Source: Bryobacter aggregatus MPL3 | GTDB taxonomy: Bacteria; Acidobacteriota; Terriglobia; Bryobacterales; Bryobacteraceae | Assembly: GCF_000702445.1 (NCBI RefSeq) | Contig: NZ_JNIF01000004.1 | Span: forward strand, 434,001-498,000 | Direction: 5' to 3' | DNA: 64,000 nucleotides | Part shown: one piece after another, positions 1 to 64,000 of the stretch | Numbering within the stretch: the stretch's first letter is position 1 | How the letters are laid out: every line of letters begins with the position of its first letter | Program-made: the position numbers and the translations under genes | The notes under the pieces: generated by a model | Seen by the model: only the letters and a program-made list of their open reading frames with translations | What the model was told of the DNA's origin: nothing | Databases searched by the model: none

Positions 1-1
1 C

Positions 2-247
2 TTGACCAAGCCTGGGCCAAACTACAAGACGAATCTCGTCGACGGCCATCCTTTTGGGGCGCTGGTGGGCCGCCTGACGGAGAAGGGACCTGTGCTTTTC
101 CTGGGCCGTTCGAGCACAAAGGCACAGCCGGGCGAAGGGCGATTGCACTTAGCGATCAACGATAACAAGCACTGGCAGAATAATCTGGGGAGCTATCAGG
201 TGACGGTTCAAATGACCGACGCCTACGATCTGGGCGCCGCGCTCTAG
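2..247 (+). CDS. LecA/PA-IL-like lectin domain protein, C-terminal fragment (partial)
   Basis: The reading frame is open at the left edge, so only the last 81 residues or so are present and the true start lies upstream. The visible part matches the C-terminal half of the PA-IL (LecA) galactose-binding fold: a 'FGALVGRL' strand, a hydrophobic strand ending in 'LGRS', then 'LHLAINDN' and 'NNLGSYQVTV', which align with the Ca/sugar-binding 'ND..GTYGNNSGSFSV' region of LecA. In acidobacteria this domain is often the tail of a larger exported or PA14-type protein, so the function of the whole is unknown. Its stop is followed directly by the convergent gene that ends at 244. Confidence 0.6.
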   Translation: MTKPGPNYKTNLVDGHPFGALVGRLTEKGPVLFLGRSSTKAQPGEGRLHLAINDNKHWQNNLGSYQVTVQMTDAYDLGAAL

Positions 248-2604
248 AAGGTGAAGGAGAAGCCCATGGTCAGGCGCTGCTGCGCGAAGATGCTATGGGC
301 TTTTTCTGATGCCAGGGTGTTGAGCTGCGGGTTGAGTGCAGGGTCTTCGTTGCCGAGGGCGGTGGCCAACGACTTCTTGAGGAAGTCCGGGCGTTGGCTG
401 AAGGTGCTGCGGTAATCGAATCTCCAGATCCAGCACTTGGCCACCCGGATTTTGATCCCTGCGCCGGTCTGGAAGGCAGGTTGGAAAATGCCCCCGCCCT
501 CGAGTGGCGGGGCGCTTCCAAAGTTGTAGGCTGCCTGCACCATGCCGACATTGCTGAGGCCGAAGCGGAAGATCCCACGCGCTTTCTCGAAGGGCGCGTT
601 GGTCAGATGCACCAGTTGCAGTGCTGGGCCCACTGCAAGGTAGGGCCGGAAGCGCGATTCGATCGGGCGGACATGCACAAGGGTGTTGTAGCTGAACTGC
701 CGTGTCAGCAGTCCAGCCTTCTGCTCGACGACTCCGGGAACTTCTTCAGAACCGCTGGGGACAAGCTTGCGCAGGCCCAACTCATAGTTGCCCCGGAGAT
801 AGTGAAATCCGAGTTCGTGCGACATCCAACGATTGGCGTGGACGGTGACTGATCCGCCCAGGGCGAAACCTGGCGAAATCCGGTTGCCGGCGGTCACAGA
901 CAACTGCAGCCGCCCACCGGTTACCGTCGATTCCCGGGAAAGGATCAGCGCTTCTTCGCCGACTGTAGATTTTGAAAACATCGACGTGCCCAGACTGAAG
1001 CTCAGCTCTACGCTGGGGGTCTCCCAGTCCGTGCCCGCTCCAAGCGTGGGTGCCCCTCGGGGCCGCGTATTTTGTATTGCCGGAGCAACCAGGCGATTGC
1101 CAATTCCACCCGAGGATTCACTCCAATCGCTGGGTGTCCATTGTGGGCTGCTCAGATGACTGATCCCGAGCAGGCTTTGTCTGGGGATCCGCTCGGCGTC
1201 CGAAGGCTTCTTCCCCATCAGCCGGGCTACCTGGTAAGCCCAGGCTGCACCTTGCCAAATGAGATTGCCCCGCACTACATCGTTACGGAGAGTGAGGATG
1301 GTCTGCCGGGTGGCTCGCAGGACCGGGCTGCCGCGATAGGCGCCAGCCTCGACCCCGTTCGATTCGTCGAAGCGGCGTGGATTGTGGCAGTCGTTGATTT
1401 TGAGGACCGCGATGGCGCGGTCGGTGACAAGGTGTTGCCCGGTTCCATTGGTCGCGTTCTCGATGACCCAGGGCCGGTCGACGAGTTCGGCTGAGTCGAC
1501 ACAACCTGTGAACCAGAGGTCATTGAATACCTTTGACCGTTCCTCGTCAATGTTGTCGTCGATGCGATGGATGATTCTGCGCTGGCTGGTGGAGATGACG
1601 ATTGCGGTGTCCTGAGTTGCCGATGCGGCCCAGACCGGCTTGTCTGCCCAGGTTTCGTTATGGGGATAGAGCCTGAGGTGGTGGCGTTTGGAGAAGGTTC
1701 CCAGAGATTTCGATAGCGTGAGAGTCGCCTGCTCGCCCTCCAGCACGAGCCTGGACATCGGGGCTTCCTGAAAGGACTGGGATTCGGCAAAGGCGCGGAG
1801 TGTCTTGTACTGGATTGCGGCTGTAGGCGCCAGAGACTGCACCCAGCCTGCCGCGCGAAAGGCGCGCTCCACCGCGTCTTGTGGACCAAGGAAGACCAGA
1901 TTGGTGAGATCGGAAAGCTTGCCACTCACCATCTGGCGGGTCTGATAAGGCATCCTGCGCAGCATCGCGGTGAGTTCCAGCCGGGCATCTTCCGTATCGG
2001 CAACCGGATAGAGATAGGCGTCTTCTTCCATCCCGGATTCAAAGGCCTTGAGGACGCTGAGGGTGAGTTCCGCGCCCGTGGGCCAGCTAATTTCCGGTTC
2101 GCTAAAGCGGAGAACGGAAGCGAAGGCCGCGGTGGAGAAGATCAATGCGATGGGATCCACTGCGGCGAAGCCGGTGAGGACTCCAGCCGCCCGGTAGCCG
2201 GGCGTATTGGTGGAGCGAATGCCACGGATGGCCCCCTTCGATGTCACATTTTCCCGTGCATTCTCGATCTGTGTCACCCGGGTTTCAATCGGGACAATGG
2301 AGCCATTCGGAAGTTCGAGATGACTGAAGTTGAAGCTCAGGCTGGCCCGCTCATGCACCAGCCCCAGGCCCACACGCTGCACGGCTGTGAGCGTGCCGTG
2401 GATCAGGGATCCGGCAGGCACGAGGATGCTGTCGTTGTGGAGAACAGGAGCGATGAGGACGGCTTCCACCGGGCTCCCCGCCTTTGCGGAAAAGGAATGG
2501 ATCGCGTGCCGCAGCCGAATTTCCAGGCGCGCTCCAGCGGGAACCTCAACGGCTGTAAGTGGCGATGCAAACAGGATGCAGATGGCCAGGAGGACTCTAG
2601 TCAT
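244..2604 (-). CDS. exported LssY_C-domain protein with C-terminal outer-membrane-barrel-like region
   Basis: 786 residues from the ATG at 2604. That start gives a clean signal peptide (MTRVLLAICILFASPLTA) and overlaps the PAP2 stop by 8 bases. The frame is open further upstream, but that part is PAP2 coding sequence. Residues 20-180 form a beta-rich exported region. Residues about 235-400 resemble the LssY C-terminal domain ('LVFLGPQDAVERAFRAAGW', then 'RIIHRIDDNIDEER' and 'DLWFTGCVD'). From about 530 the protein alternates short amphipathic strands and ends '...GFSFTF', as outer-membrane barrels do. LssY_C is usually fused to PAP2 domains; here the PAP2 enzyme is the separate, overlapping upstream gene. 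A role in envelope lipid or undecaprenyl phosphate metabolism is inferred from that pairing only. Confidence 0.65.
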   Translation of the reverse strand: MTRVLLAICILFASPLTAVEVPAGARLEIRLRHAIHSFSAKAGSPVEAVLIAPVLHNDSILVPAGSLIHGTLTAVQRVGLGLVHERASLSFNFSHLELPNGSIVPIETRVTQIENARENVTSKGAIRGIRSTNTPGYRAAGVLTGFAAVDPIALIFSTAAFASVLRFSEPEISWPTGAELTLSVLKAFESGMEEDAYLYPVADTEDARLELTAMLRRMPYQTRQMVSGKLSDLTNLVFLGPQDAVERAFRAAGWVQSLAPTAAIQYKTLRAFAESQSFQEAPMSRLVLEGEQATLTLSKSLGTFSKRHHLRLYPHNETWADKPVWAASATQDTAIVISTSQRRIIHRIDDNIDEERSKVFNDLWFTGCVDSAELVDRPWVIENATNGTGQHLVTDRAIAVLKINDCHNPRRFDESNGVEAGAYRGSPVLRATRQTILTLRNDVVRGNLIWQGAAWAYQVARLMGKKPSDAERIPRQSLLGISHLSSPQWTPSDWSESSGGIGNRLVAPAIQNTRPRGAPTLGAGTDWETPSVELSFSLGTSMFSKSTVGEEALILSRESTVTGGRLQLSVTAGNRISPGFALGGSVTVHANRWMSHELGFHYLRGNYELGLRKLVPSGSEEVPGVVEQKAGLLTRQFSYNTLVHVRPIESRFRPYLAVGPALQLVHLTNAPFEKARGIFRFGLSNVGMVQAAYNFGSAPPLEGGGIFQPAFQTGAGIKIRVAKCWIWRFDYRSTFSQRPDFLKKSLATALGNEDPALNPQLNTLASEKAHSIFAQQRLTMGFSFTF

Positions 2605-3487
2605 TGCGGCTCCACTTGGCGCAGGCACGCCAAGCGAGTGTGGCGATGACGAAGCTTGCCATTCCGTCGGCCGCGTAGTGATAGCGGCCATAGATCGTCG
2701 CAAGAAAAACGATGCAAGCAAATGCCAGCAGACCGCCCCACAGAATTTTCTTTTCCGGAAGAACGGAATAGAGGCCCCAGAAACAGGAGAAGGCAACGGC
2801 AACATGACCGCTCGGAAAGACGCTGGTGGCGATATCGAAGTGGTCGAGCAAATAGACGTTCACCCGCCGGAACACGTTCATATAGGCGGGCAGATCTTCT
2901 CCCGGCAAGAAGAGACGTGGCGATTGGATCGCGATCAGCGGGAGGAGTCCGTAGGCGGCAAAAGCCCCAAGGAAGAACACACGGTAGAAGCGGTCGACTT
3001 CACTGCGGCGGTTATGCCAGTAGATCAGGAAGAGACAGAAGGTGGGGACCCCATAAAGCAGGAGATAGCAGAATTCCAGGAGAAAGGGACCAATGGGACC
3101 GGCTGCCTCAATCCCGGCGCGGAGCCCATAGCCGTCCAGAATCATGCGATCCCAATTCACCCAATTCGATTGGGTTTGGGTGAGATAGCGACCGGTTGCA
3201 AACCAGTCGATCTCCCAATACGCCACAAGGATCAAGGCGCTGGCCAACCAATCGCGGCAGTAGCTGGTCCAGCGGCGGGAATTCAGCGTTTCCCCGTTGG
3301 CGACTGCGACAATCAGGACAGGAACAAAGGCGGCAGCAAGGATACGGGGGAAACCGATGCCCTGAATCCAGCCTAGTACGGCTAGGTAGAAAAAAAAGCT
3401 TGCCGCTACTCTCTCTCCACCACGACAGCGAGAGCGCCAATTTTCAGATTCGGTACTCGCCGTCTCTACGGCGCGGTATACGGGCAC
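2597..3487 (-). CDS. PAP2-superfamily integral membrane phosphatase
   Basis: 296 residues with at least six hydrophobic segments. The PAP2 signature is partly visible: 'SVFPSGHVAVAF' (motif 2, catalytic His) and 'YGRYHYAADG' (motif 3, Arg and nucleophile His). The basic first motif is not canonical, which suits the AUR1/PAP2_3-like branch. Such enzymes remove phosphate from, or exchange head groups on, lipid phosphates at the outer face of the inner membrane. The start at 3487 (a GTG) is uncertain because the first 25 residues or so are polar and could be untranslated. The gene overlaps the LssY_C gene by 8 bases, so the two are probably co-translated. Confidence 0.75.
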   Translation of the reverse strand: MPVYRAVETASTESENWRSRCRGGERVAASFFFYLAVLGWIQGIGFPRILAAAFVPVLIVAVANGETLNSRRWTSYCRDWLASALILVAYWEIDWFATGRYLTQTQSNWVNWDRMILDGYGLRAGIEAAGPIGPFLLEFCYLLLYGVPTFCLFLIYWHNRRSEVDRFYRVFFLGAFAAYGLLPLIAIQSPRLFLPGEDLPAYMNVFRRVNVYLLDHFDIATSVFPSGHVAVAFSCFWGLYSVLPEKKILWGGLLAFACIVFLATIYGRYHYAADGMASFVIATLAWRACAKWSRND

Positions 3488-3646
3488 GCTTCTGTTTTAC
3501 CTAGCCCGGGGTTGGAATCTTCAGATGTTCCTAGCGTCCCGCGGATTTTCTAAATTTATCATTTGCAACTGGGCTGGGACGGTAGGAAAGACACTTTTAA
3601 TGAAGAACTGCCGTTAGATTAGAGGGGAGAGGGATTTTTTCCATTC

Positions 3647-4156
3647 ATGAGTACTGCAGATCACAAAGAGTTGGCCCGGCAACTGGGGCCGATTGGAATT
3701 TGCCTGGTGACTGTGAGCGACACGCGCACGGAACAGACCGATTTGAATGGAAAATTCCTGAAGGAAGAGATTGAAGCGCTCGGCCATCGAGTCGACGGAT
3801 ACCGCATTATCAAAGACGAACCCGATCAGGTGGCTGCGATTCTCGACGAGTTTGCCGGAACAGCATGCCAGTTGATCCTGTTTAACGGTGGCACGGGGAT
3901 CTCCCCCCGGGATACGACCTTCGACGTGTTGAGCCGCAAGTTGGAAAAAACTCTTCCTGGTTTTGGCGAACTTTTTCGCATGTTGAGTTATGACGAAGTC
4001 GGAGCCGCAGCGATGCTGTCGCGGGCCACGGCAGGAATCTATAGCGGAAAAGTCGTCTTTTCCACCCCTGGGTCGACAAATGCCGTCTCGGTTGCCTGGA
4101 AAAAACTGATTCGGCCCGAGTTAGAACATCTTGCATGGGAAGTCGGACGCAAGTAA
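3647..4156 (+). CDS. moaB: MoaB/MogA-family molybdenum cofactor protein
   Basis: 169 residues, the usual length for MoaB/MogA. The family motifs are clear: 'VSDTRT' near the N-terminus, '[14 protein letters not shown]' (MPT-binding loop) and '[10 protein letters not shown]' (the GSxxAV-type element). The family adenylylates molybdopterin or acts in an equivalent step before Mo/W insertion. A purine-rich ribosome site (gaggggagaggga) precedes the ATG. The next gene (cytochrome c'-like) begins one base after the stop, so the two are probably co-transcribed. No other moa/moe gene is in the window. Confidence 0.85.
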
Positions 4157-4157
4157 T

Positions 4158-4562
4158 ATGGTTGGCATGATCAAAGTGGGCTCGAAGCTCTCCCTTTTTC
4201 TCGCCGGGATTTTGGTAATCGTTCCGGCGTTCTCGCAAAGCGAAGAAGACCTTGAAAAGTCGATGAAGACCGTGGGTAAGACCATGGGCGAATTGCGCAA
4301 GGCAAACGAAGCCAAGGACGAAGCAGCGCTGAAGGCTGGTGGCGCAACGCTCGTCGAGCAGTTTACGATCGCGGGCAAGTTTTTTGCGGCTCACAAGATG
4401 ACTGATGCCGTTGAGTTGAACAACAAGTCACTCGCCGCGGCAAAGGCGTTGGCTGATGGTTCGGGCAACATGGCTGGTGTGGGTGCGACCTGCAAGGGCT
4501 GCCATGATGTGTATCGCGAGAAAAAGGCAGACGGCGGCTACAAACTCAAGATGGCTCACTAG
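4158..4562 (+). CDS. exported cytochrome c'-like (class II) heme protein
   Basis: 134 residues from the ATG at 4158; an in-frame ATG at 4167 is equally possible. An N-terminal signal peptide (hydrophobic 'LSLFLAGILVIVPAFS') is followed by a helical domain. A single heme-binding CxxCH motif ('CKGCH') sits about 25 residues from the C-terminus, which is the class II arrangement of cytochrome c' and c-556. The product should be a periplasmic heme protein in electron transfer or gas binding; the partner is unknown. It starts one base after moaB. A strong hairpin downstream (4601-4628) can terminate it. Confidence 0.75.
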   Translation: MVGMIKVGSKLSLFLAGILVIVPAFSQSEEDLEKSMKTVGKTMGELRKANEAKDEAALKAGGATLVEQFTIAGKFFAAHKMTDAVELNNKSLAAAKALADGSGNMAGVGATCKGCHDVYREKKADGGYKLKMAH

Positions 4563-4591
4563 AGCTTCTGTTTGAGCCGGAAAATTTTGGT

Positions 4592-4912
4592 TTAGCTTGT
4601 GGGCTCGATGATTGCACTCATCGAGCCCTTTGAATTTTCCATGCGGTAGTCGGGGCCATAGGAGAGAATCTGGTCGCGGGCGAACTCGGCCATTGGCAAC
4701 TCGACGGTCATGATGACGGTACGCCCTTTTTCGTCCACTTCGGAGGCGTGGTCGAGCGCCTGCTGGAAGCCAAAGAAGAAAAGCTTCTGCAACATCTCAA
4801 TGACGTAATCGTAGGTGTGAGCGTCGTCGTCGAGGAGTACGACGTTAAACAACGGCTCACGCGTGTCGACCGTTTGTTGTTCCAGTTCTGGTGTGACTAC
4901 AGCGCCTGCCAT
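4592..4912 (-). CDS. clpS: ATP-dependent Clp protease adaptor ClpS
   Basis: 106 residues, normal for ClpS. The conserved core is present: 'YNVVLLDDDxHTYDYVIEML'-like sequence (here 'FNVVLLDDD' and 'HTYDYVIEML'), then 'A..HA.EVDEKGR..' and 'E.AEFARDQI'. ClpS binds the ClpA N-domain and delivers N-degron substrates; the residues that bind the N-terminal amino acid fall in the 'LDDDxHTYDYV' loop. No clpA lies next to it here. The C-terminal coding sequence contains the convergent terminator hairpin. Confidence 0.92.
   Translation of the reverse strand: MAGAVVTPELEQQTVDTREPLFNVVLLDDDAHTYDYVIEMLQKLFFFGFQQALDHASEVDEKGRTVIMTVELPMAEFARDQILSYGPDYRMENSKGSMSAIIEPTS
4601..4628. terminator. bidirectional hairpin between convergent cytochrome and clpS genes
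   Basis: A perfect 11-base-pair stem (GGGCTCGATGA / TCATCGAGCCC) encloses a 6-base loop and is followed on the plus strand by a T-rich run (ttt.aatttt). It lies inside the last codons of clpS, so it can stop plus-strand transcription from moaB/cytochrome. On the minus strand a short run of T follows as well. The stem is directly visible; terminator function is inferred. Confidence 0.6.
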
Positions 4913-4960
4913 CCACGTATCAGAATCGCACGGTTAGCGCCAAGTGGCGCATTCCGGCCA

Positions 4961-5173
4961 TTATTTGTTCGGTTGCAGCCAAGGCGGGTCGTCGGGCAGG
5001 AGGGAGGTCTCGGGCTGGAAAATGTCCGGGCGTGCCACAGGGATTGGTCTGGGATCGATGCGATTGAAATTGAGCTCCGGGGGAATGTAGCGAGGGGCGC
5101 CGGCAATGTATCCGCAGAGAAATGCGACCGGCGCGAGGAAGCAGCAGAGGTAAAGCAGACGGATATGCTTCAT
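4961..5173 (-). CDS. small exported or membrane-anchored hypothetical protein
   Basis: 70 residues from the ATG at 5173. The frame is open upstream, but that part is non-coding and overlaps the terminator hairpin. The N-terminus is 'MKHIRLLYLCCFLAPVAFLCGYIAG', a single hydrophobic segment or signal peptide, followed by a short proline-rich tail (RYIPPELNFNRIDPRPIPV...). I do not recognise a family. It lies between clpS and the ydcH-like gene on the same strand, with the ydcH terminator separating it from the latter. Confidence 0.5.
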   Translation of the reverse strand: MKHIRLLYLCCFLAPVAFLCGYIAGAPRYIPPELNFNRIDPRPIPVARPDIFQPETSLLPDDPPWLQPNK

Positions 5174-5240
5174 CGAAGTATTGGGATGGTGCTTTGCCGG
5201 CGCGTTTTCTCTCAGAATTTTTGCAGCCTCAAAACCAAAA

Positions 5241-5268
5241 CCGGGCTCGAAGGAAAGTTCGAGCCCGG
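5241..5268 (-). terminator. Rho-independent terminator after ydcH-like gene
   Basis: A perfect 11-base-pair stem (CCGGGCTCGAA / TTCGAGCCCGG) has a 6-base loop. In the minus-strand direction it is followed by TTTTGGTTTTGAGG. It lies 30 bases past the stop of the ydcH-like gene. Stem, loop and T tract together make a convincing intrinsic terminator. Confidence 0.75.
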
Positions 5269-5297
5269 TGTGCATGGTTGAGGAAAATAAAAATTGT

Positions 5298-5531
5298 TTA
5301 GGCCGGTTGGGCTGCGTGCTGACTGATGATTCCTTGCATATGGTCTTTGATGGCGAGCTTGATGCGCTTCAAGCGGGCCTCTTCGGCGAGTTCCACTTCA
5401 TTGAGGTATTCTTTCGACTCCAGCTCATGGAGCAGTTGCTTGTATTCGGAATGTTGGACCGCGAGCCGCCGGAACTCGGGGTCGGTCGACATGAGCTGCG
5501 TCTTTATTTCGTCGTCATTCAATAGTGTCAT
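5298..5531 (-). CDS. YdcH/DUF465-family small coiled-coil protein
   Basis: 77 residues from the ATG at 5531, preceded by a good ribosome site (aaGGAG). A much longer open frame upstream is antisense to two plus-strand genes and is not coding. The protein has the DUF465 pattern: 'DPEFRRLAVQHSEYKQLLHELE', a short break, then 'LAEEARLKRIKLAIKDHMQGII', predicted to be a helical hairpin. Members are about 75 residues long and poorly characterised. The gene is monocistronic with its own terminator. Confidence 0.75.
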   Translation of the reverse strand: MTLLNDDEIKTQLMSTDPEFRRLAVQHSEYKQLLHELESKEYLNEVELAEEARLKRIKLAIKDHMQGIISQHAAQPA

Positions 5532-5684
5532 CGGATGATTCTCCTTGGTTCTGAAATATTGAAACTGACCGTTACCGCCACCAATGCCCCTACATTTAGC
5601 ACCGTTGGCAGAGGGAGACAAGGGGCAAAAGTTCTGCTGTCTCTTTTCTTGACAGAATAAATTTTCGGTGGCAGGCTGAGGAAG

Positions 5685-6308
5685 ATGTCTGGTACGGGTT
5701 TGCAGATTCTTCGTGATCCTGAAGCAGCGGCGGTGCTGCTGGATCCAAAGCGGCAGATGCTTCTTGCGGTGCTCCAACGGAATCAAAACACGGCAACCGG
5801 CTTGGGGAAAATTCTCGATATGCCGCGGCAGCGTGTGAACTACCACTTGCATGAGTTGGAGCGGGCCGGTCTGGTTGTGCAAGTGGAAACGCGGAAGAAG
5901 GGAAATGTTGTGGAGCGTTTGGTGCGCAGCCTGGCCACGCATTACCTGGTGAGTTCGGAGGCGTTCGGTGTGATGGGGGCAGACCGCGCGCTGCCGCGCG
6001 GTCGCTTCTCTTTCAGTTCTCTGATTACTGCCGCGTCCCGGATGATTCGTGACATTGGGCTGCTGGCTCTGCGCGCAGCCAAAGCGGAGAAGCAGACCAA
6101 CACTTTCACGATGGAGACGGAGATCCGATTTCGCAATGAAGAGGAGCGTAGTGCCTTTGCCGCGGAGATGGCTGCCTTTGTTGCCACGCAGGCAGCGAAA
6201 TATCACGATGAGAAGGCCGAGGTCTTCCGCCTGACGGTTGCACTTTATCCGAAGATCGCTAAAGATGACGAGGACGACCGGAAGGCCGTGATCCACATTA
6301 CGGAGTGA
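5685..6308 (+). CDS. ArsR/HTH_20-type winged-helix regulator
   Basis: 207 residues. The N-terminal 90 or so form a winged helix-turn-helix: 'DPKRQMLLAVLQ', then 'ATGLGKILDMPRQRVNYHLHELERAGLV' with the recognition helix 'PRQRVNYHLHELE'. The C-terminal half is alpha/beta with 'FRNEEERSAFAAEMAAF', a possible ligand or dimerisation domain. It is followed 6 bases later by an AHSA1/SRPBCC protein. That HTH plus SRPBCC pairing is a recurrent two-gene arrangement, so the regulator probably controls its own operon. Ligand unknown. Confidence 0.75.
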   Translation: MSGTGLQILRDPEAAAVLLDPKRQMLLAVLQRNQNTATGLGKILDMPRQRVNYHLHELERAGLVVQVETRKKGNVVERLVRSLATHYLVSSEAFGVMGADRALPRGRFSFSSLITAASRMIRDIGLLALRAAKAEKQTNTFTMETEIRFRNEEERSAFAAEMAAFVATQAAKYHDEKAEVFRLTVALYPKIAKDDEDDRKAVIHITE

Positions 6309-6314
6309 ATTGAC

Positions 6315-7067
6315 ATGTCCAGAACGCTGATGCAAGAAATCGATATCGATGCGAGTCCGAAGCAGGTATGGAGCGCAATCACAGAAGGCGAGAAGATTGA
6401 GGGCTGGTTTACCCCGCATGCAAAGGTTGTGCCCGGCAAGGGAGGCAGTGTCGTGCTGGGTTACGGACCAGGGATGGAGGCCCAGAGCGTCATCCATCTT
6501 TGGAAACCGGAGGAGAAGTTCGGAGTCACGGAGTCTGGCGCGGCTCCGAAGGTGATTGAGTTTGAGATCGAGGGACAGGGCGGAAGGAGCCGCTTGCGCG
6601 TGGTGCAGAGCGGCTTTGGCGACGGTGCGGCATTCGATCAGGAGTACGAGGCGACGAGCGGTGGCTGGCAGACTTATCTCCGCGTGCTGAAGTTTGGGCT
6701 GGAGAATCATCCCTCAGAAGTGGCACTGCAGGCCTCGACGTTCCGCATAATCGAGACGACGCGGGAAGTGTTGGAGCGGCGGATCAGCGAGTTGTTTCTG
6801 ATTCAGCCGAGCCTCGAGGAGCTTCCGGTGGGTGCTTCTTATACGGCGCAGCTCGGCGCGATGGGCAAGATCTCTGGTGTGCGGCTGGAGCCGGATAAGA
6901 AAGGCTATTGCCTGCTTACGGTCCATGAGTGGGACGGGAGCCTGCTTGCTTTCTTCTCCGAGCAGATGGCCAGCCAATGCTATCTGACCTTTCAGGCTTA
7001 TCTGTTTGGAGCGGCGCGCGAGCGGGCGGAAGAACTCAAGTCGATTTTTGCGGCGTTTGCCATTTGA
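6315..7067 (+). CDS. SRPBCC/AHSA1-domain protein
   Basis: 250 residues. The first 150 or so match the AHSA1 (Aha1 C-terminal-like) START/Bet v 1 fold: 'IDIDASPKQVWSAIT', 'IEGWFTP' and a final 'GGWQTYLRVLKFGLEN' helix. The remaining 100 residues add a second alpha/beta segment with no family I can name. The fold makes a hydrophobic ligand pocket; substrate unknown. Downstream of, and probably co-transcribed with, the winged-helix regulator. Its end overlaps the convergent GNAT gene by 32 bases. Confidence 0.75.
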   Translation: MSRTLMQEIDIDASPKQVWSAITEGEKIEGWFTPHAKVVPGKGGSVVLGYGPGMEAQSVIHLWKPEEKFGVTESGAAPKVIEFEIEGQGGRSRLRVVQSGFGDGAAFDQEYEATSGGWQTYLRVLKFGLENHPSEVALQASTFRIIETTREVLERRISELFLIQPSLEELPVGASYTAQLGAMGKISGVRLEPDKKGYCLLTVHEWDGSLLAFFSEQMASQCYLTFQAYLFGAARERAEELKSIFAAFAI

Positions 7068-7458
7068 GCAGGAGCGCTGTCTCGCCGTCGCTATAATAAC
7101 GTTCCCGCCGCCCGACCTGTTGGAATCCTTGGGTGGCGTAGAAGGCGATGGCGCCCTGATTCGACTGGCGGACTTCCAGGTGCCAGACGGGCGCAAGCCG
7201 CTGCAACGCTTGTACGAGCACCGTCGCGACGCCTTGCCTGCGATGGGCAGGGTGCACCGCGAGATTGAAGAGTTCCCCTTCGCCAAGAACCACCCGGTAA
7301 ATCACAAAGCCAGCAATGGCGCCTTGCTGTTCTGCGATGAGCGAATCAAAGTCGCTCACCCAGGTGGAGGCTTCGGGACTGTGGGCCGTAATCCCGGCGA
7401 GATGGGGCTCATCCTCGCCCGTGCCCTTGCGAAGGCTTATCGCAGCAGAGCTTGCCAC
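7036..7458 (-). CDS. GNAT-family N-acetyltransferase (RimI-like)
   Basis: 140 residues. The acetyl-CoA-binding motif A is clear: 'LFNLAVHPAHRRQGVATVLVQALQ' (the RxxGxA pyrophosphate loop), followed by 'LEVRQSNQGAIAFYATQGFQQVGRRERYY', typical of RimI-type acetyltransferases that modify protein N-termini. Length and motif order are typical. It is the last gene of a minus-strand cluster and its start overlaps the glycosyltransferase end by 22 bases. Real substrate unknown. Confidence 0.82.
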   Translation of the reverse strand: MASSAAISLRKGTGEDEPHLAGITAHSPEASTWVSDFDSLIAEQQGAIAGFVIYRVVLGEGELFNLAVHPAHRRQGVATVLVQALQRLAPVWHLEVRQSNQGAIAFYATQGFQQVGRRERYYSDGETALLLKWQTPQKST

Positions 7459-8960
7459 ATGGCCTCCTGTAGCTTGCCGATGGGCTTCCAGTCGAACTTC
7501 TCTTCGGCCAGCTTGCGGGCCTGCCCGGCGAGTTGCGCGCGGCGCTGCGGATCTCGCAGCAGAAGCTCGGCGCTCGAGGCGAAGTCTTCGGCGCCGCTTG
7601 CAACCCAGGCCGAAACGCCGTGTTCGAGATCGAGACCATTGATGCCGCTTGGCGTACTGAGGATCGCGCGCTGCATCGCCATTGCTTCGAGCGCCTTGAT
7701 GTTGGTCCCGGCAGAGACGGGCGTGGGGACCAGCACCAGATTCGTTTGGTCGTAGAGCGGCTTGACGTCGCGGACGAAGGAGTGCAGCTCAAGACCCGCA
7801 GCCTGTGGGATCGCGCCGAAGGGATAGTAGAGCTCCGGTTGCGGCCCGGCGACCACGGTCAGTGTGGCTTGCGGCATACGCTTCCGCAGGATCGGCCAGA
7901 ATTCTTCGATCAGGAAGCGGAAGGCGAGCGCATTGGGGAAATGCCGGAAGCTTCCGATGAAGAGCAGATTCGCGCCCTCGGGTTCTGGCGTGGGATGGAA
8001 GCGATCGAGGTCGACGCCATTCGGGATGACGTGGGCATTGGGATGCTGCACCTGCAGGCGATCCTTTTCGCTCATGACAGCGATGGCGCGAAAGGCTTTT
8101 AATCGAGCCCGCTCGAAGCGCTGCCAGCGGAACTGCTTCCACCAGGAGGCGAGGGTGCCGCGCATGGCGTGCTCCTGCGTCGCAAGGTCCATCGTGACAT
8201 CGTGCTCGACGAGGATGTCGCCGCCGTAGTTGGCGAGCTGGGTGAACTCGGTTTGTAAGAGGTCGTAACGGGTGTCGCTTAACGCCTGGCGCATGGCCGG
8301 CGTTTCGTATTCGAGCACTTCCGGAGGAAGCAGGCTGGCCCAGGCGAGGCGGCGGAATTCCGGCTTGCGCACGAGCGTGATGCTGGTGCAAAGATCTTGC
8401 AGCGGACCGGCATCGATGCGGTCGCTCGATTCGGTGAAGGCGAGCAGGCGCAGATTCGAGTGCTTTGCCGCCTCGCGAAGCATGTGGAAGATGCGGACCG
8501 CGCCGCCATGGCTGAGGGGCCAGGGCAGATAGGGCGAGAGTACGGCGACGGTTGGCAGCGCTGGGTTCAATGGTCGCCCGCCGATTTCGATGCGATCGGC
8601 AAAGTGCTGCGTGTCGTCGCGCCAGGGACGCAAGTGGATGCGATGCACCGGCTGGCCTTCGAGAAACAGAAGGCTCGCGAGGAGTTGCCTGGGGTGCAGA
8701 TGGAAGCGCTCGCCGCTGCTGTCGTAGGCGAGCATGCGCGTGGGGGCCAGTGCGAGTGCCGGTAGAAACTCGCGAGACCCGACGCGGGCGGCAGTGTGGG
8801 CGATGCTCCAGGGGGGATATTGGCTCACCAGACGCAGCCACATCTCGCCCGGAGTTTCGCCAGGCAAGAGCGCTTCGTCGCGGTGTTCGAAGGCCGGGAG
8901 GATTTGGTGCAACTCCTCGCGCGGCCCGCCGAAATTAAGTACGTAGCGTCTGCGTGCCAC
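7437..8960 (-). CDS. GT4-type glycosyltransferase with extra N-terminal module
   Basis: About 507 residues from a GTG at 8960, preceded by 'gaaggg'. The frame is open further upstream, but that lies inside the MFS gene. Residues from about 125 are a GT-B glycosyltransferase: 'VAVLSPYLPWPLSHGGAVRIFHML' (acceptor domain, GG loop), 'VIPNGVDLDRFHP', 'LLFIGSFRHFPN', and 'PVSAGTNIKALEAMAM' (the donor-site E-x7-E variant). The first 120 residues ('RRYVLNFGGPREELHQILPAF...') look like a separate alpha/beta module I cannot assign. It overlaps the MFS gene by 26 bases, so is probably translated with it. Confidence 0.75.
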   Translation of the reverse strand: MARRRYVLNFGGPREELHQILPAFEHRDEALLPGETPGEMWLRLVSQYPPWSIAHTAARVGSREFLPALALAPTRMLAYDSSGERFHLHPRQLLASLLFLEGQPVHRIHLRPWRDDTQHFADRIEIGGRPLNPALPTVAVLSPYLPWPLSHGGAVRIFHMLREAAKHSNLRLLAFTESSDRIDAGPLQDLCTSITLVRKPEFRRLAWASLLPPEVLEYETPAMRQALSDTRYDLLQTEFTQLANYGGDILVEHDVTMDLATQEHAMRGTLASWWKQFRWQRFERARLKAFRAIAVMSEKDRLQVQHPNAHVIPNGVDLDRFHPTPEPEGANLLFIGSFRHFPNALAFRFLIEEFWPILRKRMPQATLTVVAGPQPELYYPFGAIPQAAGLELHSFVRDVKPLYDQTNLVLVPTPVSAGTNIKALEAMAMQRAILSTPSGINGLDLEHGVSAWVASGAEDFASSAELLLRDPQRRAQLAGQARKLAEEKFDWKPIGKLQEAMWQALLR

Positions 8961-10140
8961 GGCCCTTCGTCCATTCGAGAATGAGATAGCCCAGCAGGGG
9001 AGGGAAGGCCACGGCAACACAGACGGGCGCAAAGCTGTTGTACTGGTCGGCCACCTTTCCGATGAGCGGTGAGATGACAAGCTGGAGGAAGCCGTAGCCC
9101 GCGGTCAACAGCGAGACGGCGAAGGCGGCGCTGCTGCCACCGTAGGCATCGAGCGGCATCGTATAGAGATTGACGCTAGCGGCGGAACTGGCCCCGTAGC
9201 TGAGCGAAATCAGGATCATCGCCCAGGTGGGGTCTGGCGCGAGCGGCACTGTGGCCGAGATCATCATGCCCAGGACACCGAAGAGATAGATGCGGCGGCG
9301 CGCGTTCAATGGCGCCCAGCCGGACTTCATCAGGCGCATGCTGGCCCAGCCGCCCAGGAAGGAGCCAGCGAGGCCGACGTATTGCAAGATGGGCGAGATC
9401 TGATTCGCTTCGATCGTTGTGAAGTGGAAGGTGCGGACAAAGTAGTGGTTGGTCCAGGTGGTCCACAGCGAGAAGATGCCGAGCGAGAGGATGTTTGCAA
9501 GAATGAAGCCCCAGGTCTGCGGCATGCGCAAAATCTGTTTGGCATCGTAGCCGGTGGATTCCTTTGAAGCCACTTGTTTCGGTGCTTTTTTCGAAGCCCA
9601 GAACCAAAGCGGAATCCAGAGGAAACCGAGCCAGCCGGCGACAAAGAAGGCGCTTCTCCATCCCCAATGCTCGATACAGAAATTTGCGAGAAAGGCGGAG
9701 GCGGTCATTCCGATGACGAGGCCGATTTGCGACATGGAGCTGCCGACGGCGCGCTCTTCCTGGCGCAGATAGGTCTGGGCCGCTTTTGCCGTGGAGGGGA
9801 TGCCGGCAGATTCGCCGACGGCTACGAAACCGTGCGCGGTGACCAGGCTGGCCAGGCCGCCAGTGAGGCCGCGCGCGATGCCGGCCAAGCTCCACCAGGT
9901 GAGCGCGACGGTCGTGCCGACATTGAGCCCGGCCCGGTCAAGGAACCAGCCCATCAGCGGCGAACTGATCATGTAGACGAGATAGAAGGCGGTCTGGATC
10001 CAGCCGAATTGCTCATAGCTGAGGTGGAATTCTTTCATGAATTCCGGGGAGAGTGCGTTGAGGATCGATCGGTCGAGGTAGTTGACGCTGGAGGAAAGGT
10101 AGAAGATCGCAACCACCCACCAGCGGTTCTTTTCGTTCAT
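8935..10140 (-). CDS. MFS transporter, anion:cation symporter (ExuT/hexuronate-like) type
   Basis: 401 residues with about 12 membrane segments. N-terminal 'VNYLDRSILNALSPEF' is the ACS-family signature (NYxDR), followed by 'GWFLDRAG' and 'GVGESAGIPSTAKA'-type sequence. Family members import hexuronates, other sugar acids or related organic anions with H+ or Na+. The ATG abuts the stop of the upstream 543-residue gene (TAAATG), and the end overlaps the glycosyltransferase. Specificity cannot be read from sequence, but sugar-acid dehydratases elsewhere in the window would suit a uronate or aldonate transporter. Confidence 0.8.
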   Translation of the reverse strand: MNEKNRWWVVAIFYLSSSVNYLDRSILNALSPEFMKEFHLSYEQFGWIQTAFYLVYMISSPLMGWFLDRAGLNVGTTVALTWWSLAGIARGLTGGLASLVTAHGFVAVGESAGIPSTAKAAQTYLRQEERAVGSSMSQIGLVIGMTASAFLANFCIEHWGWRSAFFVAGWLGFLWIPLWFWASKKAPKQVASKESTGYDAKQILRMPQTWGFILANILSLGIFSLWTTWTNHYFVRTFHFTTIEANQISPILQYVGLAGSFLGGWASMRLMKSGWAPLNARRRIYLFGVLGMMISATVPLAPDPTWAMILISLSYGASSAASVNLYTMPLDAYGGSSAAFAVSLLTAGYGFLQLVISPLIGKVADQYNSFAPVCVAVAFPPLLGYLILEWTKGRGTQTLRT

Positions 10141-11772
10141 TTAAGGAAGGAGTTCCATTGTGATTAGTTTTTTGTCTTTGTGGCCTGCTTTGATCTTGCG
10201 GGCAGGTCTTTGGATGCCGCAGGAGAAATGGAAAGTCTTGGCACCCGCGCCGCTGAGGATCAGCTTGGCCGGGTCGTCCACTTCGAAGAAGCTGAGTCTG
10301 CCGTTTGCGTCCCGGACAACAAAGCGGGCCTTGCCGCCGCTGAGACAATCGACACGCGTCAGGCTGCCGCTGAGCGTGCCGGTGGGTTGATCGGCGTCCC
10401 ACCAGGGCTCGACTTTGGTTCCGGGATCGAGAGGCGCGAGGTTCCCGCGAGCTTTCGCCTCGGCCTCGCGGACGCGGCGCAAACTCTCTTGCTTGACGCG
10501 CTCAATGTCGCGAAGACGCGCTTCTTCTGCTTCTTTGCGAGCCAGTGCTTCGGCTTCGTAGCGGCGATCCTGAGCACCGAGTCTTGCCTGGCGCAAAGCC
10601 TCTTTCTGGGGGCCATCGAAGGCCGCCCGTTCGGCGGCTGCCCAGGCTTTGGCTTCGTCTGCATATTGCTCGGCCGCTTGTGCCGCCTTTGCCAATTGCA
10701 TCTGGTAGCGGGCGTCGCGCGGCGCGGCCGGCGCGGCTGTCTTCAAGGCATGGAAGGCCTTCATTGGATCGTTTTCTTTGCTGGCGAAAGCGAGAGCGGC
10801 ATCGGGGTAAAGCGGTTTGAGCTGGAGGGAAGTGAAGAGGTTCTGCTGGTGCTTCAATCGGTCGGGCTGTCCCACAGCGGCGAGATAGAGCGACCTGGCC
10901 GTGGGGGGCGTCACTTGAGAAGCCTCAATGGCTGCTTGTTCCGCATTGCCCGATAAGGCGGCGGCAGCAGCGAGGCATTCGGGATTCTTTGTCGCAAGGC
11001 AGGCGCGGGCGCGCAGATTCGGATCGCTCAACTGGGCGATAGCGAGTTGTAGATTGGCTTCCTCAGGGTCGACGTCGCGAGCGCGGTAGTCGCGATCGGG
11101 CAGGATGGTTCTGGCCGGATAGGTGACCGGAGCAAGCTTTGCCTCCGCGGCTTCTTTGCGCAGCGTGGCTTCGTCTTTTTCGAAGGCATTGCGCAGTGCG
11201 GTTGGCTTGTCGGTGCCTTTCATGACATTCGACAGAAACACGCGGATGCGGCCTCGATAGGCGTCGTTGGTGATCAGGTACTCGACCAGCGTCCAGTCGG
11301 GCGTCTGCTGGGCCTTGGGGGGAAGGGCACCAAGCGTCACCCGGACGCGTTCGGATTCGATGCTGCTCAGCACGGTGAGCAGCGCGTCTTCGAGGCCCGG
11401 CTCGAGAGGACCGGCATTGGTGGCGAGAAGCAGCGACAGGATCTGCCGCTTCTGTTGCGTCGTCATCACTGCGTCGCTGAGCAGCATGCTGTATGCGCTG
11501 GCGGTTTCGGTGAGGTTGGTGGCACGCTGCGTCTTTGCGATGACGAGGCGAACGGGCCAGATGGTTTTCAGTTCGGTGATGCCGGTGAGATCGGAGAGTT
11601 GCCCGCGCATCTGCTCAAGGGTGCCCAGGAGATTCTTTGCGGCTTTGATGTCGCCGCTTGTATAAATCTCATAAGGACCGGCATTGATCTTTTGCCAGTT
11701 CTCCGCTCGCAAGCTGACCAGGGCCAGCAATAGCGCGAATAGTTTCACTCTCCATGAGTTTACGAAATGCAC
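10141..11772 (-). CDS. exported TPR/coiled-coil hypothetical protein
   Basis: 543 residues. It has a signal peptide (VKLFALLLALVSLRAENW), then an N-terminal region like exported acidobacterial peptidase-associated proteins ('YEIYTSGDIKAAKNLLGTLEQMR'), a helical repeat middle, and a strongly charged coiled coil around residues 410-450 ('RRYEAEALARKEAEEARLRDIERV...'). The C-terminal 80 residues are beta-rich ('GTLSGSLTRVDCLSGGKARFVV'). No catalytic motif is evident. It is the first gene of the run into MFS, glycosyltransferase and GNAT genes. Confidence 0.6.
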   Translation of the reverse strand: MHFVNSWRVKLFALLLALVSLRAENWQKINAGPYEIYTSGDIKAAKNLLGTLEQMRGQLSDLTGITELKTIWPVRLVIAKTQRATNLTETASAYSMLLSDAVMTTQQKRQILSLLLATNAGPLEPGLEDALLTVLSSIESERVRVTLGALPPKAQQTPDWTLVEYLITNDAYRGRIRVFLSNVMKGTDKPTALRNAFEKDEATLRKEAAEAKLAPVTYPARTILPDRDYRARDVDPEEANLQLAIAQLSDPNLRARACLATKNPECLAAAAALSGNAEQAAIEASQVTPPTARSLYLAAVGQPDRLKHQQNLFTSLQLKPLYPDAALAFASKENDPMKAFHALKTAAPAAPRDARYQMQLAKAAQAAEQYADEAKAWAAAERAAFDGPQKEALRQARLGAQDRRYEAEALARKEAEEARLRDIERVKQESLRRVREAEAKARGNLAPLDPGTKVEPWWDADQPTGTLSGSLTRVDCLSGGKARFVVRDANGRLSFFEVDDPAKLILSGAGAKTFHFSCGIQRPARKIKAGHKDKKLITMELLP

Positions 11773-11784
11773 TACATTGAGGGG

Positions 11785-12246
11785 ATGCTGAGACGAATTC
11801 TTTTACTTGCAGTTCCAGCCGCGATGCTGCTTGCGGCAGACAAACCCGACTACTCAGGTCACTGGGTGATCGATACAGCCAAGAGTGATTTTGGTCCGAT
11901 GCCGGCTCCGGAAAAGATGGAGCGTGACATCGATCATAAAGATCCACAGATGAAGGTCAAGTCGCTGCAAAAGAGCGAGCGAGGAGAGTTCACTACAGAT
12001 AGCCAATACACAACCGATGGTAAGGAAAGCACCGTCCAGATGCGCGGCCGTGAGGCAAAGGTGAGCGCCAAGTGGAATGGCAACAAGCTCGAGGTGCATA
12101 CCAAGAGCGAGTTCAATGGCATGGCGCTGACCCAGAAAGAATCCTGGTCTTTGTCCGGCGACGGCAAGACGCTCACGATCAATAACGAGATCCAATCGCC
12201 GCAAGGCGAGTTCACGATGAAATCAGTATTTACGAAAGGCAGCTAA
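11785..12246 (+). CDS. exported lipocalin-like hypothetical protein
   Basis: 153 residues from the ATG at 11785; an ATG at 11767 is also in frame but would put the signal peptide internally. 'MLRRILLLAVPAAMLLAADKPDYSGHWVIDTAKSDFG' is a signal peptide followed by the 'GxWxxDxxKSxFG' opening shared by a large family of small acidobacterial exported proteins. The rest is alternating beta strands, as in a lipocalin-type barrel. Function unknown. It diverges from the 543-residue gene with only 12 bases between starts and converges with the hydrolase, overlapping it by 24 bases. Confidence 0.65.
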   Translation: MLRRILLLAVPAAMLLAADKPDYSGHWVIDTAKSDFGPMPAPEKMERDIDHKDPQMKVKSLQKSERGEFTTDSQYTTDGKESTVQMRGREAKVSAKWNGNKLEVHTKSEFNGMALTQKESWSLSGDGKTLTINNEIQSPQGEFTMKSVFTKGS

Positions 12247-14061
12247 CAGGTCGCTGTCTGGCTGGTCAAAGGGGCGCCGGTAGACGCCCGGGATCGTCTG
12301 TTCCAGTCGATTCTCGTTCCAGTCGGTGGCATCCACCCAGAAGAAGCGCTTGTCGGTGAAGTCCTTGAAGTCGCCGGCAAGCGCGAGGCCGGGCACAATC
12401 GCCTCGTGGAGGTTCTTGTGGATGGGAACGGTCATTGCAGAGGCGATGGAAAGCGGCGTACGCTCGAGCCAGATCTTAGCAATGCGCGGTTCGGCATGAG
12501 CGGCGTAGAGCGCGGCGATACCGCCGGTGCCCCAGCCGTGGAGATAGACCTTCTGATAACGGTCGAGTTGCGGACGGATGGTCAGCAGCAGATCATTTGC
12601 ACGGAGGCTGGGGAGATTGAGACCCACCAGCCAGGCGCGGGTGTGCTGGATCCAGGGGCCGCTATAGGGTCCTTCGGAGGGGCCACCGGTAGGGTAGCCG
12701 GGGAGGCGAACAAGCAGCACTCGATTGCCCAGACTGGCTAGCACTTCCGCACGGCGCTTGGCCGCGTTGTTGTCCTGAATGACAACAAACAATTCTTCTG
12801 CGTTCTCCGGACCCAGCCATTCGGTTTTTGTGAGCCCAGTGGCCGGGCCGCCGAGGACGATCAGCTTCTTCGGGTCGCCCGTCTGTTGCCGCTGCTTCCA
12901 GGATTCGGCAATCACTTCGCTCAGGCCGTGGCCGGGTGCGATGCACTTGTCGTAGGCGCAGAGTTCTTCCGGTTGCAGCAGGGGCAGCACTTCGTCCTGG
13001 AAGTCGCCTTTGCCGTCCTTCAGCCAATGGATCATCCACTCATAAATCGCTTCGCGCACCACTTGTGGCGTGCCGTGTCCCCCGGGGCCAACCACCCATT
13101 TGACCAGCGCATCGCGATCAAAGACACGATAGAAGCTCTTTGCTTGATCCACCACCAACTTGGCTCCGGCGGGCGTGAAGAAGTCCTTCTCGGTTGAGCT
13201 GATCAGCCAGGGCTTGGGCGCAAACTGATAGACCCAGTCCGCCTGGTCCAGACCCTCTGCGATGAAGCCCGGCAGGCTCTGCTCGCTGTCGCCGGTGGGG
13301 CCTGTCAGCAGCATCTCAAAGGAGTTCATATAGCAGGCTGGAGCAGCAACCTTAATGCGTTCGTCAATCGCTGAGACATAAGTGGTTTGGGTGCCGCCAC
13401 CGGAGCAGCCACTGGCGCCGATGCGATTGGCGTCCACCTCAGGACGGCTCACCAGATAGTCGAGACCACGGCGCGAATCCTGGATGAAGTAGCGGGCCAC
13501 GGACTCGCCTGCGAGAATCGCTTGCGCTCCACCCATGAAGTGTTGCTCAACGCTACCGCCGATGAGACTGCGGCCGTAGCTCGCGTTGTAGGCCTGCTGG
13601 CGCTCTCCCTGGCCGGCGGGATCGTAAACGAGAACGGCAAAGCCTTTGTTGGCCAGATTCGCCGCGATGTGCTGGGCGAAGGGCTTGCTGATATCCCAAT
13701 GTCCCATCGAGAAGAGGATTGCCGGATGCTTGCCTGGCGTCTTTGGGCGATAGAAGTTTGCGGTGACGATGTAGTTGGGGAGCGATTCGAAGTGGACGTT
13801 TTCGACGATATAGCTGCCACGGTCGTGTGTCTTGGTGGTGACGGCGCGCAGCGGCCCGCGATAGTCGATCAAGCCGCCGATCTGCCGGATCAGCTTCGCG
13901 CGGGATTCGGCCATGCGCTGGCGCGCCTGGGCTTCTGTGGTGATCGCACCGATGGCCGCTTTGCGCGCGGCTAGCTGCTTGGTGGCGAATTGATTGAGGT
14001 AGTCGGCGAGGGGATCTTGGGCAAACAGGCAGGTGGCAAGAAGGGCGAGGACCAATCTCAT
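12223..14061 (-). CDS. exported alpha/beta hydrolase, acetyl-xylan-esterase (AXE1)-like
   Basis: 612 residues with a short signal peptide (MRLVLALLATCLFA). The hydrolase core is at about 110-370: 'FYRPKTPGKHPAILFSMGHW', oxyanion region 'YDPAGQGERQQ', nucleophile elbow 'GASGCSGGGTQT' (Ser in GCSGGG), and probable catalytic His in 'VVGPGGHG'. This order matches acetyl-xylan esterase/cephalosporin deacetylase-like enzymes. The remaining 230 residues look like a second, degenerate alpha/beta-hydrolase half. Its ATG overlaps the stop of the upstream glycosyltransferase (ATGA). Substrate is probably an esterified polysaccharide (inference). Confidence 0.7.
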   Translation of the reverse strand: MRLVLALLATCLFAQDPLADYLNQFATKQLAARKAAIGAITTEAQARQRMAESRAKLIRQIGGLIDYRGPLRAVTTKTHDRGSYIVENVHFESLPNYIVTANFYRPKTPGKHPAILFSMGHWDISKPFAQHIAANLANKGFAVLVYDPAGQGERQQAYNASYGRSLIGGSVEQHFMGGAQAILAGESVARYFIQDSRRGLDYLVSRPEVDANRIGASGCSGGGTQTTYVSAIDERIKVAAPACYMNSFEMLLTGPTGDSEQSLPGFIAEGLDQADWVYQFAPKPWLISSTEKDFFTPAGAKLVVDQAKSFYRVFDRDALVKWVVGPGGHGTPQVVREAIYEWMIHWLKDGKGDFQDEVLPLLQPEELCAYDKCIAPGHGLSEVIAESWKQRQQTGDPKKLIVLGGPATGLTKTEWLGPENAEELFVVIQDNNAAKRRAEVLASLGNRVLLVRLPGYPTGGPSEGPYSGPWIQHTRAWLVGLNLPSLRANDLLLTIRPQLDRYQKVYLHGWGTGGIAALYAAHAEPRIAKIWLERTPLSIASAMTVPIHKNLHEAIVPGLALAGDFKDFTDKRFFWVDATDWNENRLEQTIPGVYRRPFDQPDSDLLAAFRKY

Positions 14062-15206
14062 CGCTCTAGGCTATCAAGGGAAAGAAGTCTTTCGAGAATT
14101 TTCGGGATTTCGTCAATCGCACGGTTGTCCATCTTGCTCGCATTGTTCCGGAATCGCTCTAAGCTTCCTGGCGCAAGCATCTGCTGGACACCTGCGACGA
14201 TCTGGCCGTAGTTCTGGAGCACCAGGCCCAGCCCATGTTCGGTCACCCAGTCTGCGTTGTAGCGCTCCTGTGGCAGGGTGAGCGCATTGCGGGTGACGAT
14301 GACGGGCAGTCCCATCTGGATGGCTTCCGAGATCGAACCGGGACCCGGCTTTCCGATCAGGAAATCGGCCAGTTTCATGTAGTGAGGAATGCGGGTGGTG
14401 AAGCCCTCAATGTGATGCGGCATGCGTAGATTCAGTGCTTCGATCTCCGCGCGGAGCTTCGCATTCTTACCGCAGATGAAGAGGAGCTGCAGCTGGATGC
14501 CGCTGTCATCGAGACGTTTGGCGATCTTGCGCATGACGGCAGAACCGTAACCGCCAAAGAGCAGAATACCGGTGGGCAGCTTGGGGTCAAGACCGAGCGT
14601 GCGGCGTTCTGCGTCGCGATCGATCTCGATGGGTTCATAGAAACGCGGATGCAGAACCATTCCGCTGACACGGAAAATTCTGTCGGAAGCGTGACCTAGC
14701 TCCTTGGCTTGCTGCGCTGCCTTTGCCGTGCCACAGATGAAGTATTGCTGCTGGTTACGCTCAATCCAGAAGTGCGGCGGGTAATCGGCGAGGTCGGTGA
14801 GCGAAGTGACCATACGGGTCCGCGGACTGACGGCTTGAATCGATTGGTATAAGGCGCGATTGAAGTTTGGGATGAGCGACACCAGGAGGTCGGGCGCACC
14901 CTGGCTCCAGAACTCCTTCAGCTTCCGCACCTGCAGTGGATGGTAGAGCCGGATGAGCGCGTGCATGGCGACGAGCAGTTGCGGCGAACCGAGGGTCCAG
15001 CCCTTGCGGAGCACCAGGTTATAGACATCCTCCATCCGGATTCCGGTGAGCTTGCGGAAGATGTCGAGAGAGTCGAGTTCCTCCTGCAGATTGACGAGAC
15101 GGACTTGCCAGTCGGGATAGTGCTGCGCACACGCTTGTTTCAATGCAGTCGCGGCGGCACGGTGTCCGCCTCCCGCGTCGAAAAAAACAAAGTCCAATTT
15201 CGGCAT
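14058..15206 (-). CDS. MGDG-synthase/GT28-type glycosyltransferase
   Basis: 382 residues. The N-terminus 'FVFFDAGGGHRAAATALKQA' is the GGGH loop of monogalactosyldiacylglycerol-synthase-like N-domains (also in MurG/UgtP relatives). The C-terminal half has 'GILLFGGYGSAVM', 'FICGKNAKL' and the donor-binding 'LADFLIGKPGPGSISEAIQMGLPVIV' with the GPG and E of the GT28 site. It probably glycosylates a lipid at the inner membrane face. The stop overlaps the esterase start by four bases. A UgtP/Mgd-like diacylglycerol glycosyltransferase is the closest call; the acceptor is unproven. Confidence 0.78.
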   Translation of the reverse strand: MPKLDFVFFDAGGGHRAAATALKQACAQHYPDWQVRLVNLQEELDSLDIFRKLTGIRMEDVYNLVLRKGWTLGSPQLLVAMHALIRLYHPLQVRKLKEFWSQGAPDLLVSLIPNFNRALYQSIQAVSPRTRMVTSLTDLADYPPHFWIERNQQQYFICGTAKAAQQAKELGHASDRIFRVSGMVLHPRFYEPIEIDRDAERRTLGLDPKLPTGILLFGGYGSAVMRKIAKRLDDSGIQLQLLFICGKNAKLRAEIEALNLRMPHHIEGFTTRIPHYMKLADFLIGKPGPGSISEAIQMGLPVIVTRNALTLPQERYNADWVTEHGLGLVLQNYGQIVAGVQQMLAPGSLERFRNNASKMDNRAIDEIPKILERLLSLDSLER

Positions 15207-15400
15207 CTCGAAACCTCATCGTACGCACCGATTCCGCTTCACCACAACTATGCAGGCTCAAAAACAAAGAGCTTCACGAATGTTTTTCATATTCGTCACG
15301 GCGCTGTCATGTTCAGGGGCGATAACTGTCGCATGAAGCAACTGCTATTCTTGATTCACTGGATGAATTCTGGGATTAGCAGCCAGGCGGAGGTTTCGCG

Positions 15401-15937
15401 ATGAGCGTTTTCCCACAAGTTCGTGACTATATTGAGTCGCGCGATCACCGGATCATGCGGCGCGTCCATCATTGGGCTCCCCCGCAATGGGTGCGCCTTT
15501 GGATGATTGGCGCCACACGCGGCGGTGATGGCTGGCTCTGGTACGCAGTTGGACTTTTCATTCTTGCCTTTGGCGGCGAAGAGCGGTTTGTAGCGGTGGG
15601 TTCTTCGACATTGGCGGCATTGGCGGGTGTGGTCTTCTTCCTTTGGGCCAAGCGATTTACCGGCAGGCGGCGGCCTTGCGCTCTTGAGCCACATTGCTGG
15701 TCGACTCTTCTCCCTCCCGATCAATTCAGTTTCCCCTCGGGCCATACGATCACGGCCTTTGCGATCATCACTCCCCTCCTCGCCTTCTATCCCGAACTGT
15801 CGCTGGAACTTGGCTTCTGTGCCGTTTCCATCGCCGCGAGCCGGATTCTTCTCGGCATGCATTTCCTGAGTGATGTAGTGGCAGGGGCTGCGATCGGTAC
15901 GCTGCTCGGTACGATTTCTGTTTCCTTGCTGAACTAG
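15401..15937 (+). CDS. PAP2-family membrane phosphatase with complete catalytic triad motifs
   Basis: 178 residues, five to six hydrophobic segments. All three PAP2 motifs are present: 'KRFTGRRRP' (motif 1), 'FPSGHTITAFA' (motif 2) and 'SRILLGMHFLSDV' (motif 3, nucleophile His). The size matches bacterial undecaprenyl-pyrophosphate or phosphatidylglycerophosphate phosphatases of the PgpB/YeiU group. Unlike the PAP2 protein at 2597-3487, the basic motif is canonical. It is followed 12 bases later by proline dehydrogenase on the same strand. Confidence 0.85.
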   Translation: MSVFPQVRDYIESRDHRIMRRVHHWAPPQWVRLWMIGATRGGDGWLWYAVGLFILAFGGEERFVAVGSSTLAALAGVVFFLWAKRFTGRRRPCALEPHCWSTLLPPDQFSFPSGHTITAFAIITPLLAFYPELSLELGFCAVSIAASRILLGMHFLSDVVAGAAIGTLLGTISVSLLN

Positions 15938-15949
15938 CTTCCTGAGACA

Positions 15950-16867
15950 ATGAGAGCGGCTCAGCAGCCGCTCATGCTCCGTTCTTTCTTCCTTTCGCTT
16001 AGTCAAAATCGCGATTTACGCCGCTGGATGGAGCACTCTCGCCTGGCGAAGCGACTCACTCGCCGCTTCATTGCGGGCAATACTCTGCGGGAAGCGATTG
16101 CTGTCTGTGACCGGCTGAATACTGAAGGCATCCTGACGACTCTGGATCACTTGGGCGAGAGTGTGACGGACCCATCGGAAGCAAATCAAGCCCGTGAACA
16201 TTGTATGGAAGCGTTGCGTGCCATTGCTTCCCGGTCGCTGCAATCGACCATCTCGATCAAGCTCACCCAGATGGGGCTGGATATTGACGAGAAGCTTTGT
16301 TTTGAGAACGCACGGCAATTGGTTGCCTACGCGAGTGAGATTGGAAGCCGCGTCGAGTTCGACATGGAGTCGAGCGCCTATACCGACCGCACCTTGGCGA
16401 TTGTCGAGAAGCTGCATAACGAGTATGGCTGTGTGCGTGCCGTTATCCAGGCCTATCTGTTTCGAAGCGAAGCGGACATCGAGAAGCTGAACCGCGAGTT
16501 GTTACCGGTGCGCATCTGCAAGGGTGCTTATGTGGAGCCGCCAGATGTTGCTTTTGAGAAGAAGTCCGATGTGGATACGAATTATCTGAAACTGGCCCAT
16601 GCGCTTCTCGAGGATGGTGCGTCGCCGGGAATCGCCACTCATGATGAGCGCATGGTGGAAGTGGCAAAACCCTTTCCGAAGGATAGCTTCGAATACCAGA
16701 TGCTCTACGGGATCCGTCGCGATCTGCAGCGAAAACTGGTGCGCGAAGGTTATCGCGTTCGTGTGTACGTACCCTACGGGGATGCTTGGTACCCCTATTT
16801 CATGCGCAGGCTGGCCGAACGTCCGGCAAATGTTCTCTTCCTGGTACGGAACTTCTTCAAGAATTAA
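15950..16867 (+). CDS. monofunctional proline dehydrogenase
   Basis: 305 residues, the length of single-domain bacterial PRODH. FAD-barrel landmarks are present: 'TLDHLGESV' near residue 65, 'ISIKLTQMGLDID', 'VEFDMESSAYTDRTL', 'QAYLFRSEADI' and 'VRICKGAYVEP', then 'GIATHDERM', 'EYQMLYGIR' and 'VYVPYGDAWYPYFMRRLAERP' (the Y..RRLAERP substrate-binding motif). It oxidises proline to pyrroline-5-carboxylate and passes electrons to quinone. No P5C dehydrogenase lies beside it. An alternative ATG at 15974 (297 residues) is plausible; the hairpin sits between the two. Confidence 0.88.
   Translation: MRAAQQPLMLRSFFLSLSQNRDLRRWMEHSRLAKRLTRRFIAGNTLREAIAVCDRLNTEGILTTLDHLGESVTDPSEANQAREHCMEALRAIASRSLQSTISIKLTQMGLDIDEKLCFENARQLVAYASEIGSRVEFDMESSAYTDRTLAIVEKLHNEYGCVRAVIQAYLFRSEADIEKLNRELLPVRICKGAYVEPPDVAFEKKSDVDTNYLKLAHALLEDGASPGIATHDERMVEVAKPFPKDSFEYQMLYGIRRDLQRKLVREGYRVRVYVPYGDAWYPYFMRRLAERPANVLFLVRNFFKN
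15954..15973. repeat. perfect 8-bp inverted repeat at the start of the proline dehydrogenase gene
   Basis: GAGCGGCT-cagc-AGCCGCTC forms an 8-base-pair hairpin ending at the base before the ATG at 15974. If translation begins at 15974 the hairpin would occlude the initiation region; if it begins at 15950 it is codons 2-8. No T run follows, so it is not an obvious terminator. Confidence 0.45.
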
Positions 16868-16882
16868 TGCGTCCAACCGGGC

Positions 16883-17296
16883 ATGAAATGGTGGTCGTTA
16901 CTCGGCGCCAAGCTAGCCTTTCTGGCTGCGATTCATCTCCTGCTGATCGCCTGGATCAACTGGAGGATTCCAGATGGTGTCATTGGAATTCACCTCGGTT
17001 ATAGTTTTGCGGTATTGGCGGCCGATATGTCCGTGTTTGTACTCGGCTATTTTCTGTGGCTCGACCAGAAGTATCGTTGCCGGAACTGCGCGTCGCGCCT
17101 GCGGATGCCGGTTGCGATTGGCAACTGGTCGGGTGCGACGATCTTCTCCCCTCCCAAGATGGAGTGGATTTGTCCCTTTGGCCATGGGACGATGCGGCAT
17201 CATGAGGCGCCTCTGTCTCGCAACGAACCGGATCAGTGGCAACGCAATGAAGGAGACTTCTGGAAGGAATTCGAGGACGCCTGGAGGAAGAGCTAG
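16883..17296 (+). CDS. two-TM membrane protein with zinc-ribbon-like CxxC
   Basis: 137 residues. Two membrane segments ('LLGAKLAFLAAIHLLLIAWI' and 'GYSFAVLAADMSVFVLGYFLWL') precede a cytoplasmic region with 'YRCRNCASRLRMPV' and later 'MEWICPFGHGTM'. The CxxC...C..GH spacing suggests a small zinc ribbon. I do not recognise the family. It follows proline dehydrogenase by 15 bases and converges with the LolA-like gene, overlapping it by 4 bases at the stops. Confidence 0.55.
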   Translation: MKWWSLLGAKLAFLAAIHLLLIAWINWRIPDGVIGIHLGYSFAVLAADMSVFVLGYFLWLDQKYRCRNCASRLRMPVAIGNWSGATIFSPPKMEWICPFGHGTMRHHEAPLSRNEPDQWQRNEGDFWKEFEDAWRKS

Positions 17297-18063
17297 GGCT
17301 TGGCTTTTTCAGCGTTGACCATCTCCTGAATCTCAGGGGGCAGGGCAAACATGTTCTCGGGCAGCTTTTCGTTGAATTTGACGATCGGGAAGCTCATCGC
17401 CATCTCCAGTGGACCCATGAGCTGTGTCAAGCGAACCGGCATGAGGATTCCCTCAATTTTTTTATACTCGTCGACGACCATCGTGATGGGGACCTCGCCC
17501 ATGGCCGAGGGCATGATCATCTTCGTGCGTAAAAGCAGCCCCGTTGCCTTCTCGTAATACTGTTCCTCGGGCTTGCCTTCCTTCGGCGTGAGGACGATCT
17601 TGTAGGCTACTTTGCCATCGACCGTTTCTTCGCCGGCAAACTCGGCTTTTGAAAAACAAGAGTCCGGATCGAGAGAGCCGCGGCCATATTCACTCATGGC
17701 GGAACTGCCGCAGATGGCCAGAAACCGCTCGGCGCCGGTCTTGATGCGCGGGCCGAGAACGGTTTTATCCCATACCGTGGTGCCATCGCTTCCGTCTTCC
17801 TGCTTACCGATGCCGGGAAGATCGACGACGGTGTAGTATTTGCTCCCGTCCATGCGGTACATCTTCATCTCACCGCGGACATTCTGCCCCTTAATTTCCA
17901 TGGTGCCGAGCATGGAGACTTGCTTGATTTTTGCGTAGGCAGCCTTGCCACCCGAAACCTGCACATAGCGGTCGAGAACTTGCGCCGCTGTCGGCCGACT
18001 GGCCGACTGGCCATAGAGAAAACTAGTGCTGGCCAGGCCGATCAGCAGGGGAAGGATTCGCAT
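17293..18063 (-). CDS. exported LolA-like/outer-membrane lipoprotein-sorting-type protein
   Basis: 256 residues. A signal peptide (MRILPLLIGLASTSFLYG) is followed by 'AAQVLDRYVQVSGGKAAYAKIKQVSMLGTM', the opening seen in many acidobacterial exported proteins with a LolA/LolB-like half-barrel. Later 'YKIVLTPKEGKPEEQYYEKATGLLLRTKMI' and 'YKKIEGILMPVRL' fit the same fold. A direct role in lipoprotein sorting is not shown. Its start lies 41 bases inside the end of the S41 peptidase gene, so the two are one operon. Confidence 0.65.
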   Translation of the reverse strand: MRILPLLIGLASTSFLYGQSASRPTAAQVLDRYVQVSGGKAAYAKIKQVSMLGTMEIKGQNVRGEMKMYRMDGSKYYTVVDLPGIGKQEDGSDGTTVWDKTVLGPRIKTGAERFLAICGSSAMSEYGRGSLDPDSCFSKAEFAGEETVDGKVAYKIVLTPKEGKPEEQYYEKATGLLLRTKMIMPSAMGEVPITMVVDEYKKIEGILMPVRLTQLMGPLEMAMSFPIVKFNEKLPENMFALPPEIQEMVNAEKAKP

Positions 18064-19300
18064 AAATCCAATCTAGCGCAGCATCGAGCGCCCGGTCTTT
18101 CTGCGCCCGGAGCGCCGCCGCCGTGTGGGGCGCCAGGACGTCTGGTGTCACTCCGTGGCCTTCGAGCTCCCGTCCCGACTGCGAGACATAATTTGCCACG
18201 GCGTATTGAAAGAGATCGCCATTCGGCAGCACTTCGATCACGCTGGGCAGCGCGGCTCCGGCGGTCTGGCTGCCGAAAATCCGCGCGCGTTTCAGGTCCT
18301 GCATGCCACCGGCAAAGATCTCGCTGGTGGAGGCTGATGCACCGTCTACCAGAATGGCCAGCGGTCCTGTGAAGCCGTTCAGCCGGGGCAGTACGACAAA
18401 ATTCAATTCAACGCCGCGCTGGTACATGATGCCCAGCTTTACGCCGCTTTTGGAGACAAACCAGCCCGCCATCGCGTTGGCCATCACCGCGATCCCGCCA
18501 GGATTGCCGCGCAGATCGATGACGAAGCCTTTGCATGGGGAGCAACTCTTTACCGCCTGTTCAAATTGGGGTAGCACGCGGACAGCGTCCATAAACAATT
18601 CCAGGCGAAAGTAGCCCACCTCACCGATCTTTCGGAACTCGCGTGGCACATCCATTCCCTGAAGAAAGCCGAAGCCTGCCGATCCGTCGGATTGAGCCAT
18701 GCGCAGCTTGAGGGACCGGAGTTTGCCCTCCAGGTCGCGAAACACATAGTCCAACTCCTCACCCGGATTGCCGCCAATCTGCTGCTGGACAATCTGATGG
18801 GTGCGGAGTTCGGCATGGAGGGTTTCGGGGGCTCGTTTTTGGAGTTCGGCCACCACGCCGCTCATCGGCATGCCGTCGACGGAGACGAGTTCCCAACCCA
18901 TCTCGACGCCACTTTCGGGTTTGGCGCCGGTGATAAGAATCTTACTTTCCACCAGCTCGGCTCGAAACCCGGGATTGCTGCCCCCCCCATGCCGCAGCGC
19001 ACTCGACGCCTTGATTCCTTGGCCGGCAATGGCATAGTGGCTTTTGCCGATCTTGCCCACCATTTCGCGAAGAATCTCGCGCACCGCCTCCTGGCTTGGC
19101 GCCCCGGCGACGCGCTGGCGATAGGCGTCGTGAATCCCCACCCAACTGCTGCCGTCCGGTAGCTTTTCGAGTTGCTTCGGGTTCCAATGCTTCTTCTCGA
19201 TGGTGTTCCAGACCTGATCGAAGCTCTCCAACTGAACGTCGTTCTTCTGCCCGTAGGCGAGTGCGGCTGCGCACACCACTCCGATCCAACACTGCTTCAT
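18023..19300 (-). CDS. exported S41-family (C-terminal processing-like) peptidase
   Basis: 425 residues from the ATG at 19300, giving signal peptide 'MKQCWIGVVCAAALAYG'; an ATG at 19309 is also possible. A PDZ-like middle ('GWELVSVDGMPMSGVVAEL') is followed by the S41 catalytic core: 'GFVIDLRGNPGGIAVMANAMAG', 'ILVDGASASTSEIFAGGMQD' (nucleophile Ser in SASTSE) and 'ARIFGSQTAGAAL'. The Lys of the CtpA-type 'GKG' loop is absent ('TAGA' instead), so the active site is closer to the S41B/tricorn-like form. Periplasmic. Followed by the LolA-like gene. Confidence 0.78.
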   Translation of the reverse strand: MKQCWIGVVCAAALAYGQKNDVQLESFDQVWNTIEKKHWNPKQLEKLPDGSSWVGIHDAYRQRVAGAPSQEAVREILREMVGKIGKSHYAIAGQGIKASSALRHGGGSNPGFRAELVESKILITGAKPESGVEMGWELVSVDGMPMSGVVAELQKRAPETLHAELRTHQIVQQQIGGNPGEELDYVFRDLEGKLRSLKLRMAQSDGSAGFGFLQGMDVPREFRKIGEVGYFRLELFMDAVRVLPQFEQAVKSCSPCKGFVIDLRGNPGGIAVMANAMAGWFVSKSGVKLGIMYQRGVELNFVVLPRLNGFTGPLAILVDGASASTSEIFAGGMQDLKRARIFGSQTAGAALPSVIEVLPNGDLFQYAVANYVSQSGRELEGHGVTPDVLAPHTAAALRAQKDRALDAALDWIYANPSPADRPGQH

Positions 19301-19323
19301 TACTTCCATTATCCTGAGATTGA

Positions 19324-19668
19324 ATGAGTGCTTCTGAATTGGCTTACGAAATTGAACCGCGCGACTTCGCCGATCGCCTGTCGCAAAACGCCGCGATCGC
19401 GATTCTCGATTGCCGCGAAACTTGGGAGCACCAGGCTGCCAACATCGCCGGCGCGGAACTGATTCCGATGAATACGATTCCAGCCAATCTGCAGCAGATT
19501 GAGGCACTTGCGGAGGATAAGCTGCTGGTGGTCTATTGCCATCACGGCGTGCGCAGTCTGCATACGGTGGCCTGGCTGCGGCAGCAGGGAATCGGGAATG
19601 CGATGAGCCTGTCTGGCGGCATTGATCGCTGGTCGATGGAAATTGATCCGAAGGTACCGAGGTATTGA
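19324..19668 (+). CDS. single-domain rhodanese-like sulfurtransferase
   Basis: 114 residues. The rhodanese fold is clear: 'AIAILDCRETWEHQAANIAGAELIPMN', then the active-site loop 'VVYCHHGVRSLHTVAWL' with catalytic Cys, and 'LSGGIDRWSMEID'. The six-residue CHHGVR loop fits thiosulfate-type GlpE/PspE-like enzymes. It is followed 6 bases later by the 94-residue coiled-coil gene and diverges from the S41 peptidase. Confidence 0.85.
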   Translation: MSASELAYEIEPRDFADRLSQNAAIAILDCRETWEHQAANIAGAELIPMNTIPANLQQIEALAEDKLLVVYCHHGVRSLHTVAWLRQQGIGNAMSLSGGIDRWSMEIDPKVPRY

Positions 19669-19674
19669 AGCAAT

Positions 19675-19959
19675 ATGGCGCGCGGTTGGGAATCGAAAGA
19701 CATCGAGAGCCAGCAGGAACTGCGCGAAGAACGAGCGGCCGCCGCGAAAAAAGTGCAGAAGACCGCCGAAGAAGTGGCGCGGGAGCATGCGCTTGAAGAT
19801 CTCGAACTAAACCGCCGGCGAGTCTTACGAGACTTGCGCCAGACCAACAACCAGCGCTACCGCCTGCAGCTCGAGGAGAGCTTGCGCTTTCTCGAGGCAG
19901 AGATTGCTAAAGTTTCGGGTTCAGGATCACCACCAGCAGCAGCCCAGCCGCCAGAGTAA
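19675..19959 (+). CDS. small charged coiled-coil protein
   Basis: 94 residues, almost entirely helical and charged ('ELREERAAAAKKVQKTAEEVAREHALEDLELNRRRVLRDLRQT'), ending in a Gly/Pro/Ala-rich tail. No signal peptide or membrane segment. I know no function. It is 6 bases downstream of the rhodanese gene and its tail overlaps the convergent 60-residue membrane protein gene by 53 bases. Confidence 0.5.
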   Translation: MARGWESKDIESQQELREERAAAAKKVQKTAEEVAREHALEDLELNRRRVLRDLRQTNNQRYRLQLEESLRFLEAEIAKVSGSGSPPAAAQPPE

Positions 19960-20089
19960 ACACCACTGCGAAGACCATCAGGACATAGCGGCCAACCTGA
20001 TTCGCCTCATCGTCGATCCCGTCAATTTGGCGAATCAGCTTCTGTACGGCGTCCTGTTCCGTCTTCGGAGCTTTTTGTAACAGCGGCAC
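19907..20089 (-). CDS. 60-residue single-TM membrane protein, translationally coupled to aguA-like gene
   Basis: I place the start at the GTG at 20089, which overlaps the aguA stop as TAGTG and has a good ribosome site (AAGGTG) just upstream; the longer open frame runs through aguA coding sequence. The protein begins 'VPLLQKAPKTEQDAVQKLIRQIDGIDDEANQVGRY' (soluble, probably cytoplasmic) and ends with one hydrophobic helix ('VLMVFAVVFTLAAGLLLVVI'). That makes it a tail-anchored protein. Family unknown. Coupling suggests a link to the agmatine pathway, perhaps membrane tethering, but that is inference. Confidence 0.55.
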   Translation of the reverse strand: MPLLQKAPKTEQDAVQKLIRQIDGIDDEANQVGRYVLMVFAVVFTLAAGLLLVVILNPKL

Positions 20090-21123
20090 TACACCTTGAT
20101 TGTACGCGGGCGGGGTTCCTGCTGCGTCATGCAATGCAAGGTGCCCAGGCCCAGTACCAGATCGCGGCAATAGATCGGAATGATGCGGCGGGTGGGAAAG
20201 AGTTTGGCTAAGGTATTGAGTGCCTCGCGGTCGCGCGCGTCGTTGAAGACAGGGGCGAGCACGATGTCATTGGCGATGTAGAAGTTGGCGTAGCTTGCGG
20301 GCAGACGCTGGCCTCCGAAGAAGACCGGCTCGGGCATCGGCAGGGTTGCCACCTTCAGGCCCTTCACCTGCTTCAGGATCGCCAGGTTCTCGCGCAGGGC
20401 TTCGTAGTTGTCGTCATTCTTGTCGCTCTCCTGGACGACGACCACCGTACTCTCGTCCGTGAATCGCGCCAGGTCGTCGATGTGGCCATGCGTGTCGTCG
20501 CCGACGATGCCATTCTTCAACCAGATTGTTTTCTCGATGCCCAGGTACTTTGCAAATGCGGCTTCGATTTCCTCTCGGGTCAGACCGGGATTACGCGCCT
20601 GGACATCGCTGAGCAGGCACTCTTCAGTGGTGAGCATCCAGCCTGCGCCATTCACCTCAATCGAGCCGCCTTCGAGCACGACGCGGCGCTTCTTGGACAT
20701 CGGCTCATGCCGTTTGACGTTCAACATCCATGCCGCGACGCCAGGCAGCGCGTCGTCGTGCGCGTAATTGTCGTACTTGGCCCAGGCGTTGAAGGACCAA
20801 TCGGTGGCTTCCACCTTCCCCTTCGCGTTGTGGACAAAGATTGCCATCGTGTCGCGGACCCAACTGCGGTCTGTCGGGGCGACCACAAAATCGACCGCGG
20901 CCAGCTCGACATGGCACTTCTTCAGAATCTTCCGGACGGACTCTTGCGTCTCCCGGCTTTCCACCACAATGCGGACGCGCTCCACTTGGGCAAGGTGGCG
21001 CACGATGTCGCCGTAGAGCCAGGGGATGGGGGCAAATTTGCCCGGCCAGTCTGTCTTCTCATGCGGCCAGGCGAGCCAGGTGCCTTCGTGGGGGGCCCAT
21101 TCGGCGGGCATACGGAGGGCCAT
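20089..21123 (-). CDS. aguA: agmatine deiminase (peptidylarginine-deiminase family)
   Basis: 344 residues from the ATG at 21123, which overlaps the aguB stop as TAATG; an in-frame ATG at 21135 is possible. Family features are 'MPAEWAPHEGTWLAWPH', 'DRSWVRDTMAIF', 'EGGSIEVNGAGWML', 'DDTHGHIDDLARF', and the C-terminal nucleophile 'LGTLHCMTQQEPR'. The enzyme hydrolyses agmatine to N-carbamoylputrescine and ammonia. The co-transcribed N-carbamoylputrescine amidase makes the agmatine assignment stronger than for a lone deiminase. Confidence 0.88.
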   Translation of the reverse strand: MALRMPAEWAPHEGTWLAWPHEKTDWPGKFAPIPWLYGDIVRHLAQVERVRIVVESRETQESVRKILKKCHVELAAVDFVVAPTDRSWVRDTMAIFVHNAKGKVEATDWSFNAWAKYDNYAHDDALPGVAAWMLNVKRHEPMSKKRRVVLEGGSIEVNGAGWMLTTEECLLSDVQARNPGLTREEIEAAFAKYLGIEKTIWLKNGIVGDDTHGHIDDLARFTDESTVVVVQESDKNDDNYEALRENLAILKQVKGLKVATLPMPEPVFFGGQRLPASYANFYIANDIVLAPVFNDARDREALNTLAKLFPTRRIIPIYCRDLVLGLGTLHCMTQQEPRPRTIKV

Positions 21124-22019
21124 TACTTGGCCCACCGCTGCGTGATCGCGCCGTAGTTGTCGATACGCCGGTCGCGGAAGAAGGGCCAGTTGCGGCGCAC
21201 TTCCTCCATGCGGGCGGGATCACAGGAGACGACCAGATTCTCTTCCTTGTCATGCGAGGCTTCGGCGATCACGACGCCAAAGGGGTCGGCGACAAAGGAG
21301 TTGCCCCAGAATTCGAGGCCCGAGTCGGGCGTGCCTTCAAAGCCGACCCGATTGACGGCGCAGACATAGATTCCGTTCGCGATGGCATGCGAGCGCTGGA
21401 TCGTCTTCCAGGCGTCGAGCTGCGACGGGCCGTACTCGGCCTTCTCGTGCGGATGCCAGCCAATCGCGGTCGGGTAGAAGAGGATGTTTGCGCCCTGCAT
21501 CGCAGTGAGGCGCGCGGCCTCGGGATACCACTGGTCCCAGCAGATCAAGACGCCAATGCGTCCAAAGGGCGAATCGAAATTCAGGAAGCCCAGATCGCCG
21601 GGCGTGAAGTAAAACTTCTCATAGAAGAGCGGATCGTCAGGGATGTGCATCTTGCGGAAGATGCCTTGCAGCTCTCCGTCCGTGCCGATGATGGCGGCGG
21701 TGTTGTGATATAGCCCGGTGGCGCGCTTCTCAAAGAGGCTGGCGACGACCACAACGCCCAGTTCCTTGGCAATCTTGCCAATTGCGGCCGTCGAGGGGCC
21801 GGGAATCTGCTCGGCCAGATCGAAGAGCTCCGCCTTCTCTTCGCGGCAAAAGTATTGGCTGCGAAAGAGTTCCTGCAGACAGATCACCTGCGCGCCGGCC
21901 TGCGCTGTCTCGCGAATCTTCACAATCGCTTTGTCCAGATTTTCCTGGGGGTTCAGAGAGCAGGACATCTGCACGAGTCCTACCCGGAAGGGCTGCAAAT
22001 TTGCCATCGTTGTTATCAT
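21123..22019 (-). CDS. aguB: N-carbamoylputrescine amidase (nitrilase superfamily)
   Basis: 298 residues (or 294 from the ATG at 22007). The nitrilase Glu-Lys-Cys triad is visible: Glu in 'ICLQELFRSQYFC', Lys in 'FRKMHIPDDPLFYEKFYFTPGD', and Cys in 'GVLICWDQWYPEAARL'. The 'FRSQYFC' and 'PDDPLFYEKFYFTPGD' stretches are characteristic of AguB/CpaA. It converts N-carbamoylputrescine to putrescine, CO2 and ammonia. With aguA and the small membrane protein it forms a tightly overlapped operon. Only about 10 bases separate it from the divergent FAH gene. Confidence 0.9.
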   Translation of the reverse strand: MITTMANLQPFRVGLVQMSCSLNPQENLDKAIVKIRETAQAGAQVICLQELFRSQYFCREEKAELFDLAEQIPGPSTAAIGKIAKELGVVVVASLFEKRATGLYHNTAAIIGTDGELQGIFRKMHIPDDPLFYEKFYFTPGDLGFLNFDSPFGRIGVLICWDQWYPEAARLTAMQGANILFYPTAIGWHPHEKAEYGPSQLDAWKTIQRSHAIANGIYVCAVNRVGFEGTPDSGLEFWGNSFVADPFGVVIAEASHDKEENLVVSCDPARMEEVRRNWPFFRDRRIDNYGAITQRWAK

Positions 22020-22029
22020 TATCGCGTCT

Positions 22030-22869
22030 ATGTCCGGCTTTCAGATGACTCGCAGAAACTCTCTGGCCGCAGTGGCGTTTGCGGCAGCTGCCGCTCCGGC
22101 GGCGATCGAACGCTATATCCGCTATCAACACGCGGGCCGCATCTCCTGGGGGCGCCTGGAGGGGGAGCAGATTACACCGCTCAGCAATGCTCCCTATCTG
22201 AACGGGCGGCCATTAGGCAGCAAGAAGGCCTTGCGCGAAGTGAAGCTTCTGGCGCCGGCTGATCCTTCGAAAGTCTTCGCCGTCGGGTTGAATTATAAGA
22301 GCCACATTGGCAATCGCACCGCGCCGCGCGAACCCGAGATTTTCTACAAGCCCACCACTTGCCTGGTTGCTTCCGGCGAGCCGATCGTGATTCCGGCGGG
22401 TGCGAAGAACGTGCACTATGAAGGCGAATTGGTGTTGGTGCTGGCGAAGGGCGGTCGCAATTTGAACCTCGCTCAAGCCAGTGCCGCGATTTTTGGCGCC
22501 ACCTGCGGCAACGATGTCTCGGAGCGCGACTGGCAGAATGGCAAAGACAAGGACCTGCAATGGTGGCGCGCCAAAGGCAGCGACAGCTTCGGCCCCTTGG
22601 GCCCCATGCTCGTGCGCGGTTCGGATTACCAGAAGGCACTGCTCCAAACGCGTCTCAACGGCGAAGTGGTACAGAAGCAACTCACCAGCGACCTGCTCTT
22701 CGATTGCCCCACGATCGTCAGCTTCATCTCGAAATATGTCACCCTGGAGGCGGGCGATGTGATCTTCACCGGTACCCCCGGCGCCACACGGAAGATGTCG
22801 CCTGGCGATACGGTTGAGGTTGAGATCGACGGCATTGGCCGTTTACGAAATCCTGTTCAGGGGGCGTAG
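22030..22869 (+). CDS. Tat-exported fumarylacetoacetate-hydrolase-family protein
   Basis: 279 residues from the ATG at 22030 (second ATG at 22045). A longer open frame upstream lies within aguB and is not coding. The N-terminus 'MTRRNSLAAVAFAAAAAPAA' is a twin-arginine-type signal, unusual for this normally cytoplasmic family. The FAH fold follows: 'KVFAVGLNYKSHIGN', metal ligands in 'HYEGELVLVL' (E.E) and 'GNDVSERDWQ', and 'VIFTGTPGATRKMSPGDTVEVEIDGIG'. Probable metal-dependent hydrolase, decarboxylase or isomerase of a 2-oxo acid. DUF2252 starts at the next base. Confidence 0.78.
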   Translation: MSGFQMTRRNSLAAVAFAAAAAPAAIERYIRYQHAGRISWGRLEGEQITPLSNAPYLNGRPLGSKKALREVKLLAPADPSKVFAVGLNYKSHIGNRTAPREPEIFYKPTTCLVASGEPIVIPAGAKNVHYEGELVLVLAKGGRNLNLAQASAAIFGATCGNDVSERDWQNGKDKDLQWWRAKGSDSFGPLGPMLVRGSDYQKALLQTRLNGEVVQKQLTSDLLFDCPTIVSFISKYVTLEAGDVIFTGTPGATRKMSPGDTVEVEIDGIGRLRNPVQGA

Positions 22870-24066
22870 ATGAACGTCGCAGATCGAATTCTGGCCTATC
22901 ATGAGGGACGCGACCCGGACCGGCTCGCGCTGAAGTACCGGCTGATTGCGAATTCGCCTGCCGCCTTCTTCCGCGGCACCGCAAACCTCTTCTATGAGGA
23001 CCTGTCGAAAGATCTTGCGACGTTGCCGTCATCTCCTAAGGGCTGGATCTGCGGGGACGCGCATCTGGAAAATTTCGGCGTCTACAAAGGCGACAACCGC
23101 CTGGTCTACTTTGACTTCAACGACTTTGACGAGGCAGGGCTTGCCCCTGTACTGCATGAAGTGCTTCGGATGTTGACCAGCATCCACATCTCAGCCGAAG
23201 AACTATTGCTGAAGCCAGAGGATGGCCGTTTTCTGGCGGAAAGCTTTCTCGCCGATTATGCAATCGCTCTCGGAGAAGGGAAGCCGCGCTGGGTGGAGCG
23301 GGCGACAGCCCGCAATGGCGTCCGGGACCTGGTGTATTCCTTGAAGGGCCGCAGCCGGAAGCAACTGCTGCGCAAGCGGACAGTACTCGATCGCGGTTTA
23401 CGGCGATTGCGGGACGATGGCGAGTTTGCCTTGCCGCTGTTGCCCGGCGATTGGGAACGGCTGCGCGTGTTGCTCGCCCGCTTTGGCGAAGAAGTGGGCC
23501 GTCGTGGTTTCTATGAACTGTTGAGCGCGGCGCGCCGGATTGCGGGCAATGGAAGTCTGGGCGTAGGCCGCTTCATCTTGTTGGTGGAGGGTAAGGGTTC
23601 GCCACACCACAACTACCTTCTCGATTTGAAGCAGGCCCGTCCAAGCGTCATGGGCGGGCAATCCGGTTGGACCTCGGAGGCACAGCGCGTGGTCACTATC
23701 CAGCGGCGTGTGCAGGCTGTTTCTCCGGCTTTTCTCCATGCCGTGACGCTGGACGATGGCTCTTACATCCTGCGGGAACTGATGCCCGGCGAAGACCGCG
23801 TGCGCTTGCCGCTCTACGCAGGGCATCCTGCCGGTTTACGGCAATTGCTGAGCGCGCAGGCTCATGTCATGGCCTGGGCTCAATTGCGAGCGAGCGGACG
23901 GCAGGGCTCGGCGATTGCCGACGAACTGATCGAATTTGGCAATGACTTCACCTGGCATAACGCCGCGCTCGAATGGGCTCAGTGCTACGCATTGCAAGTG
24001 AAGCGCGATCAGCAAGATTTTGCCGCTTCGATGGCTAGCGAGTCGCCAAGCGTCGTAGTTCAGTAA
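22870..24066 (+). CDS. DUF2252-family protein (kinase-like fold)
   Basis: 398 residues. The family landmarks are 'RYRLIANSPAAFFRGTANLFYEDL'-type sequence near the start, 'GWICGDAHLENFGVY' (HLENFG, resembling the catalytic loop of APH-like kinases) and 'LVYFDFNDFDEA' (the DFD-like metal site), then 'DLKQARPS' and 'RELMPGEDR'. DUF2252 proteins are predicted to have an aminoglycoside-phosphotransferase/choline-kinase-like fold with unknown substrate. ATG follows the FAH stop directly. The 3' end overlaps the convergent GT-GT-TE gene by 32 bases. Confidence 0.75.
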   Translation: MNVADRILAYHEGRDPDRLALKYRLIANSPAAFFRGTANLFYEDLSKDLATLPSSPKGWICGDAHLENFGVYKGDNRLVYFDFNDFDEAGLAPVLHEVLRMLTSIHISAEELLLKPEDGRFLAESFLADYAIALGEGKPRWVERATARNGVRDLVYSLKGRSRKQLLRKRTVLDRGLRRLRDDGEFALPLLPGDWERLRVLLARFGEEVGRRGFYELLSAARRIAGNGSLGVGRFILLVEGKGSPHHNYLLDLKQARPSVMGGQSGWTSEAQRVVTIQRRVQAVSPAFLHAVTLDDGSYILRELMPGEDRVRLPLYAGHPAGLRQLLSAQAHVMAWAQLRASGRQGSAIADELIEFGNDFTWHNAALEWAQCYALQVKRDQQDFAASMASESPSVVVQ

Positions 24067-27046
24067 CAAAGGCAGCGGGCTCGTGGAGGAGCCAGAAATG
24101 ATCGCCCGCAACCGGAACATAGCGGAACTCGGTTGCCGTTTCCATGCCCCACTCCTGCACGGGAAGCTGCTGTTCTGCCTCGCCCTTCATCGCGGTGAGT
24201 GGCAAGTCAAGCGGTCGTTCTTCCACATAATAGTGCCTGCTGAACATCTCTTGGTCCGAGCGTTGTAAGGCGGGGATCTCCTGTTCGCTCCGTGAACTGA
24301 CGCGCCGCAGGCGCGGCGCCGAACAACTGGAGACCAGCAGTCCTGTTGCTTGCAGGCCACCGCGACGGCGCAGTTCCCGCGCCACCTCGAAGGCTAAGCC
24401 GCCGCCCATCGAATGCCCGGCGAGGATAAACTTTTCCCCAGCTTCGACGATAGTGGCCAACTCGTCACAGAGCACCGGGACGAGCGTCGCAAAATCAGTC
24501 GGTGGCTCCTGTCCGGCACGCTCTTCGCGTCCGGGAAGCAGCGCCGGAATCAGGCACAGGCCGTCGTGATTTTCCTCGCGCAAAAATTTCCAGGCTTGTG
24601 TCCCGGCTGCCGCCCAAGGAAACAGAAACACCTTCGTGCCCGTGCCCCAACGGATAGGGAATGCACGATTGCCCCATAGCCTGCGCATCTGTTCCAGCCG
24701 CAGCGCGAGTAGCTTCCGCTTGGTCTCCGAGAAGTGTCCAATCGTGACATCGAGCGCCGTGCTGCGCTTCGGGCTGGCCAGGACCTTGCGGAAGATCTTC
24801 TCGAGTGGTGCGACGGAGAGTCCGCGCAGATAGTCGAGCGCAGCCGCGCGGCCGCGTGCATGCAGTTGCTTCCAATGTTGCGGATTGCCAACCAGGCTCT
24901 GCAGGGCGGCCACCCAGGGGCCGAGATCCTGTTCGGGCACTTCGGCTTCTGGAACCATCTGGTCGCTGACCGTCGTCTTGTAGTGGCGGATTTGTTGGAT
25001 CGGCAGGACATAATCCATGCCGCACATCGCCTCGCGCAAGCCGCCCACATCGGAGGCCAGCACCGGCACGCCGCGCGACAGGCTTTCGAGCACCATGCGG
25101 CTGCGCGCCTCGGCCCACAGGCTAGGCACCAGCGTGACCCGCGTCTGGCGCAACACGTCAGTAATGTCCTCCACCCGCGGCAGCAGCGTGATGTTGGGCC
25201 GTGCCTCCATCGCTGTGCGGTCCTCACTGGTGGTGCCCCAGCTTGGCACTGCCGCAAACTGCGTCTCGGGCATCGCATCGGCCAGGCCCAGCAGAATCGG
25301 CAGCCCCTTTACTGCACTCGGATTGACGAGGGTGACATAGGGGTTCTCGAAGCGTCCGACGTCGGGCGGATTCGAGTCGTCGGACAGCGAAATCGGAACA
25401 TGCACGGCGTCGAGCCCTGCTTCTTCCCGGCAGTAGCGGGCGACATACTCGCTGACGCCAACGATGGCGTCGGCTCGGCGCAGACGCTCGATACGTTCTT
25501 CGCTGTAGGTCGAGGCGTCAGGGCCAAAAGGCAGCGCGATCGTAGCTCGTACTAGATAGACGACACGAGCTTTCTCGTACTGTAAGGCTGGTTCCAGCAG
25601 CAGGTGCGCCGGGTCGTCGGTCGAGGCGAGGATGATGTCCGGTTCAAACTCGGCAATATCCTGCTGCAAGGCCTGCCGCAGATTCACCTTCTTGGTGACG
25701 ACGTGGACGCTGGCGCCATTCAGTTCAAACTGAACGCCCATGCCCTCCCAATCCTGCACCGGCATGCCGCGCCGCGCGATTTCCGCTTCGTAGGCTGCAT
25801 GATCGCCTTCGCCGAACTTCTCAAGGCGCGTGAAGACGCGTAGCGTATGGCCTTCGCGGGCAAGTGCGGCCATCAGCAGGCGATTCGACTTGTCGCCGCC
25901 GCCGGAGCCCGGAAAATAGGTGGAGTTGTGGATTAGATAGATCCGGCGGCGCTTCGGCCGCAGCGTGTGCAGCAGCGCTTCGAGATCGTTTTCGCTGACG
26001 CCTTTGACAAAGTCGCGGGCCGCCATCATGACGTGCAGACGTTCGTTGGCGTAGAGCTTCTCATCGCTCATCATCTCGTCGAGCGCCCGTGCCCAGGCAT
26101 CGACCGGCTGCGCTTCCACTACGCCGACCGGCATTCCTGTTTCATCGCGCTTGGGCAGCCAGCGTTCGATCGGACGCACCGGCAGGCGATAGCGGGAACT
26201 GGCCGCCGCCTCCTCGAGCCCGCCATGCGCGCTGACCATCACCGGCACGCCGCGCATCATTGCTTCGGTCACGACCAGGCCAAAGCCTTCGTACCAGAGC
26301 GAGGGGGCCAGCAGCAGCGAACTGCGCGCAAACACCTCGTCAATCTCCGGAACGGCATCGAGCACTTCGAGATTCGGCAAAGCCTGCATCGCCGCAATGT
26401 CTGCGGAAGTGGTGCCCCAGCCCTTTAGGGCCAGGAACTGCAACTGCGGAAAACGCCGCGCCAGTTCGAGATAGATCGGTAGACCCTTTGCGGTGCAAGG
26501 GTTGATCAGCAGAATGCTCTGCTTGTGGAAGTTGTCGTAGGACGGCCAGGGCGGCTCTCCATACATCGCGGGATGTACGACATGAGCCTGCCGTCCCAGA
26601 TGCTTCTCGATATAGCTCGCCATGTGCGTGCCGATCGAGACGATGGCGAGGGCGTCCTGCAAGAGGGCCGCCGCTTCGGCGTCAGGGTGCCAGGCTTCCG
26701 GTCCAAACGGGAACCACTGCGGTGTATGGGCGAGATAGACCAGACGGTCCTTCGCCGTGCGATGCGCCTCGCGGAGCAGCACATGGGACAGGTCCTCGCT
26801 TGAGACCAGCACAAAGTCCGGATCGAAATCACGAACGGCATCTCCCACGCGGTTGCCGCTGCGCCCAATCTCTCCGATGCCACGAATCCGGACCCCATCG
26901 ACAACGGTCTCCCGATCTTCTCCACCGCAAACGACCAGGCATTCATGCCCACGTGCGGCCAGCGCACGGAGCCAGATCAGATTGCTGCGCGTCGATCCAC
27001 CCTTGGGAGGGTCATAGGAGGCGCTAGCGGCTAACAGAATCCGCAT
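24035..27046 (-). CDS. trifunctional protein: two GT4 glycosyltransferases fused to a type II thioesterase
   Basis: 1003 residues with three domains. GT1 (1-350) starts 'MRILLAASASYDPPKGGSTR' and has a donor site around 'WYEGFGLVVTEAMMRG'. GT2 (368-735) starts 'RRIYLIHNSTYFPGSGGGDKSN' and has 'EARSRMVLESLSRGVPVLASD'. Both carry a 'NP..-KGLPI' stretch and a 'GTTS-DR/DI' motif, so they look like an internal duplication. A 'SETKRKLLALRLEQM' linker (773-788) resembles sequences that follow carrier domains in NRPS. Residues 803-1003 are a TEII/alpha-beta hydrolase: 'GLCLIPALLPGRE', nucleophile Ser879 in 'GHSMGG' and His983 in 'AGDHFWLL'. The start overlaps the FkbH-ACP gene by 23 bases. GT-GT-TE fusion is unusual. 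Confidence 0.85.
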   Translation of the reverse strand: MRILLAASASYDPPKGGSTRSNLIWLRALAARGHECLVVCGGEDRETVVDGVRIRGIGEIGRSGNRVGDAVRDFDPDFVLVSSEDLSHVLLREAHRTAKDRLVYLAHTPQWFPFGPEAWHPDAEAAALLQDALAIVSIGTHMASYIEKHLGRQAHVVHPAMYGEPPWPSYDNFHKQSILLINPCTAKGLPIYLELARRFPQLQFLALKGWGTTSADIAAMQALPNLEVLDAVPEIDEVFARSSLLLAPSLWYEGFGLVVTEAMMRGVPVMVSAHGGLEEAAASSRYRLPVRPIERWLPKRDETGMPVGVVEAQPVDAWARALDEMMSDEKLYANERLHVMMAARDFVKGVSENDLEALLHTLRPKRRRIYLIHNSTYFPGSGGGDKSNRLLMAALAREGHTLRVFTRLEKFGEGDHAAYEAEIARRGMPVQDWEGMGVQFELNGASVHVVTKKVNLRQALQQDIAEFEPDIILASTDDPAHLLLEPALQYEKARVVYLVRATIALPFGPDASTYSEERIERLRRADAIVGVSEYVARYCREEAGLDAVHVPISLSDDSNPPDVGRFENPYVTLVNPSAVKGLPILLGLADAMPETQFAAVPSWGTTSEDRTAMEARPNITLLPRVEDITDVLRQTRVTLVPSLWAEARSRMVLESLSRGVPVLASDVGGLREAMCGMDYVLPIQQIRHYKTTVSDQMVPEAEVPEQDLGPWVAALQSLVGNPQHWKQLHARGRAAALDYLRGLSVAPLEKIFRKVLASPKRSTALDVTIGHFSETKRKLLALRLEQMRRLWGNRAFPIRWGTGTKVFLFPWAAAGTQAWKFLREENHDGLCLIPALLPGREERAGQEPPTDFATLVPVLCDELATIVEAGEKFILAGHSMGGGLAFEVARELRRRGGLQATGLLVSSCSAPRLRRVSSRSEQEIPALQRSDQEMFSRHYYVEERPLDLPLTAMKGEAEQQLPVQEWGMETATEFRYVPVAGDHFWLLHEPAAFVTELRRLATR

Positions 27047-29042
27047 AGCGCTGGTATTCCTCGTTGTATGCTGCTTCAGCTTCTTCGTCGGTCAACGCCC
27101 GGATCTCCGCCAACAAATTTGCATATTCTTCACTCCCCACGCCCCCAAAACAGACGAGTTCATCGATCCGCCGTGCCATCTTCTCTAAGGTCACATCTGC
27201 CGCGTAAACGTCATCAATACCCAGCGTTACGCCAAACTCTTCTTTCACGCGCATCAGCAGCAACACCACCATCAGCGAATGGCCGCCGAGATCGAAGAAA
27301 TTGCTGCCTTCGCTGACCGTCTCTGCATGCAGCAGGTCCTGCCAGATCGCGGCCAAGCGCGTCTCGCTCTCCGTTGCCAGTTGCACGCTGCTATGCCCGC
27401 GCATCTGCTTGAGGATTGCTGGTACCGTACGCAATTCGCGAGCGATCCGGGCGTAATCCACTTCATGCTGCGCCGGCGCCTGGGCCTTGGGTGCGGCCAC
27501 CGTTTCCGCCGGGCGGCGGGTATCGACTGCTGTCGCGCGCAGGATTTCCGCAGAAACCCGGGCGGGGAATTCCTTCCAACCCAGACTGTTGAGGAATTGC
27601 AGGGCCGGAGCATTTTTTGCGGAGGGGACAAAAGGAATCGAGACCTCGTCACTCCCGAGCCGCGCTCCAAGCCAGGCGAGCACCCGATGCTCCACACCGC
27701 GGCCGAGCACGCGGCAACTCAACAGAAAATTCTCGATCCGGTACTCACTTCCTTGTTGGTTGCCCACCAGTAACCCCGTAAATCCGTAGTCACCAAAGCG
27801 ATCGCGGACATGGATGCCCCAGATCTCGCTGCCACTTGTGGCCAGAGTCTGCAACTCGCCTTCGCTCCGCCGGATGGTGGTGAAGTTGAACTGGTTTGTG
27901 CGTTGCGTCAACTGCGCCGCGCGCGGCCATTCTCCACCCTGTACGGGCCGGATGTCGAGCTCCAACTCGAGCGTCTGATAGAAATCTTCGAGCGAGTGCG
28001 CCTCATGGAGCGCCTTGCCGAACTCCTGCACCTTCTCGTAGCTGGCCGCGCGTTGCGTGTCTGCTGCGGTGATCCGCATCCGGTCGAAAGCCCAGACATG
28101 CTTCAGAAATCCCTCGAACTCTTCCGGTCGCTCCGGCAGTGCCAAGCTCAACACTTCCGGCAACTGCTCATCGACCTCCGATATCTCCTTTGGGTTGTCG
28201 TCGAGAAAGATGAAGCTGTCCAGGCCAAGCGACAATTCACTGGCGATGGCGCGCAGGCCGATTGGTTTCGGGTTCCAGTCGATACGATGCGCGGTGATGT
28301 CGCTCCAGCGCAGCGGAAACTCCTCGTGCGAGGCAAAGGTGTCGCGAGCATCGGTGAGATTATTCTTGCTGCTGAGCGCCAGCAACATTCCCGCTTCCCG
28401 TTGCTGCAAGGCAAAGCGTTGCAAGGCATGGTGCCCGGGAGTTAAGAAAACTCCCTCGGCCCCGTCTTCGCCGCAGATGCCACTCCACAGCGTGTGGTCA
28501 CAATCGAGCGCCAGTACCTTGTAGGGTGCATGGAGAATCGCGTGCGCCGCGCGGACGACGGCACTGCCGAGCGCGATGAAATACTCCGCGGTATACGGTA
28601 TGCCGCCCAGCTTTTCGCCTTCTTCACTGAAACGATGCTCGACGGGATACCAGTCCTGGATCCGGCCGGGCGTCAACAGATAGGTTCCGGGCATCTCGTG
28701 CCACCAACCGGGCAGTTCTTCATCGGGCACTACAAGCAGGGGAGCGGCGAGCTGTCCGGCTTTCGCTTCAATTGCGGCCCGCAGTGCGTTCGCATTTTCT
28801 TCGCGTCTCCTGGCATCGCCCAGGTCGCGCCAGCGAAACAGCAGAACATTCAGGCCATGGGTATTGGTTCCAAAAACGCTGGCTGGATCGAGTAGTGTCT
28901 GAATCACCTGCCCGAAGGGGGCAAACTGCGTTGTGAACTCGGAATGGAGCGGACCCCGCCAGAACTCGATCGTGTGTTCGATCGGCTCAGCAGTGAAAGT
29001 GGAGGCAAATGCAAAGCAGAAGGGGACGGAAGTGGACGCCAA
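27024..29042 (-). CDS. FkbH-like HAD glyceryltransferase/phosphatase fused to an acyl carrier domain
   Basis: 672 residues. The N-terminus (1-160) resembles the FkbH N-domain ('FAFASTFTAEPIEHTIEFW'). Residues 173-330 are the HAD-IIIC core with the DxD motif at Asp180/Asp182 ('LALDCDHTLWSG'), Ser/Lys in 'LALSSKN' and 'FIFLDDNP'. Residues 355-500 form a GNAT-like C-domain ('QRTNQFNFTT', 'DRFGDYGFTGLL'). After a Pro/Ala linker, residues 555-630 are an ACP/PCP with phosphopantetheine Ser589 in 'FFDLGGHSL'. Characterised FkbH proteins form glyceryl-S-ACP from 1,3-bisphosphoglycerate. Here enzyme and carrier are one chain. No phosphopantetheinyl transferase, KS or condensation domain is nearby. Confidence 0.87.
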   Translation of the reverse strand: MASTSVPFCFAFASTFTAEPIEHTIEFWRGPLHSEFTTQFAPFGQVIQTLLDPASVFGTNTHGLNVLLFRWRDLGDARRREENANALRAAIEAKAGQLAAPLLVVPDEELPGWWHEMPGTYLLTPGRIQDWYPVEHRFSEEGEKLGGIPYTAEYFIALGSAVVRAAHAILHAPYKVLALDCDHTLWSGICGEDGAEGVFLTPGHHALQRFALQQREAGMLLALSSKNNLTDARDTFASHEEFPLRWSDITAHRIDWNPKPIGLRAIASELSLGLDSFIFLDDNPKEISEVDEQLPEVLSLALPERPEEFEGFLKHVWAFDRMRITAADTQRAASYEKVQEFGKALHEAHSLEDFYQTLELELDIRPVQGGEWPRAAQLTQRTNQFNFTTIRRSEGELQTLATSGSEIWGIHVRDRFGDYGFTGLLVGNQQGSEYRIENFLLSCRVLGRGVEHRVLAWLGARLGSDEVSIPFVPSAKNAPALQFLNSLGWKEFPARVSAEILRATAVDTRRPAETVAAPKAQAPAQHEVDYARIARELRTVPAILKQMRGHSSVQLATESETRLAAIWQDLLHAETVSEGSNFFDLGGHSLMVVLLLMRVKEEFGVTLGIDDVYAADVTLEKMARRIDELVCFGGVGSEEYANLLAEIRALTDEEAEAAYNEEYQRYADSVSR

Positions 29043-29144
29043 ACTTCCATTCTACTCGCCGGAAATCAGCAGCGGGCACTATAGTTTTTTGTCCTATATT
29101 CCGATCTAAAGTTTGTAGAACCGGCCCTTCGTTGAGAGGTCCCA

Positions 29145-30392
29145 GTGAGCAAACATCAGATTTCCGCGAAGCGGTGGCTATGGGCACCAGGCATTTACAA
29201 CCTTCCGCGGTTGTTGAGCTTGACTGTCCTGATGGTGTCCTTCTTCAGTCTTGTCCTGAATTGGGCGCTGCCAGCCACCTATCGCGGTACAGTACCAACG
29301 ATTTTCCGCATCAACGCGCCCTCCGCGCTTGCCTTTTTGCTGCTGGCGCTGAGTGTGCGCCTGACGCGGTGGGAACGGCTTGATCTGCGGTCGGCCCATC
29401 GTGCGCGCTTGGCTCGTGTTTGTGCGGGGGTAGCTGCGCTCTTGACTCTTTTCGATACCGTACTGCGTGGGCAGGTCAATCTCGAGGTGCCCACGCCGGT
29501 GTTGCTGGCCGTGTCCCATTGCCTGCTTGCGGCGGTGATCATTCTACAGGCCTACGGCAAAAGCTTTTTTACCCGCCGTGTTTTGCTCGTTGTTTCTGCG
29601 GTGACCAGCGTCTGGCTGATGCTGGCAAATCTCTATTCGGTCAATGGCAACATTCCCGCGGACCTCACTTGCGATCCCGCTGCCGCAACTCTGATTTTCC
29701 TGCTGACTCTTTCGCTCTGTCTGGCGGAGACCCGTAACGGATTGATTCCATTGACTGTGACTTCCGTTTTAGGGGATCGCGCGAGTGTGCACCTGTTTCT
29801 GGCCGCGATTTTAGTTCCGCTCGGAATGGGGTTGATCCGGCTGGGAGTGGAGCAGCATATTCGCGTTTCGCCAAATCTCATGATTGCGCTTCATGTGCTC
29901 GCCACGCTCTGCGTGATGGTGGCGCTGATCGCCTATAGTCTGAATGCGGCAAAAGGCCGCTTTGACGAACAGCGGCGCCTGCAACTGGAATTCGAGCGCG
30001 GCGAGCGCACCTTCCAGGCCCTTCTCGAACAGGGTTCAGAAGTATATCTCACGATCAGCTTTGCGGGCCGGGTGATGAGTTGCAATGCGAACGCGATTCA
30101 CTACCTCGGGTTGCCCGATGTGTCGAAGAAGATCGTTTGCATTGAGGACATCATCCTTCCGGAGTCGCGAGACAAGATGCGGCAACTTCCTGAAACGCTC
30201 CTCCGGAATCTGTCGAGCAATACGGTGCTGCTGTTTCGTCTTGCGGATGGGGATGCCATGCCGCTGTTTGTGACGGCAGCATGCCGGATGCGCCACGGAT
30301 CTCCAGAAGAGATCCTGTTGGTGGGCCGGGCCTTGCCGCTGGGTCTGCGGAGTCCAAAGGCGAGCCAGTCTTTGCTGGCTCTTGGCACTTAA
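29145..30392 (+). CDS. multi-pass membrane protein with C-terminal PAS domain, no output domain
   Basis: 415 residues from a GTG at 29145 with a good GAGAGG ribosome site. About eight hydrophobic segments span residues 20-270 (MASE-like sensor region). A short coiled linker ('RFDEQRRLQLEFERGERTFQALLEQ') leads into a PAS domain ('VYLTISFAGRVMSCNANAIHYLGLPDVSKKIVCIEDIIL'). The chain ends after PAS; there is no kinase, GGDEF or HTH. Either it works through a partner or it is a truncated sensor. It is divergent from the FkbH-ACP gene and could be its regulator, but nothing in the sequence proves this. The stop overlaps that of larA-like by two bases. Confidence 0.6.
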   Translation: MSKHQISAKRWLWAPGIYNLPRLLSLTVLMVSFFSLVLNWALPATYRGTVPTIFRINAPSALAFLLLALSVRLTRWERLDLRSAHRARLARVCAGVAALLTLFDTVLRGQVNLEVPTPVLLAVSHCLLAAVIILQAYGKSFFTRRVLLVVSAVTSVWLMLANLYSVNGNIPADLTCDPAAATLIFLLTLSLCLAETRNGLIPLTVTSVLGDRASVHLFLAAILVPLGMGLIRLGVEQHIRVSPNLMIALHVLATLCVMVALIAYSLNAAKGRFDEQRRLQLEFERGERTFQALLEQGSEVYLTISFAGRVMSCNANAIHYLGLPDVSKKIVCIEDIILPESRDKMRQLPETLLRNLSSNTVLLFRLADGDAMPLFVTAACRMRHGSPEEILLVGRALPLGLRSPKASQSLLALGT

Positions 30393-31672
30393 GCGGCGAC
30401 GGGCTCTTCCACGCGGGCCAGCACATACGGGCCTTCGGGGATGACCGCAATTTTCGCATTTGCCGGTAAGCCCTCCACCAGCGCCCGCATCGCCGAATCA
30501 AAATCACGAAACACCGGTCCCCACATGGCTTTGTGGTATTCCTCCGGCACTCCCGGGGTGAGGAAGAGAACCTGCTTCTTCTCCAAAACCAACGCGAGCT
30601 TTTCCAATTGCCACTGATCCACCTGCACCGGCGCATGCTCGACGGCGTCGAGGAAGGCCTGAGGCGAGGAAAAAGCCTGGATCATCTCGCGGAACTCCGG
30701 TGCGCCAGCTCCTTCGGTACACTCGGCGCAGATCAAAATCCTGCCTCCATCGCGGACAATGTGCGAGGCGGCGGTGACACCCTTGACGGCCTGGTAGAAG
30801 GTGAGATCGAGCGGATAGCCGGCGCAGGTGGTGACCACGGCATCGACCGGCGAATCGAGACGCTCCAGCATCACCTGGCTGACAAACTCCACTCCGGCTT
30901 CGTGTGCGCGTTCCGGATGGCCGGCAAAGACGCCTGCAATCTCGCGCTTGCGCGTCAAGGCGACGTCGAGCATGAAGTTCTGTCCGGCGATGCGGGCAAT
31001 CTCCTGTAGTTCGCGATGGAGCGGATTCGCCTCGATGGAACCTTCGACGCTCAGCCGGTTTCGCATGAAGCGCGGGCTGTGAATCACCTTAATCGTTTCT
31101 TGCGCGGCGAGGCCCGGAGCCACCAGCTTGCGGCCGCCCGAGAAGCCAAGCATCAGATGGGGTTCGATGAAGCCGAGCGTGATGCGCAGATCGGCGCTGA
31201 CAAAAGCTTCCGCAATATGAATTGGAATGCCGCTTTTTGTTGCCCCAAGATAGCGATGGTCAGACAGGATTTTTGCGTCATGGTTGAAAATCTTGTAGCT
31301 GGCGGCGATCTCCGGTCCGAGGATCTCGTCCAACTCGGCGTGTGTGGCAATGCGGTGGAGCCCGGTGGCGATACAGATCGTGATGCCGTCTTTGGGGATC
31401 CCCGCATCTTCGAGAACTTTTAAGAGGACCGGCAGTGTCCGGCGGTTCGGCACGGGCCGGGTGATATCGCAAACGGAGATGGCTGCTGTTTTTTTGCCTG
31501 CGGCCAGTTCGCGCAAAGGGAGGCATCCGATCGGATGTTCGAGCGCCGCCTCGAGTGCGGCCTTTTCATCGGCGACGGGAGCGGCTGATTTCGCCTCGAG
31601 GAGTCGATAATCAAAGCCATCCGGTAGCTGCGCGTTCAGTCCAGCCTTGCCAAAGGCCAATTCCACGTTCAT
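30389..31672 (-). CDS. LarA-type nickel-pincer racemase/epimerase homologue
   Basis: 427 residues, full family length. Typical LarA sequences are 'VCDITRPVPNRRTLPVLLKVLEDAGI', 'IATGLHR' (catalytic His in the GLHR-like loop), 'ITLGFIEPHLMLGFSGGRKLVAPGLAA' (the SGGRK Lys that binds the pyridinium pincer cofactor) and 'VVTTCAGYPLD'. Lactate racemase is the founding activity, but many homologues act on other 2-hydroxy acids, including sugar acids. No larB, larC or larE is in the window to make the cofactor. Specificity is undetermined. Confidence 0.82.
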   Translation of the reverse strand: MNVELAFGKAGLNAQLPDGFDYRLLEAKSAAPVADEKAALEAALEHPIGCLPLRELAAGKKTAAISVCDITRPVPNRRTLPVLLKVLEDAGIPKDGITICIATGLHRIATHAELDEILGPEIAASYKIFNHDAKILSDHRYLGATKSGIPIHIAEAFVSADLRITLGFIEPHLMLGFSGGRKLVAPGLAAQETIKVIHSPRFMRNRLSVEGSIEANPLHRELQEIARIAGQNFMLDVALTRKREIAGVFAGHPERAHEAGVEFVSQVMLERLDSPVDAVVTTCAGYPLDLTFYQAVKGVTAASHIVRDGGRILICAECTEGAGAPEFREMIQAFSSPQAFLDAVEHAPVQVDQWQLEKLALVLEKKQVLFLTPGVPEEYHKAMWGPVFRDFDSAMRALVEGLPANAKIAVIPEGPYVLARVEEPVAA

Positions 31673-31738
31673 GAACGAAAACTACCACAGTTTGGTCTGA
31701 AAATTGCTTCCATGACGCGTATAGGTCGTGAGGTTGAT

Positions 31739-31831
31739 ATGACATTTGCTGCTACCATCTGCGGGCTGATCATTGTAGGGCTTTTCTTTGCCATGCTTTC
31801 CGGATCGCCGAAAGAATCTAAGTTCGAGTAG
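31739..31831 (+). CDS. 30-residue single-TM microprotein
   Basis: A short open frame not overlapping any other gene: 'MTFAATICGLIIVGLFFAML' then a short polar tail 'SGSPKESKFE'. A GAGG ribosome site lies 6 bases before the ATG. An in-frame ATG at 31712 would give 39 residues (MTRIGREVD extension). It sits alone in the 210-base gap between the divergent-facing larA-like start and the convergent Rid-like gene end. Hydrophobic helix, ribosome site and free-standing position support it, but the small size means chance cannot be excluded. Confidence 0.4.
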   Translation: MTFAATICGLIIVGLFFAMLSGSPKESKFE

Positions 31832-31883
31832 TGCCTGCTCTCGCCACTGTGGCAATTTTACACACCTGCGTGTAGATTGACCC

Positions 31884-32897
31884 TCAGTGAGCGTTGTCCC
31901 AATTGATGTTCATCACCCACCACCGCGTCCCATCAAAAAACAATTGCAAGGAATTGAAGCCCTTGCGCACATAAGCCGGATTGGATCCCATGCGGATTCC
32001 AAACTCGCTCCAGACATGTGCCAGGCCTTCGAATCGCAACTCTTTCCGGCTGAGTTCGTCCTCAGCGAAGCCATTCTGTTTCATCGTCTTCCCGTTGCGG
32101 GAGATATAGTCCTCCACGGTTGCGGTGCGCAGCCGTGCCGTCGGGTGCATGATGTAGCGAAAGCGGTCCCAGTCCTGCGCCGAAATGGAACGGTACACGG
32201 CTTTCACGATGGCATCGATACTTGCGACATCGTCAGGAAAAGTCTTCGCATCGGCGACGCCGTTTAGGCCTACCTGTGCGCCGAGCGCCAGCGCGGGCAC
32301 CTCGACAATCGTCACGGCGAGTGTCGGGCTGGGGCCGAAATAGCGCGCGAGCCCTTCTTCAACTACCTCGCGTGGCATCGCCGCTGTGTGATAAACCGTT
32401 GCCTGCAGCATCTGGCTGGGAGAGATCTGCGCCGTTTCTAAGACCTTGCCTAGCCGGCTGAGGCAGAGATTCATCTGTGCCTCGGGAGACTCTGGCACCT
32501 TGCCGGTATTGGAATCGCGCCCGAGAATCCCGGCAATAAAGAACTTGTCAGGAGTCAGAATCCCCGGCGTGATCGGAACGCTGTTGGTGACATTGGGCGG
32601 CGTCAGTCCCTTCAACTCTGCCTCGCCGGTATAGAGCACCGCGTTGAGCCCCATCTTCATTCCCGGGCTCAACTTGCTCTCGACGGTATTGCGGGCGGGC
32701 TTCAGGGCAGGGAAGTAAGTTTCATAGACACGATTCATCGCGGCGTAGTCGGCAATGTCGGCGAGGTAAACCGTGGTGGCCACCACCTTCCCCTTGGGCA
32801 GCTTCTCCATGCACTCCCGATAGGCCTTGCATTCGATATTTGCGACATATTTGTAGTCGATTGCCATGAGGCTAAGGAGTAGTGTGATAGTTTGCAT
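31884..32897 (-). CDS. tandem Rid (YjgF/UK114)-like protein with C-terminal NTF2/SnoaL-like domain
   Basis: 337 residues from the ATG at 32897; the frame is open upstream but that is antisense to the transporter. Two Rid-like halves are visible: residues 15-115 ('KVVATTVYLADIADYAAMNRVYETYFPALKPARNTVESKL') and 115-230 ('FFIAGILGRDSNTGK', 'QATVYHTAAMP'). The second lacks the conserved substrate-binding Arg of RidA in its 'SPTLAVTIVEV' strand. The last 100 residues match SnoaL/NTF2-type sequence ('DAIVKAVYRSISAQDWDRFRYIMHPTARL...WWVMNINWDN'). RidA deaminates 2-aminoacrylate, but this version is unlikely to be catalytically standard. Confidence 0.65.
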   Translation of the reverse strand: MQTITLLLSLMAIDYKYVANIECKAYRECMEKLPKGKVVATTVYLADIADYAAMNRVYETYFPALKPARNTVESKLSPGMKMGLNAVLYTGEAELKGLTPPNVTNSVPITPGILTPDKFFIAGILGRDSNTGKVPESPEAQMNLCLSRLGKVLETAQISPSQMLQATVYHTAAMPREVVEEGLARYFGPSPTLAVTIVEVPALALGAQVGLNGVADAKTFPDDVASIDAIVKAVYRSISAQDWDRFRYIMHPTARLRTATVEDYISRNGKTMKQNGFAEDELSRKELRFEGLAHVWSEFGIRMGSNPAYVRKGFNSLQLFFDGTRWWVMNINWDNAH

Positions 32898-34253
32898 CGA
32901 GTGCTCAAAGATCCTTATCAGTATCATCCGGAAGATGTTGCCGAACCACCCATAGGATTCTGGAACATTCTCAGGCGCATTGGTCCGGGGATGATCCTCG
33001 CGGCCAGCATTGTTGGCTCCGGCGAACTCATTGCCACCACCACGCTCGGGGCGGAGGTCGGCTTCGCCGCGCTTTGGATCATCGTGATCAGTTGCCTGAT
33101 CAAACCGGCGGTACAAGCTGAACTTGGACGCTATAGCATCGCGACGGGACAAACCGGACTGGCAGGACTCAATGAGGTTCCTGGGCCGCGATGGAAGGTG
33201 AACTGGATTGTCTGGGGTTGGGTGGTGATGGTGGCAATGACACGCTTCCAGATCGGGGCGATGTTTGGCGGTGTCGCGCTCACGATGCATGCGATTGTTC
33301 CGGCGATCTCGATTACGGCCTGGATCTTCATTCTGCTTGCGATCACGTTGGCTTTGTTACTCGGTGGTGGCTACGAGCGCATCGAAGGCTTGGCGACGCT
33401 GAAGGTCTGCCTGTTCACGATGCTGACTCTGCTTTGTGCGATCCTGCTCACCCGGCGGAGCGATATCTTCCACTGGAGCGAAGTGTGGCAGGGCTTTGAG
33501 TTTCAACTTCCGGGGAGTGGCTTAGCGACGGCGGTCGCTGTTTTCGGAATCACCGGTGTGGGGGCGTCCGAGCTTTTCATGTACCCCTATTGGTGCGTTG
33601 AAAAGGGCTATGCGCGCTACACCGGTCCGCGTGACGGAACGCCTGCCTGGAAGCACCGTGCACACGGCTGGCTCCGTGTGATGAACGTTGACATCCTCGC
33701 AACGATGGTGATTTACACGGTGGCCACGGCTGCTTTCTACTTGTTGGGCGCGGGCATTCTGCACAAGCTGCACCTGGTGCCGAAATCGAATGAGACGATC
33801 TCCGTGCTGTCGCGCATGTACACTGAAACGCTCGGCGAATGGGCCTTGCCGCTCTTCTACATTGGCGCCATTGCCACTTTATATGGAACGATCTTTGCGG
33901 CGACTGCGGCGGACAGCCGGGTTTCCGCCGATCTTTGCCGCCTGATGGGAGCCTTCCAATCTGAGGACTACGCGGCGCGCATCCGTTATCGCAATGGCTT
34001 CGTTTGGGTTCTGACCATCGTACCGGTGATCCTGGTGCTGATCTTCCAGGAGCCTGTCGCCATGGTGAAGGCGGGCGGTGTCGCCCAGGCGCTAATGTTG
34101 CCGGTGATCTCGATCGGCGCGCTCTACCTGCACCGGAAGAAGATGCCGGAAGCGGCAAAGGCCGGCCCGCTGATGAGCCTTTCATTGTGGATTGCGACGA
34201 TTACAATCGTGGCGGCGATTGGCTATTACGCCATTCGAACTTTTCTGGGCTAG
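32892..34253 (+). CDS. Nramp-family divalent metal transporter
   Basis: 453 residues with about 11 membrane segments. 'IGPGMILAASIVGSGELIATTTLGAEVGF' resembles the Nramp TM1 region (normally DPGN; here the metal-ligand residues are altered to SGE), and 'GAMFGGVAL', 'ATAVAVFGITGVGASELFMYPYW' (TM6-like) follow. This places it in the divergent Nramp-related group often found in soil bacteria, and the metal is uncertain. I choose the TTG at 32892 because an AAGGAG lies 12 bases upstream; GTG at 32901 is the alternative. The start abuts that of the divergent Rid-like gene. Confidence 0.72.
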   Translation: MHRVLKDPYQYHPEDVAEPPIGFWNILRRIGPGMILAASIVGSGELIATTTLGAEVGFAALWIIVISCLIKPAVQAELGRYSIATGQTGLAGLNEVPGPRWKVNWIVWGWVVMVAMTRFQIGAMFGGVALTMHAIVPAISITAWIFILLAITLALLLGGGYERIEGLATLKVCLFTMLTLLCAILLTRRSDIFHWSEVWQGFEFQLPGSGLATAVAVFGITGVGASELFMYPYWCVEKGYARYTGPRDGTPAWKHRAHGWLRVMNVDILATMVIYTVATAAFYLLGAGILHKLHLVPKSNETISVLSRMYTETLGEWALPLFYIGAIATLYGTIFAATAADSRVSADLCRLMGAFQSEDYAARIRYRNGFVWVLTIVPVILVLIFQEPVAMVKAGGVAQALMLPVISIGALYLHRKKMPEAAKAGPLMSLSLWIATITIVAAIGYYAIRTFLG

Positions 34254-35178
34254 GGCGGCTGAGGCGATAGAGCAGTGGGCCGGGCAGCAGCCGTGCCAAG
34301 TTGGGGATGAAGGGCCAGGCGAGCGCCCGCCGCATCAGCGTGGACCAGCGGAAGGAGGGGAGCAGTAACCTGCGGCACTCGTTGAGGTGCTGTTCGCTGC
34401 TGCGGCCTTCGAGAACTGAGCGCGCGGCCAGTTGACCCGTTGCCACGGCGCAGAGCATGCCGGAGCCGGTGAAAGGATCGACGAAACTCAGAGCGTCGCC
34501 GCAGAGATAGCCGGTGCTTGCCTCGGTGGGGCCATAGAACAGCGGGCCGGTGAAGATCCAATCCATCTTGCGTTCCAGGCCATCGAGACGAGCGGCAAGC
34601 TTTGCTTGCGAGGCCACCCAGCGATCTCCCGAGAAACCGACAGCTGTCAGCTCTTCCTCCCGGGCAATGCCGCAAACATTGGTGAGGCCATCCTCGATCG
34701 GATTCACGCCGGTATAGCCGGCATCCTGGAAGTAAAGCTCGACTGCCGCATTTGTGCGTCCGCTGAAATGAGCCTTATAGCCGAAATAGCGTTGGCCGCG
34801 TTGGCTGACGGGCTTACGTCCATGGGCGACGATCGCGCGCGGATGGGGTTTGCCGCTGGTCCGGATGAGCGTGGCTCCCCGTTCGACTGCGGCATCGAGC
34901 AGCACTTGATCGAGGCGGTAGCGGCTGATTCCCAGCGCTGGCTCGGGCAGGGCAAAGCGCTGCTCGGCCGTTGGCCAGATCAATGCTGACTCGCGGATGG
35001 CTGCGCCTTCTAATCTCACTTCACTGAGTAGGCGTACGGCAGCAGGATCAAGAAATTCTCCACACACCTTATGGCGCGGGAATTTTGACTTCTCGTATAA
35101 GGTGACCGTCTGGCCTGCTCGCAAGAGCTCAAGAGCGGCTGCACAGCCTGCCAGGCTCGCTCCGATGATGTCAGGCAT
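34201..35178 (-). CDS. FAD-dependent oxidoreductase (geranylgeranyl-reductase/monooxygenase-like)
   Basis: 325 residues. N-terminal Rossmann 'IIGASLAGCAAALELLRAGQTVTLYEKSKFPRHKVCGEFL' with the FPR.KVCGE signature of the GGR/UbiH-like group, 'YRLDQVLLDAAVERGATLI', and the second FAD motif 'GYLCGDALSFVDPFTGSGMLCAVATGQLAA' (GD..). It is shorter than typical geranylgeranyl reductase (about 390). Substrate unknown. The start overlaps the TPR gene end by 8 bases; its end overlaps the convergent transporter gene by 53 bases. Confidence 0.77.
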   Translation of the reverse strand: MPDIIGASLAGCAAALELLRAGQTVTLYEKSKFPRHKVCGEFLDPAAVRLLSEVRLEGAAIRESALIWPTAEQRFALPEPALGISRYRLDQVLLDAAVERGATLIRTSGKPHPRAIVAHGRKPVSQRGQRYFGYKAHFSGRTNAAVELYFQDAGYTGVNPIEDGLTNVCGIAREEELTAVGFSGDRWVASQAKLAARLDGLERKMDWIFTGPLFYGPTEASTGYLCGDALSFVDPFTGSGMLCAVATGQLAARSVLEGRSSEQHLNECRRLLLPSFRWSTLMRRALAWPFIPNLARLLPGPLLYRLSRPSPEKFEWRNSQSPPRL

Positions 35179-36685
35179 TGCCGGAGCTGGCGTTCTCTCC
35201 TGCCAGACGCTTTAACACTTCGGCGACGGGGCGTGGGTAATAGCTGGGTTCAGAATAGCGGAGCTGGCTTTCTCGCAACTGCGCTTCCTGCAGTTTCTCC
35301 ATGGCGTGGTGCGGCTCGCCGCTGAGCCACAGGTAATGGCCGTCGAGCTCGGTGCGTGCGACGCTGAGTTCTTCTGGCAACGGGAAGTTGGTCAGCCGCA
35401 GGAACTCGCCCAGCGCCTTGTCCATGGCCCGGATGTGTTGCTGCGCTGCTGTGGCGTCGTGCGTTTTGTGGATGGCGGCCAGCGCCAGCAGCCAATGACG
35501 CCAGGCCTGGAAGCGCGGCTGCTGGATGTCGGGAACCAGCTTGGTGTCGCTGGCCAGATCCCACATCTCATGTTGGGCGATGGTGCGCAGGGCCGCGAAG
35601 AAGCCTTGCCGGTAAGCGCCGAACATTGCATCGGGCTTGGCCGCATCTGCGGGTGTATCGCCATAGGCCAGAAGGTGACGAGCACATTCGAGAGCCTTCT
35701 GCGGCTGGTTGTCCATCGAATAGGTCATCGCCAGGAAGTGGACGTTGTGTCCGTGGTGCCCGAGACCGTATTCCTTGTCCTTCGCCATGTATTGCAGCTC
35801 GAGACGCATGCAGCCAGCGAAGGCGTTTTGTGCTTCTTTGAGCTTGCCGGTCTGGGCATAAATGTGGCCGGGCATGTGGACGGCATGGGGGATGTTCGGC
35901 ACGAGCCGCGCGTAGGCGGAGCAGCTTGGCCAGGCTTCCGCCGCAAAGCTCGAGCCTTCGTAGCCATGAATGATGTAGTGGTGGAGGCCGGGATGCTCCG
36001 GGGCCTCCGGCAGCAGGTTGCGCAGGATCTCGATCGATTCCATGGTGCCCTGGCGAGGCTTGTGATCTGGCAGCGTAAAGCCGCGCATGGTCGCAAGCGA
36101 CAGGAAGAGTCTTGCTTCAATCTCGTTCGGATAGACAGCCAGCAGCTTGCGCAGCCCGTCGATATAGTCCTGGTCGGGATTCTTCGATTTCGGGTCGCAC
36201 TTGCCTTGGATGGAGTCGACATAGAGCCGCTCAATGGTGGAGAGGTCTTTCCGCTTGGCCGCGAGATCGCGCGCCTTCTGGGCGGCTTCCCAGGCACGGG
36301 GAGTGGTGCGGGCCTGTTTGCCGAACATCTCGTCCATGTTTTCTTGTTGGAACTTTGGCCGGTAGTCCCCGGAGGCGGCCATCGCGACGCCCCACCAGGG
36401 CATGGGCGCTTCGGGGTCCAGGGATGCGGCCATCCGGAAGCTCCGCTCTGCTTCCCGGGCCCAAAAGCTATGCAACTGGGCGACGCCCTGCTCGAAGAAC
36501 TTCAGCGCGACATGCGGGGCGATCGTGATCGGAAAATTGACTTGGCCCATGCCCCCCATCAGGACAGCAGGCAAACTGGGTGCGCCGGCTGTTGGCGGAG
36601 GCGTGCAGCCGTGCCCTGCTTGTTCTGGCGCTTTTTGTGCCAGCAACGGCGCTGCGATCAGGCTGAGGACGGAGCGTCGATTCAT
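35171..36685 (-). CDS. exported TPR-repeat protein
   Basis: 504 residues. The N-terminus 'MNRRSVLSLIAAPLLA' is a Tat-like or Sec signal. TPR-like helices recur: 'ALKFFEQGVAQLHSFWAREAERSFRMAASLDPEAPMPWWGVAMAA', 'EARLFLSLATM', 'GHIYAQTGKLKEAQNAFAGCM', 'QPQKALECARHLL'. His-rich stretches 'GLHHYIIHGYE' and 'GLGHHGHNVHFLAM' are conserved-looking and could bind metal. No catalytic domain recognised. It is upstream of and overlaps the FAD oxidoreductase gene by 8 bases. Confidence 0.68.
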   Translation of the reverse strand: MNRRSVLSLIAAPLLAQKAPEQAGHGCTPPPTAGAPSLPAVLMGGMGQVNFPITIAPHVALKFFEQGVAQLHSFWAREAERSFRMAASLDPEAPMPWWGVAMAASGDYRPKFQQENMDEMFGKQARTTPRAWEAAQKARDLAAKRKDLSTIERLYVDSIQGKCDPKSKNPDQDYIDGLRKLLAVYPNEIEARLFLSLATMRGFTLPDHKPRQGTMESIEILRNLLPEAPEHPGLHHYIIHGYEGSSFAAEAWPSCSAYARLVPNIPHAVHMPGHIYAQTGKLKEAQNAFAGCMRLELQYMAKDKEYGLGHHGHNVHFLAMTYSMDNQPQKALECARHLLAYGDTPADAAKPDAMFGAYRQGFFAALRTIAQHEMWDLASDTKLVPDIQQPRFQAWRHWLLALAAIHKTHDATAAQQHIRAMDKALGEFLRLTNFPLPEELSVARTELDGHYLWLSGEPHHAMEKLQEAQLRESQLRYSEPSYYPRPVAEVLKRLAGENASSGNA

Positions 36686-36726
36686 CCCCTGATTCTAACG
36701 GGTCCGGTCATGATATTGGTGGGCAT

Positions 36727-37446
36727 ATGGCATTTACGTCCCTCGAGGGAAAAACCGTGTTGGTGACCGGCGCTGCGAAGCGCATTGGACGATCCATTGC
36801 GATGCGGCTCTATCGTGAGAAGGCGCGAGTCCTGATTCATTACGGCAACTCGCGCCAGGATGCGGAAGAAGTGAGCGCTTTGTGCGGCCATGCTCCGATT
36901 TTCCAGGCCGATCTGTCGAAGGTGAGCGAAATTGAACGCTTGTTCCAGGAAGTTGGACCTCTTGATTGCCTGGTGAACAACGCCGCTCGCTTCACCAAGA
37001 TCGATCCGCTGCTGGTGACCGAGGCGGACTGGGATTTCATTCATTCGACCAACCTCAAGGCTTACTTCTTCTGCGCCCAACATGCGGCCCGGCAGATGCT
37101 GCAATCTGAGCACGGCGGCAGGATCGTCAACATCTCTTCGATTGGCGGTATCCAGGCCTGGCCGATGTATGTGCACTACTGCGCCTCCAAGGCCGGTGTG
37201 ATTCATATGACCAAGGCCATGGCCCGAGCCTGGGCTCCCAAGATCAGCGTGAACAGCGTTGCTCCTGGAGCGATTCCCTTTGAAGAAGCGGATTCTGCGC
37301 CCTTGCAGGCACTGAAGGAGCGCACGCCTGCGGGTCGCTTCGGAACCGGCGACGAGATTGCGGATGCGGTTGTCTATTTCCTCACCGCGACCCAGTTTGT
37401 GACCGGGCAGTTGACGGTGGTCGATGGCGGCTTAACGCTGACTTAG
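36727..37446 (+). CDS. short-chain dehydrogenase/reductase (FabG-like)
   Basis: 239 residues, classical SDR length. NAD(P)-binding 'VLVTGAAKRIGRSIAMRLY', 'LVNNAARF', catalytic Ser in 'VNISSIGG', Tyr-x3-Lys in 'YVHYCASKAGV', and 'VNSVAPGAI'. The TGAAKRIG opening resembles pteridine reductase/FolM-type SDRs as well as FabG. Substrate unknown. Its end overlaps the convergent DUF4198 gene by 15 bases; its start is divergent from the TPR gene. Confidence 0.83.
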   Translation: MAFTSLEGKTVLVTGAAKRIGRSIAMRLYREKARVLIHYGNSRQDAEEVSALCGHAPIFQADLSKVSEIERLFQEVGPLDCLVNNAARFTKIDPLLVTEADWDFIHSTNLKAYFFCAQHAARQMLQSEHGGRIVNISSIGGIQAWPMYVHYCASKAGVIHMTKAMARAWAPKISVNSVAPGAIPFEEADSAPLQALKERTPAGRFGTGDEIADAVVYFLTATQFVTGQLTVVDGGLTLT

Positions 37447-38076
37447 GGCCGGCAAGGTGAGCGTGGCGGTGAAGAATTCCCAGTCTGCCGTCGTGTGGTC
37501 CGGATAACTGCGCACCACGGTTGCCGTCAGTTGGGAAGCCTGTGTGAGCGCGGGAAGCGGCAGTTGTCCCGCGCCGTTGGTGCGCCCGATTGGCTTTCCA
37601 TTCAGGTTGATCTGGACGTCGTAGACCGGTTGGCCCCGAAACTTCAACTGCACCAGTTGCGGATGTAGAAGGATCAACTCGACAGGAAGATTCAGCTCGA
37701 TTGGGATGATCTCTTCCGGCGCGCCGACGCGGACCAGGGTCTTGGCGTAATCGGTGCTGAGGATTCTTGCCGGCTGGGCGCTGAGCTTGTACTGCTTGCG
37801 ATACTGCTGCACCATGCTGATCCCTTCCTGGCGGATCAGTTGCTCGAAGTCCGGAGCCTTCACTGTGCGCACCACGGCTCGGGTGGCCGCGCTGATCCAG
37901 TATGTGCCCGGGGCGGGCAGCGTGAGCGTCGGCGGATCCCAATAGCCGCTGGCTTTGGCCGACTTCCAGCGCAAGTGCTGGGCCTTCTGTTCAGCCACCG
38001 GGATATTCACCGGACCGGGCGAGACCAACTCATGGGTGCCGGGAATCAGAAAGAGAGTGGAGAGGAGTGCGATCAC
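37432..38076 (-). CDS. exported DUF4198 (NikM-like) protein of the chelatase operon
   Basis: 214 residues from a GTG at 38076, which yields signal peptide 'MIALLSTLFLIPGTHE'; earlier in-frame starts lie inside the chelatase transmembrane coding region. It contains the DUF4198 pattern: 'APDFEQLIRQEGISMVQQYRKQ' and 'STDYAKTLVRVG', followed by beta strands ('VYDVQINLNGKPIGRTNGAGQLPLPAL', a carboxypeptidase-regulatory-like repeat). DUF4198/NikM-type domains accompany nickel/cobalt and other TonB-linked uptake systems. It overlaps the CobN-like gene by 47 bases, giving the order TonB receptor, chelatase, DUF4198. Confidence 0.65.
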   Translation of the reverse strand: MIALLSTLFLIPGTHELVSPGPVNIPVAEQKAQHLRWKSAKASGYWDPPTLTLPAPGTYWISAATRAVVRTVKAPDFEQLIRQEGISMVQQYRKQYKLSAQPARILSTDYAKTLVRVGAPEEIIPIELNLPVELILLHPQLVQLKFRGQPVYDVQINLNGKPIGRTNGAGQLPLPALTQASQLTATVVRSYPDHTTADWEFFTATLTLPALSQR

Positions 38077-41000
38077 TTGTATCCAGAGTATGACGACGGA
38101 GGAAGGCGGAGACCGCACCCGCGCCCAGACAAGCCAGAACCAGGCTGAGCCAGAGAACCGGGTTCTCATCGAAGACCCGGCGGGCGCGGCGGGCAAAATT
38201 GGAAACGCGGATCATGTTGATCTGCGGCATCGGCTTCGGTGCTGCGATCGCCTGCTTCTGCCTGGACGCAGGACGGACTGCTTCCTCGAAGCTCTTGGCA
38301 ACAGCCTGGGAATCGGCATTGCTCGCCTCAGCGATGACGGACTGCTGGAGCCGCTGATTGCCGCAGGTGTTGGCCGAACAGGCGACGCCGTTCTTGCTGA
38401 CGAGTTGCGAGAACTCGTGCAGGAGCTGGCGCTTATCTGCGGCGTTGAACTTGTAGACGCCTTGGCGGTCGATCTCAAGAAGACGGGCGACAAGGTTCTG
38501 GCGCATGGCCGGGTTGGCCTGATCGAAGAAGCCCTTGAGGCCAAGTTTGTACTCGTCTGCGACATAGACGTCGTACATCTTCTTCCATGCTTCGGGCGCG
38601 ATGGTCTCGGGCGCGGTGGCCTGCCAGCCGTACAGATGCTCGACCGCCTTGGTCATCTCACGTGCGCCGGAGTAGCCTTCCTTCTGCATCTCGGCAATCC
38701 ACTTGGGGTTCCAGTTGCGCGCGTTCAGCTCGGTGGCGATGAAGTTGCGGGCGCTCTCGAGCTTTTCATCGCCGTGGCGGCGCATGTTGTTGACCAACAG
38801 CTCCGGCTTAGCTCCGGCGGCTTCGGAAGCAATGAGGAGGCCTCCCATCCACTGGTAGACGTCGTCGTTGTCGACGGCTCCGTAGAGATTGGAAGAGCGG
38901 CTGTGCAGGATGACTTCGTTGCCCTGGAGCTGGCTTTCGAGCAGCTTTGGCACTGTGCTGCCCCAGGCGGACTCGGTGTAGACATAGTTCATCTTCGAGA
39001 GGTAAAGCTCGGCCATCGTATTGGCTTCGTCTTTGTCGCGGCTCTGTTCGACAAACTTCTCGAGTCCGAAGCCGTAAGCGCCCGGGGCGGTGGTAAAGAC
39101 GCGGGCTCCGGCGACGGCGGCAGCTTGCTTCGGGTCGACCCCGGCGGCGAGGAGTTTGGCTTCGGTCTGACGGTTCTGCCTGCTGAGCGCGTTGTCGCCT
39201 GCTGAGGCAGCCAGATGGGCAGCGCGGTCGAGGAGCAGGATCTTGTCGGGCAGGCCGTCGCGGTAGAGTCCGCTGACGGTGAAGACGACGTTGACGCGCG
39301 GGCGGCCGAGTTCGGCGTCGGGAATCAGCTTCAGCCGGTCGGGGACGCCTCGTTGATTCCATTCGGGCTCGACGCCCATGAGGTAAAGCGCTTGCGCTTC
39401 CATCGCCCCCTGGTGACGGCCGGTCTCGCCTTGCCAGAGCACCATCGAGAGACGCTCCGGATAGCGGCCGTGGCTTCGTTTGTGTTGTTCGAGAAGTTGA
39501 TTCGCCATCCGCTTGCCCACTTCCCAGGCGGCTTTGGTGGGCAGTAGGCTGGGGTCGCCCTGGTGCAGGTTGCGGCCGGTGGGGAGACCGGCGGGCACGG
39601 CGATGGGGTCTCCGACGGGAGCACTCGAAACGAAGCCAGCGTTGAGGGCTTCAATGAGGACTTCGAGTTCGCGGGAGGGGGATTGGCGGAGCTTGGCGAG
39701 CCAGGTGGCGGTGGCGTCGATGGCCGCGGCGTTGGGGGCGCCGATTGGCTTCGTTCCGTCAAAAATCGCATTCGCCCAATCGGGAATCAGCGCGGCCCAA
39801 CGCTTCGATTCGGTGGGGGAAAAGTTCGAATCGAGGAAGGTGGCCAGCGCGGCGCGGACGCGGTCTTCTGAGGGCATCTTGCCCAGAGTCGGGAGGCCCA
39901 GGGGAATGGGTGCGTCCTCGATGCTTTCGAGGAAGTTGCTGACTTCTTCGAGCGGGATCTGCTTGTCGATGCCGGCCTTTGCCATCGCCTCGGTGGCTTG
40001 TTTTGCGTAGACGGCGGCGAGGCCCGGTGAAGTCTCTCGTGTCAGTTCCCATTGGTTGACCGCCTCGCGGAGCGCGGCGAAGCGATCCTCTTTGCCCGCG
40101 CGGACGAGCATTGGCGTGAGGTGGCTGAGATCCACAGCGGCGGCGCGGCGGCGAGCCTGCACCGCCTCTCCGTCGCCGTCCATGATGTAGTAATTCAGAT
40201 TCGGCAAGTCGCCGAGGATGACTTCCGAGCAATCCCATCCGGCCTGGCCTGCGTTCTTGCCGGGCAGCCATTCGAGGGTGCCATGACGGCCCATGTGAAT
40301 GACTGCGTCGGCTTGAAACTGGTGGCGGTAGTAGAGGTAAGCGGCGACATAGCCGTGGTGGGGCGGGAGCGTGCCGCTGTGCTGGACATTGGTATATTCG
40401 GCGAAGCTCGCGCGGAGCAGTTGCGGGCCGAGGAAGACGTTGTCGAGAGTGATGCCGGGGATGACGAAGAACTTGCGGCCACGATCGTCCTTCCAGGTCA
40501 TCAGTGTGGCGGCTTCGGGCTGCCCCCAGCGGCCGTTGATCGAATCGCGAAAGCGCTGCGGCAGGTCGCGAAACCATTGCTGGTAGCGATCGACCGGCAG
40601 CAGGGTGACGCCGCCTTCGGCGATCATCTTCGTCAGTTCGCCCGGAGCCCAGGTCTCGACGTTGCGGCCGGTCTTCTCCAGTTGAGAAAGGATCTTCCCG
40701 GCAGTGGGGATGCGGGCTCCCACCTGGTAGCCAGCCTGGTTCAGAGTTTTGAGAACCGCCTCGATGCTAGGTGGGAGATTCAGGTAACTCGCGCCGAGAT
40801 TTCCTTTGCCGGGCGGGTTGTTGTAGTAAAGGATGGCGAGGCGCTTCTGGGCGTTTGGTTTGTCGGCGAGGCTGACCCAGCGGCGGGCGCGGCGGGCGGC
40901 CATTTCGATGCGTTCGGGGATGGGCAGGGTGTGGGCGAGACCATGGGCATCCAGCTCCGTGGTGGCGACGAGGATGGGGTCCGTAGCTCCGGCTGATTCC

Positions 41001-41890
41001 GGGTTGGCGATCGAGGTGGCGATGCGGTCTGTGCTGACGCCGCGTGGGGTTTCGGCCCAGGTGGCGTAGTTGTCGCGCGTGGTGATGAGGCTGATGGTGT
41101 GGACATTCTGCTTTTGGAGAAAGAGGATGTCTTCGGGACGCGTGAGGCTGAGGGTGAAGGTGAGCAGCACGCGGAGCGGATCTTGCGCGGGGGCCTCGAA
41201 GACTTTCTCCAGCGTGTGGTGCGGCCAGCCGACGATGCCTGCCGCGGCGAGGCCTTCTTTCTCGAGAGCGCGGAGCTGGGCGTCGATGAAGGCCAAGTCG
41301 CCGTTCTTCAGAAAGGTGTGGAAGAAGCCAAGAGCGGCGAGGCGGCCCTGCTTCGGTTTCGCTTGCCGGTACCAGGCGAGGTAGTCGGTGAGATTCGGAA
41401 AGAGGCGCGGCGCATCGGGATGGTAGATGCCCGTCTTGGGGACTTCGATGGGCGGTGGAATGTCGAACTGCTTGCGGCCACCGGCTTCCCGATAGGCCGT
41501 GCGGAAGAAGGCCCGCAGATTCGCGTCGCCGCCGTTCTGGAAGTAGGGCAGCAGGCGGCGGGTGAGCGCGAGCGAGGGCTCGACGCCCCAGGCGCGTTGC
41601 ACGAGGTCGGGTGTGTCGGTAGCGACTCGCATGCCTTTGGCGATGGCCTCGAGTGCGAGTGTCTTTGAGCGGGTGAGGAAGTCCTGACTGGGGTGCTCGA
41701 GGAAGAGCACTTGGACGCCGTCGAGATCTGGCAGCCGGAGGTCTTCCCGCGCGAGTGTGCATTCGAAGTCGGGTATTTCCTTTTGCAGTTCGGTGAGGAT
41801 GGCCGGTGCGCTTTGGGCGCTGCGCAGCAAGAGGACGGCGCGCGGTTGCGCGCAGGCGGACAGAGCAAGAAGGAAGAGCAGGTGGCGCAT
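38030..41890 (-). CDS. membrane-anchored CobN/BchH-class chelatase (HmuS-like)
   Basis: 1286 residues, the size of CobN. Core chelatase motifs are present: 'HMGRHGTLEWLPGK' near residue 530, 'IMDGDGEAVQARRRAAAVDLSHL', 'VLWQGETGRHQGAMEAQALYLMGVEP', and 'NVVFTVSGLYRDGLPDKILLLDRA'. Cytoplasmic CobN lacks export signals, whereas this protein starts 'MRHLLFLLALSACAQ' with a lipobox-like LSAC (Cys13) and ends with one TM helix (about 1243-1263) and a basic tail. It therefore probably acts in the periplasm. That layout recalls HmuS of Bacteroidota hmuYRSTUV loci. No CobS/CobT or ChlI/D partner is nearby. Substrate could be heme, cobalamin precursor or another metal tetrapyrrole. Confidence 0.82.
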   Translation of the reverse strand: MRHLLFLLALSACAQPRAVLLLRSAQSAPAILTELQKEIPDFECTLAREDLRLPDLDGVQVLFLEHPSQDFLTRSKTLALEAIAKGMRVATDTPDLVQRAWGVEPSLALTRRLLPYFQNGGDANLRAFFRTAYREAGGRKQFDIPPPIEVPKTGIYHPDAPRLFPNLTDYLAWYRQAKPKQGRLAALGFFHTFLKNGDLAFIDAQLRALEKEGLAAAGIVGWPHHTLEKVFEAPAQDPLRVLLTFTLSLTRPEDILFLQKQNVHTISLITTRDNYATWAETPRGVSTDRIATSIANPESAGATDPILVATTELDAHGLAHTLPIPERIEMAARRARRWVSLADKPNAQKRLAILYYNNPPGKGNLGASYLNLPPSIEAVLKTLNQAGYQVGARIPTAGKILSQLEKTGRNVETWAPGELTKMIAEGGVTLLPVDRYQQWFRDLPQRFRDSINGRWGQPEAATLMTWKDDRGRKFFVIPGITLDNVFLGPQLLRASFAEYTNVQHSGTLPPHHGYVAAYLYYRHQFQADAVIHMGRHGTLEWLPGKNAGQAGWDCSEVILGDLPNLNYYIMDGDGEAVQARRRAAAVDLSHLTPMLVRAGKEDRFAALREAVNQWELTRETSPGLAAVYAKQATEAMAKAGIDKQIPLEEVSNFLESIEDAPIPLGLPTLGKMPSEDRVRAALATFLDSNFSPTESKRWAALIPDWANAIFDGTKPIGAPNAAAIDATATWLAKLRQSPSRELEVLIEALNAGFVSSAPVGDPIAVPAGLPTGRNLHQGDPSLLPTKAAWEVGKRMANQLLEQHKRSHGRYPERLSMVLWQGETGRHQGAMEAQALYLMGVEPEWNQRGVPDRLKLIPDAELGRPRVNVVFTVSGLYRDGLPDKILLLDRAAHLAASAGDNALSRQNRQTEAKLLAAGVDPKQAAAVAGARVFTTAPGAYGFGLEKFVEQSRDKDEANTMAELYLSKMNYVYTESAWGSTVPKLLESQLQGNEVILHSRSSNLYGAVDNDDVYQWMGGLLIASEAAGAKPELLVNNMRRHGDEKLESARNFIATELNARNWNPKWIAEMQKEGYSGAREMTKAVEHLYGWQATAPETIAPEAWKKMYDVYVADEYKLGLKGFFDQANPAMRQNLVARLLEIDRQGVYKFNAADKRQLLHEFSQLVSKNGVACSANTCGNQRLQQSVIAEASNADSQAVAKSFEEAVRPASRQKQAIAAPKPMPQINMIRVSNFARRARRVFDENPVLWLSLVLACLGAGAVSAFLRRHTLDTSDRTPLHSLSDSRHP

Positions 41891-41899
41891 CGTTTTGCT

Positions 41900-44095
41900 C
41901 TAGAGCTGGAAGCGGAAGCCGCCGTAGACGGAGCGGCCGGGAGTGAGGAAGTAGAGATAGTAACGGCGGTCCAGCAGGTTGTCGGCTGTCGCAAAAAGCG
42001 AGAGGTGCTTGTTGAGTTTGTAGCCCGCGGTGAAGTCGGTTTCAAAGAAGGGGCTGTAGCTGCCGGGGACGCCGCGGACGACATCGGTGTTGGTGTCGGT
42101 GCTGAAGACCGGCGAGCTATAGCGGCCCGACCAGGTGGCTGTCCAACGTTGCCAGCCGGCGGAGGCCAGATAGCTGAGGGTGTGCTCGGGGACATAAGGA
42201 ACGTTCTTGCCGACTGTCGCGGGAAGGGCATTGTTCTCGAGGATTCTCGCCCGGGTGAATGTGTAGCTTTGGCGGAGTTGGAGCCAGCGCAGAGGCGTCT
42301 GGCGGGCGGCAACTTCGACGCCGCGAGTCTGGCTGAGACCGGCGTTGGTGAGGCGGCGGATGCTGCCGTTGGGATTGGCGGCGAAATCGGTGGTGCGGTA
42401 GATCAAGTCGCTAACGCGATTGATGAAGTAAGTGGCTTCGAGGGAGTTTCCGGGGCGGAAGGACTTGGTGATGCCGCCCTCGTAGGCGAAGAGGCGTTCG
42501 GGTCTGACGTTTGGGTTGGCGAGGTAGTAGGTGCCGGAGAGATTGAGGTCGCGGTAGAGGTCATAGACGGTGGGGTTGCGGAAGGCATTGGCGACGCTGC
42601 CGCGAATCTGGAAGCCGGTGGTGATGCGATAGGTGGCGGCCAGTTTTCCGGTGAAGGCATTCGAGGAGCGGTCTGGATAGGGGATCAGCGGCGAGGTGAG
42701 GCCTGTCTGGTTCGCGCCGTCATAAGTGCGCCAGTAATCCCAGCGACCGCCTGCGACGACGAGTAAGTTCTCCAACGGCTCAAATTGGTATTGGGCATAA
42801 GCGGCCTGGTTCAGCGACTTGCCCTTGGCTTGCGAATCGGGCGGCGCAAAGCCTTCGCGAATGGCGTAGTTGGGGATGAGCTGTGCGGCGATGGCCGCGC
42901 GGTCGTGGCGCAGTTCGGTGCCGGCGATGAAGCTCTTGCCGTTGCCGCTCCAGGAGGCCTGAATGTTGCCGTAGATTCCTCGGCTGGCGGTGTTGACATA
43001 GTTGCCGCTGCCCGAGTTGAGAGTCGCGTTGGCGCCCGGGGTGATGTAGTAATCCTGCGGGGTGAGGGTGATTCCGGAGGCAACGCGGAGGGTCCAGTGG
43101 GAACTGAGCGTCGACAGGAGCTGGGCTTGCAGGATGTTCATCGTGGCCGCGGTGGGTGTGCCGATGAAGTTCGCCGGAGTAACCGAGAAGCGGCGATTGT
43201 CTGAGAGGACAAGGCCGCTGTCGACGGGATTGCCGGTGGTGTCGCGGAGGTTGGTTGTGTAGGCGTCGTAGCCGTCCTGGCGCGACTGGCGCATGTACTG
43301 GAAGCTGGCAAAGTGCTTTGGCGAGAAGTTGTATTCGGCGCGGGTGCGCCAGGCTTCCTGATGGAACCAATTCCGGCCGCGCGCGCCGATCTGGTAGGTG
43401 AGCCCGTTGGTGGGAGTGAGCCAGGGGGTGACGCCAACGACCGGGATGCCGCCGCTGAGTGTCGAGGGGGACTTCAGAACCTCTTGCGGCGAATAGCCGC
43501 CGGTCTGGAAGCGGTTGTATCCGACGCTGAGGCCGAGTTTCTGGAAGAAGCGATCGGAGGCGCGCAGCGAGTAGTTGGTGGTTTCACGATTGCCGTATTG
43601 GCCCATCACTTCGAGGTGCCGCTTGTCGACGGGCCTGGTGATCATGTTGATGACGCCGCCCATTGCGTTGCCGCCGTAGAGGCTCGAAAAGGGACCGCGC
43701 GCGACTTCCACCCGCTCCATCTCTGACGGCGAGAAGGTGGACCAGTTCACGTTGCCGATGTAGGAGTTGTTCATCGGCTGGCCGTCGAGCAGGATCAGAG
43801 TACGGTTCTGCCCGCCCCGGCCCGCAAAGCCGCGCAGGCCGAGGCCGAAATCGTTGTCGGCAGGACCTTTCGCGCGGAGACTGTTGACGCCCTCGGTGAG
43901 GGTAAGGGCCTGGTCGATCTGGCGGATGTTGCGATTCTCAAGCTCCTGCCGCGTCACGACGGAGGTGGAGACGGGGGACTTGTCGATCTCCATCGGACTG
44001 CGCGAGCCGATGACGGTGACGGTGGATTGGACCGGAGCTGGCTCCTGCGGCCACAGGAAAGAAGCACTACTGAAAATGAGAATGCAAAATCGCAT
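41900..44095 (-). CDS. TonB-dependent receptor (BtuB/HmuR/CirA-type)
   Basis: 731 residues. After a signal peptide there is a TonB-box-like 'STVTVIGSRSP', a plug domain ('TSVVTRQELENRNIRQIDQALTLTEGV', 'LGLRGFAGRGGQNRTLILLDGQPMNN', 'MERVEVARGPFSSLYGGNAMGGVINMI'), then a 22-strand-type barrel ending in '...VYGGFRFQL' with a terminal aromatic/hydrophobic strand. There is no N-terminal carboxypeptidase-regulatory domain, unlike the Oar-type receptor at 48951. Ligand is probably the tetrapyrrole or metal complex handled by the chelatase 9 bases downstream. A Fur-like box lies upstream. Confidence 0.88.
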   Translation of the reverse strand: MRFCILIFSSASFLWPQEPAPVQSTVTVIGSRSPMEIDKSPVSTSVVTRQELENRNIRQIDQALTLTEGVNSLRAKGPADNDFGLGLRGFAGRGGQNRTLILLDGQPMNNSYIGNVNWSTFSPSEMERVEVARGPFSSLYGGNAMGGVINMITRPVDKRHLEVMGQYGNRETTNYSLRASDRFFQKLGLSVGYNRFQTGGYSPQEVLKSPSTLSGGIPVVGVTPWLTPTNGLTYQIGARGRNWFHQEAWRTRAEYNFSPKHFASFQYMRQSRQDGYDAYTTNLRDTTGNPVDSGLVLSDNRRFSVTPANFIGTPTAATMNILQAQLLSTLSSHWTLRVASGITLTPQDYYITPGANATLNSGSGNYVNTASRGIYGNIQASWSGNGKSFIAGTELRHDRAAIAAQLIPNYAIREGFAPPDSQAKGKSLNQAAYAQYQFEPLENLLVVAGGRWDYWRTYDGANQTGLTSPLIPYPDRSSNAFTGKLAATYRITTGFQIRGSVANAFRNPTVYDLYRDLNLSGTYYLANPNVRPERLFAYEGGITKSFRPGNSLEATYFINRVSDLIYRTTDFAANPNGSIRRLTNAGLSQTRGVEVAARQTPLRWLQLRQSYTFTRARILENNALPATVGKNVPYVPEHTLSYLASAGWQRWTATWSGRYSSPVFSTDTNTDVVRGVPGSYSPFFETDFTAGYKLNKHLSLFATADNLLDRRYYLYFLTPGRSVYGGFRFQL

Positions 44096-44112
44096 TCGCT
44101 CATCGTAGCACT

Positions 44113-44132
44113 GATAATGATATTCGTGTATC
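44113..44132 (-). promoter_or_regulatory. putative Fur-type operator upstream of TonB receptor
   Basis: The 20 bases GATAATGATATTCGTGTATC begin with the ten-base Fur-box half GATAATGATA and end in TATC, giving an imperfect inverted repeat (GATA...TATC). It is 18 bases upstream of the receptor ATG. A match to the classical GATAATGATAATCATTATC box in the first ten positions is visible; the second half is weak. Iron repression is inferred. Confidence 0.4.
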
Positions 44133-44221
44133 GTTAATTGGGGCTGCCTGTCGTCGCAGAGTCAGGTCAGGGCCCGGGAGCTCTTTCCTTGGCGAGATCT
44201 AATTTCTAGTCGGGGTACCTA

Positions 44222-44405
44222 TCACTTGACTCCTACCGATTCGTAAGCCATAAGGCTGACTCTGTCGTTCAAGTCCTACAGCTTGCATCTCACGATATCG
44301 CCGGCGATACGTGTCTTCCGATAGACGCTCTGCCGAAACAGGCCGCCAACAGATGGTCCCTTCATCGAGCAGTTCCACATAGATAGAGACTTGCTCTCCT
44401 TGCAC
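44222..44405 (-). pseudogene. decayed small conserved protein gene (frameshift plus internal stop)
   Basis: The first 30 codons or so read 'VSIYVELLDEGTICWRPVSAERLSEDTYR', the start of a widespread small protein of about 75-80 residues ('VYVELLNEGT.CWRPV.AE...D.YR'). Shifting one frame at 'TYR' (about 44310) gives 'AGDIVRCKL', an in-frame TAG, then 'DLNDRVSLMAYESVGVK' and a stop at 44222, which matches the usual C-terminus of the same family (GD.VRC......LVAYE). So one frameshift (probably with loss of the segment between them) and one nonsense codon interrupt the gene. The intact-frame reading from 44405 to 44199 ends in unrelated sequence. Together with the Fur-like box, this explains most of the 44100-44468 gap. 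Confidence 0.6.
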
Positions 44406-44468
44406 AACGCTCAGTATCCAACAGAAGCTGCAAGTAATTGTGTCGAGTCTGTGCTGCGGGGCGGTGAC

Positions 44469-45188
44469 CTAGGCGGGCCGATACCCGTGGACGTGGTAAG
44501 GCACGTAGTAGCGCGGGTCGGTATCGCGGGTGACCAGGGTGAAGCCGCATTCGGTGAGGAATTCGCGCACGAAGGCCAGTGTGCGAAAAGATTCGCCTTC
44601 GCCCCGGTTCGCGCGGAAATCGTGGGCTGAGATACAGACGTTTTTCGTTCGGGCGAGCGCCTGGCGGCAGCCCGGAAGCGCCATGCGTTCGGCGCCTTCG
44701 ATGTTCATTTTGAGGAAGTCGATGGGGCCGATGCCTTCGCGGTGGCTGAGTTCGTCGAAGGGGATTCCCTCCACCGGAAAGCTGCGCTCTGATGGGGCGC
44801 CCTCGCGGACATAGTTCGACTCCCAGACATCCATGGTTTCAATCTGGAGCAACTCAGCCTTCTCCGTGGAGGCGTAGTTGCGCAGACGGACATTGTCGAG
44901 ATGGTTCCATTCGCAGAGCTTGCGCAGGGCGAGGAAGGTGCTAGGGTGGGGTTCGATCGCCCAGACCTGCCCTGTGGGCCCGACCGCTTTTGAAAAAGCA
45001 TAGACGTCTTCGCCACGACCGGCGCCGATGTCGACAATCGTGTCGCCGGGCTGCGGCTTGTAGAGGTGGAACCAGTAGTCGTCGGCATCGCGGAGGTACT
45101 TCGTGATCGCACCCTCCGGATTTTTCGTATCGGGAATCCGGGCCTCGCCTACTTGCCAGCCACGGATCTCATCCCAAAATTCAGTCAC
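44469..45188 (-). CDS. FkbM-family SAM-dependent methyltransferase
   Basis: 239 residues. SAM motif I 'GDTIVDIGAGRGEDVYAFSKAVG', then 'VWAIEPHPSTFLALRKLCEWN', 'LRNYAS', and the FkbM hallmark 'PIDFLKMNIEGAE' followed by 'ALPGCRQAL'. FkbM enzymes O-methylate sugars or polyketides. It ends the run of minus-strand genes led by the Oar-type receptor, 4 bases after the epimerase, so methylation of a sugar or lipid glycan is a reasonable guess. Confidence 0.85.
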   Translation of the reverse strand: MTEFWDEIRGWQVGEARIPDTKNPEGAITKYLRDADDYWFHLYKPQPGDTIVDIGAGRGEDVYAFSKAVGPTGQVWAIEPHPSTFLALRKLCEWNHLDNVRLRNYASTEKAELLQIETMDVWESNYVREGAPSERSFPVEGIPFDELSHREGIGPIDFLKMNIEGAERMALPGCRQALARTKNVCISAHDFRANRGEGESFRTLAFVREFLTECGFTLVTRDTDPRYYVPYHVHGYRPA

Positions 45189-45192
45189 ACTC

Positions 45193-46065
45193 CTATCGTA
45201 AATTGGCAGCGGCGAGAAGCGGTGCGATGTTTTCGTAGGAGCGCCTGGCGGCCGCGATGGGATCGTAGCCGGATTGGGTTTGCAGTTGGCGGGTGATCTC
45301 GATCAGGATGGGGCCGCGGTAGTTCTTCTGCTTGAGCAGTGCGAAGTATTCCTTGTAGTCGATGCTGCCGTCGCCGGGCAGCAGGAATTGCGCCTTGCCG
45401 TCGACCATACGCCCGTCCTTCAAGGTGATGAAGCTGCAGCGCGGCAGCAGCGTGTTGAGGCTCTTGGACAGCATGAGATTCAAGAGTTGGAAATGGCCGT
45501 AGTCATAGATGCCGGACAACGCCGGGTTGTTCACCTTGTTGAGCAGCCAGACCAGCTTTTCCGGTGTGTCTGAGGCGCTGCCAATGTGTGACTTTACCGC
45601 AAGCTTCAGTTTGTTTTCTGCCGCGACCCGGGCCCAATCGGCGAGCCGCGCGGCCATCTTGTCTTTGACCTGCTCCCACTCGTTCGGCTTGCCGCCGAGC
45701 ACGGATTGCAGGATGGGCGGCGCTTGCGGCGCGAGATCGTGCGCGAGGGTGGCGGCGGCACGGATGCGGTCGAGCGTGGCCTGGTGGGCCTGTTCGTCGA
45801 CGAGCGTGTTGAAGTTCTCGATCATGCTGAGGATCGGCAATGGCTGGCGCGCGATGCGCTTGCGCATGGCTGCGTCCAGCTTTGAGGGCTCGGTGGGCCA
45901 GCCCGGCATCAGACACAGCTCTGCGGCATCGTAGCCGATCTTGCGGATGGCGGTGAGCGCCGCCATGGGGTCGAGCGACTGCATGCCGTAGTTGCCGATG
46001 TAGAGCTGGACCGAGGACGGAGCGCGTGCCGCTGCCAGGAGCGCCAGGAAGTGGCGGCGAATCAT
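45193..46065 (-). CDS. sugar phosphate isomerase/epimerase (xylose-isomerase-like TIM barrel)
   Basis: 290 residues. N-terminal 'MIRRHFLALLAAARA' could be a Tat/Sec signal. TIM-barrel sequence follows: 'GNYGMQSLDPMAALTAIRKIGYDAAELCLM', 'ILSMIENFNTLVDEQ', 'LAVKSHIGSASDTPEKLVWLLNKVNNPALSGIYDYGHF', 'SFITLKDGRMV', 'FLLPGDGSIDYKEYFALLKQKNYRGPILIEI', the AP-endonuclease-2 superfamily pattern with His/Asp/Glu metal ligands. It overlaps the DJ-1 gene stop by 4 bases. Such proteins often act on exported sugars beside Gfo/Idh oxidoreductases, as here. Confidence 0.8.
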   Translation of the reverse strand: MIRRHFLALLAAARAPSSVQLYIGNYGMQSLDPMAALTAIRKIGYDAAELCLMPGWPTEPSKLDAAMRKRIARQPLPILSMIENFNTLVDEQAHQATLDRIRAAATLAHDLAPQAPPILQSVLGGKPNEWEQVKDKMAARLADWARVAAENKLKLAVKSHIGSASDTPEKLVWLLNKVNNPALSGIYDYGHFQLLNLMLSKSLNTLLPRCSFITLKDGRMVDGKAQFLLPGDGSIDYKEYFALLKQKNYRGPILIEITRQLQTQSGYDPIAAARRSYENIAPLLAAANLR

Positions 46066-46625
46066 TTTGCCGCCTCGCCTAACATACGCATGAACTCGGC
46101 CATGAAGAGGTGGTTGTCATGCCAGGTGCGGCCGGAAACGAGATTGCCATCGCGCACGCAACCTTCATTGACGAAAGTGCCGCCGGAGAAGGTGACGTCG
46201 AGCGCGCACTTGGCAACCGTGGCCACCTTGCGGCCGCGAATGACATCGGCGGCGGCAATGATTTCGACACCGTGGCAGACGCTGGCGACAGGCTTGTTGT
46301 GGGTAAAGAAGTGGCGTGTGATGTCGAGCAGATGCGGGTCGTAGCGGAGGTATTCGGGCGCGCGGCCGCCAGTGATGAAGAGACCCAGATACTCGTTGGG
46401 ATCGACATCGCGGAAGGCGATGTCTGAGGCCATGTGATAGCTGGGGCCTTCGCGCGTGATGTCCCAGCCGGGAGGAATCTCGTGCATGACGAGGTGATAC
46501 ACGCGCTTTTCGGGGCCGGCAACGACCACTTCATAATTGTCCTCGCGGATGCGGAAGAAGGGGTACAGAGTATCGAGAGCTTCGGCGGCATCGCCGATGA
46601 TGATGAGCACTTTGGGAGCTGACAT
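46062..46625 (-). CDS. DJ-1/PfpI-family protein
   Basis: 187 residues. The fold is shown by 'KVLIIIGDAAEALDTLYPFFRIRED', 'YEVVVAGPEK', 'YLGLFITGGRAPEYLRYDP' and the nucleophile elbow 'PVASVCHGVEIIAAADVIRGR' (Cys in VCHG). The length fits single-domain intracellular-protease-like/glyoxalase III-type proteins. It overlaps the epimerase by four bases and lies 18 bases after lacI-type regulator. Activity unresolved. Confidence 0.85.
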   Translation of the reverse strand: MSAPKVLIIIGDAAEALDTLYPFFRIREDNYEVVVAGPEKRVYHLVMHEIPPGWDITREGPSYHMASDIAFRDVDPNEYLGLFITGGRAPEYLRYDPHLLDITRHFFTHNKPVASVCHGVEIIAAADVIRGRKVATVAKCALDVTFSGGTFVNEGCVRDGNLVSGRTWHDNHLFMAEFMRMLGEAAK

Positions 46626-46643
46626 AGAGAGTAAAGTTGAGCC

Positions 46644-47624
46644 TTATCGTAGTTTCAGAGTGGGTTTCAGAAGAATGGTTTCGTAGGGACGATTGGGGTC
46701 TTCGATGCGATTGAGAAAGAGCTGTGCGGCCACCGAGCCGACGCTCTGGCTGGGCTGGACGATGGTGCTGATGGGGATGTGAAAGACATCGAGCCAACCG
46801 GCATCGTCAGAGCTGAGGACTTCGATCTTGTTGGTGAGCCCGCGCTGCTGCAATGCGTCGACCACGCCGATGGTGAGCACCAGGTCGTCGACGAAGATCG
46901 CCTGCGGCAGGGGCTTGCGGTCGAGGAGTTGCATGCAGGCCGCGTAGCCGCCCTGGCTTGAGAGTTCGCCCTCGACATGGAGTGCTTCGTCGAGTGGCGT
47001 TGTTGCTTCACGATGGGCGCGTCGCCACCCGGTGAGACGGAATTCGCGTACCGACAGCGAGTCCTTTTGGGTGACGAGGCCGATGCGGCGGTGGCCTTTC
47101 TGCAAGAGATGGGAGCAGCCGAGCCAGGTGCCGATTTCAATGTCGGTGGCGACGACATCGGCAGCCGTGGGCTGTGGCACGCGGCCGACGAAGACGACGG
47201 GCCGGCGTTCGGCCAGAAGCTTGTCGAGCTCGAGGTCGAGGCCGGGAGCCTGGAACAGCAGCAGGCCATCGACGAGCCTGTCGCGGAAGGCAGCGATGTG
47301 GCGCGACTGCTCGGCGACGCGGTTGTGCGTTTGTCCGAGCAGCAGCGAATAGTTTGCCGTGCGCAGCGTGGTTTCCACGCCATCGACAACGTCGGCAAAG
47401 AAGGGATCGGGCGTACCAAAACTTGGAATCAGCATGCCGACCGTTTGCGTCGAACCCTGCTTCAGACTGCGCGCGAGTGCGTTGATGCGGTAGTCGAGTT
47501 CCGCGGCCGCCTTCTGGACGCGCACCGTCAGCTCCGGGCTGACATAGGTGGAGCGATTGAGAACGGCGGACACGGTGGCTACCGAGACCTTGGCCTTCTT
47601 TGCGACATCTTGCATGGTTGCCAT
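46644..47624 (-). CDS. LacI-family transcriptional regulator
   Basis: 326 residues. N-terminal HTH 'TMQDVAKKAKVSVATVSAVLNRSTYVSPELTVRVQKAAAELDY' with hinge 'NALARSLKQGSTQTVGMLI', and a periplasmic-binding-like effector domain ('DGLLLFQAPG', 'RRIGLVTQ', 'PQAIFVDDLVLTIGVVDALQQRGL', 'STIVQPSQSVG'). It is embedded in the receptor-led operon, so it probably autoregulates it. A CG-centred palindrome upstream of the receptor (52370-52381) is the likely operator. Inducer unknown, presumably a sugar. Confidence 0.87.
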   Translation of the reverse strand: MATMQDVAKKAKVSVATVSAVLNRSTYVSPELTVRVQKAAAELDYRINALARSLKQGSTQTVGMLIPSFGTPDPFFADVVDGVETTLRTANYSLLLGQTHNRVAEQSRHIAAFRDRLVDGLLLFQAPGLDLELDKLLAERRPVVFVGRVPQPTAADVVATDIEIGTWLGCSHLLQKGHRRIGLVTQKDSLSVREFRLTGWRRAHREATTPLDEALHVEGELSSQGGYAACMQLLDRKPLPQAIFVDDLVLTIGVVDALQQRGLTNKIEVLSSDDAGWLDVFHIPISTIVQPSQSVGSVAAQLFLNRIEDPNRPYETILLKPTLKLR

Positions 47625-47653
47625 AGAGTTTCAGTTTGCACTGAGACGGCGCC

Positions 47654-48940
47654 TTAGGTGGGCTCCTGGTAGTTTTTGCCGTCGCCTTCGTAGCCGACGC
47701 GTGGTGGGGCCTTGGCGAGCACCTTTTCTGTCTTGGGATCGAAGGCCATCATGCGGCGCTCGCGATAGGAATCGGAGGCAAGCTTGATCGCCGTCATCAC
47801 CTGGTAGCCGAGGTGAGAGTTGAGGATCGGCTGTTGGCGGGTACGCATGCAGTCGTAGAAGTTGCGGGCATGATTGATGCGGATCTCGTTCAGATCTTTG
47901 GGCATGCATTCGATCTTCAATTCCGGCTTGCCGGCAGCGGCTTCAAACTTCTTGCGGAACTGCCGGTCGGGAGTGACGGTAATGGACCCATCGTAGAAAG
48001 CAAGCGTTGCTTCATGGCCATAGATGGCGGGGCCGTGGTGGCGCTCGGGGCCAATGCTGGCGGCGCTCGAGGCAACGGTGACAAAGAAACTGTCGTACTC
48101 GGCTGTCATCGTGAAGGTCTCTGGCACTTCGCGATCCTTGAACTGGTAGACGCCGCCATTAGCGCTGACCAGATTGGGGAAGCGGCCTCCGAGGGTGAGC
48201 ATCATCGGGGCGAGGCGGTGGTACATGAAATCGGAAACAACGCCGTTTGAATAATCCCAGTATTTGCGCCAGCGGAAGTAACGTTCTCCGCTATAGGGAC
48301 GCTTGGGCGCCGAGCCGAGGAAGCGGGGCCAATCGATGGTTTGCGCGGAAGCCTCTGCTTCGATGTCATATTCCCAGAGCCCGTAGACGGAGTTCATCGA
48401 GTAAGTGGATTGGGCGAAGAGGATGTTGCCGAGCCAGCCTTTCTCGACGATCTCCTTGGCCCGATGGTAGCGAGGGTCAGAGCACCATTGCGCGCCGATC
48501 TGCAGTACGCGGCCGGTGCGCTTGACGGTCTCGTCGATGTCCTTGGCTTCGGCAATGGTGAAGGTCATCGGCTTTTCGAGATAGACGTCCTTGCCGCCGT
48601 TGAGCGCGGCGATGGTCATCTTGTGATGCCAATGCTCGGGAGTGACGACCATGATCGCGTCGATGTCCTTGCGGGCAATAAGTTCCTGATAGTCGTGATG
48701 GATGTCCTTGGTTTCGAGCTTCACTTGCGCCGCGCCACGGCGCTTGGCGCCGGTGTAGATGTCGCTGATGCCGGCGATGTGGATCTTGCCTTCCTCGAGC
48801 ATTGGCTTCTGGTAGATGCGGAGGTGGCGCATGCCAAGATTGCCGCAACCGATGAGGCCGACGTTGATGCGATCGTTGGCGCCGAGGACATTCGAATAGG
48901 CCACGGCGGAGAGCATTGCTGTTCGACGGGTGATTTGCAC
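47654..48940 (-). CDS. exported Gfo/Idh/MocA-family oxidoreductase
   Basis: 428 residues from a GTG at 48940 with GGAAG 5 bases upstream. N-terminal 'QITRRTAMLSAVAYSNVLG' is a Tat signal (RRTAML). Rossmann 'INVGLIGCGNLGMRHLRIY', then 'ITPEHWHHKMTIAAL'-type and 'DVYLEKPMTFTIAEAKDI' (catalytic Lys in EKPM), followed by 'WPRFLG' and 'FRWRKYWDYSNG', which are common in the secreted acidobacterial/planctomycete glycoside-modifying clade. It oxidises or reduces a sugar with NAD(P). Ten bases downstream of the Oar-type receptor gene. Confidence 0.86.
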   Translation of the reverse strand: MQITRRTAMLSAVAYSNVLGANDRINVGLIGCGNLGMRHLRIYQKPMLEEGKIHIAGISDIYTGAKRRGAAQVKLETKDIHHDYQELIARKDIDAIMVVTPEHWHHKMTIAALNGGKDVYLEKPMTFTIAEAKDIDETVKRTGRVLQIGAQWCSDPRYHRAKEIVEKGWLGNILFAQSTYSMNSVYGLWEYDIEAEASAQTIDWPRFLGSAPKRPYSGERYFRWRKYWDYSNGVVSDFMYHRLAPMMLTLGGRFPNLVSANGGVYQFKDREVPETFTMTAEYDSFFVTVASSAASIGPERHHGPAIYGHEATLAFYDGSITVTPDRQFRKKFEAAAGKPELKIECMPKDLNEIRINHARNFYDCMRTRQQPILNSHLGYQVMTAIKLASDSYRERRMMAFDPKTEKVLAKAPPRVGYEGDGKNYQEPT

Positions 48941-48950
48941 GGGTGCTTCC

Positions 48951-51900
48951 TTAAAAGATGATCTTCAGCGCGAGCTGGAGCTGGCGCGGGATGTTGAATT
49001 GCGAGGTGATGACGCCGAAGGAGGTGGTGCCTGCCTGGGTGCCGGGAGGTCCAAACTGGACGCGGTTGAAGGCGTTGAAGGCTTCCATGCGGAACTGCGC
49101 TTTCAGCGATTCGCGCAGCTTCCAGGTCTTGAACAGCGACAGGTCGTAGTTGGCGATGCCGTGGGTGCGCATGTCCGGCGCGGTGCGGCTGCTGTTGCCA
49201 AAGGTGAAGGCTGCTGGAACCGCGAAGGCGCTGGTGTCGAAGGCGCGATCGAGATTCTTCTGGATGGGGCCCGAGGGCGCCGTGCCGGTGGCGATGCGAT
49301 TGGGGCGCGCGGCGCCGGTGCTGGTCATCACCAGGGGCAAGCCACTTTGGAAGCTGGCGATCGTGTTGAACTGCCATCCGCCGAGCAGGGCGTCCATGGG
49401 CTTAGACCAGGAGGTGCCAAAGTGGCGGCCACGGCCAACCGGCAGATCCCAGACGCCGCTGAGGACGAGGCGCTTCGAGACATCCTGGGGATCGAGCGAG
49501 CGCTCCATGCGGAGATTGGTTGGGTCCTGAATGCCGCTGACCGGGCCGTACATGTCTTGGGAAGAGTCGTTGATCGACTTCGCGGCAGTGAAGCCCACGA
49601 GCAGCGTGTAGCCCTTGGAGAGGCGCTTTTCGAGCTTCAATTGGAGCGAGTGGTATTGCGAGTTGCCGAGAGAAGGGAAGTCGGCAATCACACTTTGGTA
49701 TTGCGGGAAGGGGCGGAGGAGTTGGCCGGCCTGGATAGTTGGGAGGGAGAGCGACGAAGTGGGGTCGGTGATGGTTCCATAGAAGGGATTGGGGACGAGT
49801 TGCTGATTGGCGGTGCCGAGGGCGGTTTGCGCGGCGGTCAGGGAGTTGACGTTGAGCGCGGGCAGGCCGAGCTTGTTGCCCTTGCTGCCGGCATAGGCGG
49901 CTTCGAGGAGCAGGGAGTTGCCCACCATTTGCTGGAGTGAGAAGTTCCATTGCTGGATGTACGGCGTGGCGAACGAGAGGATGAGGGAGTTGACGCTTTG
50001 CCCGAGGAAGAGGTCGGGGCCAAAGGTGGATTTCGGTTGTGGCTGGTTGATGCCGTTGGGGAAGGGGTTGGCGAGGTTGACGATGGGCGTGATGCCATCG
50101 ATGGTGGAGATGATGCTGGTGTTCGAGGTGAAGCCGTCGGCATAAGTGCCACTGAGGCTCGCGTCTGTTGGGGGCAGGCCGAAGAAGATGCCGTAACCAG
50201 TGCGGATGGTGGTCTTAGAGAAGAGCTGGTAGGCGAGGCCAAAGCGCGGGCCGAAGTTATTCAGATCGGTCTTGTCGACCGGGCGATTGTCCGGGCCACG
50301 GAACAGCATTTGTCCCTTGAGATTCGGAAGCGAAGGCACCTTTGTGGCGATGGGCGAAGGAAGCGAGCCATCGAAGATACTGATGCGGTCATAGCGTTCG
50401 GTGCGGGGATGATTCACTTCCCAACGCAGACCGACATTGAGGGAGAGTTTCTTGGTGGCGCGCCAATCGTCCTGGACATAGAGACCCTGGTAACTGCCGC
50501 GATAGGCCGTGGCAGGTTGGGTGCGAATAGAACCGGAGGGATAGCCAAGGAGCATGGTAGCGATGCCGTTGCCGGCAGTGGTGGAGGCTTGATTCGGGTT
50601 GGGACCTTGGGTGAAGTTTGTCCCGAAGGAGAGGCTGCCTTCCGCCAGGTTGTTCTGGAGTTGGTTGTTATAGATCGCGCGATAGTCGAAGCCAAACTTC
50701 AGCGTGTGAGCGCCTCGGATCTTGGTGCCGGACGCAAGCATGGTGTGGGCTGTCTGGGTGCTGTAGTTCTGCGCGCCGTTGCCGAGACCAGCATAGCCAC
50801 TGGCGCTGATCACCGGAAGCGCGTGCACTTGCTGGCCGTCGCGGAAGCTGGGGGAGAAGCCGAGCGTCGTAATGTCGAGGCCATCGCTCCAGGCGACGCG
50901 GGTGCCGTACATGTGGGAGAGGCCATAGTGGACGTTGAAGATCAGGGTGGGCGAGAGGGTACCAGTGTATTGCACGGTGCCGGAACGCCGCCGCTGGATG
51001 AGCGGAGGATTGCTGGGGTTGCCGGCATTCTGGAAGTAGTTCGGCTCGCCGGTGCGCGGGTTCTGGATCGAGACGCGGCCCATGATGCGGTGTGCGGGCG
51101 TGAAGTTGTGATCGATGCGGGTGTCGAAGGTGTCGGTGGTGTTGACGCGTGAGGAACTGAGTACGAGATTGCCGTTAACGCGGTCGTTGTTGGGCAGCGG
51201 GTAGAGGCTGAGCAGCTTGTTTGCGACCGGGCTAATCCGGTTTGAGGGAATGACGTTGCCCGCAAAAGGAGTTCGCGTGGAGCCTGTGAGCGGATCGTAG
51301 ATGAGAATGCGATTGCCGGCAGAGTTGAGGGTCTGCGAGAAGTCGCCGGTGCGTTCGAGAGCGGTGGGCACGGTGAAGGTGGTGGGGGCGAGAGCGGATT
51401 CGCGGAAGGCTTCGTAATCGGTGAAGAAGAAGGTGCGATTGCGGCCGTTGTAGATCTTGGGGATCAGGATGGGGCCGCCCAAGGTGAAGCCTGCCTGGTT
51501 GCGGCGCAGGTTGCCGAGCGGAATTCGATTGCGATTCTGGAAGAAGTCGTTCGCATCGAACTCGGAGTTGCGCAGGAACCAGTAGACCGTACCGTGTGGC
51601 GTGTTGCCGCCGGATTTGGTGATGAAGCTGATGACACCACCATTGGAGCGTCCAAATTCGGCGCTCATCGCATTGGTCTGGACCTTGAACTCTTCGACGG
51701 AGTCGGCATTCGGCGTGTGGATGAGCAGGAAGCTGCGATTGCGCGGCACGGTGTCGGTGGCGCCGTCGAGCAGCACTTCGCTGGTGCCGTTGCCGGCGCC
51801 GTTCATGCCAGGGATGGAACCGCCCAGATGAATCGGCGCCGGGCCTCTGGGGACAGGCACCACGCCAGGGACGAGTGTGGCGAGGGATAGCGGATCGCGG

Positions 51901-52334
51901 CCGTTGAGCGGCAGATCGACAATGCGCTTGGACTCGATCACCTGGCCAAGCGTGTTGGTGGAGGTGTCGAGGAGTGTCGCCTGGCCGTCCACCGTAATCT
52001 GCTCGCTAACGGAGCCGAGCTCCAGTTTGAAATCGACATTCAGGTTGTCTTCGACACTGAGGCGGATGCTGGTTCGATTTGCGCGGCGAAATCCCTGTGC
52101 CTCGGCGGAGACGGAGTAGAGTCCGGGGACGAGAAAGGGGAAGGTGTAGTTTCCTTTGGAGTCTGTGGTGAAGTTGCGGGTGATGTTGGTTCCCGTGTTG
52201 GTGACTGTGACGGTTGCGCCCGGGACAGGGGCATCCTGGGTGTCGCGAACCGTGCCGAGAATAACGCCGGAAGCGGTTTGGGCGACCGCGAGCGAGGCGG
52301 CGAGCACGAGCAGTAGAGTGAGGCGGATGAGCAT
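48951..52334 (-). CDS. Oar-type TonB-dependent receptor with N-terminal carboxypeptidase-regulatory domain
   Basis: 1127 residues. Signal peptide 'MLIRLTLLLVLAASLAVAQ', a CarboxypepD_reg beta-sandwich (residues 20-110: 'GVILGTVRDTQDAPVPGATVTVTN', 'GNYTFPFLVPGLYSVSAEAQGF'), a plug ('VDLPLNGRDPLSLATLVPGVV', 'EVLLDGATDTVP', 'EEFKVQTNAMSAEFGRSNGGVISFITKSG') and a long barrel ending '...QLALKIIF'. This architecture is the large Oar-like receptor family expanded in Solibacter-type acidobacteria and used for polymer-derived ligands. It leads the Gfo/Idh, LacI, DJ-1, epimerase and FkbM genes. Confidence 0.9.
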   Translation of the reverse strand: MLIRLTLLLVLAASLAVAQTASGVILGTVRDTQDAPVPGATVTVTNTGTNITRNFTTDSKGNYTFPFLVPGLYSVSAEAQGFRRANRTSIRLSVEDNLNVDFKLELGSVSEQITVDGQATLLDTSTNTLGQVIESKRIVDLPLNGRDPLSLATLVPGVVPVPRGPAPIHLGGSIPGMNGAGNGTSEVLLDGATDTVPRNRSFLLIHTPNADSVEEFKVQTNAMSAEFGRSNGGVISFITKSGGNTPHGTVYWFLRNSEFDANDFFQNRNRIPLGNLRRNQAGFTLGGPILIPKIYNGRNRTFFFTDYEAFRESALAPTTFTVPTALERTGDFSQTLNSAGNRILIYDPLTGSTRTPFAGNVIPSNRISPVANKLLSLYPLPNNDRVNGNLVLSSSRVNTTDTFDTRIDHNFTPAHRIMGRVSIQNPRTGEPNYFQNAGNPSNPPLIQRRRSGTVQYTGTLSPTLIFNVHYGLSHMYGTRVAWSDGLDITTLGFSPSFRDGQQVHALPVISASGYAGLGNGAQNYSTQTAHTMLASGTKIRGAHTLKFGFDYRAIYNNQLQNNLAEGSLSFGTNFTQGPNPNQASTTAGNGIATMLLGYPSGSIRTQPATAYRGSYQGLYVQDDWRATKKLSLNVGLRWEVNHPRTERYDRISIFDGSLPSPIATKVPSLPNLKGQMLFRGPDNRPVDKTDLNNFGPRFGLAYQLFSKTTIRTGYGIFFGLPPTDASLSGTYADGFTSNTSIISTIDGITPIVNLANPFPNGINQPQPKSTFGPDLFLGQSVNSLILSFATPYIQQWNFSLQQMVGNSLLLEAAYAGSKGNKLGLPALNVNSLTAAQTALGTANQQLVPNPFYGTITDPTSSLSLPTIQAGQLLRPFPQYQSVIADFPSLGNSQYHSLQLKLEKRLSKGYTLLVGFTAAKSINDSSQDMYGPVSGIQDPTNLRMERSLDPQDVSKRLVLSGVWDLPVGRGRHFGTSWSKPMDALLGGWQFNTIASFQSGLPLVMTSTGAARPNRIATGTAPSGPIQKNLDRAFDTSAFAVPAAFTFGNSSRTAPDMRTHGIANYDLSLFKTWKLRESLKAQFRMEAFNAFNRVQFGPPGTQAGTTSFGVITSQFNIPRQLQLALKIIF

Positions 52335-52359
52335 GGTGGGACTCCTTGGGCCGGTAGCG

Positions 52360-52397
52360 TATCGATTAGCGAAACGATTCGATAAGGACTTTATCGA
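52360..52397. promoter_or_regulatory. candidate LacI-family operator cluster upstream of Oar-type receptor
   Basis: The 12-base near-palindrome CGAAACGATTCG (52370-52381) has the central CG typical of LacI-family operators, with one mismatched pair. TATCGA (52360-52365), TCGATA (52379-52384) and TATCGA (52392-52397) surround it, and TCGATAA-ggact-TTATCGA (52379-52397) is a second perfect 7-bp inverted repeat. It lies between the receptor start (52334) and the ECF sigma start (52463), 26-63 bases upstream of the receptor gene. Confidence 0.5.
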
Positions 52398-52462
52398 AGT
52401 TTGGAAGTTCCGTCAACCAGATTCTCGCTCTCGCTCGATTTCACAGACTAAAATATTTCCAC

Positions 52463-53032
52463 GTGGACTTCGTCGGACTCATTGCGCAAATCCGCAAGGA
52501 AGATCGAAACGCGGAAGCGGAGTTAGTCACCTACTTCGAGCCGCGCATTCGAGCCTATACCGGCGCCAGGACCTCGGACTTCGATCTGATTCAGGAAGTG
52601 ACCCAGGAGACTTTAATCGCCGTACTCTGCGCGGTGCGTGATGGAAAGCTCCGGCAAGCGGAAACTCTGGCTTCCTTTGTCTATGCCGTTGCCAGGAATC
52701 AGTTTGCGGATGCGATCCGCCGGAAGGTGCGCGAGCAAGCAGAGCCGATCCTGGAGAATCATCATTTGGTTGCTGCCGCTCCGAAACAGGTATCGGAGTT
52801 GATGGAGACCGCGCGCCGGGAGATCTCGAACCTGGAGGCGACAGACCGCCGCATCCTCTGGATGACGTTGATTGACGGCTATAAGCCTGGGGAAGTGGCT
52901 CACTTGATCGGAATGAGTGCAGAACTGGTGCGGCAGCGGAAGTCCAGAGCTCTAAAGAAATTGGTGAGTAAGTTGCAGCCGCTGTCACGAATCGTGCAAC
53001 GCTGGCCACTCTTAAAGGGAGAGCCCAAATGA
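52463..53032 (+). CDS. ECF-type RNA polymerase sigma factor
   Basis: 189 residues from a GTG at 52463. Region 2 is visible as 'DFDLIQEVTQETLIAVLCAVRDGKL' and 'FVYAVARNQFADAIRRK'; region 4 as 'TDRRILWMTLIDGYKPGEVAHLIGMSAELVRQRKSRALKKL', the sigma-4 helix-turn-helix. It has the layout of ECF factors paired with zinc-finger anti-sigma proteins. The stop overlaps the next ATG (ATGA), and the three genes to 56491 form one unit. Target promoter not determinable. Confidence 0.87.
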   Translation: MDFVGLIAQIRKEDRNAEAELVTYFEPRIRAYTGARTSDFDLIQEVTQETLIAVLCAVRDGKLRQAETLASFVYAVARNQFADAIRRKVREQAEPILENHHLVAAAPKQVSELMETARREISNLEATDRRILWMTLIDGYKPGEVAHLIGMSAELVRQRKSRALKKLVSKLQPLSRIVQRWPLLKGEPK

Positions 53033-53739
53033 ATTGCACGGACTTTGCGCAGAAAGAAGTTGCCGAACAGTATCTCTCCGGCCAACTCAGCGAGGAGATG
53101 CGTGAAGCCTATGAGTCTCATTATTTTCAGTGTGAGGATTGCTTTGCAGAGCTCGAAGCCATGCGCGTGATTCGAGCTGGCTTAGAAGAACTTGGGCCGG
53201 GGCGGCAGTCTCGGAGAACTCCTCTGCGCTGGATTCTGGCCGTGGCCGCAGCCGCTTGTCTGTCCGTGTTTTTGTGGCGTTCCTCCAGCCGGGAAGCACC
53301 TGCCGTGTTACCGGTGGAGCGCCCGGTTCTGACCGCACAAGTGGCTCCTCCTCCATATCAGAATGCGACGCTCCGTGGTACGCAGAGCGCGGAGAAGGTG
53401 GCTTTCCGTGACGCGATGCGCGGATATTCCAAGGGAGATTTCGCCGGTACGGCGTCTGCCTTGCGCATCGTTTTAGAAAAGTATCCCGATGCGCTGGAGG
53501 CACGTTATTTTCTTGCGATCTGCCGTTTGTATTCCGACCCCCACTCCGATGTGGCACACGAGTTAGAATCAATCGCGAATAGCAATTCCACTTACTCAGA
53601 AGAGGCGCGTTTCTATCTGGGCTACTCGTTGCTGCGCTCGTCGCAGTTGCAAGCGGCTCGCCGCGAGTTGGAAGCGGTGATTGCACAACATGGAGATTAC
53701 GAAGGCAAAGCTCGTGAACTACTGGCTACGCGCCGTTAG
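53029..53739 (+). CDS. zinc-finger anti-sigma-like membrane protein with C-terminal TPR
   Basis: 236 residues. The N-terminal 45 residues carry a zf-HC2-like pattern: 'YLSGQLSEEMREAYESHYFQCEDCFAELE', with H and CxxC (HxxxCxxC). One membrane helix follows ('WILAVAAAACLSVFLW'). The periplasmic C-terminus holds TPR-like repeats ('AFRDAMRGYSKGDFAGTASALRIVLEKYPDALEARYFLAICRLY', 'EARFYLGYSLLRSSQLQAARRELEAV'). This is the expected anti-sigma for the ECF factor 4 bases upstream. Its 3' end overlaps the CHAT gene by 50 bases. Confidence 0.75.
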   Translation: MNCTDFAQKEVAEQYLSGQLSEEMREAYESHYFQCEDCFAELEAMRVIRAGLEELGPGRQSRRTPLRWILAVAAAACLSVFLWRSSSREAPAVLPVERPVLTAQVAPPPYQNATLRGTQSAEKVAFRDAMRGYSKGDFAGTASALRIVLEKYPDALEARYFLAICRLYSDPHSDVAHELESIANSNSTYSEEARFYLGYSLLRSSQLQAARRELEAVIAQHGDYEGKARELLATRR

Positions 53740-56491
53740 ATGTCTGGTGCTGCTGGCCGCGAGCAGCGGCGCGCAGGAGGAGTGGCGGACGCTTTCGGAC
53801 CGGCAGATTCGCGATCACGATCTGAAGGGTGCGCAAGTGACCCTTGATCTGGCTCGTGCCGCTGCCGTTTCCCGCGCGGGCGCCCATTCTGAGGCGAGTG
53901 CCGATATCGATCTCCGCCTTGCCTATCTGCGCTATCTGGCGGGCGACTATCGTGGGGTGCATGAGATTTCGACGCGTGCCTTGCAGAGCTACGAGACCGC
54001 GCTTGGGCCACGGAGCCTGAAGTCTGTGGAGGCGCTGGTTTGGATCGGCTCGGCGCACAGCGCCTTGAACGAGTATTCACAGGCGCAGGAAAAGTTGACG
54101 CGGGCCTTGGAGATCCATCAGCAAGTGGGCGCGGGCGAAGATGTGCTGCTTGGGAGAATCCTCAATCAACTGGCGGGAACGCAGATTGGAGCCGGGGATT
54201 TTGCCGCAGCGAAGATTACGATTGAGCGAGCCATCGCGGTTCTCGAGGGGCTTGGGGCGAGTGGCGAGGACCAGCTCTCGACCGCCTTGCGCCAGTTTGC
54301 TTACATTCTGACGGAACTCGGTGATTTTGCGGGAGCCCGTTTGGCGAACCAGCGAAGTTTAGCGATTCTCACCCGGCGTGGGGGAGAGGATGCCGTTTCG
54401 GTTGCGGATCTGCTGGTGGTTGCGGGCAATGGCGAGAAGGATGCCGGCAATTGGACCGCCGCCCGCGACATGCATCGCCGTGCTGTTGCGATTTATGAGA
54501 AGCGGCTGGGGCCAGAGAACACGCGGAGCGGCGGCGCGCTGGACAGTCTGGGGCAGGACCTGCTGGGTCTGAAGGATTACGCCGGTGCGCGGCTTGCGCT
54601 GGAGCGTGCGGTGAAGATTCAGACGGCGGCGCTGGGGGCGCGGCATGTCTGGACGGCGAATGCGATTCAGGGGCTGGGACAGGTGGCTGCGGCAGAGGGT
54701 AAGTATGAAGAGGCACGACAGTTCCTGGAGCAGACTCTCGACATCTGGCGGGAGAAACTGGGCGACTCCCATCCCTTCACTTTGAACGCCGCAACACGCC
54801 TGGCTGAGGTGTTGGGGAATCTGGGACGGCGTGAGGATGCCTTTGCCCTGGCGCTGGAGACGACACGGAGGCGGCGGGATTATCTGGCCAGTACCTTGCG
54901 GACGGTGGAAGAGCGGCAGGCGCTACGCTATGCGTCGAGCCGGACGAAGAGTCTGGATTTGATGTTGTCCTATCTTGGAAAAGATCCGCAGGAGCTGCGC
55001 GCGGCCTGGGATGTTCTGATTCGCATGCGCGTGCTGGTGCTCGATGAGATGGCCGCCCGGCAGCGTGCGGTCCGGCAGGTGGAGAATCCGCAGATCCGTG
55101 AGATGGTCCAGCAGGTGATGACCGCGCGGTCCAATTTGGCTCGTCTTGCCGTACAAGGCAAAGGGGCGAAGTTACAGGCGGACTTTGATGCGCAGATGGA
55201 GGCACACCGGGCTTCTGTTGACGGCGCCGAGGCAAACTTAGCGGTGCACAGCAGGGCCTTGCGAATTGAGATCGCCCGGGAACGTGCGGGGCTTGCGGAG
55301 GTGCAAGCCGCATTGCCGCAAGGGGCTACGTTGGTGGGCTATGTGCGCCAGGAGCGGTATCTCGCCTTCGTTTGGCGGACAGGGGAGGGGACGCCGCGCC
55401 TGGTGGATCTTGGCGCTGCCACACGCATCGATCGGAGCATGAAGCTGTGGCGGGCGGAGTTAGATCGCGAACGCGATGCGGCGGGTCGCAATCAGTTGAA
55501 GAATGAAGCGAGTTACCGCGAGCTTGCGGCGTCGCTCCGGAAGCTTGTGTGGGATCCTCTCGGCATCACGGGCAAGGGGCCTGTCTTTGTGGTGGCGGAT
55601 GGCTCGCTGCAGGCGTTGAACTTTGCTGCCCTGGTGATGAAAAATGGCCAATACCTAGCTGAAGCCGGGCCTCTGGTTCATCTTCTGGGGGCGGAGCGGG
55701 ATCTGGTGGGGCAACCGGAATCGGTGGACCGGAACACGCGGATGTTCGCTCTGGGCAATGCCTCCTTTGCACAGCAACCGATTCAGCTCTCTCAGGCGAA
55801 GACTGCTTTTCGCGGTCTGCGTCCGGCCTGTGAGGACTTTGCCACGCGTTTGTTTGAGCCCCTGCCGGGATCGGCCGCGGAAGTACGGAGCATTGCCCAG
55901 ATCTGGCGGCAGCGAGGCTGGAAGGCCGATGTCTTCACCGGTAGCGGCGCTACAGAGAGTGCGTTGAAGGCTGGGAGTGCACAGGCGCGCGTAGTGCATG
56001 TCGCGACGCATGGATATTTTTTGGAATCCTGTGCCGGGTCAAATGTGGCGATGGAGAATCCGCTACTCCGTTCCGGGCTGGCCCTTGCTGGTGCGAACCA
56101 TCGGCAGATGGCGAAGGAGGGGCAGGACGATGGCATTCTCACCGCCGAGGAGGCGAGCACGCTGGATTTGAGCGCTGCGGAGTGGGTGGTGCTCTCTGGT
56201 TGTGACACGGGCGTTGGGGAGTTGCGTGCGGGCGAAGGTATTCTTGGCTTGCGCCGGGCGTTTCAACAGGCAGGGGCCCGCACGATCATCACGAGTCTGT
56301 GGCCGGTTGATGACGAGGAAACCAGACGATGGATGACACTCCTGTACCGGCAACGCTTCCAGAACCAAGAATCGACCGTCGATTCCCTGCGGACTACGAA
56401 CCGTCTGATGATCCGTTCTCTGCGGAGCGCCGGCAAGAGCACGCACCCCTACCACTGGGCGGCTTTTGTTGCGATCGGGGATTGGCGCTAA
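53690..56491 (+). CDS. TPR-repeat CHAT-domain (caspase-like) peptidase
   Basis: 933 residues from the ATG at 53690 (a TTG at 53681 is also in frame). The N-terminus 'ITKAKLVNYWLRAVRCLVLLAASSGAQ' is a signal-peptide-like segment. Residues 40-430 are many TPR repeats ('YRGVHEISTRALQSYE', 'GDFAAAKITIERAIAVLEG', 'KDYAGARLALERAVKIQTAALG'). Residues 610-930 are the CHAT domain, with the caspase-type dyad intact: His774 in 'VHVATHGYF' and Cys838 in 'VLSGCDTGVGEL', then 'GLRRAFQQAGARTIITSLWPVDDEETRRWM'. The signal peptide would put a predicted protease outside the cytoplasm. Co-transcribed with the sigma/anti-sigma pair. Confidence 0.85.
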   Translation: MEITKAKLVNYWLRAVRCLVLLAASSGAQEEWRTLSDRQIRDHDLKGAQVTLDLARAAAVSRAGAHSEASADIDLRLAYLRYLAGDYRGVHEISTRALQSYETALGPRSLKSVEALVWIGSAHSALNEYSQAQEKLTRALEIHQQVGAGEDVLLGRILNQLAGTQIGAGDFAAAKITIERAIAVLEGLGASGEDQLSTALRQFAYILTELGDFAGARLANQRSLAILTRRGGEDAVSVADLLVVAGNGEKDAGNWTAARDMHRRAVAIYEKRLGPENTRSGGALDSLGQDLLGLKDYAGARLALERAVKIQTAALGARHVWTANAIQGLGQVAAAEGKYEEARQFLEQTLDIWREKLGDSHPFTLNAATRLAEVLGNLGRREDAFALALETTRRRRDYLASTLRTVEERQALRYASSRTKSLDLMLSYLGKDPQELRAAWDVLIRMRVLVLDEMAARQRAVRQVENPQIREMVQQVMTARSNLARLAVQGKGAKLQADFDAQMEAHRASVDGAEANLAVHSRALRIEIARERAGLAEVQAALPQGATLVGYVRQERYLAFVWRTGEGTPRLVDLGAATRIDRSMKLWRAELDRERDAAGRNQLKNEASYRELAASLRKLVWDPLGITGKGPVFVVADGSLQALNFAALVMKNGQYLAEAGPLVHLLGAERDLVGQPESVDRNTRMFALGNASFAQQPIQLSQAKTAFRGLRPACEDFATRLFEPLPGSAAEVRSIAQIWRQRGWKADVFTGSGATESALKAGSAQARVVHVATHGYFLESCAGSNVAMENPLLRSGLALAGANHRQMAKEGQDDGILTAEEASTLDLSAAEWVVLSGCDTGVGELRAGEGILGLRRAFQQAGARTIITSLWPVDDEETRRWMTLLYRQRFQNQESTVDSLRTTNRLMIRSLRSAGKSTHPYHWAAFVAIGDWR

Positions 56492-56509
56492 GCTCGCTAC
56501 ACTCTAGAA

Positions 56510-57280
56510 ATGCTGTGTTGCGCCGTTCGGGATTGCCATTTGGCGCTTGTGAGAGAGGGACGGCAATGGCGTTGCGCGAAGGGTCATTCCTTCGATATCG
56601 CACGGAGCGGCTATGTGAATTTGTTGCAGCCGCAGGAGCGCCGGTCAAAGAATCCCGGAGATACTGCTGAGGCTGTTGCCGGACGTCGCCGTTTGCACGA
56701 TTTGGGCGTGACGGCTCCGTTGTTTCGCGGCCTCGCCGCGTTTCTGCAGGCTTCAGAAACGGATGTTGTGCTCGATGCCGGTTGTGGCGAAGGCTTCTAT
56801 CTCGGATCGCTGGCGAAAGAGAGTGGCTGCGAAGGCCATGGGATGGATATTTCGATTCCAGCCATTGATGCGGCGGCGCGGCGCTATCCAAGTTGCGCGT
56901 GGATTGTGGGGAATGCCGATCGGTCGATTCCTTATTCCGATCGTAGTTTTTCTGTGGTGATGTCGATTACGGCACGGATGAATCCGGCGGAGTTTCGCCG
57001 CGTTCTGCGCGATGATGGGCGTCTGTTGGTTGCGATTCCCGCGCCGGATGATTTGATCGAACTGCGCGGGAAGGGCAGAGAGCGTGTCGAACGCACGGCA
57101 GAAACCTTTGTCGACGGTTTCCAACTGGTCTCGCAGCAGAAGGTGAGCACGACGGCCGATCTGGATGCCGCCGCGGTACAGGATGTCCTGCACTCGATTT
57201 ATCGTCCCTTGCACGCGGTCGATGCGGCATCGATGCGGGTGACCTTCAGTTTTGATCTCCTTTTATTTCGCGCTGCCTAG
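56510..57280 (+). CDS. RlmA-like 23S rRNA guanine methyltransferase
   Basis: 256 residues. An N-terminal zinc ribbon ('MLCCAVRDCHLALVREGRQWRCAKGHSFDIARSGYVNLL', Cys and His ligands) is the RlmA/RrmA signature, followed by 'VVLDAGCGEGFYLGSLAKESGCEGHGMDISIPAIDAAARRY' (SAM motif I/II) and 'FSVVMSITARMNPAEFRRVLRDDGRLLVAIP'. Founding members methylate N1 of G745/G748 in 23S rRNA. The 18-base gap from the CHAT gene suggests possible co-transcription, though function is unrelated. Confidence 0.8.
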   Translation: MLCCAVRDCHLALVREGRQWRCAKGHSFDIARSGYVNLLQPQERRSKNPGDTAEAVAGRRRLHDLGVTAPLFRGLAAFLQASETDVVLDAGCGEGFYLGSLAKESGCEGHGMDISIPAIDAAARRYPSCAWIVGNADRSIPYSDRSFSVVMSITARMNPAEFRRVLRDDGRLLVAIPAPDDLIELRGKGRERVERTAETFVDGFQLVSQQKVSTTADLDAAAVQDVLHSIYRPLHAVDAASMRVTFSFDLLLFRAA

Positions 57281-57301
57281 ATGTTTTGGTAGTCTTTCAG
57301 A

Positions 57302-57943
57302 ATGAATCGCAGAGAAGCTGGATTGATCCTTCTGGGGGCCATGTCTGCACAGGCAGCGCCAGGTGGTTTTAAAAAACTGTTCAATGGCAAAGACCTGACG
57401 GGCTGGACGCTTGTGAAGGGTCATGGGGTCGGCTATGTGGTGGAGAAGGGAGTGCTGGTTTGCCCCGAGAATGGTGGGGGGAACCTCTTCACAGAGAAAG
57501 AGTACTCTGACTTTGTGCTGCAACTGGAATGGCGGCTCTGGGATGGTGGCAACAATGGCGTGGGGATTCGTGCCCCGCTCGAAGGGGACGCCGCCTATGT
57601 CGGAATGGAAATCCAAATTCTCGACGACGAATCTGAGAAGTATAAGAAGGGTGCAGGGCTCAAGCCCACCCAGTACACCGGCAGCGTCTACGATGTCTTT
57701 CCAGCTAAGCGCGGATCGGTGTTGCGCGATGGCGTGTGGAACAAGTACCAGATTGAAGCAAAGGGCCGCAGGGTCAAGGTGACACTGAACGGCAATGTCG
57801 TCTCCGATGTGAATCTCGATGATGCCAAGGACGAAGCCGTTTTGAAGAAGCATCCGGGGCTGGCGCGCAAGAGCGGCCATATCGGATTCCTCGGTCACGG
57901 AACCCGCGTGGAGTTCCGCAACATTCGCATCAAGGAACTCTAG
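57302..57943 (+). CDS. exported DUF1080 (3-keto-disaccharide hydrolase-like) protein
   Basis: 213 residues. Tat/Sec signal ([19 protein letters not shown]), then '[33 protein letters not shown]' and '[48 protein letters not shown]', ending '[23 protein letters not shown]'. This is the concanavalin-like jelly roll of DUF1080, abundant in acidobacteria and planctomycetes; some members hydrolyse 3-keto-glycosides made by Gfo/Idh-type oxidoreductases. Converges with the small membrane gene, 3 bases apart. Confidence 0.85.
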
Positions 57944-57946
57944 GCG

Positions 57947-58303
57947 CTACTTGGTTTCGCTGAAGATCTGTCCCAGCAGCAGGTGAAACAGGCCGCTCAC
58001 CAGCGACATGACGAGCGAGCCGAGCAATGCTGGGACAAATCCGTCAACACGGAATCCCGAGACAAACTTCGCTGCCAGTAGAAACATCAGCGCATTGATG
58101 ATCAGGCTAGACAGCCCGAGAGTCAGGCAACCGATGGGCAAGGTCAGCAGTTTCAGGATATTGCCCAGAGTTGCGTTCACTAGACCGATCACCAGGGCGG
58201 CAAGCAGGATAGTGGGAACGGTGCTGACATGAACACCGGGGATGAACTGCGTAACTACATAGAGCGCGATCGCGCTGACGATCCATTTGAGAATGAGTGA
58301 CAT
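57947..58303 (-). CDS. YvlD/holin-4-like small membrane protein
   Basis: 118 residues with three to four membrane helices ('ILKWIVSAIALYVVTQFIPGVHVSTVPTILLAALVIGLVNATLGNILKLLTLPIGCLTLGLSSLIINALMFLLA...'). The 'GLVNA.LG.ILKLLTLP...LTLGL..L.INALMF..A...V.GF.VDGF..A..GS...S' pattern is that of the family annotated as phage holin 4_2 or YvlD. It is a normal chromosomal membrane protein; there is no phage context. Function unknown. Confidence 0.8.
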   Translation of the reverse strand: MSLILKWIVSAIALYVVTQFIPGVHVSTVPTILLAALVIGLVNATLGNILKLLTLPIGCLTLGLSSLIINALMFLLAAKFVSGFRVDGFVPALLGSLVMSLVSGLFHLLLGQIFSETK

Positions 58304-58657
58304 GTTCGACTTTGTTGCTCCTGAGAAAAGCCCGGATCGCTTCGTCCACTTCCTGAGAGTTTTCCCTGATCAGGAAGTAACGAACGCCAGACATAAATCT
58401 GTACTGCAGATGGGGGAAGAGCGTCTTCAAATATAACTCTTCTCCAGGCGGTTTGTGCTGCCCTGCGCGCTTGCAAACTGCTCTGTCGTCCGTACGGAGG
58501 GGGCGGATCTGCTTTGCAAAGAAGTTGGAATAGCAGGCGTGGCCATGGAGGAAGAAGGGAGTGCCCCTGGTGATCTCGAAGGGCTGCTTGCCGGGAGCAC
58601 CACCTCTGAGGCGATGCGCGGAAGGCCGAGGAGAGACTGCAGAAGCAGACGAATCAT
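58304..58657 (-). pseudogene. possible frameshifted or truncated gene remnant between GT-C-like gene and YvlD-like gene
   Basis: This 350-base gap is not featureless. An ATG at 58657 overlaps the preceding stop (ATGA) and opens 'MIRLLLQSLLGLPRIASEVVLP', a signal-peptide-like start. About 70 bases in, the coding signal moves to another frame, reading 'GKQPFEITRGTPFFLHGHACYSNFFAKQI', 'GEELYLKTLFPHLQYRFMSGVRYFLIRENSQEVDEAIRAF' with mostly G/C third positions. That frame then runs without a stop into the YvlD-like gene. I cannot name the family. A frameshift after about codon 22 plus loss of the 3' end would explain it; chance is not excluded. Confidence 0.3.
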
Positions 58658-58899
58658 TGGAATCCAAGGCCAAAAATGGCCACACCAAGGGTGCGTTCAT
58701 CTCCTGGTGCGGTGTAGCCGGGAGATGATTCGATGCGAACTTCAACGGGGCCACTGAGCGAGTGCTTCAAGGGAAAACTCACAACGGGGATACCGCGTTC
58801 GGTGAAATGTTTCTCCCCGATCCATTCGTTGTTGAGATAGATTTTGGTGTGAATCTGTTTCAGTTGCTCGATGACGGTCTGTCCGATATTGAAACGCAC
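58654..58899 (-). CDS. C-terminal part of the GT-C-like protein beyond an in-frame amber codon
   Basis: 82 codons with no stop directly follow the TAG of the upstream gene, in the same frame, and could start at the GTG at 58899. The sequence ('RFNIGQTVIEQLKQIHTKIYLNNEWIGEKHFTERGIPVVSF', 'LSGPVEVRIESSPGYTAPGDERTLGVAIFGLGF') is a beta-sandwich type found at the C-terminus of GT-C-type membrane glycosyltransferases. It continues the strand pattern of 'GFRWTAPTATLMLAAPPGATAL' just before the TAG. So the protein was probably one of about 550 residues. Independent initiation at GTG is possible. Confidence 0.5.
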   Translation of the reverse strand: MRFNIGQTVIEQLKQIHTKIYLNNEWIGEKHFTERGIPVVSFPLKHSLSGPVEVRIESSPGYTAPGDERTLGVAIFGLGFQ

Positions 58900-60309
58900 C
58901 TAAAGGGCAGTTGCCCCGGGAGGAGCAGCCAGCATGAGTGTGGCGGTGGGCGCAGTCCAGCGGAAGCCATTCTCCTGTTCATACCAGCCAGACTTCAATT
59001 GCCAGCTCGAACTTGGTACCTGGAATTCAAGATAACTTCTCTTTGCTTCGGCAAAATGATGAGGCTGGATGGTGAGCCGATTGGTGGGCTGGAACCAGGA
59101 CAGCGTTGGGAGTTCGCGATCCTGCGCGAGTAACCTTGCGGATTCCAGTTCTGAATTGAGAATTTCCGCCATTGGCCTTTGGGTGATGAGACGGAGAGCG
59201 CCCTGCATGCCATAGAGCTGCAAACCAGGCGGTACATTCTCATAAAAGGCGGGCGGCTCGATGGGAGCCTCCTCATGTGCCTTCTGCAACTGCTCCACCC
59301 AGGCACGGGATTCTTGCGCAATGCTGAGTTCCGTCTTTCGTTTCTCTCGCAAGGCGCCATAGTTGAGCCCGCACCAGAGAAGCAACCCGGTGGCGAGCGC
59401 GCTTCGAGGTACTCGTGAGAAGACAAAGGCCAGGCCGACGCAGGCTGGGATCAGGGGCACATAAAGATAGACGCTGAAGAGCCGTGCGGGCAGAAAGAGA
59501 AGGGGGATCAGCAGTGCGAGCGTTCCCGCGAAATACTTCAGAATCTGCCATTCCCGAACGAAGTACAGAAGCGGCGCCAATAGGATGGCCCCATATCGGC
59601 TGATCGCAGCCTGCTGGGCGTAAAAAGGCAGCGTGGTCCGTAAGGAAGAGAGGTTGAATCGCAGCGTATAGGCGTTGTCCCTCCCCGCGTTGGCGCGCAA
59701 GGCTTGCAGGCCAAAATTTGCACTAATCAGAAAAAAGGGAATGGCGCGCCGCCAATGATCGAGCGCCAGTACGACGGGGAAGAAGAGCGCCACCTCTTTG
59801 GATTTGTACGCGAGCCAGAAGCTGGCGAGTGCCAGCGGCCAATAGCGGGTACTGAAGAGGAGCCAAGTGATCAGGCAGAAGCTGGCGCACAGCAGATCGA
59901 AGATGTACATCGGCTTCCAGAACGCTTCGAGCAGCGCGGTGTGGAAGAGGAAGAAGACGGTGATGGCCCAGGTGGCTAGCTCCTGCCCGGTCTTTCGCCA
60001 GACAATCCAGGCGAGCATTGCGGCATTGCAGAGGTGGATCGCAAAAAGAATCGGAATGTAGCGTGAGAAGTCGAGGCCAAAGCGCAGGCCGGCAATGCGG
60101 TAGAACATGGCGCCGGTGGGGCGCTGATTCGATTCTGAAAAAGTGGGTGTCAGCAGTTGCTTGGAGAAGGGGAAACGATCCGCGCTGGGGACCGTGGCCC
60201 AACTCAGATTATCGAGATCGTCTCCGGAAAAATAGCCCTCGAAGGCGGCCCGATTGGCAATGAGAAATAGAGTGAAGATCGCAATCGCGATCAGAAAACG
60301 CTTCATCAT
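58900..60309 (-). CDS. GT-C-like multi-pass membrane protein, interrupted by in-frame TAG
   Basis: 469 residues to a TAG at 58900-58902, with the C-terminal domain continuing after it. N-terminal 'RFLIAIAIFTLFLIANRAAFEGYFSGDDLDNLSWA' has an aspartate-rich loop after TM1 (DDLDN) as in GT-C/ArnT-like enzymes. About 9-10 membrane segments follow, then a soluble C-terminal region (from about 320). Such proteins use polyprenyl-phosphate sugars to modify envelope lipids or glycans. Its ATG overlaps the stop of the IlvD/Edd gene. Activity is uncertain because of the truncation. Confidence 0.65.
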   Translation of the reverse strand: MMKRFLIAIAIFTLFLIANRAAFEGYFSGDDLDNLSWATVPSADRFPFSKQLLTPTFSESNQRPTGAMFYRIAGLRFGLDFSRYIPILFAIHLCNAAMLAWIVWRKTGQELATWAITVFFLFHTALLEAFWKPMYIFDLLCASFCLITWLLFSTRYWPLALASFWLAYKSKEVALFFPVVLALDHWRRAIPFFLISANFGLQALRANAGRDNAYTLRFNLSSLRTTLPFYAQQAAISRYGAILLAPLLYFVREWQILKYFAGTLALLIPLLFLPARLFSVYLYVPLIPACVGLAFVFSRVPRSALATGLLLWCGLNYGALREKRKTELSIAQESRAWVEQLQKAHEEAPIEPPAFYENVPPGLQLYGMQGALRLITQRPMAEILNSELESARLLAQDRELPTLSWFQPTNRLTIQPHHFAEAKRSYLEFQVPSSSWQLKSGWYEQENGFRWTAPTATLMLAAPPGATAL

Positions 60310-61994
60310 CAGTTTCGTTTGAGAAAGTCGAAATCACAGCCGAGATGAGCCTGCTCAACGTGGTCGAGAAAGAGCTTGCCGTATCCGCGCGTGTAATGAG
60401 GTTGGGGTGCTGGGCGCTTTGCCAGCCGTTGCTCGATCGTGCCTGCAGGGACTGCCAGGGTCAACCGGCGCTCCGGAACATGCAGTTCAATCTCGTCGCC
60501 TGTCTCGACCGCTGCCAGCGGTCCGCCAATCCAGGCTTCGGGACTGATGTGCAATACAACGGTTCCGAAGCTGGTGCCGGACATGCGCGCGTCCGAAATG
60601 CGAACCACATCGGCGACTCCTTTCGCCATCAGACTCTTGGGCAGCGGCATATGACCCCACTCGGGAAAGCCCGGCGCACCGTGCGGCCCTGCATTGCGAA
60701 GCACCAGGACGCTGGAGGCATCGACGTCGAAGGACTCGTCATTCACCTTGGCCAGCATCTCGTCCTTTGACTCGAAGACGATCGCACGGCCACGCGTGGT
60801 GAGGAGAGAGGGGGAGGCTGCACTGGTCTTGATGAGCGCACCATGCGGTGCGAGGTTGCCGCGCAAGACCTTGATGCCGCCGTTCGTGTCGAGCGGATGG
60901 TTCAGGTCGCGGATTACAGGTTGTGGATGTGTGCGGTGGCCTGCCAACTGGACGCCGAGCGAGTGGCCGCTGACAGTCAGCGCATCCGGCTGGAGCAAGG
61001 GCAGCAGGTGTTGCAGGAGCGTGGCCGCGCCACCAGCGTAGGCGAAGTCTTCCATCAGGTATTGACCATGCGGTTTGAGGTCGAGCAGGAGCGGGGAAAG
61101 ATTCGAGATCGCTTCAAAATGATCGAGCGTGAGATCCACTCCGACCCGTCCGGCAATGGCAAGCAAATGGACCACCGCGTTGGTGGAAGCTCCTGCCGCC
61201 ATGAGCGCGGTGATCGCATTGTGAAACGCATGGATCGTGAGGACTTCAGATGGTTTGGGGCCCTGCCGGGCCATCTGGACTGCGCGGGTGCCGCTCTGTT
61301 CTGCGATTGTGAAACGGCGGGCATCGACGGCAGGCCAAGCGGCGGCATCGGGCAGCGTCATCCCCAGCGCTTCGGCAATGAGCGCCATCGAACTGGCTGT
61401 TCCCATCACCATGCAGTGCCCCTGTGAGCGCGCGATGGAACACTCTAACTCTTCCATGTCTCCGTCGTTCAGTTGCCCGGCGCGATAGAGATCGAAGAGC
61501 TTACGTCCGTCCGTACCGCTCCCGAGAGTTTGCCCGCGAAAGGTTCCAGAAAGCATCGGGCCGCCAGGCACCACAATCGCTGGAACATCGGCGCTTGCCG
61601 CGCCCATCAGCAAGGCCGGAATCGTCTTATCGCAGCCTCCAAGAAGGACAACCGCATCGATCGGATTGGCGCGGATCATCTCTTCGACGTCCATGCTCAT
61701 CAGATTGCGATACAGCATCGCTGTCGGCTTGAGAAACATCTCGCCCAGGCTGATGACAGGGAACTCGCAAGGCACGCCACCGGCGGCCCAAACGCCCCGT
61801 TTGACGGCTTCGGCCACTTGGGTGAGATGGCGATTGCAGGGGTTGAGGTCGGAGGCCGTATTGCAGATGCCGATCACTGGTTTGCCTTCTGTGATCGCTC
61901 GTGTGAGGCCTTGGGCGCGGAGTGTAGAGCGGCGGGCGAACGAGTAATATTCGCGCGAATCGAACCAGCCTTGAGATCGAAGTGAGGAAGCCAA
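60309..61994 (-). CDS. IlvD/Edd-family sugar-acid dehydratase
   Basis: 561 residues from a TTG at 61994. Fe-S/Mg sites are visible: 'VIGICNTASDLNPCNRHL' (first Cys), 'VVLLGGCDKTIPALLMG' (second Cys, Asp/Lys), 'ARSQGHCMVMGTASSMALIAEAL' (third Cys), and 'DARMSGTSFGTVVLHISPEA' (active-site Ser). The start 'LRSQGWFDSREYYSFARRSTLRAQGL' and size fit arabonate/xylonate/gluconate-type dehydratases better than IlvD of branched-chain synthesis. The glucarate-dehydratase-like gene two genes upstream supports sugar-acid catabolism. Confidence 0.82.
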   Translation of the reverse strand: MASSLRSQGWFDSREYYSFARRSTLRAQGLTRAITEGKPVIGICNTASDLNPCNRHLTQVAEAVKRGVWAAGGVPCEFPVISLGEMFLKPTAMLYRNLMSMDVEEMIRANPIDAVVLLGGCDKTIPALLMGAASADVPAIVVPGGPMLSGTFRGQTLGSGTDGRKLFDLYRAGQLNDGDMEELECSIARSQGHCMVMGTASSMALIAEALGMTLPDAAAWPAVDARRFTIAEQSGTRAVQMARQGPKPSEVLTIHAFHNAITALMAAGASTNAVVHLLAIAGRVGVDLTLDHFEAISNLSPLLLDLKPHGQYLMEDFAYAGGAATLLQHLLPLLQPDALTVSGHSLGVQLAGHRTHPQPVIRDLNHPLDTNGGIKVLRGNLAPHGALIKTSAASPSLLTTRGRAIVFESKDEMLAKVNDESFDVDASSVLVLRNAGPHGAPGFPEWGHMPLPKSLMAKGVADVVRISDARMSGTSFGTVVLHISPEAWIGGPLAAVETGDEIELHVPERRLTLAVPAGTIEQRLAKRPAPQPHYTRGYGKLFLDHVEQAHLGCDFDFLKRN

Positions 61995-62018
61995 GTGTCG
62001 AGTGTATCGCGGCTTAGT

Positions 62019-63128
62019 CTAGAACAGACTGGCCTGGCTGGCCTGCATCAATTGGACTTTCCGCTCGCCTCCGGCGCGCAGCCAGTACAACTCGTTCTCG
62101 CAGTCTGCGACACACTGCGCATGGCCGCGGGCACTGGCTTCCGCCAGCAACAATTCGTAGAGCCAGATCGCTTCCGCAACACGATGATTCACCCGGAAGA
62201 AAGAACCGGCCTTGCGTGCGACTCGTTCTCCGAGGGACCAATGCACCTGAAACAATTCCGGAAGAGAACGTTCAAACTCGAAAGTGCAGAACGGGAGCGT
62301 CTCCCCTTCGTGCGAGGGCGTTGCGCGCAGCATGGCATAAGGATCGAGCGGCGCGGTCTCTTCGATCTCGAGATCCGGCAGTCCAACAGCGCCGTGGGTA
62401 CGGAGGCTGAGAATCGAGGACTGCGCGGGGGGCAGGATGGGGTCGCCGTCGTAGCCGTTCACAATCCAAAGGGCACGGCCACCGGGCACGATTGCTTTGA
62501 GAGCGCCGTCCCGCAAGGCGGCAACCTGATGTGGCGCTTCCACCCAGTGCACTGCTTCAAAGTGCGGGCGCGCCAGAGTTGCAAAGTGCTGGCCAAACTG
62601 GGTTCGCACGGCAGGGCTGGGATGAGAAACCGCGAAGTTTTCCGTATTGTCGATGAGCCTTGCAAAGAGGGCTTCGAGCAGACCCGCATCCACCTCAACG
62701 GGCACTTGCGGACGAGCGATTTCCGGCTCTGGTAAGCGCGGCCGCCAGGCGATTGACCAGGCTTCAATCTGACGGAGCGCGGCGACCGGTGAGGTGGCCC
62801 AGTCAGCCCGTTTCGACTTGGCGAGCAGCGGTGGCAGTGGCAGCGAATTCAGCGTCACGATTGCTGTGGGCGCGTGAGATTCGATTCGCTCGAGCAAAGG
62901 CGCGTAGACTTCGCGCGGCGAGCCGCCCTCGGGCAAGATGTCTTGCGAGAGCAGAACAATTAAGGCATCGCCGGAGCTGCAGGCATCGGCGAGATCTTCC
63001 AGAAAGGATTCCCGGGTCACTCCGATGTGAGCCACTTGGAGGTCAGTGAGCCGATTGAGGCGGGTACGGATTGCCAACGCGGCAGCGTCCTGCGCCGCTG
63101 AGTAGAACAGCGAAATACCGGCGGACAT
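62019..63128 (-). CDS. unrecognised protein with TIR-like N-terminal region
   Basis: 369 residues, no signal peptide. The first 75 residues have a TIR-like pattern: 'ISLFYSAAQDAAALAIRTRLNRL', 'VTRESFLEDLADACSSGDALIVLLSQDILPEGGSPREVYAPLL', reminiscent of 'FISYS..D......L...L', then 'LADADVVVVLLS..FL.S'. It lacks an obvious conserved TIR Glu/Trp, so the match is partial. Residues 75-369 contain 'DWATSPVAALRQIEAWSIAWRP', 'PGGRALWIVNGYDGDP' and 'ELFQVHWSLGERVARKAGSFFRVNHRVAEAIWLYELLL', none of which I can assign. It sits between two sugar-acid dehydratases, 3 bases after the first, which is odd for a TIR protein. Confidence 0.5.
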   Translation of the reverse strand: MSAGISLFYSAAQDAAALAIRTRLNRLTDLQVAHIGVTRESFLEDLADACSSGDALIVLLSQDILPEGGSPREVYAPLLERIESHAPTAIVTLNSLPLPPLLAKSKRADWATSPVAALRQIEAWSIAWRPRLPEPEIARPQVPVEVDAGLLEALFARLIDNTENFAVSHPSPAVRTQFGQHFATLARPHFEAVHWVEAPHQVAALRDGALKAIVPGGRALWIVNGYDGDPILPPAQSSILSLRTHGAVGLPDLEIEETAPLDPYAMLRATPSHEGETLPFCTFEFERSLPELFQVHWSLGERVARKAGSFFRVNHRVAEAIWLYELLLAEASARGHAQCVADCENELYWLRAGGERKVQLMQASQASLF

Positions 63129-63131
63129 GGC

Positions 63132-64000
63132 TTACCAGCGAGGAAGAATACGTTCCCAATTGGGATCGACATGCTTGCGCATCTCGGCGGTGTCGTCGCG
63201 CTTGCGGAAGGGCAGATTGTTGTAGCGTTCCACCCCACGGGCCAACTGATCGTAATCGAGAGTTACGCCGAGGCCCGGCTTGTCCGGAATGGGTACCGCG
63301 CCATCGACAAACTTCACGCGTCCTCCGACGATCACTTCGTCGATTTCGGTCTGCCACGGATAATGCGTATCGCAGGCATGGGTGAGGTGTGGGGACGCGC
63401 AAGCCGCATGGGCCATTGTCATCATGCTGACGCCCAGGTGGTTGTTCGAGTGCATTGAAAGTCCTAAGCCCAATACCTCGCAGAGTTCACTGAGTTGCTT
63501 CTGCTTCCGCAGGCCACCCCAGTAATGCGGGTCGCTGAGGATGATCTGCACGGCGTCAAGCTCTTTGGCTTGTGGCACATGCGCGAAGCAGGTGGTGGCA
63601 ACATTCGATGCAAAGAGAGTGTTGACGCCCTCAGCGAGAAGACGCTTGCGAACTTCGGCCATGCCTTCGAGACTCGCGCAAGGATCTTCGAGATAACCGC
63701 CGCCCGACAGTTCCTCGCGCAAGGCAATACCGATCTGGACGCTGGTATCGACACTCCAGGCGCAATTCGGATCGATGCGCAGAGGATAGGATGGACCAAA
63801 GGCGGCGCGGAGCGCACGGATGGTTTCGATTTCGACTTCCGGATCGAGAACGCCGCCCTTCAGCTTGATCTCGCGAAAGCTATATTCCTCAATGAAGCGG
63901 CGGCATTGCTCGACGATCGTTTCAGGAGAGAGGCACTCGCCGTACTTATCTTCGCGGGCATCGCTTCCCGTACCACCACCGCCGGCATGCTTATAGAACA
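63132..64000 (-). CDS. glucarate-dehydratase-like enolase-superfamily protein (5' end outside window)
   Basis: About 289 codons are visible; the frame runs off the right edge. Enolase-superfamily residues are in order: Lys-x-Lys in 'REIKLKGGVLDPE', Asp in 'RIDPNCAWS', Glu in 'YLEDPCAS', Asn in 'ASNVATT', and the catalytic His in 'LGLSMHSNNHLGVSMM', the glucarate dehydratase signature. The C-terminus ends '...ERILPRW'. It dehydrates D-glucarate or a related aldarate. It is the first visible gene of the operon leading into the TIR-like protein and the IlvD/Edd dehydratase, 3 bases before the former. Confidence 0.83.
   Translation of the reverse strand, partial: FYKHAGGGGTGSDAREDKYGECLSPETIVEQCRRFIEEYSFREIKLKGGVLDPEVEIETIRALRAAFGPSYPLRIDPNCAWSVDTSVQIGIALREELSGGGYLEDPCASLEGMAEVRKRLLAEGVNTLFASNVATTCFAHVPQAKELDAVQIILSDPHYWGGLRKQKQLSELCEVLGLGLSMHSNNHLGVSMMTMAHAACASPHLTHACDTHYPWQTEIDEVIVGGRVKFVDGAVPIPDKPGLGVTLDYDQLARGVERYNNLPFRKRDDTAEMRKHVDPNWERILPRW

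Follow-up and report, generated by a model that had tools for sequence, protein, structure and literature searches.

The window, a 64,000-nucleotide stretch of the Bryobacter aggregatus MPL3 genome, carries on its minus strand two overlapping open reading frames, FkbH-ACP (protein P0002) and GT4-GT4-thioesterase (GT4a-GT4b-TE, protein P0001). Both were found at the coordinates, and with the 23-base overlap, that the first-pass annotation had given (Table 1). The frames are open, and both proteins share 59–66% identity with those of four relatives from the genus. By script-chosen starts, the overlap is 23 bases long in 4 of 62 relatives and 16 bases long in 9 more.

Table 1 Features of the FkbH-ACP and GT4a-GT4b-TE genes, with positions in the window
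Feature	Position	Strand	Extent or detail	Basis or conservation
FkbH-ACP gene	27024..29042	-	672 aa, TTG start	TIGR01686, TIGR01681, PF00550
Asp180, first HAD motif aspartate of FkbH	28503..28505	-	Asp182 two codons on	invariant, n=29
Cys443	27714..27716	-	motif SCRVLGRGVEH	invariant in two alignments, n=15 and n=29
Carrier protein domain	27153..27377	-	residues about 556-630	PF00550
Attachment Ser589 of carrier	27276-27278	-		invariant, n=29
Overlap of the two genes	27024..27046	-	23 bases	
GT4a-GT4b-TE gene	24035..27046	-	1003 aa, ATG start	Pfam matches
GT4a domain	25961..27046	-	residues 1-362	VIA Z 30.2 to HepE 4xso
GT4b domain	24770..25951	-	residues 366-759	structural matches and conserved motif
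Type II-like thioesterase domain	24038..24670	-	residues 793-1003	PF00975
Ser879 of TE	24410-24412	-		Ser in 68/68 TE domains
Glu958, alignment column of catalytic Asp	24173..24175	-	Glu instead of Asp	
His983 of TE	24098-24100	-		His in 68/68 TE domains

The earlier description of the first protein as a fusion of an FkbH enzyme and a carrier domain is upheld by profile matches. The protein scores 268.2 bits against the FkbH model TIGR01686 (cut-off 146.65), also matches the HAD-IIIC model TIGR01681, and scores 48.4 bits against the PP-binding model PF00550 (cut-off 20.8) over residues 562-626. Asp180, Asp182, Ser225, Lys259, Asp281, Asp282 and Ser589 are invariant in an alignment of 29 FkbH-ACP proteins, and Cys443 we take to be a candidate acyl-thioester cysteine. 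The closest solved structure to the AF2 model (mean pLDDT 86) is BF1531 (3slr). Judged by its domain score, HAD residues and carrier serine, the protein is a predicted FkbH-type glyceryl-S-carrier synthase, and by analogy with described FkbH proteins its load would be glycerate. The same carrier logic could serve a different small acid, such as lactate, derived from a phosphorylated precursor, since acids other than glycerate have been ascribed to FkbH-like enzymes (to BryA, reportedly, lactate) and sequence alone leaves the load unfixed. Such a load is improbable here, as the match to the FkbH model clears the cut-off by a wide margin and the HAD residues do not vary.

GT4 models match the second protein in two stretches, with PF00534 (81.1 bits), PF13439 (66.6 bits) and PF13692 all above their cut-offs, and the thioesterase model PF00975 matches at 71.1 bits (cut-off 26.4). 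Together with Ser879 and His983, both of which 21 aligned fused proteins keep without exception, these matches agree with the annotated GT4-GT4-thioesterase fusion. Each GT4 domain holds an E-x7-E motif (Glu253/Glu261 and Glu646/Glu654) accompanied by a lysine (Lys187 in GT4a, Lys580 in GT4b), all invariant in 21 fused proteins. In the AF2 model (mean pLDDT 88), GT4b matches sucrose-phosphate synthase 6kih (VIA Z 31.5), MshA 3c4q (31.1) and BaBshA 3mbo (30.6); these matches and that of GT4a are at the level of the GT4 fold and assign neither domain to a GT4 subfamily. The AF2 models of the two proteins have pTM values of 0.65 and 0.61, and the mutual arrangement of their domains was left out of use. 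A solved structure of BshA contains UDP together with the small hydroxy acid L-malate, although a fold match shows no function. The small polar acceptor of BaBshA is named in the title of its structure entry. MshA and BshA, GT4 enzymes of low-molecular-weight thiol synthesis that share their fold with the cassette enzymes, generally use small polar acceptors, which are free, and are not known to involve a carrier protein or a TE.

The TE domain is closest to BorB 6vap (Z 27.6, rmsd 2.0, 208 residues), and the solved structures nearest to it are type II enzymes. Type II thioesterases are mostly hydrolases, whose usual role is editing. Across 68 TE domains, the acid column holds Asp in 60, Glu in seven (the window, L076-L079, L081 and L104) and Gly in one (L080). 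All seven copies from the genus lack the Asp (Glu in six, Gly in one), and the genus TEs have a short lid. This triad acid is the residue that the first-pass annotation had left unnamed.

The check proposed with that annotation, co-occurrence of GT-GT-TE and FkbH-ACP, was run on 200 Bryobacteraceae genomes. Both parts are matched in 93 and neither in 98, with nine discordant genomes (five and four) matching only one, at cut-offs of E 1e-120 and 1e-140 that were picked after the lists had been seen; weaker matches (10 GT genomes and 8 FkbH genomes) were scored as absent, and a GT-GT-TE profile match may span just part of the profile. The Fisher value is 4.6e-45, with genomes treated as independent and kinship uncorrected. 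Related loci were sought with two peptide patterns, taking the best 80 of 96 matches, a choice biased to close relatives; outside the phylum the evidence comes from plasmid records only. Among the 79 loci, the order FkbH-ACP > GT4a > GT4b > TE holds in all 62 complete copies. FkbH and ACP share a frame in every one of these, GT4b and TE in 60, and GT4a and GT4b in 21. An identical order in all complete relatives, together with the co-occurrence, therefore rules out chance adjacency. Distances between copies, compared pair by pair, correlate between FkbH and the GTs (r 0.87–0.90, 63 copies), as would be expected for linked, co-inherited genes; this has little bearing on function. In one genome (G036) the three cassette genes lie on three contigs, and all are retained. 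A Niveispirillum plasmid (L187), considered as a cassette, was rejected, as it carries a GT relative but no FkbH, ACP or TE match on 25 kb.

In flanks of up to 10 kb at the 79 loci, no generally conserved neighbour was found outside the cassette. The commonest neighbour family is an MFS transporter (20/79 loci), the adjoining convergent gene in 13/61; GFO/IDH oxidoreductases recur at 15 loci, a 2-hydroxyacid dehydrogenase at four, and a phosphopantetheinyl transferase (PPTase) recurs as well. With these as the recurrent neighbours among the families scanned, a wider conserved cluster was rejected. The GFO/IDH neighbours have scattered positions and were given no weight. Neither NRPS/PKS nor glycan-polymer genes occur among the recurrent neighbour families scanned, a set that excludes family clusters 4, 6, 7, 10, 14 and 15 and most single neighbours. 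The larger described cluster that would speak against the annotated reading has so far not appeared in these families at the 79 loci.

The two cassette proteins contain no condensation or ketosynthase domain, and PF00668 has no match in the window's genome, which extends the earlier observation that no condensation domain accompanies the pair. No other PF00975 match was found in this genome either, and membership of a described NRPS/PKS system was rejected for it on these two grounds. FkbH-ACP might instead feed an unlinked pathway, with the GT-GT-TE protein unrelated and its TE only editing mis-loaded carrier, the usual type II role. The genome's lack of a condensation domain, the fixed gene order and the co-occurrence make this highly improbable.

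At 16 of the 79 loci a co-directional PPTase gene lies behind the TE, and the carrier protein is therefore probably the working centre of the cassette. Fixed order, overlaps, co-occurrence and, in some loci, this PPTase bear out the treatment of FkbH-ACP and GT-GT-TE as one unit. A profile search found no Sfp-like PPTase in 8/8 genomes of the window's genus, nor in 14 of 24 cassette genomes, some of them incomplete. PF22624 and PF17837 have no match in the window's genome, where the only PPTase seen is AcpS-like; AcpS may prime this carrier. The lack of a hit for an Sfp-type enzyme, together with the short lid and absent Asp of 7/7 genus TEs, would suit a genus cassette that is decaying or altered, its ACP left apo and its TE weak. 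We give this little credence: the frames are open at 59–66% identity to the genus relatives, Ser589, Ser879, His983 and the GT motifs are retained, Glu fills the acid column in all but one of the seven genus TEs, and AcpS may serve the carrier.

The explanation that we favour, though we would put it slightly below an even chance, is a self-contained, carrier-protein-tethered route to a small glycosylated acid. FkbH would take glyceryl from a phosphoglycerate donor (usually 1,3-bisphosphoglycerate for FkbH enzymes), strip the phosphate and transfer the unit to the phosphopantetheine of the ACP at its own C terminus. GT4a and GT4b would each add one sugar, most simply onto the free hydroxyls of the ACP-held glyceryl, and the TE fused to GT4b would act on the same ACP and free a product such as diglycosyl-glycerate, by hydrolysis or by handover to an acceptor. 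Because GT4b and TE share one frame and FkbH and ACP another, we infer that the TE-fused GT meets the same ACP. The on-carrier glycosylation, the number and kind of sugars and the release are putative. We know of no GT4 enzyme that uses a carrier-bound acceptor, and no account of glycosylation of such an acceptor was found in the open-licence literature. Other modifications of carrier-held glyceryl have been proposed, namely methylation and sulfation of the FkbH-loaded unit in suomilide (PMC13122637) and ester formation in vioprolide (PMC8949500).

A broader reading, which we advance with more hesitation, is a thiotemplated sugar assembly line, in which GTs build a glycan on a carrier-held acid and a TE releases it with no NRPS/PKS chemistry; the cassette would be its minimal form, common in one bacterial family. 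Carrier proteins are known to scaffold the synthesis of fatty acids, polyketides and peptides. If true, this reading would extend carrier-protein logic to sugars, with a loader, two GTs and a TE as partners, and would point to an undescribed product, either a metabolite or an envelope group, that is common in a family of soil bacteria. With only two or three genes, the set is tractable in E. coli.

The main rival is acyl transfer to a glycan, as first annotated: the GT4s would build a glycan or glycolipid on a cellular acceptor, to which the TE would add the ACP's glyceryl. Fusion of TE to GT in 60/62 complete copies suits this idea, and the short lid and Asp-to-Glu change of the genus could mark a shift from hydrolase to transferase. 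FkbH, carrier and thioesterase also form one chain, which unlike the cassette has no GT in it, in L186 (Aquisphaera giovannonii pOJF2_1), L061 and L189, the last from another family of the window's phylum and adjoining an A-PCP-TE protein. That L186 and L189 are found inside exopolysaccharide-type clusters keeps the acyl-transfer idea alive. We nevertheless consider it rather unlikely. No polymerase, flippase or lipid-linked sugar transferase was found among the recurrent neighbour families scanned, and no export or polymerisation genes among these or the window neighbours scanned; the structures closest to the TE are type II enzymes, mostly hydrolases. GTs acting on carrier-bound glyceryl would need no outside acceptor, and the tethered route is therefore judged more economical. 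Some observations run against that route. The FkbH-ACP-TE chains without GTs in exopolysaccharide-type clusters fit acyl transfer at least equally well; in L142 an FkbM methyltransferase accompanies FkbH-ACP and GT4b, and its 15.8 kb show no TE or GT4a match; and no Sfp-like PPTase was found in the genus (8/8), whose TEs lack the usual acid and lid.

No described counterpart of the cassette was found in the open-licence literature, which was covered mostly at title and abstract level, and to that extent the claim that GT-GT-TE with FkbH-ACP matches no known pathway holds. Closest are the NRPS lines that start from an FkbH-PCP loading module (dysinosin DysB, suomilide BslA, vioprolide, cystomanamide and corramycin), in which FkbH replaces the adenylation domain and charges the carrier with glyceryl; methylation, sulfation or ester formation of the carrier-bound glyceryl is proposed to follow (PMC6520454, PMC13122637, PMC8949500, PMC10099666). 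The cassette differs in having no condensation domain next to it and two GT4 domains and a TE as partners. Tetronate and methoxymalonyl-ACP routes likewise pair FkbH with an ACP, as described for tetromadurin Mad7/Mad8 and Mad14/Mad12 with 1,3-bisphosphoglycerate (PMC7489565), but there the ACP is separate and glyceryl passes to a FabH-like enzyme or to oxidation. A plasmid cluster of Streptomyces sp. NBC_00441 (L185) brings together FkbH-ACP, a GT4 with 35% identity to GT4b, a TE, a free ACP and dTDP-sugar genes. Unlike the cassette, its genes are unfused, its TE is on the opposite strand, and it adds an EryCIII-like GT, a condensation-domain protein, a GH38 and an exporter; it is a looser relative of the set, within a larger cluster.

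The first-pass annotation had proposed two minus-strand genes, overlapping by 23 bases, of which the first encodes an FkbH enzyme fused to a carrier domain and the second two GT4 domains fused to a thioesterase (TE). The pair was found as described, and domain profile matches confirmed this make-up. AlphaFold models of the two proteins had mean pLDDT values of 86 (FkbH-ACP) and 88 (GT4-GT4-TE). A fold search identified BF1531 (3slr) as the nearest solved structure to the FkbH part, while structure comparison of the second model placed GT4a closest to HepE, GT4b closest to sucrose-phosphate synthase, MshA and BshA, and the TE closest to type II enzymes, e.g. BorB and RifR.

Coordinates of the cassette, its variants and other loci
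Feature	Location	Coordinates	Remark
FkbH-ACP gene	window	27024-29042 (-)	672 aa
GT4a-GT4b-TE gene	window	24035-27046 (-)	1003 aa
DUF2252 gene	window	22870-24066	convergent to cassette; 32-base overlap with GT-GT-TE stop end; relatives in four Bryobacter loci
PAD_porph (agmatine deiminase-like) and CN_hydrolase genes	window	20089-22019	overlapping; presumably a putrescine-route pair
CobN/Mg-chelatase-like protein	window	38030-44095	adjoins TonB-dependent receptor
FkbH-ACP, GT4b, methyltransferase	L142	7716-12194	
GT4b, methyltransferase	L145	553-2602	
GT4b, methyltransferase	L150	4121-6254	
FkbH-ACP-TE gene, then A-PCP-TE gene directly after	L189	9456-15253	
Second, distant FkbH	B. aggregatus, 48-kb contig C2 (L071-L073)	29011-30093	575-aa frame
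Free-standing carrier protein (L200)	B. aggregatus, contig C3	around 1577177	84 aa

A contig search yielded 79 loci, drawn from the best 80 of 96 matches, with record titles mostly of Bryobacter, Bryobacteraceae, Bryobacterales or Acidobacteria MAGs; some titles (Arcobacter, Nevskia, Phycisphaerales) look misassigned. All five domains are held by 62 loci, the remaining 17 being without one or more matches. Domain order and strand are identical in 62/62 complete loci, all of which carry FkbH and ACP in one frame. By scripted frame calls, a single frame encodes GT4b together with TE in 60 (the exceptions are L111 and L151), and GT4a together with GT4b in 21. With starts chosen by script, 55 of the 62 show either an overlap between the FkbH stop and the GT4a start or a gap of no more than 6 bases. 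Genome G036 retains FkbH-ACP, GT4a and GT4b-TE on three separate contigs. In the variant loci L142, L145 and L150, GT4b is followed not by the TE but by the same FkbM-type methyltransferase.

Ser879 and His983 are kept in all 68 aligned TE sequences. At the column of the catalytic acid, 60 sequences have Asp, seven have Glu (the window, five Bryobacter relatives and L104) and one, L080, has Gly. The stretch ahead of this column (residues 914-931) spans 10-20 residues in the seven Bryobacter copies, versus at least 35 in the others sampled.

Strong matches to both proteins (E 1e-90 or better for the GT protein, 1e-120 or better for FkbH-ACP) occurred in the same 24 of 61 genomes, comprising B. 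aggregatus and relatives. G006 gave only part of a TE, at the beginning of a contig, and G057 FkbH-ACP only (E 1e-113). At these cut-offs the pair was absent from all 20 order-mates outside Bryobacteraceae (G037-G056), one of which, G044, had a weaker FkbH match (7.8e-70). Among 200 Bryobacteraceae genomes, the GT-GT-TE profile (E 1e-120 or better) matched in 98 and the FkbH-ACP profile (1e-140 or better) in 97, with both in 93, neither in 98 and FkbH only in four. In two of these four (G447, G448) the match falls within open frames as long as those of NRPS proteins (2775 and 3852 aa).

Looser relatives were found elsewhere. A Streptomyces plasmid cluster combines FkbH-ACP, a free ACP, a GT4 (35% to GT4b), a TE and dTDP-sugar genes with an EryCIII-like GT and a condensation protein. 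Single FkbH-ACP-TE chains occur in Aquisphaera (L186), G302 (L189) and G057 (L061), those of L186 and L189 within exopolysaccharide-type clusters. FkbH-carrier fusions and GT4s are already known; no pointer to a description of the cassette was found in the searched open-licence literature, and the stand-alone conserved combination is, as far as could be seen, undescribed.

In published accounts, FkbH proteins load glyceryl from 1,3-bisphosphoglycerate (PMC7489565, PMC8949500), the vioprolide FkbH domain is reported to activate D-3-phosphoglycerate (PMC10099666), and methylation, sulfation or esterification of carrier-bound glyceryl is proposed for NRPS lines (PMC13122637, PMC8949500). The GTs of the cassette would take the place of these modifying partners, glycosylating FkbH-loaded glyceryl on the carrier before release by the TE. 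Such a pathway would need nothing beyond a phosphoglycerate and NDP-sugars, in keeping with the absence of any generally conserved neighbour gene around the loci and with the near-constant GT4b-TE fusion. Its chief rival would be transfer of the glyceryl group to a glycan by the TE.

In 16 of the 79 loci the TE is followed by a co-directional PF01648 phosphopantetheinyl transferase (PPTase) of about 190-205 aa, which we read as Sfp-like from its length; 70 of the 79 have a TE match, and 64 at least 800 bases behind it. The presence of this gene is a firmer link between the cassette and carrier-protein chemistry than the domain names provide. In five loci the beginning of the PPTase gene and the TE stop share 3-6 bases; the L140 gene is some 760 bases further on, and the L124 match is weak (8.7e-12). 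The profile of this PPTase matched in 10 of the 24 cassette genomes; no Sfp-like PPTase was found in the other 14, several of them incomplete, and the PCP-like carrier is conserved there too. None of eight Bryobacter genomes matched. These gaps, like the changed acid column and the short stretch in the Bryobacter TEs, speak against the proposed pathway. In B. aggregatus the single PF01648 match lies in an AcpS-like frame, and neither PF22624 nor PF17837 is matched, so either AcpS primes the PCP-like carrier or the genus uses the carrier differently.

The B. aggregatus genome also has another small carrier locus, L200, whose carrier protein is flanked by a 460-aa SGNH-like and a 315-aa FabH-like protein, as named from reading the ORFs. 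GT4-like matches lie on the same contig as the distant second FkbH.
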